DNA from: Cyclobacteriaceae bacterium | GTDB lineage: Bacteria > Bacteroidota > Bacteroidia > Cytophagales > Cyclobacteriaceae | Direction: 5' to 3' | Length of the DNA stretch: 64,000 bases | Assembly (NCBI GenBank): GCA_019638395.1 | Contig: JAHBTX010000005.1 | Location: forward strand, 1 to 64,000 | Shown here: positions 1 through 64,000 of the stretch, piece after piece | How positions within the stretch are numbered: the first letter of the stretch is position 1 | How the letters are laid out: each line of letters opens with the position of its first letter | The notes under the pieces: generated by a model | The model's database searches: none | What the model saw: the letters and a program-made list of their open reading frames with translations, nothing else | What the model was told of the DNA's origin: nothing | Program-made: the position numbers and the translations under genes

Positions 1-39
1 GAGGTTGAATGTGTTTCTGCAATAGCTGAATCAAAGATT

Positions 40-70
40 TTTTATAAAAAATGGGCTTTTTTAAGCCTTT
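40..70 (-). terminator. Rho-independent terminator after the DUF2480 gene
   Basis: Read on the minus strand, a short GGCTT/AAGCC stem (63-67 with 54-58, four-base loop) is followed by CATTTTTT. It lies 30-60 bases past the stop of the DUF2480 gene and would end the rpmH-to-DUF2480 transcript. The stem is only five pairs, so efficiency is uncertain. Confidence 0.55.
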
Positions 71-100
71 AGAGCTAACTAATTGATAATCAGATTTTGA

Positions 101-613
101 TTAGGCAGTTTTTTTCTTAAAAACAGGCACCGTACTGCAAGGCTCGCCATACATGATGCTTTGAGCAACCGGACGAAGCCTATTTATTGCCAAAACATAG
201 GCTGATACCGGCACTGCCAGTTTACTACATCCTTTTACAACAACTTTGGCTTTTTCAAATTTTTGCCAATCGGTTTTATTTAGAACTTGTTCAAAAAGAT
301 GGGTTTCCAAATCCTGTAAAGAACCGAAAACAACAGCCTTAGCAAATGGTTGAAGTGATGATGCCAGAACCATATAAGCCCAGGTTGGAACAATGGCATC
401 GGCTGAACAGGTGATAGCTACCAGTTTGTTTTGATATTGAGACCAGTCATGGGCTTTGACAAAGTCTCGAAAATCTGCTTCACGCAAAATTAATTCCTGA
501 AAAAGTAGTGTTTTTACATCAAACAATACGCGCTCGCCAGGTGTATAAAACTCCTCCAGATCGAACGTTACGAGTTGACTGCTGTTTACTCTATTGATAA
601 TTTCCTTTTCCAT
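101..613 (-). CDS. DUF2480 family protein
   Basis: A soluble protein of about 170 residues recognised as DUF2480, a family found almost only in Bacteroidota and without known function. I place the start at the ATG whose complement is at 611-613 (MEKEIINRV); the longer reading adds only MCCAF. The protein has no signal peptide or membrane segment. It keeps the family features LVTFDLEEFYTPGERVLFD near the N-terminus and two similar CS/CAD-A-VP segments (around residues 70-75 and 130-137), which look like an internal duplication. It is the last gene of a minus-strand run after tsaB, with 15 bases between them. The family call is firm; no function should be inferred. Confidence 0.85.
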   Translation of the reverse strand: MEKEIINRVNSSQLVTFDLEEFYTPGERVLFDVKTLLFQELILREADFRDFVKAHDWSQYQNKLVAITCSADAIVPTWAYMVLASSLQPFAKAVVFGSLQDLETHLFEQVLNKTDWQKFEKAKVVVKGCSKLAVPVSAYVLAINRLRPVAQSIMYGEPCSTVPVFKKKTA

Positions 614-628
614 GAATGCACAACACAA

Positions 629-1312
629 TTATGACACGGTTGGTTTGCGAATGAGGAAATCTTTGAGGTAGTACGGTTCGAAGGTTGCTACATCCGCAAA
701 ATTTTGCTGCAGCCACTTCTGGTAACTCAACTCTCCTAGCAGCGTGGCATGCGGAACTACTTCGTCAAGAAATTTTGCATTTGGGTGTGTAAAGATTGTT
801 CGGCACTTGGTAGCACCCTCGCCAATGAAATACACTATATTATGTTCAAGGTAATCAGCAAAGCTATTTGAATCAACAATCTTCGCTTGTGTTGGCTCCA
901 CTTCGTTCAGGTTATAACCTACAACTTTACAATACACTTCCATTCTGCGTGCATCCAACATTGGGCAAAGCAAAGCATTTGCATCGGTGATTAACTCTTT
1001 TGCCTGCATGGCCAAAAGCATTAACGTGTTGATTGCTATGAGCGGAATATTTAAAGCAAAGCAGATTCCTTTTGCTGTTGCAACACCTATTCGCAAGCCG
1101 GTATAAGAGCCAGGACCAGCAGCCACTGCTATTGCCTGGAGCATGTGTGGCTGAGTTGCGGATTCTTTCATGACACTATCAATCATAACAGCCAATTGTG
1201 ATGCTGCCGAACGTGGCTCGCGTATTTCGCGCCAGGCTAATAGTTTACCATTGTGATGAATGGCTGCTGAACAAATGTGCGTGGATGTTTCCAGGCTCAG
1301 TAGGCGTGCCAT
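629..1312 (-). CDS. tsaB: tRNA threonylcarbamoyladenosine biosynthesis protein TsaB
   Basis: TsaB is the ASKHA-fold partner of TsaD. With TsaE it forms the complex that transfers threonylcarbamoyl from threonylcarbamoyl-AMP to A37 of ANN-decoding tRNAs in the cytoplasm. The 227-residue length is normal. Visible signatures are the N-terminal LSLETS strand and AAGPGSYTGLRIGVATAKG (about 64-82), the conserved GPGSFTGLR-type motif of the family. Its ATG overlaps the TAA of the upstream S41 protease by one base (TAATG at 1312), so the two are probably translationally coupled. TsaD itself is not in this window. Confidence 0.93.
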   Translation of the reverse strand: MARLLSLETSTHICSAAIHHNGKLLAWREIREPRSAASQLAVMIDSVMKESATQPHMLQAIAVAAGPGSYTGLRIGVATAKGICFALNIPLIAINTLMLLAMQAKELITDANALLCPMLDARRMEVYCKVVGYNLNEVEPTQAKIVDSNSFADYLEHNIVYFIGEGATKCRTIFTHPNAKFLDEVVPHATLLGELSYQKWLQQNFADVATFEPYYLKDFLIRKPTVS

Positions 1313-2958
1313 TAGTTTGCTGAAAGAATTTTATGATAACCCGTAGTACTATTTAATACCTGCGTTGCCCGGATAAGTTCCGGATCGCGATCGAGCATAA
1401 CCTCAACCTGGCCTTTTGTTAACTGAAAGTGAAATGCGATTTCCTGTTCGAGAATGCGTGTGAGCTCCGATTTATTTCTGCTTAATACTGAATTTTTGTT
1501 TTGTTCGATACGCGCTTTTAATTCGGTGAATTGCGTTTGAAGTTCATCGTAGTATTTTTCGCGCTTAGCGGATGCTATCAGTTCATCTGCTTTTTGATTT
1601 AATTCAGTAACATAAGTGAATTTTTGTTCGGAAACCCAAGCAACAAATTTTTGATATTCCTGATCTGTTAGCCTGAAGGTTTTCACGGATGCAGGATTGG
1701 CATGCTCGCTGCAATATTTGGTAGCATATTCAAAAACAAGACCGGAATTTACCAATTCAATAACTGCTGAGCTGAACGTTGCTGCTTCAACTGCAACATC
1801 AGGATCGAGTCCGGCACCATCATAAACTTTGCGGCCACCTTTGGTTTTAAACTCCCGCTTAAGCGAATCTGGAAATTTTGAAACGGAACCATCACTTTTA
1901 CGATGTTCATAGTCAATTGCCTGTATGCACCGACCACTTGGAATATAATACTTGGCAGTAGTTACTTTGAGTTGAGCATTGTAGGCAAGTTGTCGCGTTG
2001 TTTGTACCAGCCCTTTACCGAATGTTTTTTGACCAACCAGTACGGCCCTATCATAATCCTGTAAAGAACCTGCTACAATTTCGCTTGCTGATGCACTGCT
2101 GCCACTGGTAAGTACCACCAAAGGCATTTCGGTATCAATTGGGTTGTTGAGTGTGTTGTAGGTTTTATTCCATTCCTCCACTTTGCCTTTTGTGGATACT
2201 ACTTCTTTGCCTTTTGGAATGAACAGGTTAACGATATTCACAGCTTCGTACAAAGACCCGCCCAGATTATCGCGCAAATCAAGAATTAATTTTTTAGCGC
2301 CACGTTTTTTTATGTCAACAACTGCAGCTTCTACTTCTTTAGCTGCACCTGGTGTAAATTCATCTAACTTGATGTAACCAGTTTCAGGGTCAATTAAATC
2401 GAAGTAGGTAATGTTGGAGATTTTTATCTTTTCCCGCTTAAGCTTAAACTTAACCGGATCGTTTTCTCCAACCCGGTTTATTTCCATTATTACTTCTGTA
2501 TTCGGTTTACCTTTTAACAGCGCGCTTACTTCGCTTGTTGGTTTACCCTGTACATTCTGTCCATTAACTGAAATAATCTCATCGCCTACACGCAAGCCGG
2601 CACGCTGCGCAGGAAAACCCACATACGGATTGGTGATTACTGTTTTCTTATTAACAATACCAATTAACGCGCCCACACCGGCATATTGACCGGTAGTTTG
2701 AATACTGAATGTTTCGAGGTCTTCTTCCGGAATATAATCCGTATATGGATCTAACTGACTGAGCATTCCATTTATGCCGGTTTCAATCAGTTTCTTTGGA
2801 TTGATCTCATCAACATAGTAGGCATTTACCTCTTTAAAAAGGGTTGAAAAAATATCGAGGCTTCTTGCAATGTCAAAGTATTTTTCGGACGGAACAGTAA
2901 AGGCCCCAATCAGAGTTGCTGTTATGATACAGATACTTATTACTTTCAATCGCTTCAT
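1312..2958 (-). CDS. S41 family C-terminal processing peptidase
   Basis: A carboxy-terminal processing serine protease (CtpA/Prc class) that clips C-terminal tails of periplasmic or envelope proteins. It has an N-terminal membrane segment or signal (about 5-22), a helical prodomain, a PDZ domain (about 95-165, with VGDEIISVNG) and the S41 catalytic domain (about 190-350). The Ser/Lys dyad is visible: SASASE around 288-293 and Lys315 in TFGKGLVQT. The C-terminal 170 residues are charged and helical and probably cap the fold. It is the third gene in the rpmH-rnpA-protease-tsaB-DUF2480 run and is coupled to tsaB by a one-base overlap. Confidence 0.92.
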   Translation of the reverse strand: MKRLKVISICIITATLIGAFTVPSEKYFDIARSLDIFSTLFKEVNAYYVDEINPKKLIETGINGMLSQLDPYTDYIPEEDLETFSIQTTGQYAGVGALIGIVNKKTVITNPYVGFPAQRAGLRVGDEIISVNGQNVQGKPTSEVSALLKGKPNTEVIMEINRVGENDPVKFKLKREKIKISNITYFDLIDPETGYIKLDEFTPGAAKEVEAAVVDIKKRGAKKLILDLRDNLGGSLYEAVNIVNLFIPKGKEVVSTKGKVEEWNKTYNTLNNPIDTEMPLVVLTSGSSASASEIVAGSLQDYDRAVLVGQKTFGKGLVQTTRQLAYNAQLKVTTAKYYIPSGRCIQAIDYEHRKSDGSVSKFPDSLKREFKTKGGRKVYDGAGLDPDVAVEAATFSSAVIELVNSGLVFEYATKYCSEHANPASVKTFRLTDQEYQKFVAWVSEQKFTYVTELNQKADELIASAKREKYYDELQTQFTELKARIEQNKNSVLSRNKSELTRILEQEIAFHFQLTKGQVEVMLDRDPELIRATQVLNSTTGYHKILSAN

Positions 2959-3052
2959 ATCAGTCAGTAATTATTTCAAGCAAAGGCTAACAGTGTGCTA
3001 AAACTTACGTGGAAAATAAAGATTCTAAGTTCTTAATTTTTTTGATAAAAGT

Positions 3053-3088
3053 ACTTCACCCCCGGCCCCTCTCTACGGGAGAGGGGGC
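3053..3088. repeat. palindromic repeat copy 1 (3' end of rnpA)
   Basis: The plus strand has ACTTCACCCCC, then GGCCCCTCTC, a short loop and GAGAGGGGG, giving a CCCTCTC/GAGAGGG hairpin. The element begins outside rnpA and runs into it, so it supplies the rnpA stop codon (3073-3075) and the last few codons (Pro-Pro-Leu-Pro). The same element occurs at 3438-3475. Confidence 0.8.
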
Positions 3089-3495
3089 ATAGTGGAGAAT
3101 GTATTAAGTTTGGTTAATGCCATTAACGTTTTAGTATTTATATCGCTAAAAGGCAGAATTTCTTTTGCTGTATAAATGAAGGCAAAAATTAGGGATGACT
3201 TTTTTACTATAGCCTTCTGGTTTCGGTAGGCTTCGCGAATTCTGCGCTTGATCAAATTCCGATCAACAGCTCTTTTAAATTGGCGGCTTGATACAGTAAT
3301 CAGCACCTGATTCGGCAATGCTGAATCGGGATGGGGCAGATACATAATCTTAAACGGATATAAATAAAAAGAGGAACCCTTATCGAAGAGTTCCTGAATC
3401 CATTTTTCTTTTGATAGACGTTCTGATTTTTTGAATGACTTCACCCCCAACCCCTCTCCGGAGGAGAGGGGTGACTCTCGCTCGGATTTTTTCAT
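3073..3495 (-). CDS. rnpA: ribonuclease P protein component
   Basis: RnpA is the protein subunit of RNase P, which with the RNA subunit removes 5' leaders from pre-tRNAs. The RNR signature is present (KRAVDRNLIKRRIREAYR, about 73-90), as is the family start FKKSERLSKEKWIQELF. The canonical N-terminus begins only at about residue 21. The first 20 residues (MKKSER plus a Pro/Gly-rich peptide) come from an inserted palindromic repeat, and the last residues (PPLP) come from a second copy, so repeats frame the gene at both ends. It lies 63 bases after rpmH, the normal order. An internal start near residue 20 is not obvious, since no ATG follows the insert. Confidence 0.92.
   Translation of the reverse strand: MKKSERESPLSSGEGLGVKSFKKSERLSKEKWIQELFDKGSSFYLYPFKIMYLPHPDSALPNQVLITVSSRQFKRAVDRNLIKRRIREAYRNQKAIVKKSSLIFAFIYTAKEILPFSDINTKTLMALTKLNTFSTMPPLP
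3438..3475. repeat. palindromic repeat copy 2 (5' end of rnpA)
   Basis: The same element as at 3053-3088, in the same orientation: ACTTCACCCCCAACCCCTCTCC followed by GGAGAGGGGTGA. It is inserted in frame at the start of rnpA and encodes a Ser-Pro-Leu-Ser-Ser-Gly-Glu-Gly-Leu-Gly-Val peptide. Near-identical 14-base sequences encoding KKSER lie on both sides of the insert. Confidence 0.8.
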
Positions 3496-3558
3496 TTCAT
3501 TAAAGGTTTAACGCTTCTCCGATCCAAAATGCTTTTGGTTGAAGAAACAGAAGTACAA

Positions 3559-3720
3559 TTAGCGGGTCTTAGGCGTACCTTCGTCAGATACTGTAAGCTT
3601 CTTGCGGCCTTTTGCCCTGCGGGAAGCCAATACTCTGCGGCCGTTAGCAGTAGCCATGCGCTCGCGGAAACCGTGCTTATTCTTTCTTTTCTTGCGCGAA
3701 GGTTGAAATGTGCGTTTCAT
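3559..3720 (-). CDS. rpmH: 50S ribosomal protein L34
   Basis: A 53-residue basic protein that begins [20 protein letters not shown] and continues with [20 protein letters not shown], the highly conserved L34 sequence. The C-terminal extension [12 protein letters not shown] is typical of Bacteroidota L34. L34 is a late-assembling protein of the large ribosomal subunit near the exit tunnel. It heads the minus-strand run that continues with rnpA. The open reading frame on the opposite strand here is only its shadow. Confidence 0.97.
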
Positions 3721-3752
3721 ATCTTTTTAATTCTAAATTTCTTAAAGGGCTG

Positions 3753-3783
3753 CAAAAATGCTTAGGATAATCGGATTTTACAA
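3753..3783 (-). promoter_or_regulatory. predicted promoter of rpmH-rnpA operon
   Basis: On the minus strand TTG (3783-3781) is followed after exactly 20 bases by CATTTTTG (3760-3753). This matches the Bacteroidota pattern TTG-N19/21-TAnnTTTG with one mismatch in the -7 box. Transcription would start near 3746, leaving a 5' leader of about 25 bases before rpmH. Confidence 0.5.
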
Positions 3784-3804
3784 GGCATCCCGCCAAGCAT
3801 TTTT

Positions 3805-3856
3805 ATAAAAAGCCGGTTTTCAAAATAAAAAAGCCGGCTTTTTCAACCGGCTTTCT
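3805..3856 (-). terminator. hairpin terminator downstream of the M16 peptidase pair
   Basis: A ten-base inverted repeat (AAAGCCGGTT at 3809-3818 with AACCGGCTTT at 3845-3854) encloses a second palindrome AAAAAGCCGGCTTTTT (3828-3843). It starts 20 bases past the M16 stop codon, and on the minus strand it ends in A/T-rich sequence. The nested arrangement allows two alternative hairpins. Confidence 0.7.
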
Positions 3857-3874
3857 CTAATTACGAGGGCTAAT

Positions 3875-5944
3875 CTACTGCACTTTAAACAGCGTATCGT
3901 CTAAGTTTACATTTGCTTCCGCTGAAGAAGTTTCAAATTTCAGCTTCATCGGACCCATTGACTGCAAAAGCGTATGCGGAATCTTCACTCCGCTCACCTC
4001 CTTATAATCCTGAAACTGGATAGGAACAGCTACCTCACCTTGTGGGGTTTTTACATACGTTACTGTCTGAATTTTTAACCCCGAATTTTTATCAAAGTAG
4101 GTTGAGATTTTTCCTCCTGCCGGAAATACGTAGTCAAGCACAAACGCCTCGACACCCTCTACATTTTCTATGCCTTTGAGTGTGAGTTTAACCTTCATAG
4201 CCGCTAGTGCAATTTCAGGAACAATATGTGTTTCAAATAAACTAAGTTCTTTCAAGCCTGCATCCAATGGAATTTTCTGTCCACGCATTTCTTGTGAAAT
4301 CTCTTTGCCATCGCTCACGATTTTTTGCATCGTACCCATACCGGCAACCGATAACTCCATTAAATATTTACCACCTGCTTTTTTTGAACTGAGCATTGTT
4401 ACTTCCATTCCCTGAATGGTACCTTTTGCAGTTGTCTTCAAGCTCTTCAATTCTTGTAGTTTCTTCTCGCCACCAATTGCCTCAATATATTTCGCAATAA
4501 CTTTATCGGCTGTTAAATCGGCTGGTAATGCTGAAGCTTTGGTTGGCACATAGCTTTCGCCATAAATATCGAAGTACTTTACTTCACCAAATTTTTTCAG
4601 CTTATCGGCTACATCGGCACCTTTACCAACCACAACAATGTGTGCATTCTCGGGGCGAATGTATTTTTTTGCGGTGGCTTGCACATCGGCCAACGTTACA
4701 GCATCAATGGCCTTTACATAATTGTTATAATAGTCTTTAGGAAGATTGTAGCGGGCGGTGTTAAGTGCAAAACTGGCAATGGTGGATGGATTTTCCAGCG
4801 ATCGACCAAATGCTCCGGATATTTCGGCTTTGGCAGCAATTAGCTCCTCCTCGGTTACAGGCTCGTTTACAATGCGTTTTAATTCCGACATGAATTCGAA
4901 CACGGCACTATCTGTTACTTCGTTGCGCACACTGGCCGAAGCATTAAAATTGCCAATCAGGTTATCGGAATTAAGTGCAGAAGTAGCACCGTAGGTATAA
5001 CCATGTTTTTCGCGCAGGTTTTGATTTAATCGTGCTGAAAAACCACCACCCAAAATCTGGTTGGTAACGCGGGCTTTAATTACATCGGGGGTTCCCGGCT
5101 TCAACTCAACCGGGTAGGCAATGTTAACTACTGATTGCACTGACGCGGAGCGATCAACCAAAGCCACATAGGTTTTGGCCGGTTCTTTTGGCAACGCATA
5201 GGTTGGATTTTTTACTTCGCCTGGTGTCCATTTCGAAAAATATTTCTCTACCAGCGACTTCGCAGTTTTAAAATCTATATCGCCCACAATGGCGAGGTAC
5301 GCATTGTTCGGTTTGAAGTAGGTGTTATAATAATTCTTGCAATCATCTAATGTAATAGAGCTTACCGACTTTTCTGAAGTTGATAAGCCGTAAGGATGTT
5401 GCTTTCCATACACCAATGCCCTGCGCACGGTACTGGCAATGCTGCCGGGATTATCTTTACTGGCGGCCAATCCCGATAAGGTTTGTGTTTTCAGTTTCTC
5501 CATTTCCTCAGGCGAAAAGGCCGGATTGTATAATACATCGGTCATTAGCTCCAGCAATTTGGTTGAGTGCTTACTTAAGCTTGAAGCAAAAATTCCATCG
5601 GAGCTCGTGCTGAGGTTTGCACCTATAAAGTCAACTTCTTCGTCTAACTGTGCTTTGGTTCTGGTTTTAGTACCCGTTCCCATTAACGTTCCGGCCATTT
5701 CAACGTACCCTTCTTTGTCGCCTTCAAAAATCGGATTGTTTTTTAACTGCAACGAAAACTGAATACGGGGTAGTTTGCGGTTTTCAACCACAAAAACCTG
5801 CAAGCCATTTTTAAGGGTGAAGGTTTGGTAAGCTCCGATTTTAATTTCGCGTGCCGGTGCCGGCTTGGGTGCCTTTGTTCTATCTACCTGCGCTGTTGCT
5901 GCAACTGTTGCCAACAAGCAAATGAATAGTATATACTTCTTCAT
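3875..5944 (-). CDS. M16 peptidase family protein, non-catalytic subunit with LolA-like tail
   Basis: A secreted protein (signal peptide about 1-19, ending TAQ) with two M16 domains (about 35-235 and 245-465). The zinc motif HxxEH is absent: the equivalent stretch near 80-90 reads VEMAGTLMGTGT. The substrate-binding Arg/Tyr pair is kept (R311, Y316 in REKHGYTYGAT). This is the pattern of the inactive partner in heterodimeric M16 peptidases. Residues about 475-689 form an extra beta-rich region resembling the outer-membrane lipoprotein-sorting (LolA/LolB-like) fold, starting near ADKVIAKYIEAIGG. The catalytic partner lies two bases upstream, so the two are co-translated. The periplasmic or surface substrate is unknown. 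Confidence 0.9.
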   Translation of the reverse strand: MKKYILFICLLATVAATAQVDRTKAPKPAPAREIKIGAYQTFTLKNGLQVFVVENRKLPRIQFSLQLKNNPIFEGDKEGYVEMAGTLMGTGTKTRTKAQLDEEVDFIGANLSTSSDGIFASSLSKHSTKLLELMTDVLYNPAFSPEEMEKLKTQTLSGLAASKDNPGSIASTVRRALVYGKQHPYGLSTSEKSVSSITLDDCKNYYNTYFKPNNAYLAIVGDIDFKTAKSLVEKYFSKWTPGEVKNPTYALPKEPAKTYVALVDRSASVQSVVNIAYPVELKPGTPDVIKARVTNQILGGGFSARLNQNLREKHGYTYGATSALNSDNLIGNFNASASVRNEVTDSAVFEFMSELKRIVNEPVTEEELIAAKAEISGAFGRSLENPSTIASFALNTARYNLPKDYYNNYVKAIDAVTLADVQATAKKYIRPENAHIVVVGKGADVADKLKKFGEVKYFDIYGESYVPTKASALPADLTADKVIAKYIEAIGGEKKLQELKSLKTTAKGTIQGMEVTMLSSKKAGGKYLMELSVAGMGTMQKIVSDGKEISQEMRGQKIPLDAGLKELSLFETHIVPEIALAAMKVKLTLKGIENVEGVEAFVLDYVFPAGGKISTYFDKNSGLKIQTVTYVKTPQGEVAVPIQFQDYKEVSGVKIPHTLLQSMGPMKLKFETSSAEANVNLDDTLFKVQ

Positions 5945-5946
5945 AA

Positions 5947-7308
5947 TCAGTTTCCTTTTTTAATTTCGGTGTTATCGGGTTTGCTTTGCGCAGATTTAGG
6001 TAAGTATTGCAGTACCACCCGATTTTCTTTCACCAGATATTTTTTTGCGACACGTTGTAAATCTTCGCGCGTAACTTTCATATAACGCTCCAGTTCGGTG
6101 TTAATCAGGTTGGCATCTTTATAATAAACATGGTAGTTAGCCAACTGTTCGGCAATGCCTACTGCCGATGAGTTTTGTTGCACAAAATTACTTTCTACCT
6201 GGTTTCGGATTTTCTGAAACTCTTTTTCGGAGATTAATTCCTTCTGAACTTTTTCAATCTCCGCATCCATTGCTTGCTCCAGGTCTTCGGGAGTAACACC
6301 CATGTTTACCAAACCAAACGTGAGGTACAAACCCGGATCTTCGAGCGAGAAGGGAAATGCCTGAACTGTGTAGGCTTTCTTTTGCTCGTCCACCAACGCC
6401 TTGTACATGCGCGAACTCTGGCCGCCACTCAACAAGGTGCTGAGCATATCCAACGCATACGAATCGGGTGTGCCTTGCGCTGGAATGTGGTATGCCTGAA
6501 TAACAGCCGGCAATTGTATGTTATCAAAAACCACATCGCGGATCTCGGCTGTTTGCGGGGGTTCTACTACTGTTGGTCTAGGAATTTTTTTTCCACCTTT
6601 TGGGATGTCTTGAAAATACTTTGCCACCATTGCTTTGGTTTGTGCAAGGTCGATATCGCCTGCAATTGATAGCGTTGCATTTTCAGGCACATAAAACGTT
6701 TTGTAAAAAGCGATGAACTCTTCCAGCGATGCGGCATTCAAATGATCTAACGAACCAATGGGAGCCCATTGATACGGATGAACTTTATAAGCTCGTTTTA
6801 GTACTTCTGTAAGTATTGATCCGTACGGTTGATTATCGATACGCTGGCGCTTCTCTTCTTTCACTACTTCGCGTTGTGTTTCCACACCAATGGTTTCAAT
6901 CTTGGCATGCAGCATGCGTTCCGATTCCATCCAAAGGCCAAGTTCTAATTGATTAGAGGGCAATACTTCATAGTAAAAGGTTCTGTCGTTTGAGGTATTG
7001 GCATTGTTGGTGGCACCGGCATTCTGCAAGTACTTATCAAACTCACCCCGCTTTATGTTTTCAGAACCTTCAAACAATAAGTGTTCAAAGAAATGTGCAA
7101 ACCCGGTACGGTTGGGGTCTTCATTTTTAGAACCTACATGGTACAATACCGATACCGCTACAATGGGTGTGGTGTTATCCTGATGCAGAATAACGTGCAG
7201 CCCATTGGGCAAATCGTATTCGGTAAACTCAATTTTTCGGGTCTGGCTGAAACTGGTTGTAACGGCAACCAATAGAAGCCAGAGGGTTAAAGTTTGTTTT
7301 TTGGGCAT
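5947..7308 (-). CDS. M16 family zinc peptidase, catalytic subunit
   Basis: A secreted insulinase-family metallopeptidase (signal peptide about 1-21). The inverted zinc motif HFFEH is at 72-76, and the downstream glutamate lies within TQREVVKEEKR (about 142-152). The second M16 domain follows from about 200. At 453 residues it is the usual length of a one-chain bacterial M16 subunit. It is the first gene of a two-gene unit with the HxxEH-lacking partner, which suggests a clam-shell heterodimer in the periplasm. Bacterial pairs of this kind degrade oligopeptides; the actual substrate cannot be read from sequence. Confidence 0.92.
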   Translation of the reverse strand: MPKKQTLTLWLLLVAVTTSFSQTRKIEFTEYDLPNGLHVILHQDNTTPIVAVSVLYHVGSKNEDPNRTGFAHFFEHLLFEGSENIKRGEFDKYLQNAGATNNANTSNDRTFYYEVLPSNQLELGLWMESERMLHAKIETIGVETQREVVKEEKRQRIDNQPYGSILTEVLKRAYKVHPYQWAPIGSLDHLNAASLEEFIAFYKTFYVPENATLSIAGDIDLAQTKAMVAKYFQDIPKGGKKIPRPTVVEPPQTAEIRDVVFDNIQLPAVIQAYHIPAQGTPDSYALDMLSTLLSGGQSSRMYKALVDEQKKAYTVQAFPFSLEDPGLYLTFGLVNMGVTPEDLEQAMDAEIEKVQKELISEKEFQKIRNQVESNFVQQNSSAVGIAEQLANYHVYYKDANLINTELERYMKVTREDLQRVAKKYLVKENRVVLQYLPKSAQSKPDNTEIKKGN

Positions 7309-7392
7309 GGAATGAATTTTATAGAAACAATAATATGAAACAACGGATTAAGATACCATCAGGTTAACAATAGAAATTGATGATGGTTTAGG

Positions 7393-8412
7393 TTAGTTAA
7401 CCAATTCTCCTAAAATCTTTTGCATCTGATCAGGTTGCAGGCGTGGGCCCCACTGTGCAACAACTTTAGATGATGCTAATGAAGCTAATTTTCCCGCTTC
7501 AGCAAAACTATGGCCGTGGGTAATGCCATAGAGAAACGCTCCGGAAAACATGTCGCCTGCACCGTTGGTATCAATTGCGCGAACTTTATAGGGTTCTATT
7601 TGGATAAACGTATCACCATCGTAAATCAACGCACCATTCGCGCCCAGCGTAATGGTAAATCGTTTGGCTACTTGTTTTAGTTTTTCGCGGGCTTCTTTTA
7701 CGGAGTTGGTACCGGTAAAAATCATGGCTTCTTCTTCATTGCAAAAAAGTAAATCCACACTGGCTCCTACAATCTCTTCCATCTGAGATGAAAAATATTT
7801 TACCATGCTGGGATCGGAAAATGTTAATGCCGTGCTCACCTTGTTCTTCTCAGCAATCTTCTTGGCTTCTTTCATGGCCTCTAATCCTTTTGGGCTTGCC
7901 ACTAAATAGCCTTCCAAATATACATAAGTAGAGTTCTTGATTGCTGATTCATCCAAATGTTCGGGTGATAGAAAAGAACTTACGCCCAAAAAGGTATTCA
8001 TGGTGCGTTCGGCATCGGGGCTGGTCATTACCAAACATCGGCCGGTATGCCCTTCCGGACACGTTTCGTGTACCATGTTGGTGGCAACACCGTTTCTTTT
8101 CAAATCATCCAAAAAGAATTTACCCAGTTCATCTTTCGCCACTAAGCAGGAGTAAAAACTTTTGCCGCCAAACTGATTTAATGCGACCATACTATTTGCA
8201 GCCGAACCACCACCAGACATTTTGCTGCGCTTCATATCAATGGCTTTCATTAACTGCAATTGGCGCTTTTCATCCACCAAGGTCATCAAGCCTTTTTCAA
8301 CTTCGTTCTTTGTAAAAAAATCGAGATCTACTTCGGTAACAATATCTACTAAGGCATTTCCTACTCCGTACACATCGTACTGGGTTGCTGGTTGGTGGTT
8401 ATTTGTAGTCAT
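7393..8412 (-). CDS. PfkB family kinase, adenosine kinase-like
   Basis: A ribokinase-superfamily sugar/nucleoside kinase of 339 residues. The start is placed at MTTNNHQPATQYD (complement of 8410-8412); the 36 residues upstream in the open frame are not kinase-like. It has the N-terminal GVGNALVDI strand, the GGSAANSM glycine pair, and the C-terminal PfkB signature DTNGAGDMFSGAFLYG with its catalytic Asp. The GNALVDI and GGSAAN motifs are typical of the adenosine kinase branch, which phosphorylates adenosine to AMP, but a carbohydrate substrate is not excluded. It is divergent from the HEPN-MNT pair. Confidence 0.85.
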   Translation of the reverse strand: MTTNNHQPATQYDVYGVGNALVDIVTEVDLDFFTKNEVEKGLMTLVDEKRQLQLMKAIDMKRSKMSGGGSAANSMVALNQFGGKSFYSCLVAKDELGKFFLDDLKRNGVATNMVHETCPEGHTGRCLVMTSPDAERTMNTFLGVSSFLSPEHLDESAIKNSTYVYLEGYLVASPKGLEAMKEAKKIAEKNKVSTALTFSDPSMVKYFSSQMEEIVGASVDLLFCNEEEAMIFTGTNSVKEAREKLKQVAKRFTITLGANGALIYDGDTFIQIEPYKVRAIDTNGAGDMFSGAFLYGITHGHSFAEAGKLASLASSKVVAQWGPRLQPDQMQKILGELVN

Positions 8413-8490
8413 TTTTGTTCTTTTAAAATACAAGGATAAGCAAAGTTCAAATTGTGATAAAATGAATTGATATTTATAAATTGCCTTTAA

Positions 8491-8910
8491 ATGAATAAAC
8501 AAGACATCCGCTGGGCACAACGCTTTTCAAATTACAAGAAGGCTCTTGCTCAATTGGAAAGGTTTGTCAAAAAAAAGTCATTGAATGAGTTGGAGGCACA
8601 AGGTATAATTCAGTCGTTTGAATATACCTTCGAATTAGCCTGGAACGTAATGAAAGATTTGTATGAGGACCAGGGCGAATCTGGAATTCAAGGCAGCAAA
8701 GACGCTATCCGGCTTGCCTTTAAAAGGGGTTTAATTCAAGATGGTGAACTATGGATGAGTATGGTGGAAAACAGAAAACTCACCACCCATACTTATAATG
8801 AAGATACCGCTTCTAAAATGGTGAAGCTAATACAGAAAGAGTATTTTCCATGCTTTATTTCGTTATTGAAAACATTAGAAGATAGGTTGAGCCAGCAATT
8901 ATCACTTTAA
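8491..8910 (+). CDS. HEPN domain toxin of an HI0074-type HEPN-MNT pair
   Basis: A 139-residue all-helical protein of the HI0074 nucleotidyltransferase-substrate-binding family. Helices around GIIQSFEYTFELAWNVMKD and GSKDAIRLAFKRGLI are typical. The active-site motif is complete: R95-x4-H100-x-Y102 (RKLTTHTY). In characterised HEPN-MNT systems the HEPN protein is an RNase toxin, and the tyrosine of this motif is the residue modified by the MNT partner. The pair is therefore probably functional. The MNT gene starts one base after this stop codon. The start fits an ATG 78 bases from the divergent kinase gene. Confidence 0.9.
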   Translation: MNKQDIRWAQRFSNYKKALAQLERFVKKKSLNELEAQGIIQSFEYTFELAWNVMKDLYEDQGESGIQGSKDAIRLAFKRGLIQDGELWMSMVENRKLTTHTYNEDTASKMVKLIQKEYFPCFISLLKTLEDRLSQQLSL

Positions 8911-8911
8911 G

Positions 8912-9244
8912 ATGATCATGAACATTGGTTTAAGTAATTCTGTACAAACAAAAATTAATCAGGTGCTGGCTAACTATCCTGAGGTTGAGCAAGCTGTTCT
9001 GTACGGCTCGCGTGCGAAAGGAAATTTTAGAGCAGGTTCAGATATTGATCTTGCGTTGCGGGGTGAACGAATCTCATTCCGGCAAATCTTAAGTATCAAG
9101 CATCAACTTGATGAATTGCCAATTCCTTATACTATTGATGTTAATGCATTTCGTTTTATAGATAATGAAGACTTGATAAATCATATCAACCGGGTGGGGA
9201 AAGTATTTTATTCTTCAACCGTTACTTCTTACCATTCGGTCTAA
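8912..9244 (+). CDS. MNT nucleotidyltransferase antitoxin
   Basis: A minimal nucleotidyltransferase of 110 residues. It has the pol-beta-like motif YGSRAKGNFRAGSDIDLAL (31-49), with G32-S33 and the metal-binding D44 and D46. In HEPN-MNT systems this enzyme inactivates the HEPN RNase by adding AMP units to the Tyr of its RX4HXY motif. It starts immediately after the HEPN gene (either ATG at 8912 or the one at 8918). Its last 23 bases overlap the convergent GDPD gene, an unusually tight junction consistent with a transferred cassette. Confidence 0.9.
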   Translation: MIMNIGLSNSVQTKINQVLANYPEVEQAVLYGSRAKGNFRAGSDIDLALRGERISFRQILSIKHQLDELPIPYTIDVNAFRFIDNEDLINHINRVGKVFYSSTVTSYHSV

Positions 9245-10130
9245 GATTCAACGTGCGCTTAAACTTAGCTGCGCGATCGGGGTAATCGGTTATAAAACCA
9301 TCTACATCCAAACCCTTTACGGATAGCATGTCTTTCTCTTCGTTCACCGTCCACGGAATTACCCGGATTTTTTTTGCGTGTAATGCTTTTACATCATCAC
9401 GGGTAAGCAATTTGAAATATGGACTGTAAATGGAGGGTGTGAAACCAAGATCGGTCAGGTTTTCTTCCACCGATTTTTTATTTTCTACCAAAGCGGCCAA
9501 CCGAACCTCCGGGTATTTTTCATGCCAGTACTTTAAAACCCTGAAATCGAATGATTGAATCACCACACGCTCTAAAGGCAAGTATTGATCAACCAGATTA
9601 TACACCAGATCGGAAAATACTTCGGGCTTAGGATGAAACTTGTTATCGCCTTCCGGCAGACTTTTTATCTCAATGTTATAATCAACTTCGTAGCGGGTAA
9701 AATTTTTGATGTGGTTTTCAACTGCTACAATCACATCCTGCAAAATTGGTTTTGCTGCCGCTTGTTTTTTTTGTTGTGGAAATTTTTCGTTGCCTAACAA
9801 CCCGCAATCCCAACCTTTAACTTCGGCATAGGTCATTTTATAGATGTTGAATTTGCGTTCGTCTTTAGCTTTGATCGTATCGCCTTGCGGGGAAAGACAA
9901 ATAGCTGCCGACATCCATGGTTCGTGCGAAACAACCAGTTGGTTATCTTTTGTTACGGCAAGATCAAGTTCCACCGTTGTTACTCCTGAATCTAAGCCGA
10001 ATAAAAAAGCCGGAATGGTATTTTCGGGCATCAGACCTCTTGCACCGCGATGACCCTGAATATCGAATTTTGGAATATAGGTTTGGGCATAAGCCGAACT
10101 TACCAGAAGAAAGCAAATCAAAAACTTCAT
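9222..10130 (-). CDS. glycerophosphodiester phosphodiesterase
   Basis: A secreted GDPD-type enzyme (signal peptide about 1-15, ending AYAQ) that hydrolyses glycerophosphodiesters to glycerol 3-phosphate and an alcohol. Catalytic features are visible: GHRGARG with the general-base His (about 27), ENT (36-38), the metal ligands in ELDLAVTKDNQLVVSHE, and the later IEIKSLPEG and PWTVNEE segments. The TIM-barrel domain occupies the whole mature protein. It is probably periplasmic and involved in phospholipid head-group or phosphate scavenging. It stands alone, convergent to the MNT gene and overlapping its end by 23 bases. Confidence 0.93.
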   Translation of the reverse strand: MKFLICFLLVSSAYAQTYIPKFDIQGHRGARGLMPENTIPAFLFGLDSGVTTVELDLAVTKDNQLVVSHEPWMSAAICLSPQGDTIKAKDERKFNIYKMTYAEVKGWDCGLLGNEKFPQQKKQAAAKPILQDVIVAVENHIKNFTRYEVDYNIEIKSLPEGDNKFHPKPEVFSDLVYNLVDQYLPLERVVIQSFDFRVLKYWHEKYPEVRLAALVENKKSVEENLTDLGFTPSIYSPYFKLLTRDDVKALHAKKIRVIPWTVNEEKDMLSVKGLDVDGFITDYPDRAAKFKRTLNLRPNGKK

Positions 10131-10263
10131 GCTGCAAGATAATACAGGTTATTATCCTATCAAGAAATTCCAATTGCATATTCTGCTCTCAGAATTCAAA
10201 CATCTGCATGTTGCGCCACAATAAACTCGCATTCTACATCAAACTGTCTGGTGGCGCATTTGC

Positions 10264-10340
10264 TTTATCAATAAATAAACCCCGACCTAAAGGTCGGGGC
10301 TACAAATATTCCGCCCTTACAGGGCTATTCAAAATAAGCG
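10264..10340. repeat. REP-like hairpin pair, same family as the 33.3-34.0 kb array
   Basis: The 280-base gap between the GDPD and receptor genes holds a perfect nine-base stem (CCCCGACCT at 10280-10288 with AGGTCGGGG at 10291-10299), then TACAAATATTCCG and a second small hairpin CCCTTACAGGG. The linker TACAAATATTCCG also occurs at the beginning of the repeat array at about 33275, so this is an isolated copy of that family. The rest of the gap shows no gene. Confidence 0.65.
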
Positions 10341-10410
10341 TTTCGTGGTGTCCTTTACATTGTGATAACAATCTAACCAGCCACCAGATGCAAGTAACCA
10401 GCAACTTCTT

Positions 10411-13221
10411 TTACTGATTAATAATCATGCGCATGCCACCCCCTCTGCGGCCACCACCCATCGGGTTTAAGTGTTTGTTAAGTGCATACGTAAAACTTAC
10501 CATATAATAGCGGCCCAGGTTATTCATTACCTGTTGCTGTACATAGTTTTCTCCGGTTGATTGTGTTACACTGTTACTTTGATCCAACAGGTTATTAACA
10601 CCAAACTTTATTTCACCCGCATTGTTCTTTAACACAAACCGCGATATGGACATGTTCCAGAACGGAATAGTTTGCCGGAAGTCGGTGGTACTACTGGTAT
10701 AAATCAGGTAATCGAAACTGGTGTTGAATGCATACTTTTTTAAGAAGTTAAGGTTTAACTCCGAACGATAGGTTTGATTGAAATACTCCTGATCGGGCGT
10801 ATTGAAATCGTACTGCGTTAATTGCTTGCTGAAGTTGGCGCTCAAATCGAAGATTACGTATTCTTTATAGGTGTAGTTGTAACGCACCGAGCCACCCAGG
10901 TTGCGGTTGCGAACATTGTTTTCCTGGTTATTCAGTACGGTTATGCTTTCGGATAAAGAAGCGGTAGGCCCAACATTAAAACGGCTGTTTAGTTTTTTTA
11001 TTGGGAAGCCTGCGTTGAGGTTGGCATTAATACTTTGTGCGCTTTTTACATTTACCGGTCGGGTAGTGCGTACCAGGCTATCGTTAACCGATTGCGAATA
11101 CACAATGGCATTCTTTATAAGCGATGTGTTAATGAAGGCAAAGAAATTCATAAACTTTGCCGGATTAAATGAGGTATAGTTTGTGCTGATGCGGTGCGTA
11201 TAAGCTGGCTTAAGGTCAGGATTACCAACCGAAATATTGAGTGGATCGGTATTATCTACAATGGGTTGCAACTGCTGAATAGTTGGCTCTTGCATAGAGG
11301 GTTCATAATCAAAACGCAGGTGTTTAAAACTACTGAAATCGTAATTGAAGCGGGCCACCGGCAGCAGGTTCTCAAAATGCTGGTTAATGATAACGTTGCG
11401 CAGTAACAGATTTCCGGTAAGGCTCGTCATCTGATAACTTGTACCAAGTGTAACACTGTATTTTTCTTTATTCATTCTGAAATTGATTCCGGGCCTGTTA
11501 TACACATAGTTGCTGGTATATTGATTACTGAGGCCGTTATTAAACAGGGGTGTGCCGCTTTCCCAATCAAAAACCTGCCTGTCAACCTCGTTTCGGTTGG
11601 TAGAAAAATTATAGTTGGCCTCCAGGTATTTTCTGCCTCCCAATGGTTCGGTATAAGAAAGCGATGCACCCATTGTTTGATTCTGGGTTTTCTGCGTGTT
11701 GGTTTGATCGATGTTTTGTTCGGTGCCCAACAGGTTAAAAATATTGCTTGAGTTTTGCGAGCCTTGGCCTTCGGTATCGGTAAAGCCAAAGTTAACAGTG
11801 GTTGCAAGTGAACGACCTTTTTTTGCAAAGCGGTGCCGCCACAACACGTTGGCGTTTACATTCTTTGATGTTTGGGCATTGTAAGTAGAACGTTCGCTTT
11901 CATTTTGAACAGCCGTGTTACCTATATTCATGGTTTTGCTTTGGCTGTAGCTGTTGGATTCCGACTCGGTGTAAGAAGCATTTGCGGTTGCCCGAATGGT
12001 ATTAGCCGAATCAATGTTATGATCGATCATTAATGTAGCGCGATGATTATCGTTGGTGCTCAGTTGGCGGCTATTCTGGTTAAAGTTATAAGTGCCAATA
12101 TTGGGTAACGTATTAACACGGTTCAGCGAACTACTCACATTTCTATCCAGGTGATTATAGAAATAGCTGGAGGTGAGTTTAGTGTCTTTATTCAGGTCTT
12201 TATTAAAGTTAACACCTCCGGCATAGTTGGTCATAATACCACTTTGCCGTCCGCCAAAGTTGATGGCTGGCCCCCCACCCGATGTACCGCCTGCATTTCC
12301 ACCAAAAGTAACAGTGCGGGTTCCGCCTCCTCCGCCCAACATGCTTTGTGCACCACCCGAAAAGTTCATGAAGTCACCAACGGAAAATCCTTGCTCGTTA
12401 ATGTTGTTTCCCATTCCCAGAAATGAAAGTTGCTGGCCTTTAGAAAATTTGTTTACGCTACCGGTTGCCTGAAAGCGATCATTTGTACCATAACCAGCCA
12501 TCAGGTTTCCGAATGCACCGTTGCGCTTTTCTTCTTTTAGCTCCAGGTTAATTGTTTTTTCGCGCTGGCCATCATCAATGCCGGTAAATTGCGCATTGTC
12601 TGATTTGCGATCGAATACTTGTACTTTTTCAACCGCATCGGCAGGTAAATTGCGGGTAGCTAATTTCGGATCGCGACCAAAAAATTCGCGACCATCTACC
12701 GTAACGCGTTGCACTTGTTCGCCCTGTGCCCGTACCGTGCCATCGGTTTCCACTTCTATACCCGGCATTGTTTTAAGCAAATCTTCCACGTTGGCATTGG
12801 CTTTTGTTTTGAACGAACCGGCATTAAACTCAATGGTATCTTTCTTAACAGTAACCGGATTTTTCTCGCCTTTAATTACAACAGCATCCAATTCTTTGGT
12901 TTGAGGTGCCAATTTTATTTTACCTACTTCAATAGTGGCAGGTTCGGGCGGGGTGCTTATGCGTTGCATGTGGCTGGCATATCCTACAAATGTTACTTTA
13001 AGCAAGTACTCGCCTTTGTTAACATTTTTGATTTCGAAAAAACCTTTCAAATCGCTTACACCAAAATTTACCAGTGTAGAATCTTTTGAGTTTAATAACA
13101 TCACCGTAGTAGAGGGCAATGCAGAAGATAGCGTATCGGTTACCTGCCCTTTAATTGTAAACTTTTGAGCCTGCGCAGTATAAGCTGCCAACACCAACAT
13201 CAATAGTAAAACCTTCTTCAT
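10411..13221 (-). CDS. outer-membrane beta-barrel receptor (TonB-dependent type) with carboxypeptidase-like N-domain
   Basis: A 936-residue outer-membrane protein. It has a signal peptide (about 1-18), a CarboxypepD_reg-like beta-sandwich (about 22-110), a plug domain (about 125-230, with the LLKTMPGIEVETDG and VTVDGREFFGRDP strands), and then a C-terminal beta-barrel of the outer-membrane beta-barrel family seen in large Bacteroidota receptors. A Gly-rich loop lies at about 270-330. The protein ends in a Gly/Arg-rich tail (MGGGRRGGGMRMIINQ) rather than the usual terminal aromatic. It follows a GLPGLI gene on the same strand by 92 bases, a frequent pairing in this phylum. The transported substrate is not known. 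Confidence 0.9.
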   Translation of the reverse strand: MKKVLLLMLVLAAYTAQAQKFTIKGQVTDTLSSALPSTTVMLLNSKDSTLVNFGVSDLKGFFEIKNVNKGEYLLKVTFVGYASHMQRISTPPEPATIEVGKIKLAPQTKELDAVVIKGEKNPVTVKKDTIEFNAGSFKTKANANVEDLLKTMPGIEVETDGTVRAQGEQVQRVTVDGREFFGRDPKLATRNLPADAVEKVQVFDRKSDNAQFTGIDDGQREKTINLELKEEKRNGAFGNLMAGYGTNDRFQATGSVNKFSKGQQLSFLGMGNNINEQGFSVGDFMNFSGGAQSMLGGGGGTRTVTFGGNAGGTSGGGPAINFGGRQSGIMTNYAGGVNFNKDLNKDTKLTSSYFYNHLDRNVSSSLNRVNTLPNIGTYNFNQNSRQLSTNDNHRATLMIDHNIDSANTIRATANASYTESESNSYSQSKTMNIGNTAVQNESERSTYNAQTSKNVNANVLWRHRFAKKGRSLATTVNFGFTDTEGQGSQNSSNIFNLLGTEQNIDQTNTQKTQNQTMGASLSYTEPLGGRKYLEANYNFSTNRNEVDRQVFDWESGTPLFNNGLSNQYTSNYVYNRPGINFRMNKEKYSVTLGTSYQMTSLTGNLLLRNVIINQHFENLLPVARFNYDFSSFKHLRFDYEPSMQEPTIQQLQPIVDNTDPLNISVGNPDLKPAYTHRISTNYTSFNPAKFMNFFAFINTSLIKNAIVYSQSVNDSLVRTTRPVNVKSAQSINANLNAGFPIKKLNSRFNVGPTASLSESITVLNNQENNVRNRNLGGSVRYNYTYKEYVIFDLSANFSKQLTQYDFNTPDQEYFNQTYRSELNLNFLKKYAFNTSFDYLIYTSSTTDFRQTIPFWNMSISRFVLKNNAGEIKFGVNNLLDQSNSVTQSTGENYVQQQVMNNLGRYYMVSFTYALNKHLNPMGGGRRGGGMRMIINQ

Positions 13222-13313
13222 GTAATTGCTTAGTTTAATTGTGGTTCATATTTATAGGCACACACTTCTTCCTATTCCCGTAAGGAGTTAATTTTTTACC
13301 AGAATATGTTAGT

Positions 13314-14096
13314 TTAATTTCTGATCGTCATTCCGCGCCCGCCCATTTGTTTCATTTGCTCTTCCATCAACTTACGAAACTCGGCTTGTGTGGTTTTTGT
13401 GCCGCTGGTTGGTTCTTTCAATTCATTTTTCTTCAACTCGCGTAACTCAACTGTTTTTGCAACGATAACCCGTTCGCCATTATTCATGTCAATAGCCAGT
13501 ACGGCACCGGGTAATGTGTTGTAGCGCTCGGGCCCCAGAAATGGCCGGATCTTATCGGTGTACCAGGCTGTGATTTCGGTTGTGCGCACTTGTGGCTCTC
13601 TTTTTGTTTCTGAAGCACCCGGCCCACTTATTACCATTGTTGGTATGGTGTCGGTTCGGGTAAAGTAAGCCATGCGGCATTCGTAACCGGCTATGGTTTT
13701 TACCTGATCGCCAAATTTCCAGGGCGACATTTGCACCGAATCCTCGATCAGGTAATTCTTGCCCATAAATTCCTGCTTCGAGATTATTTTACCTGAATGA
13801 TGCATGTACATTTCGGTATTGGGCATGCGAAAGGACATGCGCATACCGCCATTTGAAAATTGCTCTTCTTCATCTTCAATAACAGTTTTATAGAGCGACT
13901 CAGCACTATTAAAAAACAATTGCTGTTTGGTAGTGCGAAACTCCGGAATCATGGCCTTCATAGCTTCGCGCTCGGCCGGAATATTGCGGTGCATGTTTAT
14001 TTTTTGTTCGTACAGAATAACACCGGACTGACCCATTACCACATGTGCGGCTGCTAATGACACCAGAATGCCCACCAAAAGAATTACTTTTTTCAT
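13314..14096 (-). CDS. GLPGLI family protein
   Basis: A secreted protein of 260 residues belonging to the GLPGLI family of Bacteroidota, which has no assigned biochemical role. The start is set at MKKVILLVGILVS (complement 14094-14096), which gives a clean signal peptide; the longer frame is implausible. Family landmarks include YECRMAYFTRTDT (about 155-167), ITAWYTDKIRPFLGPERYNTLPG, the variant of the name-giving motif, and a basic Gly-rich C-terminus (MGGRGMTIRN). The end resembles the Gly/Arg-rich tail of the adjacent receptor. It probably forms an operon with that receptor and is divergent from the two-component system. Confidence 0.88.
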   Translation of the reverse strand: MKKVILLVGILVSLAAAHVVMGQSGVILYEQKINMHRNIPAEREAMKAMIPEFRTTKQQLFFNSAESLYKTVIEDEEEQFSNGGMRMSFRMPNTEMYMHHSGKIISKQEFMGKNYLIEDSVQMSPWKFGDQVKTIAGYECRMAYFTRTDTIPTMVISGPGASETKREPQVRTTEITAWYTDKIRPFLGPERYNTLPGAVLAIDMNNGERVIVAKTVELRELKKNELKEPTSGTKTTQAEFRKLMEEQMKQMGGRGMTIRN

Positions 14097-14133
14097 AGTA
14101 GAAGATATTTGCATTTGAAACATAAATACAACG

Positions 14134-14141
14134 CAAATGTA
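14134..14141 (-). promoter_or_regulatory. -7 box (TACATTTG) for the GLPGLI-receptor operon
   Basis: The minus strand reads TACATTTG at 14141-14134, an exact match to the Bacteroidota TAnnTTTG -7 element, 38 bases before the GLPGLI start. No convincing -33 TTG is found at the expected distance, so the call is tentative. Confidence 0.4.
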
Positions 14142-14239
14142 TGGGCTTAGATAGCCTGAATGAGTTAATAGTTCTAAAATCAAGGTTAATTAAGGTTAAA
14201 AGGCAGCAAGTAGGTGCGTTATACCTTTACCTTTGTAAG

Positions 14240-15703
14240 GTGAAGAAGAATAAAGACCGGCTAGCGCTACTCCTCATTATCAGCAGCATAGGTTTGTTGC
14301 TGGCGCTGCAAGCGTTCTGGTTATCCAACTCGTACGAGAAGGCTTATTTTGACCTGCGCAGGGAAACGAATGGATTATTTCGAACAACCATTTTTGCCAT
14401 GCGCGATTCGTTGTTCACACAAAGTATTTCACCTATTCTTCCAGATTCCATTGATCACTTTGCCAAGCAGAGGGAAATTGACTCTGTATGGAGAAAATTA
14501 CCAGAAGCATCATCGCAGGTTCGTGTTTATATTAATGCTCAAAACATTAAGGAAGATACAATTGGAAAAATCCTAAGACCCCTGGCCGGGCGCCTGCGTA
14601 CCGCGCAATTCTCAAACGGCAAGAGTTTTGTCATCCAGATGACGCCCGACTCGCTCTCGGTGGACTCCATTAATTATCATTTTAGTAAAGCATTAAAAAA
14701 TAATGACCTGAATGTATCGTTTAAAGTTCAGACTAAAACTCAAAGACCTCCGCGAATAGATTTTTCAGTAGGAAGATTCCGGATGAATGAACCGCAATGG
14801 GAAGATTCCATAACCAATCGGGTATATTCAAATTCAATTTATTCTGATTGGGTAAGGTTCGATCCAATAAACCATTACTCCGTAATTCTATCCGGCTTCC
14901 GGCCACTGCTGTTACAACAAATTGCGCCTCAAATTTTATTCTCGGTCTTTCTTACGCTATTAACCACCATTGCCTTTGTAGTAATGTACCGCAACATCCG
15001 CGCACAGCAAAAGTTGATGGAACTAAAAAATGATTTCATCAGCAACATTACGCACGAATTAAAAACTCCCGTAACAACCGTGGGTGTTGCCCTGGAGGCG
15101 ATCAAAAATTTTAAAGGACAAAACAATCCAGAGTTAACAAGCGAATACCTTGACATTGCACAAAACGAATTAAACCGGTTAAACATTCTTACCGATAAAA
15201 TTCTGAAGACGGCCATCTTCGAAGACAAAGGCGTTGAATTTAATGCGGAGCCAGTTGATCTGCAACAATTAGTAAGTCAGGTGTTGGGCTCTATGAAACT
15301 TGTGTTCGATAAACAAAAAGCAAATGTTGATTTTAGAGCCGAGGGCAGCGACTTCAATTTAATAGGCGGCTCTACTCACTTAACCAGTGTAGTGTATAAC
15401 CTGTTGGACAATGCTTTAAAGTATAGTCCGGTTGAACCCCGCATTTCTATTTTACTGCAAGAGAATAAAGAAACTATTACGCTTCGCATTAAAGACAACG
15501 GCATGGGCATTGCGCACGAATACAAAAAGAAAGTATTTGAAAAATTCTTTCGTGTGCCTACTGGCGATGTACATAATATTAAAGGTTATGGCTTAGGATT
15601 AAGTTACGTGGCTCAAGTAGTTAAAAGCCATAACGGAACCATCGAAGTAGAAAGTGAACTCGGTAAAGGAAGTGCGTTTATTATCCAATTGCTAAGAAGT
15701 TAA
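14240..15703 (+). CDS. sensor histidine kinase (HisKA type)
   Basis: A membrane-bound histidine kinase with two transmembrane segments (about 8-26 and 222-242) flanking a 195-residue periplasmic sensor region, then HisKA (phospho-acceptor His272 in NITHELKTP) and HATPase_c (NLLDNALKYS, DNGMGI, GYGLGLSYV). I prefer the GTG at 14240, because KKNKDRLALLLIISS is then a normal N-terminus; an ATG at 14141 is possible but adds 33 unrelated residues. Its response regulator follows 49 bases downstream. It is divergent from the GLPGLI-receptor operon, which it may control. Confidence 0.9.
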   Translation: MKKNKDRLALLLIISSIGLLLALQAFWLSNSYEKAYFDLRRETNGLFRTTIFAMRDSLFTQSISPILPDSIDHFAKQREIDSVWRKLPEASSQVRVYINAQNIKEDTIGKILRPLAGRLRTAQFSNGKSFVIQMTPDSLSVDSINYHFSKALKNNDLNVSFKVQTKTQRPPRIDFSVGRFRMNEPQWEDSITNRVYSNSIYSDWVRFDPINHYSVILSGFRPLLLQQIAPQILFSVFLTLLTTIAFVVMYRNIRAQQKLMELKNDFISNITHELKTPVTTVGVALEAIKNFKGQNNPELTSEYLDIAQNELNRLNILTDKILKTAIFEDKGVEFNAEPVDLQQLVSQVLGSMKLVFDKQKANVDFRAEGSDFNLIGGSTHLTSVVYNLLDNALKYSPVEPRISILLQENKETITLRIKDNGMGIAHEYKKKVFEKFFRVPTGDVHNIKGYGLGLSYVAQVVKSHNGTIEVESELGKGSAFIIQLLRS

Positions 15704-15752
15704 CCAAGGCGTCAGTGCGCTTTTAAAGTATCCTGAAGCTTAATCAAAGTAA

Positions 15753-16442
15753 ATGAGTAAAGTCAAAATTCTATACGTAGAAGACGAACCCTTTCTGGGG
15801 CGCATTGTAAAAGAAAGCCTGGAAGTGCGCGACTTCGAAGTACGCATGGTTGCTGATGGCAAGTTGGTGAGTTCGGTGTTCGATGAATTTAAACCTGACA
15901 TTTGCGTATTGGATATTATGTTGCCCAATAAAGATGGGTACGCCATCGCGCAAGATATTCGCAAAAGTAGCGCAGCAATTCCCATTATTTTTGTTACTGC
16001 CAAAACACAAACCGAAGATTTATTAAAAGGCTTTGAAGTAGGCGGCAACGACTATCTGCGCAAACCGTTTAGCATGGAAGAGTTGATTGTGCGCGTAAAT
16101 AATCTTTTACAGCTCACACAAAAACTCGCGGCAAGTCCAAAAGAAAATGTTCTGCTGGGTGAATATGAGTTTGTGCCACATCGGTATGAGCTTCGAAGAA
16201 AAGGAAACGTAAAAAAACTTTCGCACCGCGAGGCCATGCTGTTGCAAATTCTTGCTGAACATCAAAACAACCACATCGACCGCAAAACCATGTTGCTGCG
16301 GGTGTGGGGCGATGATTCTTTCTTTAACTCACGCAACCTTGATGTGTACATAACCAAACTGCGCGATTATTTAAGAGAAGATTCTTCCATTGAGATTATC
16401 ACTATCAAAGGTGTGGGCTATCATTTTGTGGTGGGTAATTAA
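15753..16442 (+). CDS. OmpR/PhoB-family response regulator
   Basis: A two-domain response regulator of 229 residues. The receiver domain (about 4-118) has the acidic pair ED at 10-11, phospho-acceptor D54 in CVLDIMLP, the Thr in FVTAK and the Lys in YLRKPF. The C-terminal winged helix (about 133-227) has LSHREAMLLQIL and a recognition region ending TIKGVGYHF, as in OmpR/PhoB. It is the partner of the histidine kinase just upstream and the likely output regulator of this locus. Confidence 0.94.
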   Translation: MSKVKILYVEDEPFLGRIVKESLEVRDFEVRMVADGKLVSSVFDEFKPDICVLDIMLPNKDGYAIAQDIRKSSAAIPIIFVTAKTQTEDLLKGFEVGGNDYLRKPFSMEELIVRVNNLLQLTQKLAASPKENVLLGEYEFVPHRYELRRKGNVKKLSHREAMLLQILAEHQNNHIDRKTMLLRVWGDDSFFNSRNLDVYITKLRDYLREDSSIEIITIKGVGYHFVVGN

Positions 16443-16553
16443 GGAATCCTATGGCATAAAGAGGCTTCATTCAAAATCTATTGTAACGATAACAAACCCG
16501 GAACAATCGAAACTTTTACTTAGCTTTACTGGTAAGAATTAATTTGTTGTTTC

Positions 16554-16838
16554 ATGGGTAAAGTTTTAATTCTTGCTAACTATATCTTCCTGATTTACGG
16601 AACAGATATTTATGAGAAACGAAAGCACATACACGTTACTTACGCACACCGGGGTTATAAACGCGCATGTAAATTTTGGCTCGATCCAGAAATAACTTTG
16701 GATACAAATAAAAAAGGGGATTTTAGTGAATCCGAATTTAATGAAATAAAAAAGCTGATTATTGAACACAAAGAATTACTAATAAATCAACTTGAACTTT
16801 TTTATTCTAATCAACCTGTTAAAGCAATAAGAAAATGA
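16554..16838 (+). CDS. DUF4160 domain protein
   Basis: A 94-residue protein of the DUF4160 family. It has the short N-terminal beta strand with FLIYGTD, the family HIHV segment (EKRKHIHVTY, about 23-32) and a helical second half (FNEIKKLIIEHKELLINQL). DUF4160 and DUF2442 genes are very often adjacent, as here, and are predicted from neighbourhood to be a toxin-antitoxin-like pair; no biochemical function is established. The stop codon overlaps the DUF2442 start (ATGA), so the two are co-translated. Confidence 0.85.
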   Translation: MGKVLILANYIFLIYGTDIYEKRKHIHVTYAHRGYKRACKFWLDPEITLDTNKKGDFSESEFNEIKKLIIEHKELLINQLELFYSNQPVKAIRK

Positions 16839-17068
16839 CAACTACCACACTACTTCCAGCTATTAGAAATATAGAGTTTGTTGATAGCAGCATAATGTTT
16901 GTTTACCTTGATAACGACCGAACCTTTATTGTGCCGTTGGATAAATTTCCAACTATCAAACGGTTAACTCCAGCGCAGCGGAAAAGTTTTGAAATCATTG
17001 ATGATACCAATTTATCGTTTCTTGACATTGACGAGGTCTACTCCGTAAGTGAGTTGATTGGTATCTAA
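16835..17068 (+). CDS. DUF2442 domain protein
   Basis: A 77-residue protein of the DUF2442 family: a small beta fold whose strand order is visible in FVDSSIMFVYLDNDRTFIVPLDKFP, followed by LTPAQRKSFEIID and the C-terminal FLDIDEVYSVSELIG. It overlaps DUF4160 by four bases. Such proteins are often annotated as the partner or antitoxin of a small two-gene module, but this is inferred only from gene order. No DNA-binding motif is evident. Confidence 0.85.
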   Translation: MTTTTLLPAIRNIEFVDSSIMFVYLDNDRTFIVPLDKFPTIKRLTPAQRKSFEIIDDTNLSFLDIDEVYSVSELIGI

Positions 17069-17138
17069 AATTAAAACTCCAAAGGTAGGTTGAAAAAACC
17101 TGATGGGTAAGCGAAGATTTAAGGGTTAATCAGTAGCT

Positions 17139-17156
17139 TAGAGTTACCAAACTCTA
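17139..17156 (+). promoter_or_regulatory. hairpin just before the MFS start codon
   Basis: TAGAGTT (17139-17145), a four-base loop and AACTCTA (17150-17156) form a perfect seven-pair stem ending four bases before the ATG at 17161. It occupies the ribosome-binding region and could dampen or regulate initiation of the transporter gene. Confidence 0.35.
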
Positions 17157-17160
17157 CCGC

Positions 17161-18420
17161 ATGTCACACTGGAAAATCAAACTCTCGCTCTTTCTCAATT
17201 ATTTTGTATTTGCTATACTGTTAAATAGTGTGGGCACTGTAATTCTGCAGGTGCAAGGTAATTACGGTGTAACCGAATCGGCTGCCAGTGTACTGGAAGC
17301 CTTTAAAGATTTGAGTATTGCAGCTGTTTCATTTCTGGTGGCGAGTTACATCACCCGGATCGGGTATAAAAATGCTATGCTAATTGCCTTATCACTTGTA
17401 ACACTGGCTTGTGTGGCTATGCCTTCACTACCCAATTTTACCATGACCAAAGTTTTGTTTGCTGTAGTCGGAGTTTCGTTTGCCTTAATAAAGGTGAGCG
17501 TATATGCCACCATCGGCATTGTAACTGAAAACAAAAAAGAACATGCCAGCTTCATGAATTTTATCGAATCATTTTTTATGATTGGCATTCTTACCGGCTA
17601 TTTTATTTTCGGTGCATTTGTAGATGATGCTCAACCTCAATCTACCAGGTGGCTATCGGTATATTATTTATTGGCGGTTATCTCAGCCGTTGCATTTGCC
17701 TTATTACTCATTACAAAACTGGATGAAAGTTCCGTTCAATCCGCAGAAACAAAGCCCTTGCTGCTCGAGTTTACCGATATGATTAAGCTCGCCATCAAAC
17801 CATTGGTGCTGGTATTTATCATCAGTGCCTTTACTTATGTGTTGATTGAACAGAGTATTATGAGTTGGTTACCCACCTTCAATAATAAAGTACTGAATCT
17901 ACCCACCACGCTAAGTATCCAAATGGCAAGCATTCTTGCAGCAGCAACCGCTCTTGGCAGATTTTCGGCTGGTATTGCATTGCGAAAAATAAATTGGTTT
18001 ATCGTGTTGATGTTGTGTTTAGTGGGCGCAGCATTAATGGTGCTTATCGCCATTCCGTTGGCGCAATCGGCACAAGGGCAACCCGTAACCGGTTGGAGTA
18101 CTGCGCCACTTGCTGCATTTGTGTTTCCGCTAATCGGTTTGTTCATCGCACCCATTTATCCGGCAATCAATTCAGTAATCTTAAGTACACTGCCTGCGCG
18201 CCAACATGGACCGATGGCCGGATTGATTGTAATCTTTTCTGCTTTGGGCGGAACAACTGGCTCTATTATCACAGGCCACATCTTTGAAGCTTACGGTGGC
18301 GAAACTGCGTTCTATTTTTCGTTAGTTCCAATTACAGTACTGGCTATTTGCCTGTTCTTCTTTAACAGGTTGCAGAAAAAATCGGAGGCAGTGATTGAGT
18401 TTGGTGCTGCAACCCATTAA
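17161..18420 (+). CDS. MFS transporter, probable sugar importer
   Basis: A 419-residue inner-membrane transporter with about 12 hydrophobic segments and a central loop around residue 185-205 (TKLDESSVQSAETKP). It resembles the sugar-type major facilitator branch: VASYITRIGYKNAM after TM2 and FVFPLIGLFIAPIYPAINS in TM10. The nearby trehalase (after a toxin-antitoxin pair) suggests uptake of trehalose or a related disaccharide, but this is inference from context. The start is the ATG directly after a small hairpin. Confidence 0.8.
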   Translation: MSHWKIKLSLFLNYFVFAILLNSVGTVILQVQGNYGVTESAASVLEAFKDLSIAAVSFLVASYITRIGYKNAMLIALSLVTLACVAMPSLPNFTMTKVLFAVVGVSFALIKVSVYATIGIVTENKKEHASFMNFIESFFMIGILTGYFIFGAFVDDAQPQSTRWLSVYYLLAVISAVAFALLLITKLDESSVQSAETKPLLLEFTDMIKLAIKPLVLVFIISAFTYVLIEQSIMSWLPTFNNKVLNLPTTLSIQMASILAAATALGRFSAGIALRKINWFIVLMLCLVGAALMVLIAIPLAQSAQGQPVTGWSTAPLAAFVFPLIGLFIAPIYPAINSVILSTLPARQHGPMAGLIVIFSALGGTTGSIITGHIFEAYGGETAFYFSLVPITVLAICLFFFNRLQKKSEAVIEFGAATH

Positions 18421-18501
18421 TGCCAAATGTGTTAAGCCTCGTTTCTATCTTTGCGTTTGATCCAATAAAAAGCGATTTTAGAGAATTATTTTAAAAAGAT
18501 T

Positions 18502-18705
18502 ATGGTAATTGAGCGCACAAAGAAGGAAATAATAATAAGGCTGCCTTCAGATATTGATACGGAAGGACTCCAAAACTTAATAAATTACTTGGTTTATAAA
18601 GAAGCTACCGATAAGTCGCAAGCAAAGCAGGCAGATGTAGATAAATTAGCCAAAGAGATTAAGAAAGGCTGGTGGAGTAAAAATCGGAACCGTTTTATTA
18701 AATGA
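18502..18705 (+). CDS. small antitoxin-like protein preceding a PIN toxin
   Basis: A 67-residue protein with a predicted N-terminal beta strand (EIIIRLPSDID) followed by a helix (LQNLINYLVYKEATDKS) and a basic C-terminus (KKGWWSKNRNRFIK). Its stop overlaps the start of a PIN-domain gene by four bases (ATGA). Size, order and overlap are those of a VapB-like antitoxin, and similar small proteins precede PIN genes in other Bacteroidota. The sequence alone does not show a recognised DNA-binding fold. Confidence 0.7.
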   Translation: MVIERTKKEIIIRLPSDIDTEGLQNLINYLVYKEATDKSQAKQADVDKLAKEIKKGWWSKNRNRFIK

Positions 18706-19151
18706 AAATAATTGTTGACTCCAACATAATTTTCAGCGCACTATTACGCACTCATACAACTTACGGGCAAATCATTTTCAATTCAAAAGGGATTTTTGAC
18801 TTCTATAGCGCTCAATACATGCGCGCAGAAATTCAAAGGCACTGGGCTAAGCTTTTGAAAATCTCGAAGCTCTCGGATCAACAACTTGAAGAATCTTATT
18901 ACTCTATACTCACAAATATTACTTTCATCAATGAAGAAATTATTCCTTCAAGCACGTGGAAAAAATCTGAAATACTTACATTGGGAATAGACCTTGATGA
19001 TACAGATTTTGTTGCTTTGACGATTCATTTAAAAGGAAAGCTCTGGACCGGTGATAACACACTTCGTGATGGCCTTAAAGGAAAGGCCTTTAAAAATGTA
19101 TTAACAACGAAAGAAATTTTAAAACTCTGGGCAAAGAAAAAAGAAATCTAA
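18702..19151 (+). CDS. PIN domain toxin (putative RNase)
   Basis: A 149-residue single PIN domain. Acidic metal-binding residues are in place: the N-terminal IIVDSNI (Asp6), a central Glu in MRAEIQRHW, the IDLDDTDFVALTIHLKG segment, and the C-terminal WTGDNTLRDGL. PIN proteins of this size coded behind a small antitoxin are ribonuclease toxins that cut tRNA or mRNA. The gene ends four bases before the trehalase start, so the module separates a transporter from its probable catabolic enzyme and may be co-transcribed with it. Confidence 0.85.
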   Translation: MKIIVDSNIIFSALLRTHTTYGQIIFNSKGIFDFYSAQYMRAEIQRHWAKLLKISKLSDQQLEESYYSILTNITFINEEIIPSSTWKKSEILTLGIDLDDTDFVALTIHLKGKLWTGDNTLRDGLKGKAFKNVLTTKEILKLWAKKKEI

Positions 19152-19155
19152 CTAT

Positions 19156-20649
19156 ATGCCCGTACAGCTCCATACCTCCCCTCATACTTTGCAACTGCTT
19201 TTCGAAGCTGTACAGCTTCAAAACATCTTTGAAGATGGCAAAACATTTCCCGATTGTTTGCCCAAACGCAGCTTAGCTGAAATTGCCAGCGACTACGAAG
19301 CACAAAAAAATGTGGCCAACTTCGACCTGAAAAAATTTGTGCTGCAAAATTTTTCGTTGCCCGAAGCACCAACCACAACTTATCAAAGTGATTCCAGTCA
19401 TTCAGCAAGTGAACATATTCATGAATTATGGAATGTATTAATGCGGAAACCTGATCAATCGACTGGCGCACTCATTCCACTGCCCCATCCTTACGTGGTA
19501 CCCGGTGGTCGCTTTCGCGAGATTTATTATTGGGATAGCTTCTTCACTTTATTGGGATTAAAAGTTTCTGGTCGCACCGACCTGATTCAACACATGGTGA
19601 AAAACTTTGCTTACCTGATTGATACGGTAGGTTATATTCCCAATGGCAACCGCACCTATTACCTCGGTCGTTCGCAACCACCGTTCTTTGCGCTAATGGT
19701 AAATGTATTGGCTGGCTTAAAAAAGAATATCCTTCCCACCTACTTGCCACAGTTGGAAAAAGAATATAATTTCTGGATGCGTGGCTCAACAGAAGTTACT
19801 GCAACACAACCAGCATTGCATCGGGTGGTACGTATGCCCGATGGTAGTTTACTTAACCGTTATTGGGACGAACACGATACCCCGCGACCTGAATCTTATA
19901 AAGAAGATGTGGAACTTGCCAGACATGCCATTCAAAAACCAGAGGTTTTGTATCGCCACCTGCGCGCAGCTGCAGAATCCGGTTGGGATTTTAGCAGTCG
20001 CTGGTTTAAAGATGAAAATCTGTTTTCCACCATTCACACTACTGAAATTATTCCGGTGGACTTGAATTGTTTACTCTTCTATTTAGAAAAACTTATTTCG
20101 CTGGCGCATCACGAAAGTGGCAACCAAACGCAGGCTACCAAATTTTTACAATTAGCCAACACGCGCAAGGCCGCCATTCGTGCGTATTGCTGGAATGTTG
20201 ATCAAAACTTTTTTGTTGATTATGATTTTGTAGCCCAGCAACAAAAACAAGCGCTTACACTTGCTGCGGTGTTTCCGCTTTACTTTGAGTTAGCCACACC
20301 TGAGCAAGCATTAGGTGTAGAGACAATTTTGGGCACGCAGTTCTTAAGAGCCGGTGGCTTAACCACAACATTATTTAACAGCGGCCAGCAATGGGATGCA
20401 CCCAACGGGTGGGCGCCCTTGCAATGGATGAGCTATAGAGGTTTACTGAACTATGGCTTTGACGAACTTGCCAACGAAATAAAAAACCGATGGCTAAAAA
20501 CCAACGAAAAGGTTTACACCGAAACCGGCAAGATGATGGAGAAGTATAATGTGTATGGCAACCAGGCGGAAGGTGGCGGTGGCGAATACCCAAACCAGGA
20601 TGGCTTTGGCTGGACGAATGGGGTTTATTTGGCGATGCAGGAGTTGTGA
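19156..20649 (+). CDS. trehalase (GH37)
   Basis: Glycoside hydrolase family 37 alpha,alpha-trehalase, which splits trehalose into two glucose molecules. Both signature motifs are present: PGGRFREIYYWDSFF (116-130) and QWDAPNGWAP (about 413-422). The catalytic residues are Asp in SGWDFSSRW (about 275) and Glu in EGGGGEYPNQDGFGWTNG (about 470-487). There is no signal peptide, so it acts in the cytoplasm, like TreF. At 497 residues it is compact but complete. It probably works with the MFS transporter 0.7 kb upstream, from which it is separated by a PIN toxin pair. Confidence 0.95.
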   Translation: MPVQLHTSPHTLQLLFEAVQLQNIFEDGKTFPDCLPKRSLAEIASDYEAQKNVANFDLKKFVLQNFSLPEAPTTTYQSDSSHSASEHIHELWNVLMRKPDQSTGALIPLPHPYVVPGGRFREIYYWDSFFTLLGLKVSGRTDLIQHMVKNFAYLIDTVGYIPNGNRTYYLGRSQPPFFALMVNVLAGLKKNILPTYLPQLEKEYNFWMRGSTEVTATQPALHRVVRMPDGSLLNRYWDEHDTPRPESYKEDVELARHAIQKPEVLYRHLRAAAESGWDFSSRWFKDENLFSTIHTTEIIPVDLNCLLFYLEKLISLAHHESGNQTQATKFLQLANTRKAAIRAYCWNVDQNFFVDYDFVAQQQKQALTLAAVFPLYFELATPEQALGVETILGTQFLRAGGLTTTLFNSGQQWDAPNGWAPLQWMSYRGLLNYGFDELANEIKNRWLKTNEKVYTETGKMMEKYNVYGNQAEGGGGEYPNQDGFGWTNGVYLAMQEL

Positions 20650-20752
20650 TTTTAGTTGAGAGATCCCATATTAAAAGTATATAGGAAATTCTGTTGTCTA
20701 TAGCCCAGCGTTAGCACCAATGCACTATAGAGATAGCATTAACCATTAAGAT

Positions 20753-21460
20753 ATGATAAAAGGAATTAAGAGAAAGGACTATAATGGTTTTGAAGAGGAA
20801 ATACTTTCGATTGTTGGAAGTGTCCAGCATTGCCATGGGTTTGAATTTTTTTGTGAACATATAAATCAAACTTTTGACATTGCAGAGAAAGCTGTTTTGT
20901 TGAATAGTGAAGAGTACAAAGCTTGATTTAAAAGCGAAGATTTTGAAACTAGGCAAAGTATTTATCTTTATGACATTGGACATCAAATCAACACTATCCC
21001 TCTGACTGAAGTACTTCGCAAAGCACAATTTGTAACAATTCACTCTGAGTTTGAAAATACTTGGAAAGAGATAATCCGAATCCACAATCAGTTTCTACCT
21101 AACCGAGAATTTTCATCACTTAACGACAAATTCTTGACTAACAATCACTCAAATCCAAAATGCCTATTAGACAAAGTGGTAACAGAGAATAAAATACTTA
21201 TAAGCTATAACTATCTTAGGAATAAAATTGTGCATCAAAATGCACCGACAATTTCTCCTGAGTACTCCGATTTAAAAAAATATGTTGAATCGGGGGAAAT
21301 TGAAGATTTAAAAATCACTGAGATAGATAACAAGGCAACTTTCACAATTACAAGTAATAAACTCATTAGAAAATATACAGAGAGGATTGTAAAGTTTATT
21401 ACGGACATAGCAGACAAATCATTTTACGACAGGACGCTAACCTTAGAGCACCGAACTTGA
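20753..21460 (+). pseudogene. HEPN-like gene interrupted by an in-frame TGA
   Basis: A continuous frame of 235 codons runs from ATG 20753 to the stop at 21458-21460, broken only by TGA at 20924-20926 (codon 58). Both parts read as normal protein: an acidic N-terminal part (KDYNGFEEEILSIVGSV) and a helical remainder. Near residue 155 it carries YLRNKIVHQNAP, an R-x4-H motif of the kind used by HEPN ribonucleases of toxin and abortive-infection systems. I do not recognise the precise family. A single nonsense mutation suggests recent inactivation; a sequencing error or readthrough remains possible. Re-initiation could also give the 108-residue C-terminal piece from ATG 21134. Confidence 0.6.
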
Positions 21461-21978
21461 CGATCTTTAAGAATAAAATTGATATATATGAGAAAAAGAA
21501 ATTTCTAGTTGTATTAGTACTACTGTTGTTCTTATTTGCAGAATTTAGTACTGCGCAAACCAAAACGGATACAGAAGAATGGATAAAAGAAATTATTGAG
21601 GACCCTGAGTATATGTATAATAAATATCATGCATATCAAATTTATTTTGACAAGGGAAAAATGATTATTAAACAACCTTGGCTGCAAGAAAATATTTATG
21701 AAAGCATTATGCCTTTAAAATCATTGGGCAAAATAAAATTGCAAAAATTAGATGATGGATATAGATTGACTATCAGTTGTACAAATGGAGACTGTATAAA
21801 AGAGGGTAAGTATACAGGTGCCAATTTAAGCGATTATAATTTTATAGCTTACAAGAAGCAAACTGTTATTATGTTTGGTTCTGTATTTGAAAATGATAGC
21901 CTCTCTACAAGATTAAAAAAAGCACTAACTCACCTTGTACAACTGAATGGAGGGAAGTTAATTGAAGAACCTTTTTAA
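21457..21978 (+). CDS. hypothetical secreted protein
   Basis: No family is recognised. The frame begins with TTG at 21457, overlapping the TGA of the preceding HEPN-like gene; no ATG gives a better start. A hydrophobic stretch KKKFLVVLVLLLFLFAEFSTAQ (about 13-34) looks like a signal peptide with cleavage after TAQ, leaving about 139 residues outside the cytoplasm. The mature part is mixed alpha/beta and has two cysteines close together (TISCTNGDCIKEGKY), which may form a disulphide. A YHAYQIYFDKGKMIIKQPW strand region precedes them. It may be part of the same accessory insertion as the broken HEPN gene. Confidence 0.6.
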   Translation: MTIFKNKIDIYEKKKFLVVLVLLLFLFAEFSTAQTKTDTEEWIKEIIEDPEYMYNKYHAYQIYFDKGKMIIKQPWLQENIYESIMPLKSLGKIKLQKLDDGYRLTISCTNGDCIKEGKYTGANLSDYNFIAYKKQTVIMFGSVFENDSLSTRLKKALTHLVQLNGGKLIEEPF

Positions 21979-22073
21979 GATTAAAAGCTTTCTCCATTAT
22001 CTTTCCGACCTGACAGACTAAACTATATTTTTGGATGCAAAGTGATTTCGATTGAAAGTTGAATCAAATTATA

Positions 22074-23300
22074 TCACTTCCTATAAACCCCAATCAACAC
22101 TTCTTCCTTTCCATCAATAACCGGTAAAGGCAATCCAAGTATTTTAGCAATCAGTGGATACACATGAATGTTTTGAAAGGCAGCAACCTTTGAGCCTTTG
22201 TTAATATTAGGTCCCTGTGCATAAAAAATTCCATACATGTCGCGCTCGGTGGCCGGGTCGTAACCGTGCACACCCATTTTGGTTCCCAACTTTGCCTGGC
22301 TTAAAAAACGTGCGCGCGTTCCCTCACGGATATAAAAACCCGGTTGCGCCAGTATCATCACATCGCCCACGCGTGCATGCGTGTAGTTCCATTGTGCAGG
22401 GTAATCTTCCTTCTTTAACACAGTAAAGTTTTTTTCCTGCTGCTTCAGCAAAGTAAACACAGAATCTTTTTTGTGTTGCGAATCAACATACAAATGCATT
22501 TGTGTACCTCCATTTACCAGTCTAATGGTGCGGTCTTTCCGGTTAATCAGTTCATCAACAAAAATAAATGTCTCCTCCTCTACTGGTAACTCTTTCATAC
22601 CATGATCTGAAACCACAATTACATTAACCGGCAAGCGGGTTGCCTTTACACCCGCCATCAACTCGCCCAGCAAGCTATCGGCTCGTAAAACAGCGTGCTG
22701 GGTTTCAATTGCATTCGGACCAAAGTCGTGCCCTTCATGATCGGGAAACGAAAAGTAAAGTGTAATCAGGTGTGGTCGTTCTGCTGCCGGAAGTTTCAAC
22801 CAGTCAATAACCTGTTGCACACGCTTGCGCGGATCAACAGTATCATCAAATGGAAAATAATAATCAGGTCTGCGTTGTTCTTCGCTTAGTTCTGATCCCA
22901 CCCAAAAAAAAGAAGCCGACTTCATGTTGTTCTTTTTGGCCAACTCCCAAAGCGGAACGCCACCATAATATTGAGGATCGACCACCAATTCTTTTTTGCG
23001 CATACCATAAAACTCGTTGCTGGCACGATCGTAAAACGAATTGTCAACCAGCCCGTGGTTACCCGGATTTAATCCGGTAACAATGGAATAATGATTGGGA
23101 AATGTTTTACTGGGAAAAGATGGGATGATGGCTTCGGCCTGCGCGCCATTCGCTATAAACTTCTTAAAGTTTGGTGGATTATAGTTGGCTACATAATCGT
23201 GGCGAAAACCATCGAACGAAACAAGAATAACGTATGGCTTTTCCTGAGCTTGTGCTGAAAGGGAAAACAGCAGGATTGCTTCAAACAAATATTTTCTCAT
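22074..23300 (-). CDS. alkaline phosphatase family ectonucleotide pyrophosphatase/phosphodiesterase
   Basis: A secreted NPP-type enzyme of the alkaline phosphatase superfamily (signal peptide about 1-18). Metal ligands and nucleophile are visible: Asp30 in ILVSFDGFRHDY, Thr66 in SFPSKTFPNHYSIVTG, then FPDHEGHDFGPN and VVSDHGMKELP, and a late His in GVHGYDP. The two zinc sites are therefore complete. Such enzymes hydrolyse nucleotide pyrophosphates or phosphodiesters in the periplasm and release nucleoside monophosphates. It is monocistronic, with a 76-base gap to the divergent DUF985 gene. Confidence 0.93.
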   Translation of the reverse strand: MRKYLFEAILLFSLSAQAQEKPYVILVSFDGFRHDYVANYNPPNFKKFIANGAQAEAIIPSFPSKTFPNHYSIVTGLNPGNHGLVDNSFYDRASNEFYGMRKKELVVDPQYYGGVPLWELAKKNNMKSASFFWVGSELSEEQRRPDYYFPFDDTVDPRKRVQQVIDWLKLPAAERPHLITLYFSFPDHEGHDFGPNAIETQHAVLRADSLLGELMAGVKATRLPVNVIVVSDHGMKELPVEEETFIFVDELINRKDRTIRLVNGGTQMHLYVDSQHKKDSVFTLLKQQEKNFTVLKKEDYPAQWNYTHARVGDVMILAQPGFYIREGTRARFLSQAKLGTKMGVHGYDPATERDMYGIFYAQGPNINKGSKVAAFQNIHVYPLIAKILGLPLPVIDGKEEVLIGVYRK

Positions 23301-23376
23301 AGGGTGCGCGAAGATGATTTTTTTTGTTCAATTCCGCTATGATTTTTATTTCTTTGGATGTTAAAGAATTATTGCC

Positions 23377-23871
23377 ATGCACCCTGTTGAATTCTGGATT
23401 GAACATCTGAGCTTACTTCCTCATCCGGAAGGTGGCTTTTACAAAGAAACATATCGCAGCCCCGAAGAACTTGATCACCGGCAATTACCCCCTCGCTACA
23501 AGGGTGCGCGAAACTTTTCAACGGCCATTTATTTTTTGCTGCGCGCGCAGGATCGCTCGGTATTTCATCGCATTCAATCGGATGAACTCTGGCATTTTTA
23601 TGCCGGCACTACATTATTAATATATGTGTTGACTTCTGACGGATTAAAGATTCATCGGCTCGGGGCCGATCCGTTGCAGGGCGATGCGCTTCAGGTGCTG
23701 ATACCTGCGGGTTGTTGGTTTGGTGCAATTGTAGAAAAACCGGATAGCTATGCCTTATGCGGTTGCACTGTAGCCCCCGGTTTTGACTTTGCAGATTTTG
23801 AAATGGCCGAGCGGGATGAGTTGTTGAAGGCGTTTCCGGATCAGGAAGATATTATAATGAAGCTTACGTAA
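23377..23871 (+). CDS. cupin domain protein (DUF985)
   Basis: A 164-residue cytoplasmic protein of the DUF985 cupin family. The characteristic start LSLLPHPEGGFYKETYRS is at about 12-29, followed by ARNFSTAIYFLL, SVFHRIQSDELWHFYAG (a cupin-like His/Glu set) and the C-terminal CTVAPGFDFADFEMAERDELL. Members bind small ligands in a beta-barrel; no catalytic activity is established. It stands alone between divergent and convergent neighbours. Confidence 0.9.
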   Translation: MHPVEFWIEHLSLLPHPEGGFYKETYRSPEELDHRQLPPRYKGARNFSTAIYFLLRAQDRSVFHRIQSDELWHFYAGTTLLIYVLTSDGLKIHRLGADPLQGDALQVLIPAGCWFGAIVEKPDSYALCGCTVAPGFDFADFEMAERDELLKAFPDQEDIIMKLT

Positions 23872-23894
23872 ACTCAAATTAAGCACAGCGGTTT

Positions 23895-25490
23895 CTAACG
23901 GGAAATCAAAACCTTTTTTACATACCGAATGCCTTGCAACTCATAACTCAAAAAATATAAGCCATTGGCAAGGTGCTGTACATCGAGTCGGGTTTGTTGG
24001 TTCTGTTCAATAGGAATGTAACTTGTTCGACCTATATAATCTTTCATTTCCACTGCAGCAACCGAATGCGGAAGGTAAATCCAATCCTTGGCGGGATTCG
24101 GATAAAAATCTAAGCGCGTCTCTACACCTACCACAGTTTCAATTGTAAGCGCTGCCGTATTGCTATAAACTTCTCCGGCACTATTCGAAACACGCACCGA
24201 ATATAGACCGGCATCAGATGGTTGAGCCGATGAAATGGAATACGTAGCTGCATTTGCAAGATTAATAGCCACATCATCTTTTATCCATTGATAAGAAAAG
24301 GGTTGGGTACCAGATGCTGACACCGAAAATGAAACCACAGCGCCTTCCGAAACTGTTACAGCTTGTGGATGTTCGGTTATAACTGGTGGGTTTGTGGTTG
24401 TATAAACAACTTTATACAAAGCACCCGCCCCGCGACTGAGGTAATACAAATTTCCATCCGGTCCGGTGGTAATCGCTACAGATGAATTACCCACATTATT
24501 ACCAAACAACGATGGTGTGGGTGTGCCCGAAGGATCAAGCGAATAAATCCAATGTGGTGAGCAAAAATCCTGAAAGAAATATTTGCCCACGTATGCAGCC
24601 GGATACGTAGTAACCTGTGGATTAAAAAATGTACCCCCGGTTATTGCACAGCCTGTGGGTTGAGGGCCGCTATGTAAGTATGCGTAAACCGGATTGGTGT
24701 AAGCAGGATTTGTGCTGTTGCCTTCCGCATCGGGCCAACCAAAATTCTTTCCTCCGGTGGTGGCATCATTAATTTCCTCGGCTGAACTCTGGCCTACATC
24801 GTTTACAAAAATTTTTCCGGTTACTGGTTGAATGGCAAACGTGTACGGATTGCGAAGCCCATAAGCCCAAACGCGTTTACGTTGTTCCGATGCCGTTTCA
24901 TTATAAAATGGATTATCCGTGGGCGCGCTGCCATCTTTGTTGATGCGCAAAAGTTTGCCGTGATAAGTATCCAGGTTTTGCGGGTGCGCATTGTTTGCGT
25001 TATCGCCTACAGCTACATATAATTTGCCATCCAAACCAAATGCAAGTGCACCACCGTTGTGGTTAGTGGCACCACTCAGATTATCCAATTCAAGAATAAG
25101 TTGTTCACTTCCGGCAAGTGCCGCATCGCCATTGGCGGTATAGCGCACAATCCGATTGCGAATGGGTGCTGTATTGATGGTGTAATATAAATACACATAG
25201 TTGTTGACGGCAAAGTCCGGGTCGAGCACAATACCAATAAGCCCACGCTCGCCAGAAGCGCTAACGGATGATAATGTAATAAAAGGTGTTGCCAACAATG
25301 AACCGTTTTTAACAACCCGTAACACGCCATTTTGTTGGGCTACAAAAATTCTTCCGTCGGGTGCAAAGGTCATTACGGTGGGCGAACTTATTCCGGTTGC
25401 CACCGGCACGCGCTCAAAACCTGTTGTAAAAGTTTGAGCATTTGCTGAGATACTTACTAATCCTAAAAAAACAAAGAGGGCACTTTTCAT
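23895..25490 (-). CDS. PQQ-dependent sugar dehydrogenase with Ig-like domain and T9SS signal
   Basis: A secreted multidomain protein. It has a signal peptide (about 1-19 from MKSALFVFLG), a six-bladed soluble glucose/sorbosone dehydrogenase-like propeller (about 25-365; GERGLIGIVLDPDF, NHNGGALAFGLDGKLYVAVGD, RNPYTFAIQP), an Ig-like domain (about 370-450) with a YQWIKDD core, and a type IX secretion C-terminal domain (about 455-531, starting FYPNPAKDWIYLP). The NHNGG and RNPYTFA motifs are those of PQQ-binding aldose dehydrogenases. The start ATG at 25490 lies in the loop of a terminator-like hairpin. The longer frame from 25523 is unlikely. It probably acts at the cell surface. Confidence 0.9.
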   Translation of the reverse strand: MKSALFVFLGLVSISANAQTFTTGFERVPVATGISSPTVMTFAPDGRIFVAQQNGVLRVVKNGSLLATPFITLSSVSASGERGLIGIVLDPDFAVNNYVYLYYTINTAPIRNRIVRYTANGDAALAGSEQLILELDNLSGATNHNGGALAFGLDGKLYVAVGDNANNAHPQNLDTYHGKLLRINKDGSAPTDNPFYNETASEQRKRVWAYGLRNPYTFAIQPVTGKIFVNDVGQSSAEEINDATTGGKNFGWPDAEGNSTNPAYTNPVYAYLHSGPQPTGCAITGGTFFNPQVTTYPAAYVGKYFFQDFCSPHWIYSLDPSGTPTPSLFGNNVGNSSVAITTGPDGNLYYLSRGAGALYKVVYTTTNPPVITEHPQAVTVSEGAVVSFSVSASGTQPFSYQWIKDDVAINLANAATYSISSAQPSDAGLYSVRVSNSAGEVYSNTAALTIETVVGVETRLDFYPNPAKDWIYLPHSVAAVEMKDYIGRTSYIPIEQNQQTRLDVQHLANGLYFLSYELQGIRYVKKVLISR

Positions 25491-25497
25491 GCCCTCT
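25475..25497 (-). promoter_or_regulatory. start codon inside a terminator-like hairpin
   Basis: On the minus strand AGAGGGC, then the nine-base loop ATGAAAAGT, then GCCCTCT form a perfect seven-pair stem, followed by TTGTTTTTTTAGG. The loop begins with the initiation codon of the sugar dehydrogenase. The structure looks like an intrinsic terminator and would compete with initiation. Confidence 0.5.
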
Positions 25498-25577
25498 AAG
25501 GTAATAAATGCAAGGTTAAACAAATTGTTATTTAAACGTAGTTAATGGTTATCCAACGAAAACCCAACCTGCCTGAT

Positions 25578-27065
25578 TTACTTCTTTTCACCTTTGTCAA
25601 CCACCAACCGGTTATCGCGGTTAGCAATTTCCCAAGCTACATGAAATACGGTTTGTGTGCGTTTAGCCAGCAAATCAAATTCAATTTTATCAACCTCATC
25701 GCTGGGTTTGTGATAGTCTTCATGAATACCATCGAAGTAAAAAATGATTGGAATGTTTTTCTTGGCGAAGTTCCAATGATCGGAGCGGTAATAAATACGA
25801 TCCGGATGATCTTCGGCATTATAGGTATAATCAAACACCAGATTGGTGTAGGTTTTATTGGTTGCTTCGCTTAATGTATGCAACTCAGTAGAAAGTCTAT
25901 CCGAGCCGATTACATACACATACGGGGCACTGTCTTTATGTTGTGGATCTCTGCGACCAATCATATCAATGTTCAGGTTCACAACCGTTTTATCTAATGG
26001 GTAGATCGGGTTTTCAGAATAATACTCAGAACCCAACAAACCTTTTTCTTCACCGGTAACGGTCATGAACAAAATGCTTCTGCGCGGGCCATTGCCTTCT
26101 TGCTTTGCTTGTGCAAATGCTTTTGCCAAAGCCAATACACCCACCGTTCCGGAACCATCATCATCGGCACCGTTATTGATCTTGTCGCCTGTTGCATTTG
26201 GTGAAATTCCGATATGATCGTAGTGCGAGGTAATTACCACTACTTCATCTTTTTTATCGGTACCCTCCAAAAAGCCCAACACGTTTTCGGATTTTACTTC
26301 GTAAACGGAAGTTGTTACGGAATAGGAAACAGTTGCTGGTTTTACTTTGGCAACTTTAGCTCCTGCCGATTTTTTAAGCTTATCGTAAGTGGTATTAAAA
26401 AACTTTCCTGCTGTTTCGGTGGAAACAAAAAAAGCATTGGGGCCTCCGCCAGCCGGCTTCCGTAAACTTAACCCGCCACCGCGAAAGTTACGGGCCATGC
26501 CTGCAAACCGTTGATAGTCTTCTGCTTTTTCAATTACTGCGATTATTGCTTTTGCGCCTTTCTCGCGTACTGCAGCCACCATAGGATTGCGCATCATGGA
26601 AGCAGATGGATCCAGTGAAACCAAAACGGCTTTATCTTTCACATCAACTTTGGCAAGTTCTTCGGCCGTGCCGGCACCAGCATAAACCAGTTGTACTGTT
26701 ACTGATCCGCCTGTATCGCTGCCACCAAATGAAATAAATTCATCGGGCTTTAGTTCGCTGGCACCAGTCTTAAGTGTAACAACCGGTGCTGTGGTTCCAT
26801 ACAATGGAACAGGTTGGTAATTGCTTCCGTTAACCGGAGCCTTCAAACCTAAGTCCTGAAAATAAGCTGCGATAAATGCTGCGGCCATCTTCTGGCCACG
26901 CTTTCCGGTTTCTCTGCCTTCCAGTGCATCCGATGCAATAATGGTCAGGTCATCCTTCAGGTTTTTTTCGGTAATGGTGGCCGCATATTTTACGGCTGTT
27001 GGATTTTGTTGGGCAAAGGCAAAAATGCTGGTAGCCCATAATCCGAATAAGAGAATTTTCTTCAT
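25578..27065 (-). CDS. M28 family zinc aminopeptidase
   Basis: A secreted metallopeptidase of 495 residues (signal peptide about 1-18, FAFAQ). It has an inserted PA domain (about 110-230, with KAVLVSLDPSASMM) and an M28 catalytic domain from about 260. The two-zinc ligands can be followed: VVITSHYDHIG (His, Asp), NNGADDDGSGTVG (bridging Asp), TGEEKGLLGS (catalytic Glu and ligand Glu), NIDMIGRRD (Asp), and a late His in EDYHKPSDEVDKI. Such enzymes release N-terminal amino acids in the periplasm or outside. It stands alone, with 87 bases to the upstream sugar dehydrogenase stop on the same strand side. Confidence 0.93.
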   Translation of the reverse strand: MKKILLFGLWATSIFAFAQQNPTAVKYAATITEKNLKDDLTIIASDALEGRETGKRGQKMAAAFIAAYFQDLGLKAPVNGSNYQPVPLYGTTAPVVTLKTGASELKPDEFISFGGSDTGGSVTVQLVYAGAGTAEELAKVDVKDKAVLVSLDPSASMMRNPMVAAVREKGAKAIIAVIEKAEDYQRFAGMARNFRGGGLSLRKPAGGGPNAFFVSTETAGKFFNTTYDKLKKSAGAKVAKVKPATVSYSVTTSVYEVKSENVLGFLEGTDKKDEVVVITSHYDHIGISPNATGDKINNGADDDGSGTVGVLALAKAFAQAKQEGNGPRRSILFMTVTGEEKGLLGSEYYSENPIYPLDKTVVNLNIDMIGRRDPQHKDSAPYVYVIGSDRLSTELHTLSEATNKTYTNLVFDYTYNAEDHPDRIYYRSDHWNFAKKNIPIIFYFDGIHEDYHKPSDEVDKIEFDLLAKRTQTVFHVAWEIANRDNRLVVDKGEKK

Positions 27066-27164
27066 GTGAAATAAATTTGATTTTGCACCGCAAGAAACTA
27101 CTGGCGGAAAGGTGGAAATATAATGGCTTTTTCTTTATGATGGATCACAATTAATGTGAGTGGT

Positions 27165-28199
27165 TCAGGTATGTTGATCCAACAATCTCAACAATTGCAA
27201 TTGATTTCTTGCCCGTACCAGATTTTGCTCGGGATAATGAATGGTGTAATAAGTATTACCACGCAGAAAATCGGCCAGAAAGCGCAAAGCCATAATGTAG
27301 GTCATCATTTTTCCCGCAAAGGGTGCAGATGCTAACTCACCATCGCTCATGTTATCTTTCATTTGCGATAGATAACCCTCCAGCAGGGCATCATAAATTT
27401 CTTTGCGAAACATAACGCGACTTACATCTTGTTCTTCTTCACTAACCGGACTTACACACGTGCGCACCAGATCGCCCAGATCATAAATAAAATAGCCAGG
27501 CATAAGTGTATCCAGATCAATTACGCAGGCCGCTTTTTCAGTGAGCTTATCAAATAAAATATTGTTGATCTTGGTATCGTTGTGGGTGATACGCGGTGTT
27601 AACGCACCACTTCGAATCAGCTCATTGTACTCTTCAACAAGTGGCTGAAATTGTTTAGCCAGCTTTATTTCTTCCTGTGCCTGGTTAATTACCAAAGGCG
27701 AAGCATGAGCCAATTCCATTTCAAATTGTTCGTAGCGCCAGTGCAGATCATGAAACCGATCTAACGTAGGTTCAAATTTTGAATTATCGATGCCATGCAG
27801 GTTTCGGGTTAACAAGCCAAACCCTTTGGCTGCTTCAAATGCCTGCTCAGCAGAAGTAACAAAATCTACTGTTAGGGTATTTTCAATAAGTGGATAAACG
27901 CGCCACGGAAAACCATCTTCGGCATAAACCAATTCATGGCCTTGCTTATCGCGCAAAGCGGTAAGGAATAAATAGTGCGGATGGTGATTGGCCAGGTAGT
28001 CGGCAGCCAATCGATTGTTGCGTGCAATTACTTCCGGTTTGGTGAATACATTTTTATTGATGCGTTGCAGCACAAACTTTTGCCCGTCTTCAACCAAAAA
28101 AGTCTGGTGAATGTGGCCCGAACCAATAGGGTTTACAGTTGCCTTTTCTGAAATAGAAAAAGCATTGATTACAAGAGCGGGTATGGCAACTCTATCCAT
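27165..28199 (-). CDS. APH/ChoK-family phosphotransferase, NahK-like sugar kinase
   Basis: A 344-residue kinase of the aminoglycoside/choline phosphotransferase fold. The N-lobe binding loop is GSGHIHQTFLVEDGQKFVLQRIN, the catalytic loop is ITHNDTKINNILFD, and the metal-binding Asp lies in VIDLDTLMPGYFIYDLGDLVR. The HxDTKxxN pattern with LDTLMPG resembles N-acetylhexosamine 1-kinases. The gene starts three bases after the stop of a sugar-phosphate nucleotidyltransferase, which would use a sugar 1-phosphate product. Together they suggest salvage of an imported hexosamine or hexose into an NDP-sugar. The exact sugar is not determined. Confidence 0.8.
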   Translation of the reverse strand: MDRVAIPALVINAFSISEKATVNPIGSGHIHQTFLVEDGQKFVLQRINKNVFTKPEVIARNNRLAADYLANHHPHYLFLTALRDKQGHELVYAEDGFPWRVYPLIENTLTVDFVTSAEQAFEAAKGFGLLTRNLHGIDNSKFEPTLDRFHDLHWRYEQFEMELAHASPLVINQAQEEIKLAKQFQPLVEEYNELIRSGALTPRITHNDTKINNILFDKLTEKAACVIDLDTLMPGYFIYDLGDLVRTCVSPVSEEEQDVSRVMFRKEIYDALLEGYLSQMKDNMSDGELASAPFAGKMMTYIMALRFLADFLRGNTYYTIHYPEQNLVRARNQLQLLRLLDQHT

Positions 28200-28202
28200 G
28201 CA

Positions 28203-29102
28203 TTACCACAATTTTGCAGGGTACACACCTTGTTGTACCAGGTCTTTAATTTTTTGCGATACCGCTTCCTTATCTTCTTTGTAGGTTACACCAAACCAGG
28301 TTTTACCTCCTGGCAACACCTGTACTTTTCCCAGGTTACGATTAATCAACTCGGTTACCATCAGGGCAATGTAAAATTCGGCCGAAGGATTTTGACTGTT
28401 TTTCGCTACGAAGTCGGTAAACATTTTTTCTGTTAAGTCGAATGCGGCTGGTTGAAAACCCCAGCAATTCATGGACACGGGTGCAACTGCACTCAATTCT
28501 TCATCGCCTTCTTTTGTTTTCGAAATAATCTTATCGCCTTCGCGCACAATGGTTGTTAGTTCGCGCATGCATGTTAAAAATCCTTGCGCATCGGTTGTAG
28601 CCACACCGCGCGAAACGCTACCGTGTTCGCTCAACACATTTTTTAAGGTATAACCCACCATAGCATGATGATCGGCCGGAGCCGTACGAAAGAATGCCAC
28701 TAACGATTCAAATGCTTCGCGACCATAAAAATCATCGGCATTGATTACTGCAAACGGGCCATCAATTACCTCTTTGCCACACAGCATGGCATGTGTAGTG
28801 CCCCACGGCTTTTTACGATCTACCGGTTGAAATTGAGCTGGCACAAATTTGTCGAGCGATTGCACTACAAAATGCACTTCGGCTTTGCCTTGCAACTTGG
28901 GTAAAAAAATCTCTTTAACCGTTTCTTTTATTTCTTCGCGCACCACAAACACAATGCGGCCAAAGCCAGCCCGCACGGCATCGAAAAGTGAGTAGTCCAT
29001 AATGGTTTCGCCATTGGGCCCAAAACCATCAATTTGTTTTATGCCCCCATAGCGACTACCCATGCCGGCCGCCATTACTAATAATGAGAATGTCTGCTTC
29101 AA
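28203..29102 (-). CDS. sugar-phosphate nucleotidyltransferase (NDP-sugar pyrophosphorylase family)
   Basis: A 299-residue NTP_transferase protein. The nucleotide loop MAAGMGSRYGGIKQIDGFGPNG is at about 10-31 (the classical GxGxR signature with a GG insertion), the substrate region is PWGTTHAMLCGKEVIDGPFAVINADDFYG with the metal Asp pair, and a later KEDKEAV closes the active site. It would form an NDP-sugar from a sugar 1-phosphate and an NTP. It is first in a two-gene minus-strand unit with the NahK-like kinase and is divergent from a sugar permease. The nucleotide and sugar specificity are unknown. Confidence 0.87.
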   Translation of the reverse strand: MKQTFSLLVMAAGMGSRYGGIKQIDGFGPNGETIMDYSLFDAVRAGFGRIVFVVREEIKETVKEIFLPKLQGKAEVHFVVQSLDKFVPAQFQPVDRKKPWGTTHAMLCGKEVIDGPFAVINADDFYGREAFESLVAFFRTAPADHHAMVGYTLKNVLSEHGSVSRGVATTDAQGFLTCMRELTTIVREGDKIISKTKEGDEELSAVAPVSMNCWGFQPAAFDLTEKMFTDFVAKNSQNPSAEFYIALMVTELINRNLGKVQVLPGGKTWFGVTYKEDKEAVSQKIKDLVQQGVYPAKLW

Positions 29103-29145
29103 GATTTTAAAGAATTAAAAAGGTTAGCTATTGTTTTACAAGGTG

Positions 29146-29153
29146 CAAAAATA
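29146..29153 (-). promoter_or_regulatory. -7 box (TATTTTTG) for the nucleotidyltransferase-kinase operon
   Basis: The minus strand reads TATTTTTG at 29153-29146, an exact TAnnTTTG element, 44 bases before the nucleotidyltransferase start. A TTTG lies upstream, but only 13 bases away rather than 19-21, so the -33 assignment is doubtful. Confidence 0.4.
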
Positions 29154-29187
29154 GAAGTTTACTAATCAAAGTCTAACCCCACTACCT

Positions 29188-30453
29188 ATGGCCCAGGCAC
29201 GTCCGTCCAGTTATCTGATGTCTATTACTATTATTGGGATCCTGTTTTTCATTTTCGGTTTTGTTACATGGATAAACGGTACACTGATTCCATATTTAAA
29301 AATTGCTTGTGAATTAAAGACCGACTTTCAATCGTACCTGGTTGCTACAGCATTTTTTATTGCCTATACCGTAATGGCCATACCGGCTTCGTATGTTTTA
29401 AAGAAAACCGGTTATAAAAAAGGTATGTCGGTAGGGTTATTCGTTATGGCTATTGGAGCCATCTTATTTGTACCTGCCGCACAAGCCCGCAACTTTGATA
29501 TGTTTCTGGTTGGCTTATTCATTATTGGAACTGGTTTAGCGCTGCTTCAAACCGCTTCAAATCCTTACGCCACTATTATTGGCCCGATTGAAAGCGCAGC
29601 CACGCGCATCAGCATTATGGGTATATGTAATAAAGTGGCTGGTATTCTGGCCGGTTTAATTTTTGGCTATATCGCGTTAAGCGATGCCGATGCGCTTGAA
29701 GCCAGTTTAACCACCATGGATGAAGTAACCAAGAATGCCACCCTTGACGAACTGGCCAGTCGGGTAATTGTTCCCTACATGATTATAGCAGGTGTATTGG
29801 TGTTTTTGGCCGTTGCGATTTTATTTTCTTCTTTACCCGATATAGATGACAGTGGTGAAAGCGATGGCCAGACTCAAGCTTCATCCGGGAAAACAAGTGT
29901 ATTTCAGTTTCCACATTTAGTGCTTGGCGTTATTACACTGTTCTTATATGTAGGCGTTGAAGTATTGGCTGGTGATACGATTATCAGTTATGGTAAATCG
30001 TTGGGAATAGAATTGGCTACCGCCCGATATTTTACACAAGCTACCCTGGCTTGTATGCTGGTTGGTTATGTAGTTGGTATTATCGCTATACCTAAATATA
30101 TGAGCCAGGCTACGGCACTAAAGATATGTGCCTGGTTAGGCGTTGTTTTTACCGTTGGTGCTGTCTTAACCAACGGATTTGTTTCCGTTGCCTTTATTGC
30201 ATTACTGGGTTTAGCTAATTCCCTCATGTGGCCGGCTATTTTTCCTTTGGCGATTGATGGGCTGGGCAAATTCACCAAAACAGGATCGGCATTGTTGATT
30301 ATGGCTATTGCCGGTGGCGCTATTCTACCATTGGTATATGGCTGGCTATCGGAAATTACCACCAGCCAACAAGCGTACTGGATGATGGTGCCCTGTTACT
30401 TATTCATTTTATACTTTGCTACAAAAGGATATAAAGCCGGCAAAACAACATGA
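29188..30453 (+). CDS. FHS-family sugar:H+ symporter (glucose/galactose/fucose-type MFS permease)
   Basis: A 421-residue inner-membrane transporter of the FHS branch of the major facilitators. Typical features are FFIFGFVTWINGTLIPYLK in TM1, FFIAYTVMAIPASYVLKKTGYK in TM2-loop, and the conserved LLQTASNPYATIIGP in TM4-5. About 12 membrane helices are evident, with a central cytoplasmic loop near 220-240 (DSGESDGQTQASSGK). Family members carry fucose, glucose, galactose or N-acetylglucosamine. The divergent kinase/nucleotidyltransferase pair fits salvage of an amino or neutral hexose. The stop overlaps the SMP-30 gene by four bases (ATGA). Confidence 0.9.
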   Translation: MAQARPSSYLMSITIIGILFFIFGFVTWINGTLIPYLKIACELKTDFQSYLVATAFFIAYTVMAIPASYVLKKTGYKKGMSVGLFVMAIGAILFVPAAQARNFDMFLVGLFIIGTGLALLQTASNPYATIIGPIESAATRISIMGICNKVAGILAGLIFGYIALSDADALEASLTTMDEVTKNATLDELASRVIVPYMIIAGVLVFLAVAILFSSLPDIDDSGESDGQTQASSGKTSVFQFPHLVLGVITLFLYVGVEVLAGDTIISYGKSLGIELATARYFTQATLACMLVGYVVGIIAIPKYMSQATALKICAWLGVVFTVGAVLTNGFVSVAFIALLGLANSLMWPAIFPLAIDGLGKFTKTGSALLIMAIAGGAILPLVYGWLSEITTSQQAYWMMVPCYLFILYFATKGYKAGKTT

Positions 30454-31325
30454 GAATAGTTGGAGTCATATTGATTCTATTCTTTATCAACTGGTCTTCA
30501 TTAGCTCAGTATTATGAAGCCCGCGACCTTACCGCTGAAAATGTTTTCACCGAAAACATTGAAGGCCCCAATGTGGATAAAGCCGGCAATCTGTACGTGG
30601 TAAACTTTCAGCGCGATGGAACGATTGGCTTTGTAAAACCCAATGGCGAAGTTGAATTATTTGTAACCCTACCCGAAGGCAGTGTGGCCAACGCCATCAT
30701 GTTCGATAAAAAGGGCAACATGCTGCTGGCCGATTGGAAAGGGCACAATGTGTTGAAGGTAGATGCTAAAACAAAAGCAGTAAGTGTGTATGTGCGTAGC
30801 GAACATTTCAATCAACCCAACGATTTGTGCATCAGCAAAAAAGGAAAACTATTTGCGTCTGATCCTAACTGGAAGGAGAGCACTGGTAAACTGTGGCGGA
30901 TAGACGGGCCGGGTAAAGCAACGTTGCTTGCCGACAACATGGGCACCACCAACGGCATTGAACTCAGTCCGGATGAAACTAAACTGTATGTGAATGAAAG
31001 CGTGCAGCGAACCGTGTGGGTGTTTGATGTAGATAGAAAAGGAAATATTTCAAACAAAAAGCTATTCTACCAATTTGAAGACTTTGGTTTGGACGGTATG
31101 AAGTGTGATAAACTGGGCAACCTGTACATTACCCGGCATGGAAAAGGTATAATTGCCATACTTTCACCGGAAGGCAAACTTTTGCACGAAGTAAAGATGG
31201 CGGGTAAACTTACCAGCAACTTAACTTTTGGAGGATTAGATGGAAAAACCTGCTTTGTTACTTTACAAGATCGCAAGTGTGTGGAAGTATTTGAAAGCGA
31301 AGTGGCCGGTAAAAATTTTAAGTGA
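30450..31325 (+). CDS. SMP-30/gluconolactonase family protein
   Basis: A secreted six-bladed beta-propeller of the SMP-30/LRE lactonase family (signal peptide about 1-20, ending SSLAQ). Propeller motifs are EGPNVDKAGNLYVVN, with the metal-binding Glu (about 36), NQPNDLCISKKGKLFASD with the catalytic Asn/Asp set, NGIELSPDETKLYVNES, and GLDGMKCDKLGNLYITRHG. Members hydrolyse sugar lactones such as gluconolactone. It is translationally coupled to the sugar permease before it and to the nucleoside hydrolase after it (GTGA at 31322). This indicates a four-gene carbohydrate or nucleoside scavenging operon. Confidence 0.88.
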   Translation: MRIVGVILILFFINWSSLAQYYEARDLTAENVFTENIEGPNVDKAGNLYVVNFQRDGTIGFVKPNGEVELFVTLPEGSVANAIMFDKKGNMLLADWKGHNVLKVDAKTKAVSVYVRSEHFNQPNDLCISKKGKLFASDPNWKESTGKLWRIDGPGKATLLADNMGTTNGIELSPDETKLYVNESVQRTVWVFDVDRKGNISNKKLFYQFEDFGLDGMKCDKLGNLYITRHGKGIIAILSPEGKLLHEVKMAGKLTSNLTFGGLDGKTCFVTLQDRKCVEVFESEVAGKNFK

Positions 31326-31330
31326 TTATT

Positions 31331-32317
31331 ATGCAGAAAATAATTCCCGCGACTTTGCTGATTCTTCTGGTTTTTGTTGGATGCGAATCAACACGGAAAG
31401 CAGCCCCGTCTGAATCTAAAATCAGCGTTGTATTTGATACTGATACGAATAATGAATTAGACGATCAGCATGCCCTTGCCTATCTTGTATTCAACCAAGA
31501 TATTTTCAACATAGAAGCCATCACCATTAACACCACCAGTAGCGGAGGTAATATCGAAAAACAATATGCCGAAGCCATAAGAGTACTTCAACTGTGCAAG
31601 GCTGATACCCTGCCGGTTTTAAAAGGTGCTGATCTTTCTTTTGTAGAAATTGTACCTACACTGGATTCAACCACATACGATGGCAAAGATGCTGTTGAAG
31701 TAATTATTGAAGAAGCGCACAAACCGGCTGCTGAAAAACTAGTCGTGCTGGCTGTGGGCAAGCTTTCAAACATTGCCTTGGCATTGAAAAAAGATTCTAC
31801 CATTGCAGATAAAGTAAGGTTGGTGTGGTTGGGGTCCAATTATCCCGAACCAGGTGAACACAATCAAAACAACGATACCGTTGCTTTGAATTATATTCTA
31901 AATTCTCCAATCGATTTTGAAATGGTAACAGTGCGCTATAGTAAAACTTCGGGCACCAGTTATGTAAGCATTACGCAAGAAGAAGTTAACAACAAAATGC
32001 CGGGGCTGGGTCCGCGTATTTCCAAACCAGTTACCGGAAGGCACGGTGGCGAGTTCTATTGCTTTGGCGATTATTCCATCAACTTGTTTGAACACATCGA
32101 CTATCATGGCGACCCACCATCACGCGCCTTGTTCGATCTGGCCGCTGTAGCGATTGTAAAAAATTCTGCATGGGCTGAAGTACGCGAACATCCTGCTCCG
32201 CTTTTAGTAAATGGTGTATGGATTGAACGCCCTGCTAACTCCCGTAAAATAAAAATCTGGGAAAACTTTAAGCGCGATGAAATTATCGGTGATCTTTTCG
32301 CTTCGTTGGCTCAGTAA
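31331..32317 (+). CDS. nucleoside hydrolase, lipoprotein
   Basis: An inosine/uridine-preferring nucleoside hydrolase (IUNH) that cleaves ribonucleosides into base and ribose. The Ca-binding Asp cluster is visible in VVFDTDTNNELDDQHALAY (the DTDxxxxxDD form), and the protein continues with the NIEAITINTTS and LAVGKLSNIALAL core strands and a VWLGSNYP loop. The N-terminus has a hydrophobic stretch ending LVFVGCES, a lipobox, so it is probably anchored in the outer or periplasmic membrane. I prefer the ATG at 31331; a GTG at 31322 overlaps the SMP-30 stop. It continues the permease/SMP-30 operon. Confidence 0.88.
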   Translation: MQKIIPATLLILLVFVGCESTRKAAPSESKISVVFDTDTNNELDDQHALAYLVFNQDIFNIEAITINTTSSGGNIEKQYAEAIRVLQLCKADTLPVLKGADLSFVEIVPTLDSTTYDGKDAVEVIIEEAHKPAAEKLVVLAVGKLSNIALALKKDSTIADKVRLVWLGSNYPEPGEHNQNNDTVALNYILNSPIDFEMVTVRYSKTSGTSYVSITQEEVNNKMPGLGPRISKPVTGRHGGEFYCFGDYSINLFEHIDYHGDPPSRALFDLAAVAIVKNSAWAEVREHPAPLLVNGVWIERPANSRKIKIWENFKRDEIIGDLFASLAQ

Positions 32318-32324
32318 AAGCATA

Positions 32325-33263
32325 ATGAAAATATTTCTATTTCTTTTTTTCATCTCCGGATTCTCGGTTTATGCGCAACCTGCTTTTCAGGTAGTTCCGT
32401 TGGGGATTAAGGGTGGTGTTGACGAGAGTAATCTTTCTGCTTACGCGGTGGCTGCAAGCGGGACGCAAGATTATATTTGCTTAGATGCAGGCACACTACA
32501 TGCAGGCATACGAACAGCTATCAAAAATAAAATATGGAAAGGCGATGCAACCGCATTTCTGCGCAAGCATATAAAAGGCTATCTTATCTCCCATCCGCAT
32601 TACGATCATGTAAATGGTTTGGTCATCAATTCGCCTGATGATACGGCTAAATACATTTATGGTATTGAAAGTTGTTTATCGGTATTAAAAGAAAAACATT
32701 TTAGCTGGAAGAGTTGGGCCAACTTTGGCAACGAAGGGGAATCGCCTACTTTAAATAAATACACATACCAGACTTTAATTCCCACGAAAGAAGTTCCTAT
32801 ACACAACACCGGCATGCTTGTTACTCCCTTTGTACTAAGTCATGTTAATCCAACGGAGAGTACGGCTTTCCTGGTACGCAGTGGTGAAAACTATTTATTG
32901 TACCTGGGCGATACCGGTTGCGATCGGATTGAGAAATCCAATCACTTACAACAACTGTGGTATGCCATTGCGCCCATTATTCAAACCAAAAAACTAAAAG
33001 CGATCTTCATTGAAGTTTCATTTTCCAGCGAACAACCCGACAACTTATTGTTTGGCCACCTTACACCGGCCTTGTTGATGGAAGAACTTGGAGCTCTTGA
33101 GAAAATTTGTGGTGCTGGTAACCTAAAAAACCTGAGCGTGGTGATTACCCATATGAAACCTCAAGGCAAACGCGAAGAAACCATCCGGAAGCAATTAATT
33201 AACGGGAACACGCTACATGTTAACCTCATTTTTCCCCGGCAAGGGAAAGGGCTTACATTTTAA
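32325..33263 (+). CDS. class II 3',5'-cyclic nucleotide phosphodiesterase-like metallo-hydrolase
   Basis: A secreted 312-residue protein of the PDEase_II branch of the metallo-beta-lactamase superfamily. It has a signal peptide (about 1-17, ending SVYAQ), the HxHxDH zinc motif SHPHYDHVNG (about 85-95), LYLGDTGCDRI with a ligand Asp, IEVSFSSEQPDN, a late FGHLTP and VVITHMKP. The start at 32325 gives this signal peptide, so it overlaps neither neighbour. Known members hydrolyse cyclic AMP or GMP. Following the nucleoside hydrolase it suggests extracellular nucleotide scavenging, but the substrate has not been shown. Confidence 0.88.
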   Translation: MKIFLFLFFISGFSVYAQPAFQVVPLGIKGGVDESNLSAYAVAASGTQDYICLDAGTLHAGIRTAIKNKIWKGDATAFLRKHIKGYLISHPHYDHVNGLVINSPDDTAKYIYGIESCLSVLKEKHFSWKSWANFGNEGESPTLNKYTYQTLIPTKEVPIHNTGMLVTPFVLSHVNPTESTAFLVRSGENYLLYLGDTGCDRIEKSNHLQQLWYAIAPIIQTKKLKAIFIEVSFSSEQPDNLLFGHLTPALLMEELGALEKICGAGNLKNLSVVITHMKPQGKREETIRKQLINGNTLHVNLIFPRQGKGLTF

Positions 33264-33272
33264 ATCATTTGG

Positions 33273-33975
33273 ATTACAAATATTCCGTGCCTAACGGCAC
33301 GGAGGGGCATATTATTCTTCCATTCTACCAATATATGATCCCTAACGGGATCAAATAAATTTCTTAAACCTAGTATTCCGAAAAAACGGTATATCAGTAG
33401 AAAGATTCTAATCATAATTAAAATCATCTCGCTGGTGACAGGATATCTGTACGCTTCTATCTACATAGGACTCCTATCAGTATCAATAAATTCTCAAGCT
33501 TAAGCGTTCCGTAAGAACGTTATATAGGTAAAAATTTTTAATTTCAATTTTAGCCCGTCCCTAACGGGACGGACTAACGGCAATTATTTCGTTAAAACAT
33601 CAAAACCAATTTATGGCGTAATGGTAAGAAGACAGTCTTGTTTTAAATATAATGCGTTCGATCTATTTTGGATTATAATATGCCGTGGCCTAACGGCACG
33701 GATGAGATTTCTAAAACTTTTTTCTACCAATGTCTGATCCCTCACGGGATCATATAAATTCTCAAGGTTTCGGTTTCCGCCAGAACGGTGCATCGATAGA
33801 AATTTCAATTACGTGTTAACCGAGACTTCGCAAAAGTCATAGGCGTTCTCATGAATGCCATATCGGTGAAAATTTTAATCGCATTTAGAGGTGTCCCGTC
33901 AGGGACAATATATTGGTAGAAATTTCAAACCCAATTTAGTACCGTCCCGTTAGGGACGGAATATTTACCTCATAT
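33273..33975. repeat. array of REP-like hairpins (BIME-like) beside a RAYT remnant
   Basis: This 740-base gap has no gene; it is filled with short stem-loops. Examples: CCGTGCC/GGCACGG (33285-33302), GATCCC/GGGATC (33337-33352), CGTTC/GAACG (33505-33519), CCGTCCC/GGGACGG (33555-33572), TGATCCC/GGGATCA (33735-33752), TGTCCC/GGGACA (33892-33907) and CCGTCCC/GGGACGG (33942-33959). Each is linked to a CTACC or GGTAG tetranucleotide-type tag, as in TTCTACCAAT before some and ATTGGTAGAAA after others, so both orientations occur. Two longer units (starting near 33273 and 33672) share the same order of hairpins and are diverged copies of about 140 bases. Confidence 0.8.
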
Positions 33976-34007
33976 CTATTAAATTGTATTTTAATGAATA
34001 AATCCTC

Positions 34008-34470
34008 ATGGTCAACACCTACACCCAAATTCACATTCATACAATTTTAGCAGTTCAAAACCGGCTAAGCCTCATCCAACTCGCCTGGAAAGACGAACTA
34101 TTTAAATACATTACTGGCATTGTTCAGAATAGTGGCATAAACTCTTAGCGATTAATGGAAATGCCCGATCATGTTCATATTCTTTTTGGTCTGCGGGCCT
34201 CTCAATCATTGTCTAATCTTATGCAAGATGTAAAGGGATATTCATCGAAGTGGATTAACAAAAAGGGATTTGTACAGGGCAAATTTTCCTGGCAAGAAGG
34301 ATATGGTGCATTTTCATATTCAAAAAAAGGAAGTTTCAGGTGTTATTGATTACATACATGATCGGTAAAATCATCATAAACAAAAATCGTTTATGGAAGA
34401 ATATAAATTATTGTTGGATGAATTTGATGTTTTGTCTGAACAACGATTTCTATTTAGCTCTATTGAATAA
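34008..34470 (+). pseudogene. decayed REP-associated (IS200-like) Y1 transposase
   Basis: An HUH tyrosine transposase of the TnpA_REP/RAYT type, clearly broken. The frame from ATG 34008 begins MVNTYTQIHIHTILAVQNR and stops at TAG 34146; the next part has the metal motif MPDHVHILFGL and the family run WINKKGFVQGKFSWQEGYGAFSYS. A frameshift in an A-run near 34321-34328 and another stop near 34365 follow. The remainder (GVIDYIHD with the catalytic-region Tyr, NHHKQKSFMEEYKLLLDEF) continues in the next frame to TAA at 34468-34470. It adjoins the REP array that such enzymes mobilise, so it is the probable fossil of the enzyme that spread it. Confidence 0.85.
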
Positions 34471-34678
34471 ATTATCGGTCCATGGCCCGGACAAGAGGCG
34501 AAAATCACATTTGACCTGAATGCAAACCCTAATGAATCATTAAAATTTCAGGGGCGAATTGTAACTGAAATGAAGTGTTACCAATTAAAAAATAATTTTA
34601 AAAAAATTGAGTCTGGTTGTCCATATCCTCTAAACCCACCCGTCATAGAACCAAATGTTTCACTAAAACCTTAAAAAA

Positions 34679-35023
34679 ATGGAAAAGTACATGTTCATCT
34701 TTATCGGTGGCGACTCCAGTCATCTTTCACCAGAAAAACAACAAGCCGGCATGGAGAAGTGGTTTGCCTGGGTTCAAAAACTTCAGCAACAAGGTCGCTA
34801 TGATTCTGGCGAGGCGTTGTTGCCAACCGGAAAAACAATTCGCGGGCTTAAAAAAACTGTAACGGATGGCCCGTATGCCGAAAGTAAAGAAATGGTAGGC
34901 GGATATTTTGTGGTGAAGGCGAAAGACCTGGCCGAAGCCACCGAGATGGCAAAAGATTATCCCGACTTCGAACTGGGTGGTGTAGTCGAAATCCGGGAAG
35001 TAATCAAGTTTGACAACATGTAA
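34679..35023 (+). CDS. YCII-related DGPF-domain protein
   Basis: A 114-residue protein of the YCII/DGPF family, with the name-giving motif in VTDGPYAESKEMVGGYFVVKAK (about 62-83). It opens with a beta strand (MEKYMFIFIGGD), and a helix follows (PEKQQAGMEKWFAWVQKL). Proteins of this family are the standard neighbours of ECF42-type sigma factors, and such a sigma factor lies 0.4 kb downstream. The role is not defined, though they may act with, or sense signals for, the sigma factor. The 208-base gap before it carries no recognisable gene. Confidence 0.9.
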   Translation: MEKYMFIFIGGDSSHLSPEKQQAGMEKWFAWVQKLQQQGRYDSGEALLPTGKTIRGLKKTVTDGPYAESKEMVGGYFVVKAKDLAEATEMAKDYPDFELGGVVEIREVIKFDNM

Positions 35024-35024
35024 T

Positions 35025-35444
35025 ATGAAGCACTTATTGGGAAGCATGCTGCTGATACTGGCAGCATGCACTTCACCTGAAAGTGAGGTGGAGAAAAATA
35101 CAGCGGTAGCACAAAAACTTTTTGAAGCTTTTAACAAGCACGATTGGAAAGCGATGTCTGAATTATATGCGGAGCCTGCGCAATTTCTTGATCCATCGTT
35201 TGGACCTGAGTTGGTAATCAAAAGCAGAACGGAAACAATAGGCAAATATTCAGAAATGCAAGCCGCGTTTCCGGATGTTCAGGATGCTGTTCAAAATATA
35301 TACCCTTCCGGGGAAACCGTAACAATCGAATTTATTTCCACAGGTACCGCTCCTGACGGAACAAAGTTTTCATTACCCATTGTAAGCATCTTAACTATTC
35401 GCGATGGCCTGATTGTAAAGGATGCTACTTATTACGATCTATAA
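35025..35444 (+). CDS. SnoaL-like (NTF2 fold) lipoprotein
   Basis: A 139-residue lipoprotein. The start is the ATG at 35025 (MKHLLGSMLLILAACTSPES), which gives a lipobox LAAC. The mature part is a SnoaL/NTF2-like ester-cyclase-type domain (about 25-139), with VAQKLFEAFNKHDWKAMSELYA near its start, a central MQAAFPDVQDAVQNIYPSG and the final ILTIRDGLIVKDATYYDL. Many such domains bind small hydrophobic ligands. It lies between the DGPF protein (one base gap) and the ECF sigma factor (17 bases), so the three are probably one operon. SnoaL domains are otherwise found fused to ECF41 sigma factors. Confidence 0.82.
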   Translation: MKHLLGSMLLILAACTSPESEVEKNTAVAQKLFEAFNKHDWKAMSELYAEPAQFLDPSFGPELVIKSRTETIGKYSEMQAAFPDVQDAVQNIYPSGETVTIEFISTGTAPDGTKFSLPIVSILTIRDGLIVKDATYYDL

Positions 35445-35461
35445 AATTTCTATTTTTATGA

Positions 35462-36727
35462 ATGGCCGATCAGCACATAAACCAACTTGTAAGCCATCTA
35501 TTCCGGCACGAAGCCGGAAAGATGGCGGCTGTGCTGGCACGCATGACGGGCCTGCAACATCTTGAAGTAGCCGAAGACATTGTACAGGATACGCTGCTTC
35601 AAGCCATGCAGGTTTGGAAACTAAAAGGCATCCCCGATAATCCACCGGCCTGGTTATACACCGTTGCCAAACGCAAGGCCATAGACTTTATCCGGCAACG
35701 AGCCACGCATACACACATTGAAAAAGAGTTAGCGCAAGCATTCAAATCGGAGTGGACATTAGCGCCTGCCATAAAGCATTTGTTTTTTGAACACGAGATT
35801 GAAGACAGTCAGTTGCGAATGATGTTTGCGTGTTGCCATCCGGCTATTCCATACGAATCGCAAATTGCGCTCATTTTAAAAACCCTTTGCGGATTAAGTA
35901 TTTCCGAAATTGCGCACAGCTTTATTACCACAGAAGAAACAATCTCCAAACGTTTGTACCGGGCTCGTGAGAAAATCCGCGAAGAAGGAATTGAACTCGA
36001 AACACTTTCACCCAAAACAATTGCCGACCGCAAAGACACGGTGATGCATACCTTGTATCTGCTGTTTAGTGAAGGTTATAATTCCACACATCCCGACAAA
36101 CTTATCCGACATGATTTGTGCGAAGAGGCCATGCGACTTTGCCTGTTACTTACAAAAAATAAACTCACCGACTCACCCGCTGTAAACGCTTTGCTTGCGC
36201 TGATGTGCCTTCAGGCTTCACGCGCTGATGCCCGGCTTGATGAACATGGAAACATTGTTTTGCTACAAGATCAAAATCGTGAGCGTTGGAATAAGGCACT
36301 GATAGAAAAAGCCAACGAATTTTTAGATAAGTCTGGTGAGGGTGACGAATTCAGCGAGTACCATCTTGAGGCCGCCATTGCCGCTACCCATGCTCATGCC
36401 AAAACCTTTGAACAAACAAATTGGGCACGCATAGTTGAATTGTACCAGATACTGTTAACCCTTAAACCCGATCCGGTTGTGGAGTTAAACCTAGCTATTG
36501 CGTTGAGCAAAGCACAATCGACCGAAGTTGGATTGCAGCGATTACAAAATATTAAGGGGCTTGAACAAAATTCTATTTACCATGCTGCTCTGGGCGATTT
36601 CCATGCGCAACTGCAACAACCGGAAAAAGCAATGCTTTGTTATCAAAAAGCATTATCGTTAAGTCAGCTAAAGGCTGAACAAATACTGTTGCAAACTAAG
36701 ATGGCACGATTGAAGAATGATGCATAG
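35462..36727 (+). CDS. ECF-type RNA polymerase sigma factor, ECF42 group
   Basis: A sigma-70 family protein of 421 residues, far longer than ordinary ECF factors. Sigma2 (about 8-85: VAEDIVQDTLLQAMQVWKLKG, PPAWLYTVAKRKAID) and sigma4 (about 118-175: LKTLCGLSISEIAHSF, ISKRLYRAREKIREEG) are followed by a long C-terminal TPR-like extension (about 190-421, with LYLLFSEGYNSTHPDKLIR and PVVELNLAIALSKAQS). This architecture and the DGPF gene nearby define the ECF42 group. These are not regulated by an ordinary anti-sigma factor; the C-terminal extension is thought to be important for activity. Targets probably include its own operon. Confidence 0.92.
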   Translation: MADQHINQLVSHLFRHEAGKMAAVLARMTGLQHLEVAEDIVQDTLLQAMQVWKLKGIPDNPPAWLYTVAKRKAIDFIRQRATHTHIEKELAQAFKSEWTLAPAIKHLFFEHEIEDSQLRMMFACCHPAIPYESQIALILKTLCGLSISEIAHSFITTEETISKRLYRAREKIREEGIELETLSPKTIADRKDTVMHTLYLLFSEGYNSTHPDKLIRHDLCEEAMRLCLLLTKNKLTDSPAVNALLALMCLQASRADARLDEHGNIVLLQDQNRERWNKALIEKANEFLDKSGEGDEFSEYHLEAAIAATHAHAKTFEQTNWARIVELYQILLTLKPDPVVELNLAIALSKAQSTEVGLQRLQNIKGLEQNSIYHAALGDFHAQLQQPEKAMLCYQKALSLSQLKAEQILLQTKMARLKNDA

Positions 36728-36728
36728 C

Positions 36729-39596
36729 TTAAGCCACCATTCCCTGCTCAAACACTTCAACATATTCCTTCATCTTACCAATAATCCTTTCACCAATTTC
36801 TCTTGCTTTCAAAACACTTGGGCGATCACCCAAGCACTTTAATACATCTGCACGTATTGGTTCTTGACCGCTATAAATGTAGGCATCGATTAATGCTTTG
36901 AATTGTTCCTTGTCTAACTGCTCGTCATCGCAGAGTTTGGCAAGTGCCAATACCTTCTGATCCTGCCAGTATTGCTCGAACTCTTCCTGGATGTTATCGG
37001 CATCTACAATCTTGGGCAGGTTTTCTTCAATGAACTTCTCAATCAATTCTCGTTTGCTACGTAATTGCACATCGCTGTTCAGCAAATCCATAATGGCCTT
37101 CTTCTGTTTGGCGGCTTCGCTGGTTTTGGATTGCTTGAGTTTGGTGATCAGCTTCAGAATGTAGGCAACATTGATCAGATCCCGGTGGATGAGCTCGACT
37201 TCAAAGTCGATGTCGTTGAGGATGGAGGTTTTAATCTTTGCGTTGTCGCACTTTACCTTATCGTACAGGTCGATGTATTTGGTTTGGTAGTTCAGGAATG
37301 TTTCTTCATCAATGCCCAATCCCTCCCAGCTAAAATCGGTGTACGATTCCAGTACGTTCTTCGCCCGTAATAATGCGCGGAAAGCTTTAATGAATGCTGC
37401 TTCATCTTCTTCACTTTGCAGATCGTCCACACTTTGCCAGGTAGGTGCAATGGCCAACAAATCTTTTAAGGCTTCATCAAATTTTTCGACAATCTTTTCA
37501 AATGGTGGAAGGATGATTTCCTCAATCGCCTCCTTATTCGAAAACAACGTAATGGATTTGTCGGTAGCCTCTTTCAGGTTGCGGAAGACAAGGATATTGC
37601 CCTGCGATTTCTTTTCGCCCAATATCCTGTTGGTGCGTGAATAGGCCTGAAGTAATCCATGGTGTTTAAGATTCTTATCCACGTAAAGCGTGTTCACCTT
37701 CTTGGCATCGAAACCGGTGAGGAACATATTTACGACCAGTAGCAGGTCGAGTCGATCTTTCGCATCATCGAATGATCTCTTCTCACGTTCTTTTAAGCGT
37801 TTGCTGATGTCTTTAAAATATCCTTCGAACAGTTTATCGTCTTTGGTGGAAAAGGCAGTGCCATACAGTTTGTTATAGTCGGCAATGAAGGATTCTAACT
37901 TATCGCGATTGTGCGAGGACTGGTAGCTTGCTTTTGGGTCTGCAGCCATCGGCAATTCATCCGGCAGAAAATCCTGTGCGTCTTCATCATCATCGTTGGT
38001 GCCATAGGTAAAAATGGTAGCAATACGAAGGTCATGCTCTCCGGCTTCTTTCTTACGTTTAAAGATCTCGTAGTACTTGATCAGGTTTTCGATGCTGCTG
38101 ACAGCAAACAAAGCCGAAAACTCCTTGTCGAAGGTTTTTTGGTTGTGATATGAAAGAATGTAATCGGCAATTTTTTCCAACCGTTTCGGATCGTTCAGCA
38201 CTTCCGGACGATCAATATCTTCCACTTCAATATCAATGAGTGTATTGCCTTTCTGTTTGTACTTGCCAATATATTCAATACCAAACCGCAGCACGTTCTG
38301 ATCGCGGATGGCATCGGTGATCACGTACTTATGCAGGCACTTGCCAAACAAATCCTTGGTGGTTCGTTTGCCAAACTCATTCTTACTGGCATTATCGGCA
38401 AAGATGGGTGTGCCGGTGAATCCAAAAAGCTGGGCTTTGTGAAAGTATTTGATGATCCGGTCGTGTGTATCCCCAAATTGCGAACGGTGACATTCATCGA
38501 AAATGAAAACAATCTTCTTGTCGCGCAGGTGCGTGAGCTTGTTTTCGAAATGCGCCTTGTGGATAGCATTGTTTAGCTTCTGAATGGTGGTGAGCACCAA
38601 TTTCGTATCATCTGTCAATTGCTTCACCAGCATAGCGGTGTTATCGGTAGCATCCACGCTGTCTTTCTTGAACGCGTTAAACTCGTTCATGGTTTGGTAG
38701 TCCAGGTCTTTACGGTCGACTACAAACACAACTTTATGTACCTGTGGCAAGTCCATAATAATCTGACTGGCCTTGAACGAAGTAAGCGTTTTGCCCGAGC
38801 CGGTAGTATGCCAGATGTAGCCATTGTCGCTGCTGGTGCTTACCTGTTTGATGATGTTCTCTACTGCGTAATATTGATAAGGCCGCAGCACCATCAGGTT
38901 CTTGAACGTTTCGTTCAGTACAACGTAGTGCGAAATATAGTTGCCCAGGTGTGCTGGATTGAGAAATGCATTTGCAAAAGCGCTGAGCTCGGTAATGTTC
39001 TTATTGTTCTCATCCGCCCAAAAAAAGGTTTGCAGTACCGACTGCAACTCGTTGTTCGCTAAGTATTTTGTGTTTACTCCATTGCTGATGACAAACAACT
39101 GCACATACTGAAACAGACCATGGTTGCTCCAGAACGAATGCTTTTGATACCGGTTGATCTGGTTAAACGCTTCCTTGATTTCAACACCCTTGCGCTTGAG
39201 TTCAATTTGTACCAGCGGCAATCCATTGACGAGCAGTGTTACATCAAACCGGTTTTTGTAACTGCCTTCAAGCGTTATCTGGTTGCTAACCTGGTATAGG
39301 TTCTTTGAAGGAGCCTCGGTATTGAAAAAACGAACATAAAACGAAGTGCCATCTTCCCGCGAAAGATTGTAGCGGTCTTTCAGGGTTTTAGCCTTATCAA
39401 ACACATTGCCTTTGGCGAGGTGATTGAGTATGGCGTTAAATTCCTTTTGAGAAAATGATGTCTTATTGAATGATTCGAGTTGGGTTTGGAGATTGGACAA
39501 TAACTCATTTCCATCAGCAATGCGAACAGATTGATAACCTAATCCAACCAATTGTTGGATGAGATTATTCTCTAATATGGCTTCTGACTGCACCAT
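36729..39596 (-). CDS. hsdR: type I restriction enzyme endonuclease subunit HsdR
   Basis: The 955-residue restriction and translocation subunit. The PD-(D/E)xK-type nuclease lies near the N-terminus (FDVTLLVNGLPLVQIELKRKG), then the helicase core: Walker A TTGSGKTLTSFKASQ, FIFDECHRSQ and FTGTPI, with the second helicase domain containing RTNRILGEKKSQGN. I choose the ATG at 39596 (MVQSEAIL): it overlaps the abi stop codon by one base (TAATG), indicating translational coupling. The longer frame from 39623 is less likely. It is last in the hsdM-hsdS-abi-hsdR operon and needs HsdM2S1 for cleavage. Confidence 0.95.
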   Translation of the reverse strand: MVQSEAILENNLIQQLVGLGYQSVRIADGNELLSNLQTQLESFNKTSFSQKEFNAILNHLAKGNVFDKAKTLKDRYNLSREDGTSFYVRFFNTEAPSKNLYQVSNQITLEGSYKNRFDVTLLVNGLPLVQIELKRKGVEIKEAFNQINRYQKHSFWSNHGLFQYVQLFVISNGVNTKYLANNELQSVLQTFFWADENNKNITELSAFANAFLNPAHLGNYISHYVVLNETFKNLMVLRPYQYYAVENIIKQVSTSSDNGYIWHTTGSGKTLTSFKASQIIMDLPQVHKVVFVVDRKDLDYQTMNEFNAFKKDSVDATDNTAMLVKQLTDDTKLVLTTIQKLNNAIHKAHFENKLTHLRDKKIVFIFDECHRSQFGDTHDRIIKYFHKAQLFGFTGTPIFADNASKNEFGKRTTKDLFGKCLHKYVITDAIRDQNVLRFGIEYIGKYKQKGNTLIDIEVEDIDRPEVLNDPKRLEKIADYILSYHNQKTFDKEFSALFAVSSIENLIKYYEIFKRKKEAGEHDLRIATIFTYGTNDDDEDAQDFLPDELPMAADPKASYQSSHNRDKLESFIADYNKLYGTAFSTKDDKLFEGYFKDISKRLKEREKRSFDDAKDRLDLLLVVNMFLTGFDAKKVNTLYVDKNLKHHGLLQAYSRTNRILGEKKSQGNILVFRNLKEATDKSITLFSNKEAIEEIILPPFEKIVEKFDEALKDLLAIAPTWQSVDDLQSEEDEAAFIKAFRALLRAKNVLESYTDFSWEGLGIDEETFLNYQTKYIDLYDKVKCDNAKIKTSILNDIDFEVELIHRDLINVAYILKLITKLKQSKTSEAAKQKKAIMDLLNSDVQLRSKRELIEKFIEENLPKIVDADNIQEEFEQYWQDQKVLALAKLCDDEQLDKEQFKALIDAYIYSGQEPIRADVLKCLGDRPSVLKAREIGERIIGKMKEYVEVFEQGMVA

Positions 39597-40543
39597 TATT
39601 GCCAAAGTGGTTCTGCTCTCCAATCTAATCGATTTCCTTTTCCATCGGAAGGAATTCCCAAAAACTGTATGGGCACGTTGGGGTATTTAGCAAACAACGC
39701 TTCTAGTTTTGTCTTCAGACTATTACCGGGATTTGCCCGCAGCAACAAATACCGTAACACACAAATAAAATAAAACGTCCGTTTGTTATTCTGGAAAGGT
39801 TGCCCGATCCAAGGGCCTACCGCCTTGATCAACCTATCGGGCTCAATGGCCAGATCGCGATTCCATAGACGTGAATGGTGTGCACACAAGTTGCGCACAT
39901 AGGTTAATGTATGGAGCCACGAAGTGAATACAGTATGGTGCACCTCAAAAAAATCGGCAATGCGTTTTTTGTCGCTGTTGTTACGAAAGCCGCGATAAAT
40001 GTGCGAAAGCTCACCGATGGTCAGTAATTCAAGGCACATCCATGCTGGCGGATTTGCCGGGGTGTGATAGGTATCAATGTAATGCTTAATGAATACTTCC
40101 GGAGTTCGGGCGGTTTTTGCTTTGGAAATAATGGACTGCAAATCCTGGTAGGGATCAACCAATGCACCGATTTTATTATAGAAAGGTGTAATGAAGTGCG
40201 CCTGATTATCCTGCCAATGCGAATCATTATGGTGCATGGCCATCTGGTAAATCATTTGTGTACGGATGGCTATTTCAATACGCTCGATACAATCGAACAC
40301 CAGCAGCCGAAATTCACGATCAAAAGAATAGGTATCAATAATCTGATCGAACGTAACGCCTGCGTTGAATTGATCTTTAACAGCCTGGTAGGGTAGAAAG
40401 TAGGCACTAAGCCGGTAATAACTAATCTCCTTTAAATAGCTAATGGCTTTGGCCTGATCAGGCACGGCAAGGCCACGGGTTTGCATCAACTGCAATTGAT
40501 CCTGAAACGACAGTGGGGTTTTACTGTAGCTTTTTTTAGCCAT
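39596..40543 (-). CDS. Abi_2/AbiF-like abortive-infection HEPN protein
   Basis: A 315-residue protein of the Abi_2 (AbiD/AbiF-like) family; the start is placed at MAKKSYSKTPLSFQDQL (complement 40541-40543). Family marks are ISYYRLSAYFLPYQ, FDREFRLLVFDCIERIEIAIRTQM and TYVRNLCAHHSRLWNRDL. The last is the R-x4-H motif of HEPN ribonucleases (R-N-L-C-A-H, about 240-245). Abi_2 proteins cause growth arrest or cell death on phage infection, and recent work, as I recall it, links AbiF to adjacent RNA antitoxins and to Cas13 ancestry. It lies between hsdS and hsdR, separated from hsdS by a 174-base candidate RNA region but fused by overlap to hsdR. Confidence 0.9.
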   Translation of the reverse strand: MAKKSYSKTPLSFQDQLQLMQTRGLAVPDQAKAISYLKEISYYRLSAYFLPYQAVKDQFNAGVTFDQIIDTYSFDREFRLLVFDCIERIEIAIRTQMIYQMAMHHNDSHWQDNQAHFITPFYNKIGALVDPYQDLQSIISKAKTARTPEVFIKHYIDTYHTPANPPAWMCLELLTIGELSHIYRGFRNNSDKKRIADFFEVHHTVFTSWLHTLTYVRNLCAHHSRLWNRDLAIEPDRLIKAVGPWIGQPFQNNKRTFYFICVLRYLLLRANPGNSLKTKLEALFAKYPNVPIQFLGIPSDGKGNRLDWRAEPLWQ

Positions 40544-40554
40544 GGCTATAAAAG

Positions 40555-40671
40555 AAAAAACCCCCCAAGTGTGCATCAGAGAGAGGCATGGAGGGTGTAT
40601 TATTTTTAGTTGCTAAACTTTCTGATGAAATAAAGCCTGAAATACGGTTTTTTAGTGCACTGGCGCCAGGC
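40555..40671 (-). ncRNA. candidate small RNA between hsdS and abi
   Basis: The 174-base gap is longer than the other junctions of the operon, all a few bases or overlapping. On the minus strand it reads as a possible 117-base RNA. It begins just after a TACTTTTG box and contains a perfect ten-base palindrome CTGGCGCCAG and the complementary pair CATCAGA/TCTGATG (40627-40621 with 40580-40574). It ends GGGGGGTTTTTT (40566-40555), with a possible seven-pair stem ACCCTCC/GGGGGGT. No known RNA family is recognised. It could alternatively be an attenuator of abi-hsdR. Confidence 0.4.
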
Positions 40672-40678
40672 TGGTGGA

Positions 40679-40686
40679 CAAAAGTA
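40679..40686 (-). promoter_or_regulatory. TAnnTTTG box before abi
   Basis: The minus strand reads TACTTTTG at 40686-40679, an exact -7 consensus, 32 bases after the hsdS stop. Transcription would begin near 40671 and cover the candidate RNA or give abi-hsdR their own message. The -33 region (TTTTC about 17 bases upstream) is only approximate. Confidence 0.4.
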
Positions 40687-40717
40687 TATAAATTTTTGAA
40701 TATGAAAAGTTCCCTAC

Positions 40718-41911
40718 TCATACAAACATCTGTTGCAACAATCCTTTTTTAAACGTTTGGGAGTGGGTTATTTGCGCAGCCACACTTTCTATTTTTGCAT
40801 CCAGCGCGGTGAGGAAACTGGCGATTTTTTGTTGTTCCTCTTTACATGGAAATTTGAATTTTCTTGTCTCGATATTTCCTTTTGTAATATGAAACATGGT
40901 TCCACCCTGAGAGACTGCTTTGATTCTCTCAACGTCAAACATGAAAGAATGAAACAAATAGGGCTTGTCCACTTCTGCACTAGGAATCACTTTCCAAATA
41001 TGATAGTGATAGATTATTTTCTCGTCTTCCCAAAACCTCGGACCGAACGATGCTGACCATGCATACATCAAGTCTCCCTTCTCAAGGTATTTGTCTTGCT
41101 CTAATTCTAAATCAGAGTAATACCACTCATTGTTACTGAAAAGATTGCCAACGCGCAATACTCGATACTTTCCTTGTTTCAATAACTCTTCCTGTTTGTA
41201 CGCCTTACCGTTAATAAATGTGCATATAGCTCCAAAGGGCTTCTCCTCCCACTTCGGATAGGCCTTTCCATTTTCATCTTTGAAGCGGAGTTTGCCGGAG
41301 AAGAGTTGTTGCATCACGCCTTTTTTGTATTGCTCCAGCAATTCTTTTTTACGCGTGAGCTGCTGTATCTTTTCATCTACCGCACTTAAAAACGAAGCGA
41401 TTTTTTGTTGTTCGGGGAGAGAAGGAATTGGTACTAGGAAGGATTTAATTATTTGGAGATTCAAGCCACCACGCCCACCATCACCTTTTGAAAGCTTTCT
41501 CAATTCCTCATATCTACTATCAATATTCTGATAGAGATATTCGGAAATAAATTCCTTCTTATTCGGAAATATTGATGCAATAGATTGATTGGTACACAAC
41601 TCCACTAAATTCATAGCAGCAGTTCCTCTGGTTTTACCTTGTCCAGCTAAGCCAATCAAAATTGAATTCACTGGAATCAGTTTCGTGCTTGAATTTTTTA
41701 ATCCCGCTTCTGTTATTCGATTTTCAACTTCGGTCACTTTTTTCAAATTCAGTTCACCTGAATTCATCCATCTAATATCTCCTCCCCAAAATTCTTTTCG
41801 ACTCGTACTTGGCGTAGCACCTGCGGAAACAGTCGTTATATCGCCTATCTTCTTTCGAGTCCATTGATCTTTAAAATCCTTAAACCTTAATTTTGGAATC
41901 ATTTTCGCCAT
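40718..41911 (-). CDS. hsdS: type I restriction enzyme specificity subunit HsdS
   Basis: The DNA-specificity subunit (397 residues), with two target recognition domains and repeated conserved helices. TRD1 is about 10-165, the central helical repeat is EQQKIASFLSAVDEKIQQLTRKKELLEQ at about 165-195, TRD2 is about 220-350, and a matching distal repeat EEQQKIASFLTALDAKIES follows near 360. It dictates which bipartite sequence HsdM methylates and HsdR restricts. Each half is intact and no recombinase gene or silent TRD copy lies nearby, so no phase variation is evident. It starts three bases after hsdM. Confidence 0.95.
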   Translation of the reverse strand: MAKMIPKLRFKDFKDQWTRKKIGDITTVSAGATPSTSRKEFWGGDIRWMNSGELNLKKVTEVENRITEAGLKNSSTKLIPVNSILIGLAGQGKTRGTAAMNLVELCTNQSIASIFPNKKEFISEYLYQNIDSRYEELRKLSKGDGGRGGLNLQIIKSFLVPIPSLPEQQKIASFLSAVDEKIQQLTRKKELLEQYKKGVMQQLFSGKLRFKDENGKAYPKWEEKPFGAICTFINGKAYKQEELLKQGKYRVLRVGNLFSNNEWYYSDLELEQDKYLEKGDLMYAWSASFGPRFWEDEKIIYHYHIWKVIPSAEVDKPYLFHSFMFDVERIKAVSQGGTMFHITKGNIETRKFKFPCKEEQQKIASFLTALDAKIESVAAQITHSQTFKKGLLQQMFV

Positions 41912-41914
41912 AAA

Positions 41915-43474
41915 CTAAAACGGACTTTCAATACCCAACTCTTTACAAAACTTTTCAATGGTAGCATCGGTGGCTTTCATGTCGGCATCGAGCTTCTTCA
42001 ATTCCTTCGCCACAGCTTTCAGGTTCACCGCTTCTTCTTCTTCAAACGTATCGACATAGCGCGGTATGTTCAGGTTGTAGTCGTTCTCAGCTATCTCTTT
42101 CAATGAAGCCACGTGGCTATACTTGTCTTCGGCTGTTCGCGCTTTGTACGTGTCAACGATCTTGTCAATATCCTGTGGTCGCAGGAAGTTTTGTGTTTTC
42201 ACTTTTTCAAAGTGCTGGCTGGCATCAATGAACAACACGTTATCGCTGTGCTCGCGCTTTTTCTTCACCACCATAATACACGTGGGTATGCCGGTGCCGT
42301 AAAAAATATTGGCGGGCAAACCAATAACGGCATCAAGGTAGTTTTTCTCTTTAATAAGATACTCGCGTATGTGGCCCTCGGCTCCACCGCGGAAGAGCAC
42401 ACCATGCGGCAACACACAGGCCATGGTGCCCTTGTCATCTAACTGGTAAATCATGTGCTGCACAAAAGCAAAGTCGGCCGTGCTCCTGGGTGCGAGTTTG
42501 CCGTAGGCGGCAAAGCGCTCGTCAGTCATAAACAACGGACTGGCACTCCACTCGGCAGAGAAAGGCGGGTTGGCTACAATGGCTTCAAAGCGCATGTCCA
42601 AATGCTGGGGCCGCTCGAGTGTATCTTCATTTTTAATTTCAAACTGATAGAACTTTTTGTCGTGCATGATCATGTTCATACGGCACAAGTTGTAGGTGGT
42701 GGGGTTACTCTCCTGTCCGTAAATCTTGCCCAGGCTTTCCACTTCTTTTACCACGCGGAGCAGCAAAGATCCTGAACCACACGTGGGATCATATGCGTTT
42801 TTAATTCTCTTCTTACCTACTGTAACCAATCGAGCCAAGACAGTACTTACTTGCTGAGGCGTGTAGAATTCTCCAGCTTTCTTCCCCGCGCCACTCGCAA
42901 ATTTTCCGATCAGGTATTCATAAGCATCACCTAAAACATCATTCTGAAGATTATCAAGATCGAAGTTAATCTGGTCTAAATGCTGCATAACACGAACCAC
43001 CAGTTTATTCTTTTCATCCTCAGTTTTGCCAAGTTTACTACTGCGCAAATCCAGGTCTTCAAAGAGATGACTAAACTCTTCTTCACTAGCCGTACCCATG
43101 GTACTTTGCTCAATGTTGTTGAGTATTTTTGCAAGCTCATCTAATATGAAATGTGCTTTACCTTCCGCATTAGTACGTGATGCAAGCGCACCAAATAATT
43201 CAGAAGGTTTCAGATAGTAACCTAAGGTATCTATAGCTTCTGCTCGTACGTGAAATAGGATTTCTTTGTCTGCCTTCTTGTCTTCATCAATATCTAAATA
43301 GGTGATTCCGTCAGGCTCTAAAATTTCATCAGCATAGGAATGCATTCTTTCGCTGAGGTACTTGTAGAAGATGAACCCCAGGATGTAATCCCTGAAATCA
43401 TCGGCATCCATTTTTCCGCGCAGGGTATCGGCTAATCTCCAGAGGAGTTGTTTTAGTTCTTCAGGCATGGACAA
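41915..43474 (-). CDS. hsdM: type I restriction enzyme methyltransferase subunit HsdM
   Basis: The adenine-N6 methyltransferase subunit (519 residues). An N-terminal helical HsdM_N domain (about 5-150, starting MPEELKQLLWRLADTLRG) is followed by the N6_Mtase domain with GEFYTPQQVS, the SAM-binding YDPTCGSGSLLLRV and the catalytic VANPPFSAEW (N-P-P-F). It also keeps GLPANIFYGTGIPTCI. With HsdS it methylates host DNA, and with HsdR it restricts foreign DNA. It is the first gene of the operon; the start could be the first or third codon (MSM). The upstream gap of 69 bases separates it from the nadR-like gene on the same strand. Confidence 0.95.
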   Translation of the reverse strand: MSMPEELKQLLWRLADTLRGKMDADDFRDYILGFIFYKYLSERMHSYADEILEPDGITYLDIDEDKKADKEILFHVRAEAIDTLGYYLKPSELFGALASRTNAEGKAHFILDELAKILNNIEQSTMGTASEEEFSHLFEDLDLRSSKLGKTEDEKNKLVVRVMQHLDQINFDLDNLQNDVLGDAYEYLIGKFASGAGKKAGEFYTPQQVSTVLARLVTVGKKRIKNAYDPTCGSGSLLLRVVKEVESLGKIYGQESNPTTYNLCRMNMIMHDKKFYQFEIKNEDTLERPQHLDMRFEAIVANPPFSAEWSASPLFMTDERFAAYGKLAPRSTADFAFVQHMIYQLDDKGTMACVLPHGVLFRGGAEGHIREYLIKEKNYLDAVIGLPANIFYGTGIPTCIMVVKKKREHSDNVLFIDASQHFEKVKTQNFLRPQDIDKIVDTYKARTAEDKYSHVASLKEIAENDYNLNIPRYVDTFEEEEAVNLKAVAKELKKLDADMKATDATIEKFCKELGIESPF

Positions 43475-43543
43475 TCTAAATCAAATTACAAGGTATTAAG
43501 GAGCCAAAGAAAAACCAACGAAATCTTGCGTCAGCCATGATAC

Positions 43544-44512
43544 CTACACTCCCAATATTTTATCAATCCAATTCTTAATCAACGCTTCCCGTTGTTGATA
43601 GTCTCCACTAACCAATTGATACGGAATATTCCGTACATCTAGTGCTTCTTTAAATACCTGAAACATTTTTTCGCGTTCACTCACTAAATCACGCAAGTGA
43701 TCTGCCACCCACGGCACATCAATATCAAACAAAAAATAATGGTCGTATTGAATTTGTTTTTCCAACTCAGACAAAACAGGCGGCACAGTTTTGAGATAAT
43801 GTTGCGAATAGATTTGTGTGGTGATGGTATCCGTATCGCAAAACAAAATCTTGTTAGCGGTTTTTAACTTTTCGTTGATCCTTTCAATCTGTGCATAACC
43901 TATTTTAACAATATCGGCTTCTGTAAATTCATTGCTGGTAATTAATTCGCGCGCAACTTCCGGCACAAACTCTGTTTTATATATGTGAGCCATTTTCTGA
44001 GCCATGAATGATTTACCGGTACTCTCCGATCCGTAAAAACAAATCTTCTTAACATAGTATGGTCGCACCACTTCTGGAATAAAATCCCAATACTGAAATG
44101 GTTGTGCTCGAATAAGGGAAGCAGAAACCGGTAATTTTTTCCGATCGGGGTCGAATGAAATGTGTTTCGCATTCAGGCTATCTGCAAACGGAACTCCATA
44201 GGCTTCGGAACTCACCACCACATCAATCTTTGGGTAAGCCTTGCGCATGGCTATTGCCCACGCTTTTGTACGCTCAGCAAAAGGAAGCGAATCATTATCA
44301 AAATCATCTTTAATGCTGGACGGAATAATATTTTTTCTGTTTTTAAAAATTTCTTTGATCCAGTTAAACCGCAACTCCGGATCAATAGGATCATCCGGTG
44401 TAAAACTCATCGATACGATTACCTCATCGGCTTGTGTGGCTGCAAATTCAATCAGTGCGACATGACCGTTGTGAATGGGCATGAATTTTCCAATAACCAA
44501 GGCGCGTGTCAT
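43544..44512 (-). CDS. nadR: NadR-like NMN adenylyltransferase/ribosylnicotinamide kinase
   Basis: A bifunctional NAD salvage enzyme of 322 residues. The N-terminal nucleotidyltransferase domain has GKFMPIHNGH (8-17) and the later PVSASLIR, a variant of the ISSTxxR motif. The C-terminal RNK domain (about 155-322) has the P-loop YGSESTGKS. It converts nicotinamide riboside to NMN and then NAD. The DNA-binding helix-turn-helix present in enterobacterial NadR is absent, so it is an enzyme only. Its start overlaps the pnuC stop by four bases (ATGA), which supports use of riboside imported by PnuC. Confidence 0.92.
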   Translation of the reverse strand: MTRALVIGKFMPIHNGHVALIEFAATQADEVIVSMSFTPDDPIDPELRFNWIKEIFKNRKNIIPSSIKDDFDNDSLPFAERTKAWAIAMRKAYPKIDVVVSSEAYGVPFADSLNAKHISFDPDRKKLPVSASLIRAQPFQYWDFIPEVVRPYYVKKICFYGSESTGKSFMAQKMAHIYKTEFVPEVARELITSNEFTEADIVKIGYAQIERINEKLKTANKILFCDTDTITTQIYSQHYLKTVPPVLSELEKQIQYDHYFLFDIDVPWVADHLRDLVSEREKMFQVFKEALDVRNIPYQLVSGDYQQREALIKNWIDKILGV

Positions 44513-45171
44513 GCAGCAGTTTTGTACGAGTTATATTGTTTGATCCAATGAAACAAACCCATGGTTGCCAAAATGGTTAACACCAGGTAGAGTAAGCTGT
44601 AAAATTTAATGTCGCGTACAAAGTACAAGTAAGTAGCGGTTACGTCAATCAGTATCCAGATTATCCAACATTCAATTTTCTTTTGAATCATGTAATACGT
44701 GGCCACAATACTCATTACCGTAATGAATGAATCAATAAACGGTGAGGCGCTGGGCTTTGTAAAGATCAATGGAAAAAACTCATGCAGTCGGCTGGCAAAG
44801 AAACCCATCAACAATGTTCCGGCAACTCCTGTTGCTGTAATAATGGCCATCTGCCGGGGGTTCATCCAACTTATTTTCAATTCAGCTTTTAAATCTTCTT
44901 CTTCCTTACGGGGATTTTTCCATCGCCACCAACCAACAATATTGGTAACAAAGAAAAACACCTGTAAAAACATGTCGGGATAAAGCTGCACCTGGTAAAA
45001 CAAGAAAAACGAAAGCGTTACATTAATAAGACCGATGGGCCAACTCCATACATTGGCGCGTGCCGAATACCAAACCGCTACAATACCGGAAAGTGTTCCA
45101 AAAAATTCGAGGTAGCTGAGCGGGTAGCCAAGGATGCTGAAAAAGGTGTAGTCAATGTCGAAAAGAGTCAT
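44509..45171 (-). CDS. pnuC: nicotinamide riboside transporter PnuC
   Basis: A 220-residue inner-membrane protein of the PnuC family with about seven membrane helices. It shows the family features GTLSGIVAVWYSARANVWSWPIGLINV near the N-terminus, WWRWKNPRK after the third helix and WIILIDVTATYLYFVRDIKFYS-type residues near the C-terminus (IWILIDVTATYLYFV). It moves nicotinamide riboside by facilitated diffusion, trapped by the kinase activity of the NadR-like enzyme that overlaps it. A perfect 31-base palindrome lies 58 bases upstream of its start and is the likely control site. Confidence 0.93.
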   Translation of the reverse strand: MTLFDIDYTFFSILGYPLSYLEFFGTLSGIVAVWYSARANVWSWPIGLINVTLSFFLFYQVQLYPDMFLQVFFFVTNIVGWWRWKNPRKEEEDLKAELKISWMNPRQMAIITATGVAGTLLMGFFASRLHEFFPLIFTKPSASPFIDSFITVMSIVATYYMIQKKIECWIIWILIDVTATYLYFVRDIKFYSLLYLVLTILATMGLFHWIKQYNSYKTAA

Positions 45172-45229
45172 TATTCTCTAAAATTAACAGCTCGAATTTA
45201 CAGTAGATCAGAATATTAACATCCAATCT

Positions 45230-45260
45230 GTATAATTGGGAATTGAATTCCCAATTATAC
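45230..45260. promoter_or_regulatory. perfect 31-base palindrome between pnuC and the CPBP gene
   Basis: GTATAATTGGGAATT (45230-45244) and its exact complement AATTCCCAATTATAC (45246-45260) are separated by one base. It lies in the 123-base divergent gap, 58 bases from pnuC and 34 bases from the CPBP gene. The two arms do not lead into a T-run, so an operator bound by a dimeric regulator is more likely than a terminator. Confidence 0.7.
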
Positions 45261-45294
45261 GACAATAAATACCTCTTCAATAAATCGACATTTA

Positions 45295-46128
45295 ATGAAA
45301 CCCTACCCTACTTACCTCCAATCTATCGGGCTGTTGCTTATGCTCATTCCTTCCATAGCACTCTGCGTTCTGGTTCTCATTCCTTTTAATTTAGATGTAC
45401 GAGGTGCTATCACCATTTCTATCGTGTACTCCGTTTCATTGGCATTAACGGTGGCGTTCGGGGTTAGCAAGCGAAAGGGAATTCTCTTCCCGCTAACGGG
45501 GTTCCCAATTACCATGCTGCTGGCCGCCTACGCTTTTGTCATGTGCTTTCATATTATCAGCGAGCCCCTTACTTCGCTCATACCAGTTGATGAAAATCTT
45601 GAAAAAACATTTGAAGAGATTTTGCAAAACCCGGTCTTATCCTTTCTGGTTATTGCCGTTCTCGCTGCCCTGCTGGAGGAGTTGTTATTTCGCGGCATTA
45701 TACTGGATGGCTACCTGAAAAATTACAGCCCTATGGCAAGTGTTTTGGTTTCTGCATTTCTCTTCGCTTTGATTCATGGTAACCTGGCCCAAGGACTTGG
45801 GGCATTCGTAATCGGTTTGGTAATCGGATTTTGTTACTGGCGAACGAAATCTATTTTGTTTTGCATTAGCCTGCATTTTGCCAATAATGCGACTGCCTGG
45901 TTGAGTACCTTGATGGGCGATTGGGGTACAAAACCCGATGTTACGCTACAGGAAATAATTGGCAATAACTCTATTTACTTTATGGTTTACGCAGTTGCCT
46001 TAACCGGGGTGGCAGGGTGCGGTTGGTATTTATGGACCACCTGCATTAAACCGGTAAATGCCTTATTGTGGGCAAAGCCGGAAATTGATTTACCACCGGT
46101 CGTGCAGGCGGAGTCAACTGAAATTTAG
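45295..46128 (+). CDS. CPBP family intramembrane metalloprotease
   Basis: A multi-spanning membrane protein of 277 residues with the CPBP (CAAX/Abi-type) glutamate-type protease motif: EELLFRGIILDGY (about 123-135), ALIHGNLAQGLGAFVIGLVIG (about 160-180) and the CISLHFANNAT segment near 190. The catalytic glutamates and histidines sit within membrane helices. Bacterial members cleave prenylated or peptide substrates or serve in bacteriocin immunity; the substrate here is unknown. It is divergent from pnuC and overlaps the region before a SUMF1 gene (13 bases). Confidence 0.9.
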   Translation: MKPYPTYLQSIGLLLMLIPSIALCVLVLIPFNLDVRGAITISIVYSVSLALTVAFGVSKRKGILFPLTGFPITMLLAAYAFVMCFHIISEPLTSLIPVDENLEKTFEEILQNPVLSFLVIAVLAALLEELLFRGIILDGYLKNYSPMASVLVSAFLFALIHGNLAQGLGAFVIGLVIGFCYWRTKSILFCISLHFANNATAWLSTLMGDWGTKPDVTLQEIIGNNSIYFMVYAVALTGVAGCGWYLWTTCIKPVNALLWAKPEIDLPPVVQAESTEI

Positions 46129-46141
46129 CCACGCAAAACCA

Positions 46142-47056
46142 ATGCAACCGCAAAGGATTTTTATTTGTTTAATTCCGATTTCACTCATTTTAAGTCTCTG
46201 CATGGCTCAGGAGAATTTATACTCCACGCCTGTGCCGCCCAATGGCATTGCCATTGCAGAAAATCTTTATCTCGATAAAACCGAGATTACTAATCTTAAC
46301 TGGTTGGAGTATCTGTATTATTTATATCGTGATTCTACAAAGGCCATATACGAGCAAGCCTTACCCGACACTACGGTTTGGTTATCGCATGGCGACACCC
46401 TTAAGTTCAAGTACTATCTACGTTATCCATCCTACCGTTCTTTTCCTGTGGTCGGCATTACACAGGAACAGGCCATGGCTTACTGTGCATGGCGTTCAAT
46501 AGCTGCAACAGAATATTATAATCGGATAGAAAAGAAAAAGCAAGCCGGAGTTCAAGCTGATCAAAAAGTGATCTTCAAATTTCGGCTACCCACAGAGGCA
46601 GAGTGGATGAATGCCGCGTCTGGTCATCTTAATAATGAAGAGTACCCATTTGGGGTTGCCGAATATCTTATACACGGAAACATTCAAGGCAAAGCAAAAA
46701 CGCTTTACGATAAGACTAACAAAAGAGTCGACTACGATGTTTTTTTAAACGACCTGAAAGAATTTCGAAAAGAAAAAAATGAACCATCCTTTAACGTGGT
46801 GAAATCATTTAAAGATTATTTCCAATACGGAGACTATTCACCGCGAAGCATAACTGACAAGCGTTCAATCGCTAATCCAACCGGTGTGATTGACATGATT
46901 GGAAATGTGGCCGAGCTTGTACAAGAATCAAATTTTGTAAAAGGCGGAAGTTGGGCCCATGACCTTGAGAGCAGTAAAATAAAAAAGCGACAAGCTTACA
47001 AAGGACCAGCAGCGTGGATCGGCTTCAGATGTATTTGTGAGGTTGAGATGAAATAG
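46142..47056 (+). CDS. SUMF1/EgtB/PvdO-family formylglycine-generating-enzyme-like protein
   Basis: A 304-residue secreted protein of the SUMF1 fold (signal peptide about 1-21, ending LCMAQ). The start at 46142 (MQPQRIFICLIP) is chosen because it gives this signal. Landmarks are LYLDKTEITNLNWLEYLYY, FPVVGITQEQAMAYCAWRS, FRLPTEAEWMNAA, GNVAELVQESNFVKGGSW and GFRCICEV. The catalytic cysteines of true formylglycine-generating enzymes are not all evident, so another role is possible, such as the gliding/secretion SUMF1 proteins of Bacteroidota. It begins 13 bases after the CPBP gene and is probably cotranscribed. Confidence 0.85.
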   Translation: MQPQRIFICLIPISLILSLCMAQENLYSTPVPPNGIAIAENLYLDKTEITNLNWLEYLYYLYRDSTKAIYEQALPDTTVWLSHGDTLKFKYYLRYPSYRSFPVVGITQEQAMAYCAWRSIAATEYYNRIEKKKQAGVQADQKVIFKFRLPTEAEWMNAASGHLNNEEYPFGVAEYLIHGNIQGKAKTLYDKTNKRVDYDVFLNDLKEFRKEKNEPSFNVVKSFKDYFQYGDYSPRSITDKRSIANPTGVIDMIGNVAELVQESNFVKGGSWAHDLESSKIKKRQAYKGPAAWIGFRCICEVEMK

Positions 47057-47067
47057 TGCCCGTAAGT

Positions 47068-48510
47068 TCAAAACTTAATACACACATTTTTTTCATCGGT
47101 AAAAAACTTCAGCGCCTCAAAGCCACCTTCACGCCCGATGCCACTTTGCTTCATGCCACCAAACGGAGTGCGCAAATCGCGGAAGAGCCAACAGTTTACC
47201 CAAACAATACCACTCTTTACTTCGGCCGCTACGCGATGAGCACGTTTTAAGTTTTCGGTCCAGATGGTGGCCGCCAACCCATACGTAGTACTATTGGCGT
47301 ATTGCAATACCTCTTCTTCCGTGTCAAACGGCATAATGGTTACTACCGGACCAAAAATTTCTTCCTGGTTGGTGCGGCATGTGTGCGATAAACCGGTGAT
47401 GATGGTTGGCTCTAAAAAATAACCATCGGCACATCGTCCGGTAAGTTTCACTTGGTTACCACCTTGTATAATTGTGCCGCCTTCTTGCTTAGCCAGCTCT
47501 ATGTATGAAAGTATCTTGTTCAGGTGAGTTTCAGAAGCAATGGCTCCCAGGTTTGTTTTTTCATCAAGCGGATCGCCCATTACCAACGCTTCTGTTCGGA
47601 CTTTAAAAGCTGCAACAAATTTTTCGTACAGCGGTCGCTCTACAAAAATGCGCGAACCACATAAACAGATTTCGCCTTGGTTGGAAAACGAAGATTGAAT
47701 ACTGGTGGTAACTGCTTTTTCAAAATCGCAATCCGCAAAAATGATGTTGGGATTTTTTCCGCCCAGTTCTAACGAAAGCTTTTTAAACATCGGGCCGGCA
47801 GTAGCTGCAATTATTTTTCCGGTGGCAGTACCACCCGTAAACGAAATGGCTTTGATTTCAGGATGTTCAATAATGGCTTGCCCTGCTTTGGCACCAACAC
47901 CATGCACAATGTTTAACACACCGGCAGGTAAACCCGCTTCGATGCAAAGCTTCGAAAACAGATAGGCCGTCATGGGTGTAATTTCAGAAGGCTTGGCCAC
48001 TACCGTACAACCCACGGCAAGTGCCGGAGCGATTTTCCACGTAAACAAATACAAAGGCAAGTTCCAGGGCGAGATACACCCCACTACTCCAATGGGGGTA
48101 TGCTGCGTGTAATTAATAGCTTCATTATCGGTAAAGTGTGCTTCGCTGCTTTCGTGAAGAATGGCTGTTGCATAAAACCGGATGTTGGCTGCTGCACGTG
48201 GAATATCTAATGACTTTGCCAGCGTAACCGGCTTACCCTGATCGATGCTTTCGGCCAGAGCAAGTTTATCCAGATCGCGCTCGATTAGCTTAGCAATTTT
48301 GATGAGTATGGAAGAGCGATTGCGGGCAGGTGTAGTGCTCCATGCGGCAAATGTATGTTTAGCTGCGGCAGTGGCCTGAGCTACATCTTCTTTATTTGAA
48401 TCGGGTATCAGACCATACGGTTTGCCCTCAGCCGGATTGATATTGTTGAAAAAGTTACCGTTAACCGGCTCGGTTAATGTGCCATTGATATAGTTCAGTA
48501 TTTTTTCCAT
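47068..48510 (-). CDS. aldehyde dehydrogenase, probable 2-aminomuconate semialdehyde dehydrogenase
   Basis: An NAD-dependent aldehyde dehydrogenase of 480 residues; the start at MEKILNYINGT is used. The catalytic Glu is in KLSLELGGKNPNIIF and the catalytic Cys in NQGEICLCGSRIFV. It resembles the ALDH8A1/2-aminomuconic semialdehyde dehydrogenase branch closely: PIGVVGCISPWNLPLYLFTWKI, a C-L-C active site, and VWVNCWLFRDLRTPFGGMK with SGIGREGG. This enzyme oxidises the product of ACMS decarboxylase in the kynurenine route, and haao, kynU and kmo lie 8-14 kb away. No decarboxylase gene is in the window. It converges with the SUMF1 gene. Confidence 0.85.
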   Translation of the reverse strand: MEKILNYINGTLTEPVNGNFFNNINPAEGKPYGLIPDSNKEDVAQATAAAKHTFAAWSTTPARNRSSILIKIAKLIERDLDKLALAESIDQGKPVTLAKSLDIPRAAANIRFYATAILHESSEAHFTDNEAINYTQHTPIGVVGCISPWNLPLYLFTWKIAPALAVGCTVVAKPSEITPMTAYLFSKLCIEAGLPAGVLNIVHGVGAKAGQAIIEHPEIKAISFTGGTATGKIIAATAGPMFKKLSLELGGKNPNIIFADCDFEKAVTTSIQSSFSNQGEICLCGSRIFVERPLYEKFVAAFKVRTEALVMGDPLDEKTNLGAIASETHLNKILSYIELAKQEGGTIIQGGNQVKLTGRCADGYFLEPTIITGLSHTCRTNQEEIFGPVVTIMPFDTEEEVLQYANSTTYGLAATIWTENLKRAHRVAAEVKSGIVWVNCWLFRDLRTPFGGMKQSGIGREGGFEALKFFTDEKNVCIKF

Positions 48511-48598
48511 TGAGCCAAAAGTATGGCTCAAGTTAATACAACAAAGTAACTTTTAACAAAAAGTAGCACTATCGCTTGTACTAATGGCAATAATTAAG

Positions 48599-49096
48599 CT
48601 AATGATGATCAGTATCAACCGCATCCTGTAACTCTCTTATAATTAACACAACCTGGTGATATGGACTCTCAACCGGATAATCTTGCAAAAAGTTAAGATG
48701 AGACATGCCCCGATATAAGATTGATTGTATTTTGAACTGAAGACCTGGCGAATACCTTGAAATAGCCCTGAGACTTCTATCATTAGGAATCAATTGCTGT
48801 TGTATAAGTTCATCGCCAGATAAGGCTATATTCTTTAACCGATCAATATATAGTTGTATTGATTTTAGGATGGGCTTTTTAACAAGCAGATAATGTAAAG
48901 CCCAAAGAGGAAGCGCAAAGGTGGTGAGTAGAACTATGAAAATTGTGAACTCATTCTCAAAACCATTAACAAGAAAAAGTGAACCCATGCTAATAACAAA
49001 CAGTATGATCATGCATCCGTAAAGGTAGCTTTGGCGATTTTCCAGATTGAGAACAACACGATTCAATGCCAGACTTACTTCTTGTTGTGAGGCCAT
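48599..49096 (-). CDS. hypothetical membrane protein
   Basis: A 165-residue protein with two adjacent membrane helices (SYLYGCMIILFVISMGSLFLV and FIVLLTTFALPLWALHYLLV, about 24-75), a short cytoplasmic N-terminus and a C-terminal soluble part of 90 residues with no recognised domain (LYIDRLKNIALSGDELIQQQL, LREL-type helix near the end). I do not recognise the family. It lies 48 bases after a beta-barrel protein on the same strand, so they may be linked. Confidence 0.7.
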   Translation of the reverse strand: MASQQEVSLALNRVVLNLENRQSYLYGCMIILFVISMGSLFLVNGFENEFTIFIVLLTTFALPLWALHYLLVKKPILKSIQLYIDRLKNIALSGDELIQQQLIPNDRSLRAISRYSPGLQFKIQSILYRGMSHLNFLQDYPVESPYHQVVLIIRELQDAVDTDHH

Positions 49097-49144
49097 AATT
49101 TTTCAGCTTTTAACCATTCGCTTAAACACCGAATTTTTTCAGGC

Positions 49145-50875
49145 TTATCGAGCCCGGAATCTATAAAACAAATGAAATCCCATGTTCCGGTGCACGTATT
49201 TATCATATTTGTCTTTGTAGAGGTGGTAATAACTTGAACTATTTATTCCTCTGCTAAGGTCAGTATTACTTCCTACGTACTTCATTTCGTAAGTGATACC
49301 ATCCAGCGTTGTGCCTCCCGCTACACTATAAACATTGTACGATAAGCCTACTCCAATGGATGAACCCGGTATCTGAAAATTAATGCCTGCTGTATATCGC
49401 TTTTGTTTATTGGATGACGGGCCAGGATAGTTCGCCCCATCATAAACAAAATCAATTGCTTCTACTTCGTACTTTTCACCAAGCATATAATCAACACCAT
49501 AAATCCCATAGACGTGAAAATACTTTAGTGGTAAATTCAAACCTATAGAATACCCCAAGCTCCAGGCACTAGACTTTACGGTAGCCGTTACCTCATCAAA
49601 AACGGGTAGGCCTGTAACCGGATGGTAATAACCCTGGCGCACAACCTGATTCCAACCGGTTCGGTAAATATTATATGTTCGGATTGGAAGCACATTGTGC
49701 GCGGCTCGTCCTTCAAAACTAAATCCTAAAAAATGTATTGCCATTGCAAAGTATGTAGATTGGGGAATTGACATGTCGCCTTTACCAATTGCCCCCAGTC
49801 CTCCCACATAACCTAACCCGAGGTGCGACCAACTCGTTTTTCCATCAGGATCAAAGTCGTTTGTTAATTTATCCACTCCATCACCTAATATTGATCCTAA
49901 TTGATTTAACCCTTGCGCTAGTTGTATTTCGCCATTAATGGCATTCATTTTTATTTGCACGCGTTCGGTGTAATAAATCTTTTGTGCCTGCTGATATTGC
50001 TCATACGCTTTAAGTGCGTTGAAGCTACCCATGGCATTTAACCGGTCGCCCTCACGCTCATAAGCCTGCGCCAAAAAAATATTGCTATTTACTTCCGTTA
50101 TTACCTCTGGTTGTTTTTCGGGTTGTGCTTCTTTTTGAACCGGGGTATTTTCACTTTTTTCTTTTGGCTCTTCTTTCTTAGTGATATTCTTATTCTCGGT
50201 AATCCTTCGTTCTATCAATTGAATTTCACTCGTCTTTTCGTTCGAGTTTCCACTTAATTCTTTTGCTTTTTTAATTCCCTCCTCAGCCAATTCAATCTTT
50301 CCATTGTTAAGGTGAATCTCTGCCTGACGAATAATCTGATCCAGTTGCTGTTGTAGCTGTTGCTTTTGCTTCAGCTCGGCTTCCAGTGCATCTATTTTAT
50401 CGCGTAATGCTTTCACCCCGGTGGTTTCACCAATCTTTTTTACATCAAAATTCAAAACACTTAAAAAAGTTTTTGAGTTTGCCGATCGAAGGCACAATGC
50501 ATTTCCTTTTTGATCACCATTTTTAAACAACCCTTCTATCCGGGGTGTATGCGAACAATTTGTTCCTTCAATTTCAATAACTATATACAAACTTTGAACT
50601 CGAATGGCGTCAAAATAACTTTGAAGTTGCCCATTGAAGTCGTTGTAACTATAATTTTTACCCCGATAATTAATACCCAGTGCGTGAATAACCCGTGCAT
50701 TTAATGCATGTACAGTTACAATAGGATAATACCCACCCGTAACACTTTGTTTTTCCTCAAGTGAGTAGCGGGGCGAAAAATCGAACGTAAGACCTTCTTG
50801 TTCAATTCGTTGAGCCCCAACCTCAAAACTGAATAAAAGAATGCTTAAAATGAATAACAGCCTAAACACACGCAT
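49145..50875 (-). CDS. outer-membrane protein with coiled coil and beta-barrel
   Basis: A 576-residue secreted protein without a recognised family. It has a signal peptide (about 1-22 from MRVFRLLFILSILLFSFEVGAQ), an N-terminal unique region (about 25-150), a coiled coil with TPR-like hairpins (about 158-320: KALRDKIDALEAELKQKQQ and GEIQLAQGLNQLG), and a low-complexity Lys/Glu/Pro stretch (TKKEEPKEKSENTPVQKEAQPEKQPE). The C-terminal 230 residues contain alternating aromatic strands (LGLGYVGGLGAIGKG, YYHPVTGLPVFDEVTATVK, MGFHLFYRFRAR), which look like an outer-membrane barrel ending in a charged strand. It is divergent from a NarL-type response regulator and shares a palindromic site with it. 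Confidence 0.7.
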   Translation of the reverse strand: MRVFRLLFILSILLFSFEVGAQRIEQEGLTFDFSPRYSLEEKQSVTGGYYPIVTVHALNARVIHALGINYRGKNYSYNDFNGQLQSYFDAIRVQSLYIVIEIEGTNCSHTPRIEGLFKNGDQKGNALCLRSANSKTFLSVLNFDVKKIGETTGVKALRDKIDALEAELKQKQQLQQQLDQIIRQAEIHLNNGKIELAEEGIKKAKELSGNSNEKTSEIQLIERRITENKNITKKEEPKEKSENTPVQKEAQPEKQPEVITEVNSNIFLAQAYEREGDRLNAMGSFNALKAYEQYQQAQKIYYTERVQIKMNAINGEIQLAQGLNQLGSILGDGVDKLTNDFDPDGKTSWSHLGLGYVGGLGAIGKGDMSIPQSTYFAMAIHFLGFSFEGRAAHNVLPIRTYNIYRTGWNQVVRQGYYHPVTGLPVFDEVTATVKSSAWSLGYSIGLNLPLKYFHVYGIYGVDYMLGEKYEVEAIDFVYDGANYPGPSSNKQKRYTAGINFQIPGSSIGVGLSYNVYSVAGGTTLDGITYEMKYVGSNTDLSRGINSSSYYHLYKDKYDKYVHRNMGFHLFYRFRAR

Positions 50876-50963
50876 AAAATCTTTGTTTAGCACACTAACA
50901 CATGGTATGATATTGAAAACGGTTCACCATTTTTTCAAAACAACAACAGAAAGCAACCATTGG

Positions 50964-50985
50964 AAATACCGTGCTTACGGTATTT
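50964..50985. promoter_or_regulatory. perfect nine-base inverted repeat before the NarL-type regulator
   Basis: AAATACCGT (50964-50972), GCTT, ACGGTATTT (50977-50985) is a perfect stem between the divergent barrel protein and response regulator. The TACCGT-N4-ACGGTA core has the shape of a LuxR/NarL-type dimer site, so autoregulation by the regulator is plausible. Confidence 0.5.
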
Positions 50986-51018
50986 TCAATAAATTGACCA
51001 GCGTTTAGAAATTAAGGC

Positions 51019-51654
51019 ATGAACAGGTTAAAAGTATTTCTTTGTGATGATCATAAAATTATTGCTGACGGGTTTGCGCTTTTGTTTGATCGTCATCCGC
51101 AATTCGAACTGGTTGGCTATACCCATCGGGGTAAAGAGTTGTTGCAAAAAATTAAGGAGTTAAATCCAGACATTTTATTACTGGATCTTAACCTGGAGGA
51201 TACCGATGGACTTAGCTTGTTGCAACAAATTCGGGAAATAAATTCCACCATAAAAATACTCATCCTTACCATGTATCAGGATGCGTTTCTGATTACGCAA
51301 GCTCAAAAATATGGTGCCAATGGGTATCTGGAAAAGAGCGTGAGTGGCAAAGAATTAATTGAAGCTCTCAATCTGGTTGCAGGCGGAAATTTCTACTTAT
51401 CAAAAAGACTCTTATTTAAATCAGAGAAGCGCAACCTGTATCGCGATCAGTTTGTAAACAAAATGAAGTTAACCAAAAGAGAAATTGAAATTATACCTTA
51501 TTTGGCATCTGGAGCCTCGAATTCTCAAATCAGCGAAAAATTATTTGTAAGCCCTTTCACTATTGATACACACCGAAAAAATATTTTTAGAAAGCTGGAG
51601 ATAAATAATATAGTGGAGTTGGTGAATTTTGCCCATGCGAATAATATTCTTTAA
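51019..51654 (+). CDS. NarL/FixJ-family response regulator
   Basis: A 211-residue two-domain regulator. The receiver domain (about 4-118) has CDDH at the acidic pocket, phospho-acceptor Asp (about 54, LLLDLNLEDTDG) and a Lys/Ser pair near LEKSVSG. The LuxR-type helix-turn-helix (about 148-208) has LTKREIEIIPYLASGASNSQISEKLFVSPFTIDTHRKNIFRKLEI. It belongs with the DISM histidine kinase whose start lies within its last codons. A palindrome in its upstream region may be its own site. Confidence 0.94.
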   Translation: MNRLKVFLCDDHKIIADGFALLFDRHPQFELVGYTHRGKELLQKIKELNPDILLLDLNLEDTDGLSLLQQIREINSTIKILILTMYQDAFLITQAQKYGANGYLEKSVSGKELIEALNLVAGGNFYLSKRLLFKSEKRNLYRDQFVNKMKLTKREIEIIPYLASGASNSQISEKLFVSPFTIDTHRKNIFRKLEINNIVELVNFAHANNIL

Positions 51655-53449
51655 TACTTTGCTTTTTTTTCTTCCGCAAGCAGCTACATTAGCAAATGTA
51701 AATGCCTTAACCAAAGTTGAAGGAAACCGTGCGTACTATATACACATGCCCGATTCTGTTCAGGCTGAGTCTGTGTTCACCTTGTTCAGAAAATCGCCCG
51801 AAGAGTTTAAACCATTGTTACGTGCAAACCAAGGTTACCAAAAAGAAGTTGTTTGGGTTATTCTAACGCTGCCTGCTATACAGGATTATAAAGAATATTT
51901 AGTAGAACTGCGTAATCCGCACATAGATCGGGTGCAAGCCTTTATTTACGCAGATGAAACCTTGCAACCACTCGGTAATGAAACGGGAGATCACCTGCCA
52001 TTCTTAAGCCGATCGTTTACCCATCGTAATTTTGTGTGGTACCTGCCGGCAGGTACCCTAAGCACTTCTATCGTTCTTATTAAAATCAATAAACGAAATT
52101 CATCACTAACTATCCCATTAAGCATTTGGGAGGCCTCTGATTTTAGGCAAGAAAACTCGCGAACGTTAATACTTATAGGTATTTGCTTTGGCATGATGTG
52201 CCTTGCCGCTATTTATAGCTTATTGGCATTCTTCTTTCTACGTACGTATATCTATCTGCGCTATTTCTTTTTTATAGTAACAGCAATTCTATTTCTGCTT
52301 ACCGCAGAAGGATTAAGTTTTCAGTTTTTGTATCCGGGTTATGGAAAAGTAAATGATGCCTTTCGAATAGTAATAACCGGTGCTTCGGCTATTGCCTTTA
52401 TTCTTTTTTCAGTCAGTTTTTTAAATGCAAGCAAGCTGAGTCCTAAAGTTTATAAGGCGTTAATGGTAATAGTTTATTTGTTAATTACCTTTATTATGCC
52501 GGTGCCAGCGGTTAGTACTTTTTATGTTCAATATGGATATATACTATTTCCTTTGCTGCAATCCTTCATTATCACGGCATTCATATTATGCATTCTTGTG
52601 TCGGTTAGCACCTATTCTCAGCAAAGGCAGGTAGCCCTCTTTTATTTATTGGCGTACTCTTCTATTCTATTTACAAGCACACTTACTATACTCGAAGATT
52701 TCGGGTGGATTGAAAAACTCCCTTTCAATATCATGTTTTTTGGGGGCGCAGCAGAAGTAGTTGTGTTTTCGTTGGCACTTACTTACCTTATCAAACAAGT
52801 ATATGCCGAACGTAACGCGTTGAGCTTAAAAGTAACCCGGCATCAAAATGACATGATGCATGCCTATGTACAAGGAATAGAAAAAGAGCGAGAGCGAATT
52901 GCCGGGGAACTGCACGATGATATAGGAAACCGGCTGAGCAACCTGCAAAGAATACTTGTAGGGATGGAAATTCCTCAAAACAACTATATCGAATCGCAAG
53001 TAGAAATTTTGCATGATAATGTAAGGAGATTATCGCATGAATTAGCTCCCCCGGCCATTCACCTGAAGGGTTTGATTCAAATGATTACAGAACTTTTAGA
53101 AGAACAAAAATTAGTGAGCCGAACCCATTTTACATTGCAGCATTACGATATTCCGCAAACATTACCGGAATCAATTAGAAAAAACACCTATCGGATTGTA
53201 CAGGAGGCCGTTAATAATATCAACAAACATGCTGATGCTTCTCAAGCCGATATTCAATTGTTTTTGCACAAACATAAATTAGTACTTACCATAGAAGATA
53301 ATGGCAAAGGCTTTATGTACTCACAGCTTTATGCAGGCATTGGATTAAGCCTGATACAAGCCCGAGTAGCTACACTTAACGGAATGCTTGACATCCATTC
53401 AGCGCCCGGAAAAGGAACACAGTTGATGGTGTCTTTACCTTTTGGCTAA
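51635..53449 (+). CDS. 7TM-DISM sensor histidine kinase (HisKA_3)
   Basis: A 604-residue membrane sensor kinase. It has a signal peptide (about 1-18), a periplasmic 7TMR-DISMED2-type domain (about 25-155), seven membrane helices (about 170-390), and HisKA_3 with the phospho-acceptor His in ERIAGELHDDIGNRLSNLQ (about 420-438). HATPase_c follows, with NNINKHADASQ, IEDNGKGF and GIGLSLIQARVATL. The open frame begins at 51629, but I prefer the ATG at 51635 (MRIIFFNTLLFFLP); either overlaps the regulator gene by 20-26 bases. It passes phosphate to the upstream NarL-type regulator. The DISM domain is thought to bind a carbohydrate-like ligand. Confidence 0.92.
   Translation: MRIIFFNTLLFFLPQAATLANVNALTKVEGNRAYYIHMPDSVQAESVFTLFRKSPEEFKPLLRANQGYQKEVVWVILTLPAIQDYKEYLVELRNPHIDRVQAFIYADETLQPLGNETGDHLPFLSRSFTHRNFVWYLPAGTLSTSIVLIKINKRNSSLTIPLSIWEASDFRQENSRTLILIGICFGMMCLAAIYSLLAFFFLRTYIYLRYFFFIVTAILFLLTAEGLSFQFLYPGYGKVNDAFRIVITGASAIAFILFSVSFLNASKLSPKVYKALMVIVYLLITFIMPVPAVSTFYVQYGYILFPLLQSFIITAFILCILVSVSTYSQQRQVALFYLLAYSSILFTSTLTILEDFGWIEKLPFNIMFFGGAAEVVVFSLALTYLIKQVYAERNALSLKVTRHQNDMMHAYVQGIEKERERIAGELHDDIGNRLSNLQRILVGMEIPQNNYIESQVEILHDNVRRLSHELAPPAIHLKGLIQMITELLEEQKLVSRTHFTLQHYDIPQTLPESIRKNTYRIVQEAVNNINKHADASQADIQLFLHKHKLVLTIEDNGKGFMYSQLYAGIGLSLIQARVATLNGMLDIHSAPGKGTQLMVSLPFG
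52039..52058. repeat. 20-base perfect palindrome inside the DISM kinase gene
   Basis: GGTACCTGCC|GGCAGGTACC is an exact 20-base palindrome lying within the coding region of the periplasmic domain (WYLPAGTL). A CCTGCCGGCAGG core is reminiscent of palindromes repeated in related genomes, but no second copy is visible in this window. Confidence 0.5.
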
Positions 53450-53621
53450 CGATTATCACATTACTGTATCGTAATCTGAAACTTTGCATATAAACACAGA
53501 TTGTGGATACATAACCTGTAAGAACAATTTAGTAGGTGTAAACCAAAGCATACCAAATAAACCGGAAACAACGCGGGTGGATAAATACCAGCGGGAAGTA
53601 TTCGGGACGCTTGCTAAAAAA

Positions 53622-55715
53622 TCATTTCTTCACAATTTTAAATTCCACCCTGCGATTACGCTGGCGGTTGGCTTCGGTTGTATTGGGCACTACGGGTACA
53701 TCTCCACCATAGCCTTTGCCTGTAATTCGTTCTTTGCTAATACCTTTTTCGATCAAATAATTCTTAACGGCTCCCACCCGGTTTTCAGAAAGCACTTTAA
53801 GCGCTTCTTTGTTGCCTACATTATCAGTATGGCCACCCAATTCAATTTTAACGGTAGGGTTATCCTGCATAATTCTTACCAACCTATCCAGTTCTGGAAA
53901 TGATTCTGATTTAAGTGTTGCCCGCCCTTGTTGAAAAAACACATTGTTCAGCAAGATGCTTTCGCCCACTACAATGGGTACTAATAGCAAATCTTTAGTT
54001 ATCTCTTTGTATTCAAGAATGGATGCAAGCTCGAAATTTTCATTTACCGAGAGATAGCCATTGGCTTCTGCCCGGATGCCGTAGTTTTTTCCTTTTGTAA
54101 GTGTTACACGATATGAGCCGGTTTGAGGGTCGGATATTGCTTCGCCTACTTCTTTACGGGTGGTAAGATCTTCAAAAAAAATATCCGCGCTTAGTGGTTC
54201 TTTTGTTTTAGCATTGAGGGTGCGCCCCAGTACTAACACCACCGGCTCGGGTTTTATGGCTTCGGGTAGTTTTATGCGCACCAGATCGGAAGCACCAATA
54301 GAATTACGATCGCTCACCATAATGGCATAATCGGCCGCAGCCGATAAAGTATAATAAGCATCAAAACTATGAGAATTTATTTCGGGGCCAAGATTAACCG
54401 GTTCAGTCCACTCTGTCCATGAGTTAGTAGTGCGCTTGCTCATAAATATATCGTAGCTGCCGTAGCCCGGCCTGCCATTGGTGGCAAAATACAGGGTGCG
54501 TCCATCGGCTGCCAGAAATGGCGAAAGTTCATCGCCAGCAGTATTTATTTGTTTGCCCAGGTTAACTGGTGCACCCCACTTTCCATTTTCATCTTGCAGG
54601 GTAACATACACATCTTTTTCTTTTACGTCTTCGGCCGGATTGTAGAAAATGTTTTGCGATAGCTTGGCAGTAAACACTATTGCTTTGCCATCAGCCGACA
54701 GATTGGCCTCCATAGTTTTGGCTTCGTTCTTAAAGCGCACATTCAGATATTCTGGTTCCGACCATCCGGCTTTTGTACGCTTGCGAACCTGAAAGCCATC
54801 GTAGCGGCAAAACATTAACAGGTTATTGTCGGCACTAACGGCAGCCATGTTGTTGGTTTCGGAATTATTGATGGGCGGCCCCAGGTTTCTGGCCTTGCTC
54901 CAGGTAACACCATCGGTACTGGTGGTGATATATATATCTTCGCCATCGTTTTTACCTCCTATATTTTCAGGTGCATTTTCACGACCAAAGTAGATTGTTC
55001 GCCCATCGGCTGTAATAATTGGCCCTAGGTCATCATACGGAGAGTTAACGTGGGGGCCCAGGTTTTCCTTTACGAGTCCGGTTGTAAGGTTAGGGGGCAG
55101 GTTAATTTTTAAATCGTGTCGTAACACAAAATTATCAATCTCCAATACCATATCGGTATGTGTTATAAATCCTAAGCGCGAGCCATACAAAGGCAGTGTT
55201 TCCATATCCAACACCTGCTGGGCATTAATAAAAAAGTATAACCTGCTTTTTCGTTGTTCAATCTTCAATGTGTTCTCCTGCCCCAGGGGTTTAATGTGGT
55301 TGGTAGCAATCCAATCATTCAAGCCCGTGCGGGTTTCGGGGCTCATTATTCTAAAATACCCGGTGGTTGCAATTGTAAAGTCATGATACTTTCCGGTTGC
55401 ATTATCACCCCACATTAACCCGAAGCCATTGTTTTGGGAGCCAGATTTTTGCACGAAAGTGGCTTCAATTGAAAAATCTTTTTTTGCATCCAAGTATGGA
55501 CTAATGGTTATGTAACGCCCTTTGTCTTTTACCAGGGTTGTCATTACATATTTACCACGCTCTAATGCAAGACTGTAATTATCGCCTTTGCCGGTCCACC
55601 ACAACCCTTCGTTGTTTGTTGCAAAGTCTTCGCGCAACAACACCGGTGGTTGTGCATCTGCTAAAATTGCAGATAGCACCAGGCAAACCAATAAGTTCAA
55701 CTGTAGTAGATTCAT
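53622..55715 (-). CDS. OmpA-family protein with PD40 propeller repeats
   Basis: A 697-residue outer-membrane-associated protein. It has a signal peptide (about 1-21, ending LADAQ), an N-terminal jelly-roll region (about 25-195), and PD40/WD40-like beta-propeller repeats (about 220-470: ITADGRTIYFGREN, AVSADNNLLMFCRYDGF, NLSADGKAIVFTA and LAADGRTLYFATNGRPGYGSYDIFMSKR). A CarboxypepD_reg domain follows (about 480-565), and then an OmpA C-terminal peptidoglycan-binding domain (about 580-697: IELGGHTDNVGNKEALKVLSENR). This architecture is common in Bacteroidota, where such proteins link the outer membrane to the cell wall and often neighbour T9SS genes. Confidence 0.9.
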   Translation of the reverse strand: MNLLQLNLLVCLVLSAILADAQPPVLLREDFATNNEGLWWTGKGDNYSLALERGKYVMTTLVKDKGRYITISPYLDAKKDFSIEATFVQKSGSQNNGFGLMWGDNATGKYHDFTIATTGYFRIMSPETRTGLNDWIATNHIKPLGQENTLKIEQRKSRLYFFINAQQVLDMETLPLYGSRLGFITHTDMVLEIDNFVLRHDLKINLPPNLTTGLVKENLGPHVNSPYDDLGPIITADGRTIYFGRENAPENIGGKNDGEDIYITTSTDGVTWSKARNLGPPINNSETNNMAAVSADNNLLMFCRYDGFQVRKRTKAGWSEPEYLNVRFKNEAKTMEANLSADGKAIVFTAKLSQNIFYNPAEDVKEKDVYVTLQDENGKWGAPVNLGKQINTAGDELSPFLAADGRTLYFATNGRPGYGSYDIFMSKRTTNSWTEWTEPVNLGPEINSHSFDAYYTLSAAADYAIMVSDRNSIGASDLVRIKLPEAIKPEPVVLVLGRTLNAKTKEPLSADIFFEDLTTRKEVGEAISDPQTGSYRVTLTKGKNYGIRAEANGYLSVNENFELASILEYKEITKDLLLVPIVVGESILLNNVFFQQGRATLKSESFPELDRLVRIMQDNPTVKIELGGHTDNVGNKEALKVLSENRVGAVKNYLIEKGISKERITGKGYGGDVPVVPNTTEANRQRNRRVEFKIVKK

Positions 55716-55752
55716 TTGTTACTTGCTGTGAATTACCATTCACCCATGCAAA

Positions 55753-56535
55753 TTACAAACTTCCGGTACGACCGCCATCAACCGGCAAGTTGATTCCATT
55801 AATGTATGCGGCTGCCGGAGTGGCCAAAAAAGCAATGGCTGCCGCCACCTCGTGAGCCTCGGCTATGCGACCAGCCGGTATTTCCTTTATCATATCCTGA
55901 AGTGCATCTTCATACGTTTTTCCTGCCCGGGTTGCATTTGCTATCAAAATTGCTTCGAGCCGGCTCGTCATGGTAGAACCTGGCAGTACGTTGTTTACCG
56001 TTATCCCGTAAGGTGCTAACTCAACCGATAGTGTTTTTGCCCAATTGGCTACTGCCCCCCGAATGGTATTGGATACACCCAAACCTTTGATGGGAATTTT
56101 TACGGAAGTAGATATGACATTTATAATGCGTCCGAATTTTTCATTCTTCATGGAAGGCACAACTGCCTGCACTAAAACCTGGTTGCTTATTAAATGATTG
56201 GTAAAAGCTTTTAAAAAATCATCTGGTTGGGCATCAATGGCTAATCCGGCAGGTGGGCCACCGGTGTTGTTGATTAGAATGTGAACCGGTTTGGTTGCCG
56301 TAAAATCCTGTATTTTTTTTCTTAACGTTTCCGGATCGGAAAAATCGGCAACAATATAGGCATGCGATGCTTCGGAAGAGGCCAACTCATGTACCGTTTG
56401 TTTTAACTTATCCTCATCGCGCGCTACCAATGTTACACTTGCACCCAACCGGGCCAATTCAATTGCCGCAGACTTGCCAATGCCTTGTGTGCTTCCGCAT
56501 ACAACAGCGGTTTTTCCAGTGAGGTTGAGATTCAT
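55753..56535 (-). CDS. SDR family oxidoreductase
   Basis: A classical short-chain dehydrogenase of 260 residues. The cofactor motif TGKTAVVCGSTQGIGKSAA (about 6-24) has a TGxxxGIG-type loop with Ser in place of the usual Ala/Gly. NNTGG is the NNAG equivalent. The catalytic Ser is in INVISTSVKIP and the usual YxxxK is not evident: the sequence reads SNTIRGAVANWAKTL, so Tyr is replaced and Lys is retained. This is unusual but occurs in the 3-oxoacyl-ACP-reductase-like subgroup. It is divergent from haao; whether it acts in kynurenine metabolism is unknown. Confidence 0.82.
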   Translation of the reverse strand: MNLNLTGKTAVVCGSTQGIGKSAAIELARLGASVTLVARDEDKLKQTVHELASSEASHAYIVADFSDPETLRKKIQDFTATKPVHILINNTGGPPAGLAIDAQPDDFLKAFTNHLISNQVLVQAVVPSMKNEKFGRIINVISTSVKIPIKGLGVSNTIRGAVANWAKTLSVELAPYGITVNNVLPGSTMTSRLEAILIANATRAGKTYEDALQDMIKEIPAGRIAEAHEVAAAIAFLATPAAAYINGINLPVDGGRTGSL

Positions 56536-56622
56536 GAAAATAGTTTTTCAGTAAAGATAAAGAACACTAACTTTCCCGTATCATTTTGTTTAATCCGATT
56601 ACCAACTTTTAATGGTATAACT

Positions 56623-57153
56623 ATGGCCATTCGCAAACCCTTTAACCTGAAGCAATGGATTACTGATAATCGCGATCTGTTAAAACCACCAGTTGGCAAT
56701 AAAAATCTATATGCCGATGCAGGCGATTACATTGTAATGATTGTGGGCGGGCCCAATGCGCGCAAAGATTATCACTTTAACCAAACCGAAGAATTGTTCT
56801 ATCAATTGGAAGGGAATATTAATGTGCGCATACAAGAAGATGGTAAAGCAGTGGATATTCCAATAAAGGAAGGTGAAATGTTTTTACTTCCCGCTAATAC
56901 ACCCCATCGGCCCGAGCGCCCTGCCAATACTGTTGGATTGGTGATTGAATGTAAACGCGAAGATCCAACCTTTGAAGACAGATTGATCTGGTATTGCGAC
57001 AATTGCAATCATAAACTTCACGAGTACAAATTTCACTTAGAAAATATTGAAAAAGATTTTCTCCCGCGCTTCCGCGATTATTATGGCTCAAAGGAACTAC
57101 GTACATGCAAAAAGTGTGGAACAGTAATGGAGACTGACCCACGGTTTGTTTAA
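56623..57153 (+). CDS. 3-hydroxyanthranilate 3,4-dioxygenase
   Basis: A cupin iron(II) dioxygenase (176 residues) that opens the ring of 3-hydroxyanthranilate to give 2-amino-3-carboxymuconate semialdehyde. The start is set at MAIRKPFNLKQWI (56623), since the 46 residues before it in the frame are not family-like. Metal ligands are visible in DYHFNQTEELFYQLEGN (His, Glu) and LLPANTPHRPERP (His). The C-terminal rubredoxin-like site with two cysteine pairs is intact: CDNCNH and CKKCGT (about 125-170). It is the first of three kynurenine-pathway genes in this stretch (with kynU and kmo). Confidence 0.95.
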   Translation: MAIRKPFNLKQWITDNRDLLKPPVGNKNLYADAGDYIVMIVGGPNARKDYHFNQTEELFYQLEGNINVRIQEDGKAVDIPIKEGEMFLLPANTPHRPERPANTVGLVIECKREDPTFEDRLIWYCDNCNHKLHEYKFHLENIEKDFLPRFRDYYGSKELRTCKKCGTVMETDPRFV

Positions 57154-57168
57154 CACAATCAAAGAGTT

Positions 57169-57216
57169 GGCAGGAGGCAGTATTAAAATATAAACCATGT
57201 TAGACTGCCCACTGCC
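57169..57216. repeat. imperfect inverted repeat between haao and ogt
   Basis: GGCAGGAGGCAGT (57169-57181) pairs at 11 of 13 positions with ACTGCCCACTGCC (57204-57216). The motif ACTGCC-N-CTGCC also appears in the gap at 62102-62155, so the two look like members of one short repeat family. It could also act as a terminator for haao. Confidence 0.5.
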
Positions 57217-57241
57217 ACCCGCATACTGTTTACTTTAAAAA

Positions 57242-57730
57242 ATGAGTACTCAAAAAGGAATAGCCTATTATCAACACCGGCATGTTGGCAACTTGATTAT
57301 TGAGTCGGAAGGTGAAAGTATTACCCGCATTGGTTTTTGGAAAGATACTTGTGGGGCGGAGAGCATGACTCCGGTCATCGAACAAGGTTTGCAAGAACTG
57401 GACGAATACTTTTCAAAAGGACGGAAGTTCTTTACGTTCAATCTTGGCTTTCGTGGAACGGAATTTCAAAATAAAGTTTGGCGCGAGCTGATTAATATTC
57501 CTTACGGAACAACTATCTCGTACGAAGAACTTGCCATTCGGTTAGGCGATGTAAAATCGATTCGGGCTGTTGGACTTGCCAACGGGCAAAACCCGATAGC
57601 CATTGTGGTACCTTGCCACCGTGTAATTGGCAAGAATGGTAATCTTACCGGTTATGGTGGTGGGTTGGAAAACAAAAAATGGTTATTGGAGCACGAGGGC
57701 GCGGTATTAAAACAGCTTTCGTTGTTCTGA
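57242..57730 (+). CDS. ogt: methylated-DNA--protein-cysteine methyltransferase
   Basis: A suicide enzyme that removes alkyl groups from O6-alkylguanine in DNA. It has 162 residues, with the catalytic PCHRV (C125) in IAIVVPCHRVIGKNGNLTGYGGGLENKKWLL and the winged-helix recognition segment GTEFQNKVWRELINIPYGTTISYEELA. It sits between haao and kynU on the same strand. It does not belong to the kynurenine pathway, so this is a non-functional neighbour or a transcriptional guest. Confidence 0.95.
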   Translation: MSTQKGIAYYQHRHVGNLIIESEGESITRIGFWKDTCGAESMTPVIEQGLQELDEYFSKGRKFFTFNLGFRGTEFQNKVWRELINIPYGTTISYEELAIRLGDVKSIRAVGLANGQNPIAIVVPCHRVIGKNGNLTGYGGGLENKKWLLEHEGAVLKQLSLF

Positions 57731-57750
57731 ACAATAGCTTAATTTTCAGG

Positions 57751-59022
57751 ATGCAATTTGAGAACACTCTTGCGTTTGCGCGCAAACTTGATCGTAACGA
57801 TCCATTAAAGAAATTTAGAAACGCATTTTATATCCCGAAAGTAAAAGGCAAAACATCTATTTACTTTACCGGAAACTCGCTGGGCCTTCAACCTAAATCA
57901 ACAAAAAAATTTTTAGATGAAGAACTAACCGACTGGGCTGAACTGGGAGTTGAAGGTCATGTGCATGGCAAACGTCCGTGGTTGTATTATCACAAATTCA
58001 CCAAAAAAGGATTGGCCTTACTTACCGGAGCCAAAACTTCGGAAGTAGTAGCCATGAATCACCTTACGGTGAATTTGCATTTATTAATGGTTTCATTTTA
58101 TCGTCCCACAAAGAGCCGGTTTAAAATTATTACCGAAGCCGGAGCCTTTTCTTCCGATCAATACGCATTCGAATCGCAAGTGAAGTTTCATGGTTTTGAA
58201 CCTGATAATACTATAATAGAATTAAAACCGCGTGAGCACGAACACACGTTACGAACAGAAGATATTGTATCGGCCATTCAACAACATAAGGACGAACTCG
58301 CACTGGTAATTTTTGGCGGAGTGCAATACTATACCGGTCAATTCTTCGACATACAAAAAATTACGGAAGCTGGCCATACTGCCGGTGCCATAGTGGGGTT
58401 TGATCTGGCACATGCCATTGGTAATGTTAAACTTGACTTACACAAACACCAAGTTGATTTTGCGGTGTGGTGTAGTTACAAATATTTGAATGCCGGACCG
58501 GGCGCTGTGGCCGGAGCATTTGTACACGAACGCCATTCCAAAAGTTTTGACTTACCGCGTTTTGCTGGTTGGTGGGGACATCACGAGCAAGATCGGTTTC
58601 AAATGAAAAAAGGTTTTATCCCAATGGCCGGTATAGATGGTTGGCAATTATCCAATCATCCGGTGTTACCCGGAGCGGCCTTACTTGCTTCGCTTGAACT
58701 ATTTCAACAAGCAGGATTAAAAAATCTGTTCGCCAAAAGTTTGTTGTTAACTGGCTACCTCGAGTACTTACTCAATCAGATTGATGCTACCGGAAAAATT
58801 TTTAATATTCTCACTCCTTCCGATAAGAAATCGCGGGGTTGTCAACTTTCTATTTTCATGAAATACAATGGCCATAAAGTTTTTAAAGCATTAACCAAAG
58901 CCGATGTTATTGCTGATTGGCGAGAGCCCAATGTAATTCGGGTTGCACCCGTGCCGTTGTATAATACATTTGAAGATGTGTATCAGTTTAGCGAAATTTT
59001 TAAGAAGGCTTTGCGTGCTTGA
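57751..59022 (+). CDS. kynU: kynureninase
   Basis: A PLP-dependent aminotransferase-fold enzyme of 423 residues that cleaves 3-hydroxykynurenine or kynurenine to 3-hydroxyanthranilate or anthranilate plus alanine. The start is MQFENTLAFARKL at 57751. Features include FTGNSLGLQPKST at the start of the substrate site, MNHLTVNLHLLMVSFY, VGFDLAHAIGN with the PLP-binding Asp, and the Schiff-base Lys in WCSYKYLNAGPG (about 247). The late RVAPVPLYNTFEDV completes the fold. It lies directly after ogt and before an intervening ATPase gene on the other strand. Confidence 0.96.
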   Translation: MQFENTLAFARKLDRNDPLKKFRNAFYIPKVKGKTSIYFTGNSLGLQPKSTKKFLDEELTDWAELGVEGHVHGKRPWLYYHKFTKKGLALLTGAKTSEVVAMNHLTVNLHLLMVSFYRPTKSRFKIITEAGAFSSDQYAFESQVKFHGFEPDNTIIELKPREHEHTLRTEDIVSAIQQHKDELALVIFGGVQYYTGQFFDIQKITEAGHTAGAIVGFDLAHAIGNVKLDLHKHQVDFAVWCSYKYLNAGPGAVAGAFVHERHSKSFDLPRFAGWWGHHEQDRFQMKKGFIPMAGIDGWQLSNHPVLPGAALLASLELFQQAGLKNLFAKSLLLTGYLEYLLNQIDATGKIFNILTPSDKKSRGCQLSIFMKYNGHKVFKALTKADVIADWREPNVIRVAPVPLYNTFEDVYQFSEIFKKALRA

Positions 59023-59047
59023 GGTATAGGTTACTTAGACTTGTACC

Positions 59048-60169
59048 TTAGATACTTTGAAGCCACCGCATCAACAACGTATCGTGCAAAATGTAGCGGT
59101 TGTTCTCATAAATCACAAAGTCCTTCTTCTCAAGGGTGCGTAAGGCTGCACTTACCGAACTGGCTGCCCCTAAACTATTTTGTGAAAGAAAATCCTGAGA
59201 AAGTGGATTTGCAACAGCTTCGTGCCGGGCCAACGTTACTAATAATTTCCACTGAAATGCCGTGAGTAGCTGTTGATAAGTTGAGAAGATGGGTATCTCC
59301 TGTTGCAACACTTCAGTATATGCCTCTTGTAGCAGGCTATCTGAAACCACATTACCTTTACTATAAAGTTTGTTGCAGATTAATTGCGCATAATACGTTT
59401 GCATGCGTGTCCAAACAAAAATCTTATCTACTTGTGTACGCGCTATTTTTTTTTCTCCCTTCGAAAAGTGACTCTCGATAAAAAGTGCATATTTATCTGG
59501 CTTCAATGGCTCAAGCGATTTCAACTGTGCACTTCTGTAAAACGGGCGTGCTTCTTCACTAAACATAGAAGTCATCATACCTCGATGACTACCACTAAAT
59601 ACAAACCTGATCATTGGAAAATTCTGCATCCAGGTACGAAAAACGGCCTCCGCATTATTCTCTTCATAATTATTAATCTGCTGAAATTCATCTATGCAAA
59701 TCACTACAGGTTTTTTCCGCTCGGCTAAAAAATTACCGATCGCATCAAACGATGCCGGTATTGATTGGCTGTTTGATAAACCAAACGTAACCTGAGGTGT
59801 GCCGCTCATTGGATCCAACCCTACGGTTGCCCCAATTGCTCCAATCAATTTAAGCAGACGCACACCTAAACCCGATCCCATTTCTCCAAACCGATTTACA
59901 ATTGCAGTAGCAATACGTTTGTTTGCTTCAGTAAGATTAATCGTACCAAGTAAATCCACAAATACGCCTTCTCCCCGATTGGTCTTTTCAAGATGATAGA
60001 AAAAATGTTTGAGCAGCGCTGTCTTTCCCATCCTTCGCCAGGAGTATAATACGGCATTCCGTTCGTTCGCAAACTGCTCTGTTAACCAAGCCAGTTCAGA
60101 CTCACGATTGCAGAAATATGCAGGGCTATGATAGCCCGAAACAATAAATGGGTTGGTCGGCTTTCTCAT
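59048..60169 (-). CDS. archaeal-type AAA ATPase (STAND-like) with C-terminal winged helix
   Basis: A 373-residue ATP-binding protein of the archaeal ATPase/DUF234-like group. Near the start is FIVSGYHSPAYFCNRESEL, then the P-loop SWRRMGKTALLKHFF (about 43-57), Walker B VVICIDEFQQINN (about 170-182), sensor FVFSGSHRGMMTSMFSEEARPFYR, and a helical plus winged-helix tail (about 300-373: SVSAALRTLEKKDFVIYENNRYILHD). Such proteins are often transferred and have no established role in Bacteroidota. It lies on the opposite strand between kynU and kmo, breaking up the kynurenine genes. Confidence 0.85.
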   Translation of the reverse strand: MRKPTNPFIVSGYHSPAYFCNRESELAWLTEQFANERNAVLYSWRRMGKTALLKHFFYHLEKTNRGEGVFVDLLGTINLTEANKRIATAIVNRFGEMGSGLGVRLLKLIGAIGATVGLDPMSGTPQVTFGLSNSQSIPASFDAIGNFLAERKKPVVICIDEFQQINNYEENNAEAVFRTWMQNFPMIRFVFSGSHRGMMTSMFSEEARPFYRSAQLKSLEPLKPDKYALFIESHFSKGEKKIARTQVDKIFVWTRMQTYYAQLICNKLYSKGNVVSDSLLQEAYTEVLQQEIPIFSTYQQLLTAFQWKLLVTLARHEAVANPLSQDFLSQNSLGAASSVSAALRTLEKKDFVIYENNRYILHDTLLMRWLQSI

Positions 60170-60180
60170 TGCGAATCATT

Positions 60181-60201
60181 CGTTACGTAAAGTTCGTAAC
60201 G
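60181..60201. promoter_or_regulatory. inverted repeat between the ATPase and kmo
   Basis: CGTTACG (60181-60187) and CGTAACG (60195-60201), seven bases apart, form a perfect inverted repeat in the divergent gap, and TACGTAA occurs twice nearby. This could be an operator for either gene; the evidence is base symmetry only. Confidence 0.35.
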
Positions 60202-60265
60202 CAATGTACGTAATTGATCTTCCTGAATTGCTAAAATGGCTCAAAATCTTACTATTTTCAGCCCT

Positions 60266-61627
60266 ATGAAGAATATTGCTATTGCCGGTGCCGGCTTGGT
60301 GGGATCGCTCTTAGCCATTTATTTAAAGAAGCGGGGCTATTCCGTTACCGTGTTTGAACGCAGGGGCGACATGCGAAAGGCTGGTGCCGAAACAGGCAGA
60401 TCTATTAACCTCGCGTTAAGCAACCGCGGCATTCGTGCATTGCAAGAAGTTGGTTTGGCCGATGAACTAAAAAAAGTAGCCATTCCCATGCATGGCCGCA
60501 TGATGCACGATAAGCACGGCAGTCTTTCATCGTTTGCATACGGAAAAGAAGGACAATTTATCAATTCAGTTTCGCGAAGTGGATTGAACATGGTGTTAAT
60601 GAATGAAGCCGAGCGGTTAGGTGTTGAGTTTCGGTTTGAGCAGCGTATTGTAAAGGTTGATCTGGAGCGTACTACTCTATTAGTCGATAGCAATCAGTCA
60701 ATAGTCCATGGTCAGCTCTCAGCTATCGACCATGGACTATTGACAAATAAAAATTTCGATTACATCATCGGAGCTGACGGAGCGTTCTCTGCCGTTCGCA
60801 CTGCATTTCAGTTTACCGACCGTTTCGATTATGAACAAGATTACATCGATCATGGCTACAAGGAACTACACATTCCGTCTGGAGCAAACGGAGCGTTTCA
60901 ATTAGAAAAAAATTACCTCCACATCTGGCCGCGCGAAAGTTTTATGATGATTGCGTTGCCTAATCCTGATGGAAGTTTTACCTGCACCTTGTTCTTTCCA
61001 TTTGAAGGTGATCCATCTTTTAGTTCTTTGAAGACCAAACAAGACGTTCAAAGATTTTTCAAAGAAACATTCCCCGATGCCCAATTACTAATGCCTGATT
61101 TGCTGGAAGATTTTGAATCCAACCCAACTTCTTCATTGGTAACAATCAGGTGTTACCCTTGGGTTCGTAACAAAACCCTACTGATTGGCGATGCCGCACA
61201 TGCAATTGTTCCCTTTTATGGACAAGGAATGAATGCCGGCTTTGAGGATTGCAGAATATTAAATAACCTGTTAACCAAGCATAGCGATAACTGGGAAAAC
61301 GTGCTACCCGAGTTTCAGCAATTACGGAAACCCGATGCCGATGCCATCGCCCAATTGGCGCTGGATAATTTTGTAGAGATGCGCGATTTGGTTGCCGATT
61401 CGGATTTTCTGCTTCGAAAAAAAATTGAAGCTAAACTTTACGAACTATATCCTGATAAATGGATTCCGCTGTACCCCATGGTTACGTTTATGGATACCAT
61501 GCGCTATTCCGATGCTTTAGCCATCAGCAAGAAGCAAAGTAAAATTATGGATGTGGTGATGAAAACATCCAACCTCGAAAACACCTGGCAGTCACTTGAT
61601 TTTGGTGCGATTGTAAATCAATTGTAG
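60266..61627 (+). CDS. kmo: kynurenine 3-monooxygenase
   Basis: An FAD-dependent monooxygenase of 453 residues that hydroxylates kynurenine to 3-hydroxykynurenine. The start is MKNIAIAGAGLVGSLLAIYL (60266). FAD motifs are GAGLVGSLLA (8-17), YIIGADGAFSAVR and LLIGDAAHAIVPFYGQGMNAGFEDCRIL. The C-terminus has a membrane-proximal helical segment (LYELYPDKWIPLYPMVTFMDTMRYS). A 16-codon palindromic insert occurs around residue 144-160 in a loop that varies in the family. With kynU and haao it forms a kynurenine catabolism set. Confidence 0.95.
   Translation: MKNIAIAGAGLVGSLLAIYLKKRGYSVTVFERRGDMRKAGAETGRSINLALSNRGIRALQEVGLADELKKVAIPMHGRMMHDKHGSLSSFAYGKEGQFINSVSRSGLNMVLMNEAERLGVEFRFEQRIVKVDLERTTLLVDSNQSIVHGQLSAIDHGLLTNKNFDYIIGADGAFSAVRTAFQFTDRFDYEQDYIDHGYKELHIPSGANGAFQLEKNYLHIWPRESFMMIALPNPDGSFTCTLFFPFEGDPSFSSLKTKQDVQRFFKETFPDAQLLMPDLLEDFESNPTSSLVTIRCYPWVRNKTLLIGDAAHAIVPFYGQGMNAGFEDCRILNNLLTKHSDNWENVLPEFQQLRKPDADAIAQLALDNFVEMRDLVADSDFLLRKKIEAKLYELYPDKWIPLYPMVTFMDTMRYSDALAISKKQSKIMDVVMKTSNLENTWQSLDFGAIVNQL
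60697..60744. repeat. 17-base perfect inverted repeat inserted in frame in kmo
   Basis: GTCAATAGTCCATGGTC (60697-60713), a 14-base spacer, and GACCATGGACTATTGAC (60728-60744) are exact complements. The total of 48 bases is 16 codons, so the reading frame is kept. It encodes a Ser-Ile-Val-His-Gly and Ile-Asp-His-Gly-Leu segment between two conserved FAD-domain blocks. Confidence 0.75.
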
Positions 61628-61677
61628 AAACTTGTTAACGGCACTATTGTGTGCCCATTATATTGTTTGGATATTAT

Positions 61678-61721
61678 TTCTACAAAAATGAAACATATTG
61701 ATTAATTTCACGTTTGTAGAA
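61678..61721. promoter_or_regulatory. inverted repeat upstream of padR
   Basis: TTCTACAAA (61678-61686) and TTTGTAGAA (61713-61721) are perfect nine-base complements separated by 26 bases, immediately upstream of the padR start at 61739. PadR proteins usually repress their own promoter by binding such dyads, so this is a probable operator. Confidence 0.45.
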
Positions 61722-61738
61722 GTAATTATCGCAATAGT

Positions 61739-62077
61739 ATGAAAGGAACCTATTTAGGCGAACTCGAAGAGTTGGTGTTGCTCACGGTTGGCATTCTTTA
61801 TCCAGAAGCATACGGTGTTGGCGTGATGGATGAAATTGAAAAGCAGGCCGGTCGCAGTTTGAACATTAGTGCGGTGCATGCTGTGCTTACACGATTGGAA
61901 GAAAAAGGTTTTTTAAAATCGAAGATGAGCGAACCCACCGAAGAGCGAGGTGGAAGAAGAAAACGCATTTTCCTGTTAACGGCATCAGGCAAACGTGCAT
62001 TGGAAGAAGTGAATGAAATGCGTAACACGTTGTTTAATCAGATACCGCGCATTGCGTTACAGTTTCAACACATATAA
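61739..62077 (+). CDS. PadR family transcriptional regulator
   Basis: A 112-residue winged-helix repressor of the PadR family: GELEELVLLTVGILYPEAYGVGVMDEIE at the N-terminus, NISAVHAVLTRLEEKGFLKSKMSE (recognition helix and wing) and ERGGRRKRIFLLTASGKRALEEVNEM. These proteins commonly control the ABC permease gene beside them. Here an FtsX-type permease starts 93 bases later, so it is the expected target. Confidence 0.92.
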   Translation: MKGTYLGELEELVLLTVGILYPEAYGVGVMDEIEKQAGRSLNISAVHAVLTRLEEKGFLKSKMSEPTEERGGRRKRIFLLTASGKRALEEVNEMRNTLFNQIPRIALQFQHI

Positions 62078-62101
62078 ATCAGTGGGCAATAGGAAAAGGA
62101 T

Positions 62102-62155
62102 AGTAGGCAATTGTGTAACAAATACTTGCCAACTGGCACCTGCCAACTGCCTACT
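62102..62155. repeat. imperfect inverted repeat between padR and the permease
   Basis: AGTAGGCAATTG (62102-62113) pairs with CAACTGCCTACT (62144-62155) with one mismatch. The TGCCAACTGCC wording links it to the hairpin at 57169-57216. It may be a mobile palindrome of this genome or act as a leader hairpin for the permease. Confidence 0.5.
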
Positions 62156-62170
62156 CCTCATAATCAAAGT

Positions 62171-64000
62171 ATGAAAAAAACTCCTCCCAAATGGGCTGAT
62201 AAATTTCTGGTGTGGTATTGCCGACCCGATCTGCTGGAAGAAATTCAAGGCGATGTGTATGAATTGTTTGAACGCACCGCTAAAGAAAATCAACGCAAGG
62301 CTAGTTTACTATTCATTTGGAACGTGTTGCGTTTTTTCAGGTTACGTAATATCCGTAAGAACAAAATTAATTATCCATCAAACACCACAGGTATGGTAAG
62401 AAGTTATTTTAAATCGGGCATTCGCAACATCATGCGTCATCTGGCGCACTCATCCATTAACATTGCCGGGTTGGCACTGGCCATAGGCTGTTGCATCAGC
62501 ATCTTTCTGTTGGTCGATTCATTCTACGATCTCGATAGTTTCCACGAAAAAGGAAATCGTACCTATTTAGCCGTAAGCCATGTAAAAACAGGCGATGAAA
62601 CCGAACGGTGGGCACGCTCTCCTTACTTATTAGGGCCAACATTAGCAACAGAACATAGTGCCGTAGAAACGATGACACGCATTCAAAAGCTGGGAGATTT
62701 AAGTGTGCGTTTTGAAGAACATGTGTTTAACGAAACCTTGTGGTGTGTGGACAGTACGTTCTTTGATGTGTTCAGTTACCCAATTGTAAATGGAGCCCGT
62801 CAACCACTCAACGATAAATATAGCATAGTAATCAGTGAGGATAAGGCCGTACAATATTTTGGTTACGATAACCCAATCGGCAAAGAACTCTCTGTTAAGT
62901 TTTCCGACAACCAACCAATTGTTTTCCGCGTAACCGCTGTAGCCGATAATAAAGTAAACGAATCGAGTATGCGGTTTACGTTTCTCATTCCAATGGAGTT
63001 TTGGGAAAGCTATCGTGGCGAACAATATGCCAGTTGGAGTACGTGGTCGCGCTCTACGTTTGTGGTAATGAAAGAAGGGCAACTTCCAACTGTACTTAAT
63101 CCTTCATTACCGGCCTATCACACAATACAAAATTCAGCCAACGAAAAATTTCAGGTGCGCGAAACGGAATGGCTTCCGTTAAAGCAAGTTGCTGCCAACA
63201 GCTATGCTATTGTTGATTGCCTTTCGTGGGATTTACATCCGGCAACCATTCTGGTGATCAGTACGATTGTATTATTTCTGCTACTACTCGCCAGCTTTAA
63301 TTACATGAATGTATCCATTGCATCTGTTTCGCTTCGGCTAAAAGAAATTGGCATTCGCAAAGTTATTGGCGGAAGCAAAGGCCAGGTAATTCTGCAATAC
63401 ATGATCGAAAACCTGATATTGTGTTCGCTCGCGCTAATGGCCGGCACAGCCCTCGCCTATTTCTTTCTTGTTCCTGCGTTCAACGCGTTGTATCCCATTA
63501 CCGTACCATTTTCCTTTTCCTCTACGCAAACCATGCTCTTGTTCTTTGGCGGTATGCTGATCCTTATCGCATTTATCTCTGGCGCATATCCGTCACTCTA
63601 TGTATCCTCGTTCAATGCCATTCACATTCTAAAAGGCAACCAAAAATTTGGCAGCAAAAGCTCTTTAAGTAAAGCCATGTTGGGATTTCAGTTTACCATT
63701 TCGTTTGCCACCATTATCTTCTCTTTGCTTTCGGTAAGTAACCGCGACTATTTCGAAAAGAAAGACTGGGGTTATGATTATCATAACATTGCCTACTTCC
63801 CCATTCATGGGAAGGAACAGTATATTGCATTAAGCAATCTTGTATCACAACAAAAAAACATTTCCAGTTATGCCGGTTCTGCGAGCCATATTGGGGATGA
63901 AGATGAACTGACCAGCATTCAAAGTGGTGAAAAAGAAATGCAGGCCACGCGTTTTCCCGTTGGTGTTGCTTATGCCGAAACCATGAACCTTCGCCTTAAA
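62171..64000 (+). CDS. FtsX-like ABC transporter permease, partial at window end
   Basis: The first 610 residues of a MacB-type permease; the 3' end lies beyond the window. An N-terminal permease-prefix domain (about 1-70, WADKFLVWYCRPDLLEEIQGD) precedes the first membrane helix (about 95-117, INIAGLALAIGCCISIFLLV), a large periplasmic MacB_PCD domain (about 118-345), and three membrane helices of the first FtsX unit (about 352-490: SWDLHPATILVISTIVLFLLLLA). A second periplasmic part has begun (from about 510, VSNRDYFEKKDWGYDYHN). The companion ATPase is not present here. The padR gene upstream probably represses it. Confidence 0.9.
   Translation, partial: MKKTPPKWADKFLVWYCRPDLLEEIQGDVYELFERTAKENQRKASLLFIWNVLRFFRLRNIRKNKINYPSNTTGMVRSYFKSGIRNIMRHLAHSSINIAGLALAIGCCISIFLLVDSFYDLDSFHEKGNRTYLAVSHVKTGDETERWARSPYLLGPTLATEHSAVETMTRIQKLGDLSVRFEEHVFNETLWCVDSTFFDVFSYPIVNGARQPLNDKYSIVISEDKAVQYFGYDNPIGKELSVKFSDNQPIVFRVTAVADNKVNESSMRFTFLIPMEFWESYRGEQYASWSTWSRSTFVVMKEGQLPTVLNPSLPAYHTIQNSANEKFQVRETEWLPLKQVAANSYAIVDCLSWDLHPATILVISTIVLFLLLLASFNYMNVSIASVSLRLKEIGIRKVIGGSKGQVILQYMIENLILCSLALMAGTALAYFFLVPAFNALYPITVPFSFSSTQTMLLFFGGMLILIAFISGAYPSLYVSSFNAIHILKGNQKFGSKSSLSKAMLGFQFTISFATIIFSLLSVSNRDYFEKKDWGYDYHNIAYFPIHGKEQYIALSNLVSQQKNISSYAGSASHIGDEDELTSIQSGEKEMQATRFPVGVAYAETMNLRLK

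Follow-up and report, generated by a model that had tools for sequence, protein, structure and literature searches.

An AbiF-type gene and a putative antitoxin RNA within a type I restriction operon of a Cyclobacteriaceae bacterium

The operon and its Abi protein

The window (the whole stretch of DNA analysed here, 64,000 nucleotides of contig JAHBTX010000005.1 from a Cyclobacteriaceae bacterium) contains a type I restriction-modification operon, in the order hsdM-hsdS-abi-hsdR, running from 43474 to 36729 entirely on the minus strand. All three type I genes are recognised by Pfam: the methyltransferase gene hsdM (41915..43474) by N6_Mtase with 369 bits and HsdM_N with 67 bits, the specificity subunit gene hsdS (40718..41911) by Methylase_S with 189 bits in two stretches, and hsdR (36729..39596) by HSDR_N, SWI2_SNF2 and EcoR124_C. 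An earlier note, made from the sequence alone, had described this arrangement and held every junction to be tight except that between hsdS and abi, which proved correct: hsdM and hsdS are 3 bases apart, 174 bases separate hsdS from abi, and at 39596 the junction TAATG shares one base between the TAA of abi and the ATG of hsdR.

The abi gene (39596..40543, minus strand) encodes a predicted RNase toxin of the Abi_2 HEPN type with 315 aa, reading from the ATG at 40543 that fits its homologues; a second in-frame ATG, at 40576, falls within the RNA unit described below. The Abi_2 domain (PF07751) scores 192 bits against a cut-off of 25.6, PADLOC assigns the protein to its AbiD model with 240 bits, and phmmer matches it to the sequence of PbAbiF (PDB 8VZ6) at E 1.2e-51. 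The PbAbiF structure, with the ncRNA AbiFr, is reportedly that of Zilberzwige-Tal et al. 2025. The structure predicted for Abi (pLDDT 96.4) matches 8vz6_A at E 1.1e-22, with TM scores of 0.86 and 0.90 and 33% identity, and this PbAbiF-ncRNA complex is the sole solved fold match at E<=0.001. As the earlier note had observed, the HEPN R-x4-H motif is kept, as RNLCAH at residues 217-222 (39878..39895, minus strand): R217 and N218 are invariant and H222 is present in at least 90% of 70 aligned sequences. The motif aligns with RNSCCH of PbAbiF, of which R210 and H215 are reported to be necessary for activity (PMC12373285). Sequence, motif and predicted fold all place Abi in the AbiF family. The two HEPN domains by which a Cas13 would be recognised were not found in this protein of 315 aa, which has a single Abi_2 stretch and its R-x4-H at 217-222. 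The link that the earlier note drew from AbiF-type proteins to RNA antitoxins and Cas13 ancestry is in print, and AbiD/F proteins have been proposed as Cas13 ancestors (PMC12373285, PMC12737573).

The RNA unit and other elements of the gap

The 3' part of the gap, at 40558..40601 on the minus strand, holds a 44-base unit that we describe as an abiF RNA, a putative antitoxin RNA of the AbiFr type. Rfam model RF03085 (abiF RNA) matches it at 40595-40560 with 35.8 bits (E 0.0029 in 20 kb), 1.2 bits below the curated cut-off of 37, and the match covers the 37-base motif at full length, including both helices, with no non-standard pair. The same model exceeds its cut-off in two orthologous loci (L005 and L007) and gave no match at E<=1 to the window-type units of L008, L009, L010, L011 and L013. 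The unit is identical at 44 of 44 positions in L033 and L006, where third codon positions of abi are respectively 49% and 46% identical to those of the window. Covariation was assessed in an alignment, A1, of the window with 16 of the 17 window-type loci and L084, L032 being left out as identical. Its 16 distinct sequences are 100% paired in the outer helix, with compensatory change on both sides of three of seven pairs and none broken, whereas slid control pairings reach at most 61%. Six of the 16 lack the inner pair 14-37. The conserved part also includes an unpaired CACACTT. Folded alone, the gap is unremarkable (z -0.71, with 38 of 200 shuffled sequences equalling or beating it), and a snoZ159 match in the Rfam search of the region was at chance level.

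Bacteroidota relatives carry a second, covarying RNA type, for which we built model R2; RF03085 did not match it in any of 10 sampled loci bearing R2 units. The corresponding alignment, A2, comprises 25 of 45 second-type pattern matches, chosen by hand for variety, and the proportion of paired cells in it may be slightly too high because the search pattern holds part of both helix arms.

The earlier note had listed four cues in the gap, of which two proved useful. One is an exact TAnnTTTG box, TACTTTTG (40679..40686, minus strand), which may be read as a Bacteroidota -7 element. It was assessed by its position in homologues: among relatives, a box lies 4 or 5 bases before 36 of 61 second-type units (exactly 4 bases in 35); the background rate is 0.009 per 13-base stretch. 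This count used 61 of 69 R2 matches, leaving out L099, L090, the extra units of L017, L052, L060 and L061, and off-place matches in L035 and L066. Judged by sequence and position, the box is a conserved promoter-like element. The other useful cue is the G6T6 end (40566-40555), in which a T6 run (40555..40560, minus strand) follows the G-rich 3' arm and would give the RNA an end resembling an intrinsic terminator. The remaining two cues are rejected as parts of the RNA. The ten-base palindrome CTGGCGCCAG is present at 40669-40660 as claimed, but of 89 abi records L032 alone shares it, and the L032 gap differs very little from that of the window; the CATCAGA/TCTGATG pair is broken in L032, which has CAGTAGA. 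A predicted hairpin (40634..40672, minus strand) stands where relatives have their first RNA unit, and is probably a decaying copy: it has no R2 match at E<=1, and its region is identical at only 19 of 47 positions to L033, whose Abi is 90% identical to that of the window. Many type III systems have an array of two or more RNA repeats; here there is one intact unit, with this diverged hairpin upstream.

Association of the RNA with abi and with type I operons

Model R1, for window-type units, finds one upstream of abi in all 17 window-type loci examined besides the window itself. It was trained on 16 of them, and the remaining one has the same row as the window; for both R1 and R2, scores on training loci are necessarily high. 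In 295 genomes of the family R1 gave 10 strong matches, nine before abi (one truncated) and one at a contig end; weak matches of 24-28 bits in G101, G240, G278, G012 and G128 have no adjoining abi and were treated as chance. Among hsdR loci, an RNA match at E<=0.001 occurs in 7 of 9 with abi, against 4 of 21 in which no abi was found, and in the other two of the nine a weak match occupies the expected position (E 0.039 and 0.47). This search extended 1.5 kb upstream, or 573 bases for L108, and excluded the window's own locus, L094, which is counted from the R1 search; L118 counts as lacking abi, which lies just beyond the search reach in its genome, G190.

These distributions bear on the suggestion that the gap structure is no more than a transcription attenuator or leader that keeps hsdR down within the hsd operon, without any RNA-protein partnership, which we judge highly improbable. 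The hairpin, the T6 run and the abi-hsdR overlap would indeed place hsdR behind an attenuator, and in the four loci with an RNA in which no abi was found (L121, L111, L113 and L100) the unit stays before hsdR. However, four other loci (L069, L035, L011 and L071) have the unit before abi with no type I gene found adjoining, the conserved unpaired CACACTT is needless for a terminator, and in an hsd operon whose HsdR is 94% identical to the window's (L095) abi and RNA are both absent. Because the unit precedes abi inside and outside hsd operons and is missing from the abi-less L095, the RNA goes with abi rather than being simply an hsd attenuator. Attenuation may be an added role, since the 3' end is terminator-like, although the RNA nonetheless follows abi and not hsd. 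The RF03085 match, the covariation, the extreme conservation and this co-occurrence strongly support an RNA partner in the gap, and the earlier guess that an AbiF-like HEPN toxin has its own RNA there is very probably right.

The RNA can also occur alone. Of 27 R2 loci scoring at least 63 bits that were fetched, nine have no abi or only a stump of it, four of them coinciding with the abi-less hsdR loci above; RNA of this UACCC type can therefore persist without toxin.

Of 93 loci, 87 supplied the 89 abi records, with two each from L039 and L052; the loci left out were the window itself (L001 and L003) and L002, L004, L005 and L010, which duplicate L032, L033, L034 and L039. Type I genes lie beside abi in 22 of the 89, a lower bound because they were sought by tblastn alone, from 14 Hsd queries and mostly within flanks of 1.5 kb (250 bases upstream in L070). 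Embedding is patchy on the abi tree, with 14 changes, at least 11 of them forced by supported branches, and the best reading is that AbiF/AbiFr modules have been inserted recurrently in type I hsd operons. These changes, together with the recurrence of HEPN genes in restriction-modification operons, from which such a model was proposed by analogy with PrrC (PMC3710099), would also suit an arrangement in which the HsdMSR complex silences AbiF, phage anti-restriction releases it and the RNA is secondary. We consider this improbable: Pfam found Abi_2 alone, and no ABC-ATPase domain, in the 326-aa abi frame, and in most relatives no neighbouring type I genes were detected. Many of those relatives carry the same kinds of RNA, so RNA control does not need HsdMSR.

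A stronger contender, to which we give a little under an even chance, is that the S/R junction is an insertion hotspot and the module plain cargo, functionally unconnected to restriction. Besides the patchy embedding, other cargo occurs at or near this junction, namely an 84-codon ORF in L095, HTH_17 and PIN_3 genes before hsdR in L111 and L113, and GmrSD in L037, a pattern that fits a hotspot and functional coupling alike. Against it, of 19 records in which hsdR lies downstream, seven have the two genes overlapping and four more have them within 2 bases of each other, and these joins fall in separate abi clades; such tight joins could reflect selected co-translation, with compact insertion as another option.

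Proposed working and comparison with known systems

We consider it highly probable that the locus is an AbiF/AbiFr module, a toxin-antitoxin system resembling type III, that has entered a type I operon between hsdS and hsdR. The RNA would have a promoter of its own within the operon and be transcribed from a point just past the box, and most transcripts would stop at the hairpin and U-run. As experiments showed for PbAbiF and the AbiF of C. difficile, the RNA would bind an AbiF dimer and block its RNase site, while a minority of transcripts would read through into abi and hsdR, with translation of the two linked. Should the labile RNA no longer be transcribed, through phage takeover or loss of the locus, AbiF would be freed to cut RNA and halt growth, which would both reinforce restriction and penalise loss of the operon. 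A dual-layer defence of restriction and abortive infection is plausible here, an idea proposed earlier for HEPN genes in restriction-modification operons (PMC3710099). A bolder version, which we hold to be rather unlikely, makes the AbiF RNA a common switch for both layers: its terminator would set the amount of co-translated AbiF-HsdR message, and the restriction subunit would therefore come under type III toxin-antitoxin control, damage to the operon or to host transcription firing the toxin, while in related Bacteroidota the same slot could hold second-type RNA units unrecognised by the Rfam abiF model, some without toxin.

Both halves of the module, the AbiF toxin and the abiF RNA, are of already published kinds. 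What may be new is the second covarying RNA type missed by RF03085 in 10 sampled loci, the orphan RNAs and the frequent tight joining of abi to hsdR. A gap that looked like a spacer becomes a named, testable antitoxin RNA candidate, AbiF modules are seen to bring their own RNA when entering type I restriction operons, and a Bacteroidota RNA branch is exposed by model R2. With abi and hsdR joined, the long-standing proposal that abortive infection backs up restriction can be put to a direct test in a small operon. AbiD/F proteins being proposed Cas13 ancestors, a wider set of natural RNA-toxin pairs, including loci with two RNA types, helps to test the change from antitoxin to guide.

Toxin activity, RNA neutralisation and RNA-protein binding are reported for AbiF relatives (PMC12373285; PMC12737573). 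PbAbiF, of the same family as the window Abi and with the same R-x4-H site, is controlled by its associated ncRNA, in which nucleotides C32 and U38 are reported to be inhibitory (PMC12737573); on our tree it groups with L041, L053 and L058, outside the window Abi clade, and the window module differs from it in being embedded in a type I operon, with an overlap into hsdR. AbiFCd/RCd22, from the Clostridioides difficile prophage phi027, has an abiF RNA motif before the toxin gene, as in the window, and its RNA neutralises the toxin by direct binding (PMC12373285); it has two motifs, compared with one intact unit and a diverged, probably decaying one here, and belongs to a prophage lysis module rather than a restriction operon. 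PrrC, with EcoprrI, is likewise a HEPN RNase whose gene lies inside a type I hsd operon and which serves as a second defensive layer (PMC3710099), yet its ABC-ATPase domain and restraint by the restriction-modification system set it apart from the window AbiF, which has its RNA adjoining.

The hsd operon and its Abi protein

The abi gene (39596-40543, minus strand, starting at an ATG at 40543 in agreement with its homologues) follows hsdM (41915-43474) and hsdS (40718-41911) and precedes hsdR (36729-39596), all on the minus strand, with 174 bases separating hsdS from abi. As the earlier note had claimed, abi and hsdR have one base in common, at the junction TAATG. Its identification of Abi as an Abi_2/AbiF-type HEPN protein is likewise borne out: the protein scores 192 bits against Pfam Abi_2 (cut-off 25.6), the only Abi_2 match in this genome assembly, and 240 bits against PADLOC AbiD, and it carries the R-x4-H motif as RNLCAH (residues 217-222), in which R217 is invariant and H222 is kept in at least 90% of 70 Abi sequences compared. 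The sole PDB match to its predicted structure (mean pLDDT 96.4) at E<=0.001 is 8vz6_A, the 'PbAbiF dimer bound to ncRNA' (TM 0.86/0.90), which is also matched by sequence (E 1.2e-51).

Two RNA types and a promoter-like box

When 20 kb were searched with all Rfam families, the abiF RNA (RF03085) was matched over its full length at 40595-40560 with zero non-standard pairs (35.8 bits, E 0.0029), just short of the curated cut-off of 37 by Rfam's rule alone. The same library matched RF03085 in five of 17 homologous loci (L002, L004, L005, L006 and L007), of which L005 (44.6 bits) and L007 (39.9 bits) exceed the cut-off, and left the remaining 12 unmatched at E<=1; five of these (L008, L009, L010, which is the same place as L039, L011 and L013) bear the unit according to our own model of the window-type RNA (R1). 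The unit, at 40601-40558 (-), is identical at 44/44 positions in L033 and L006, against 49% and 46% identity at abi third positions and 19/47 and 15/47 in the upstream hairpin region, a contrast that shows where in the gap selection acts.

The earlier note had proposed covariation across loci as a check on a candidate RNA partner, and comparison answers in its favour. In the alignment behind R1 (18 units from the window and its relatives, 16 distinct), the seven pairs of the outer helix are paired in every sequence and three have changed on both sides; across the whole structure 96.3% of cells are paired, against at most 61% with the partner slid, and a covariation score as high arose in 1 of 500 shuffles. 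Further pair types were no more numerous than in shuffles (341/500 as high), one inner pair, 14-37, does not form in 6 of the 16 sequences, and RNAalifold predicts the outer helix alone. Variant window-type units in L009, L011, L013, L037, L071 and L084, read by eye and uncounted, have the CUCUC loop swapped; the replacements (e.g. GGCTTACTTCGGTAGC) look able to lengthen the inner helix, sometimes with a UUCG-like tetraloop.

At the majority of the remaining abi loci examined, the RNA upstream belongs to a second type, the 'UACCC type'. Its alignment, 25 units hand-picked out of 45 pattern matches, covaries strongly and supports nine pairs (100% of cells paired against at most 58% when slid), with both sides changed at four pairs and in 26 cells. 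A strong match to R1, or one to the second-type model R2, occurs at E<=0.001 in 66 of 87 abi loci, many of which had served to build the models; weaker matches (E 0.0037-0.15) occur in 13 more, and neither model matches in 8. RF03085 matched none of the second-type units at E<=1 in the ten Rfam-searched loci, of 17, that bear one (L008, L009, L010, L012, L016, L017, L018, L023, L025 and L030), and a Bacteroidota branch may have to be added to Rfam's model for this RNA. One unit of each type stands in tandem in L008, L009, L039 and L084; L043 shows the same tandem, its window-type unit being weaker (28 bits), and two second-type units occur in L017. The place of the first unit varies among window-type loci: it is canonical in L008 and L039, divergent in others and unrecognised in still others; the window hairpin at that place (40672-40634), to which R2 gives no match at E<=1, is read as a decaying copy. 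Separately, L060:823-868 and L061:833-878 are extra R2 units some 570-580 bases upstream of the abi-adjacent one.

The box TAnnTTTG, taken here as the -7 promoter element of Bacteroidota, stands 4 or 5 bases ahead of 36 of 61 second-type units (35 at exactly 4; background 0.009 per 13-base stretch). At that spacing it precedes 0 of 20 units from family f18 genomes, on a membership list compiled by hand, against 36 of 41 others. An exact box occurs within 320 bases upstream in 61 of 89 abi records (200 first-order shuffles: mean 18, maximum 28) and in 15 of 17 window-type loci, being missing in L034 and L035. The box is internal to the hsd operon, so a separate start for the RNA is probable.

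The RNA belongs to abi

Outside the window, an R1 unit is present in every one of the 17 window-type abi loci examined, of which 11 adjoin type I genes; in L069, L035, L011 and L071 the neighbours are other or unassigned. A search of 295 family genomes with R1 yielded 16 matches at E<=0.001: ten strong (56-70 bits), nine preceding abi (truncated in L129) and one at a contig end, and six weak (24-28 bits), none with abi. Seen from hsdR, abi lies within 1.5 kb upstream in 9 of 30 loci; RNA accompanies it in 7 of 9 at E<=0.001 and weakly in the other 2, against 4 of the 21 loci lacking abi. L095, with an HsdR 94% identical to that of the window, has the order hsdS, 84-codon ORF (L095:1237-1491), hsdR, and neither abi nor an RNA match was found between hsdS and hsdR. 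The RNA is thus a companion of abi.

Orphan RNAs speak against this reading. R2 units lie upstream of hsdR where abi was not found at L111:174-219, L113:5616-5661, L121:345-390 and L100:5823-5853, and in L111 and L113 HTH_17 and PIN_3 genes occupy the abi slot. In the 295 genomes R2 gave 37 matches; 30 loci were retrieved, 27 with at least 63 bits (L140-L166), of which 18 have abi. The other nine lack it or retain no more than a stump; four of them coincide with L100, L111, L113 and L121. L150 retains an abi match of 31 residues and L165, judged by eye, a short abi start; in L152 HTH_17 and PIN_3 genes lie downstream of the RNA. The orphans might serve a separate use of their own; the simplest reading is that the toxin was lost and the RNA left behind.

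Embedding in type I operons and comparison with known systems

Searches with 14 Hsd queries place 22 of the 89 abi records next to type I genes. An abi tree with 84 rows, built by a quick method, requires 14 changes of this label, of which supported branches force at least 11 (mean of shuffles 20.4, 0/500 as low); the changes are fewer than shuffled yet many, so embedding is clustered but repeated. The S/R junctions that hold window-type abi belong to clearly different type I systems (the window type, L009, L038 and L037, the last with a GmrSD gene ahead of hsdR), and in L084 the gene between hsdM and hsdS is an abi from another clade. Where hsdR lies downstream (19 records), overlap with abi was counted in 7 and a spacing of at most 2 bases in 4, by eye from printed junctions. 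Two observations stand apart: in L039 (Reichenbachiella agariperforans, 1658-10860) a PDDEXK_4 nuclease gene precedes two different AbiF genes that follow one another in the hsdS-hsdR interval (63% and 33% identity to the window's AbiF), with an RNA upstream of each, the second matched weakly; and a second relative of HsdR is encoded on another contig of the window's genome (G000:C22:477317-479614, 43% identity over residues 2-756).

The RNA would be transcribed from its own promoter as a short transcript ending at the G6T6 hairpin, an RNA-bound AbiF dimer might form, and AbiF would be released once RNA production stops; hsdR, being joined to abi, would be limited by that terminator as well.

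Both the AbiF RNA (Rfam) and AbiF as an RNA-controlled toxin are already known. In the parts of the literature consulted, AbiF of C. difficile is toxic and is neutralised by its ncRNA in cis and in trans through direct binding, and PbAbiF carrying R210A and H215A is inactive (PMC12373285); each PbAbiF monomer binds one RNA, and the toxin cleaves single-stranded RNA (PMC12737573). Within the sources reached by our search, which lay short of the central Cell 2025 paper, neither the RNA of an AbiF embedded in restriction-modification operons nor the second RNA type was found, and some features of the locus are worth reporting. The embedding itself has precedent: Table 1 of PMC3710099 enters Abi2/AbiF/AbiD as 'Embedded in R-M operons', and the paper, drawing an analogy with PrrC, the HEPN RNase of a type I hsd operon, proposes a multi-pronged defence.
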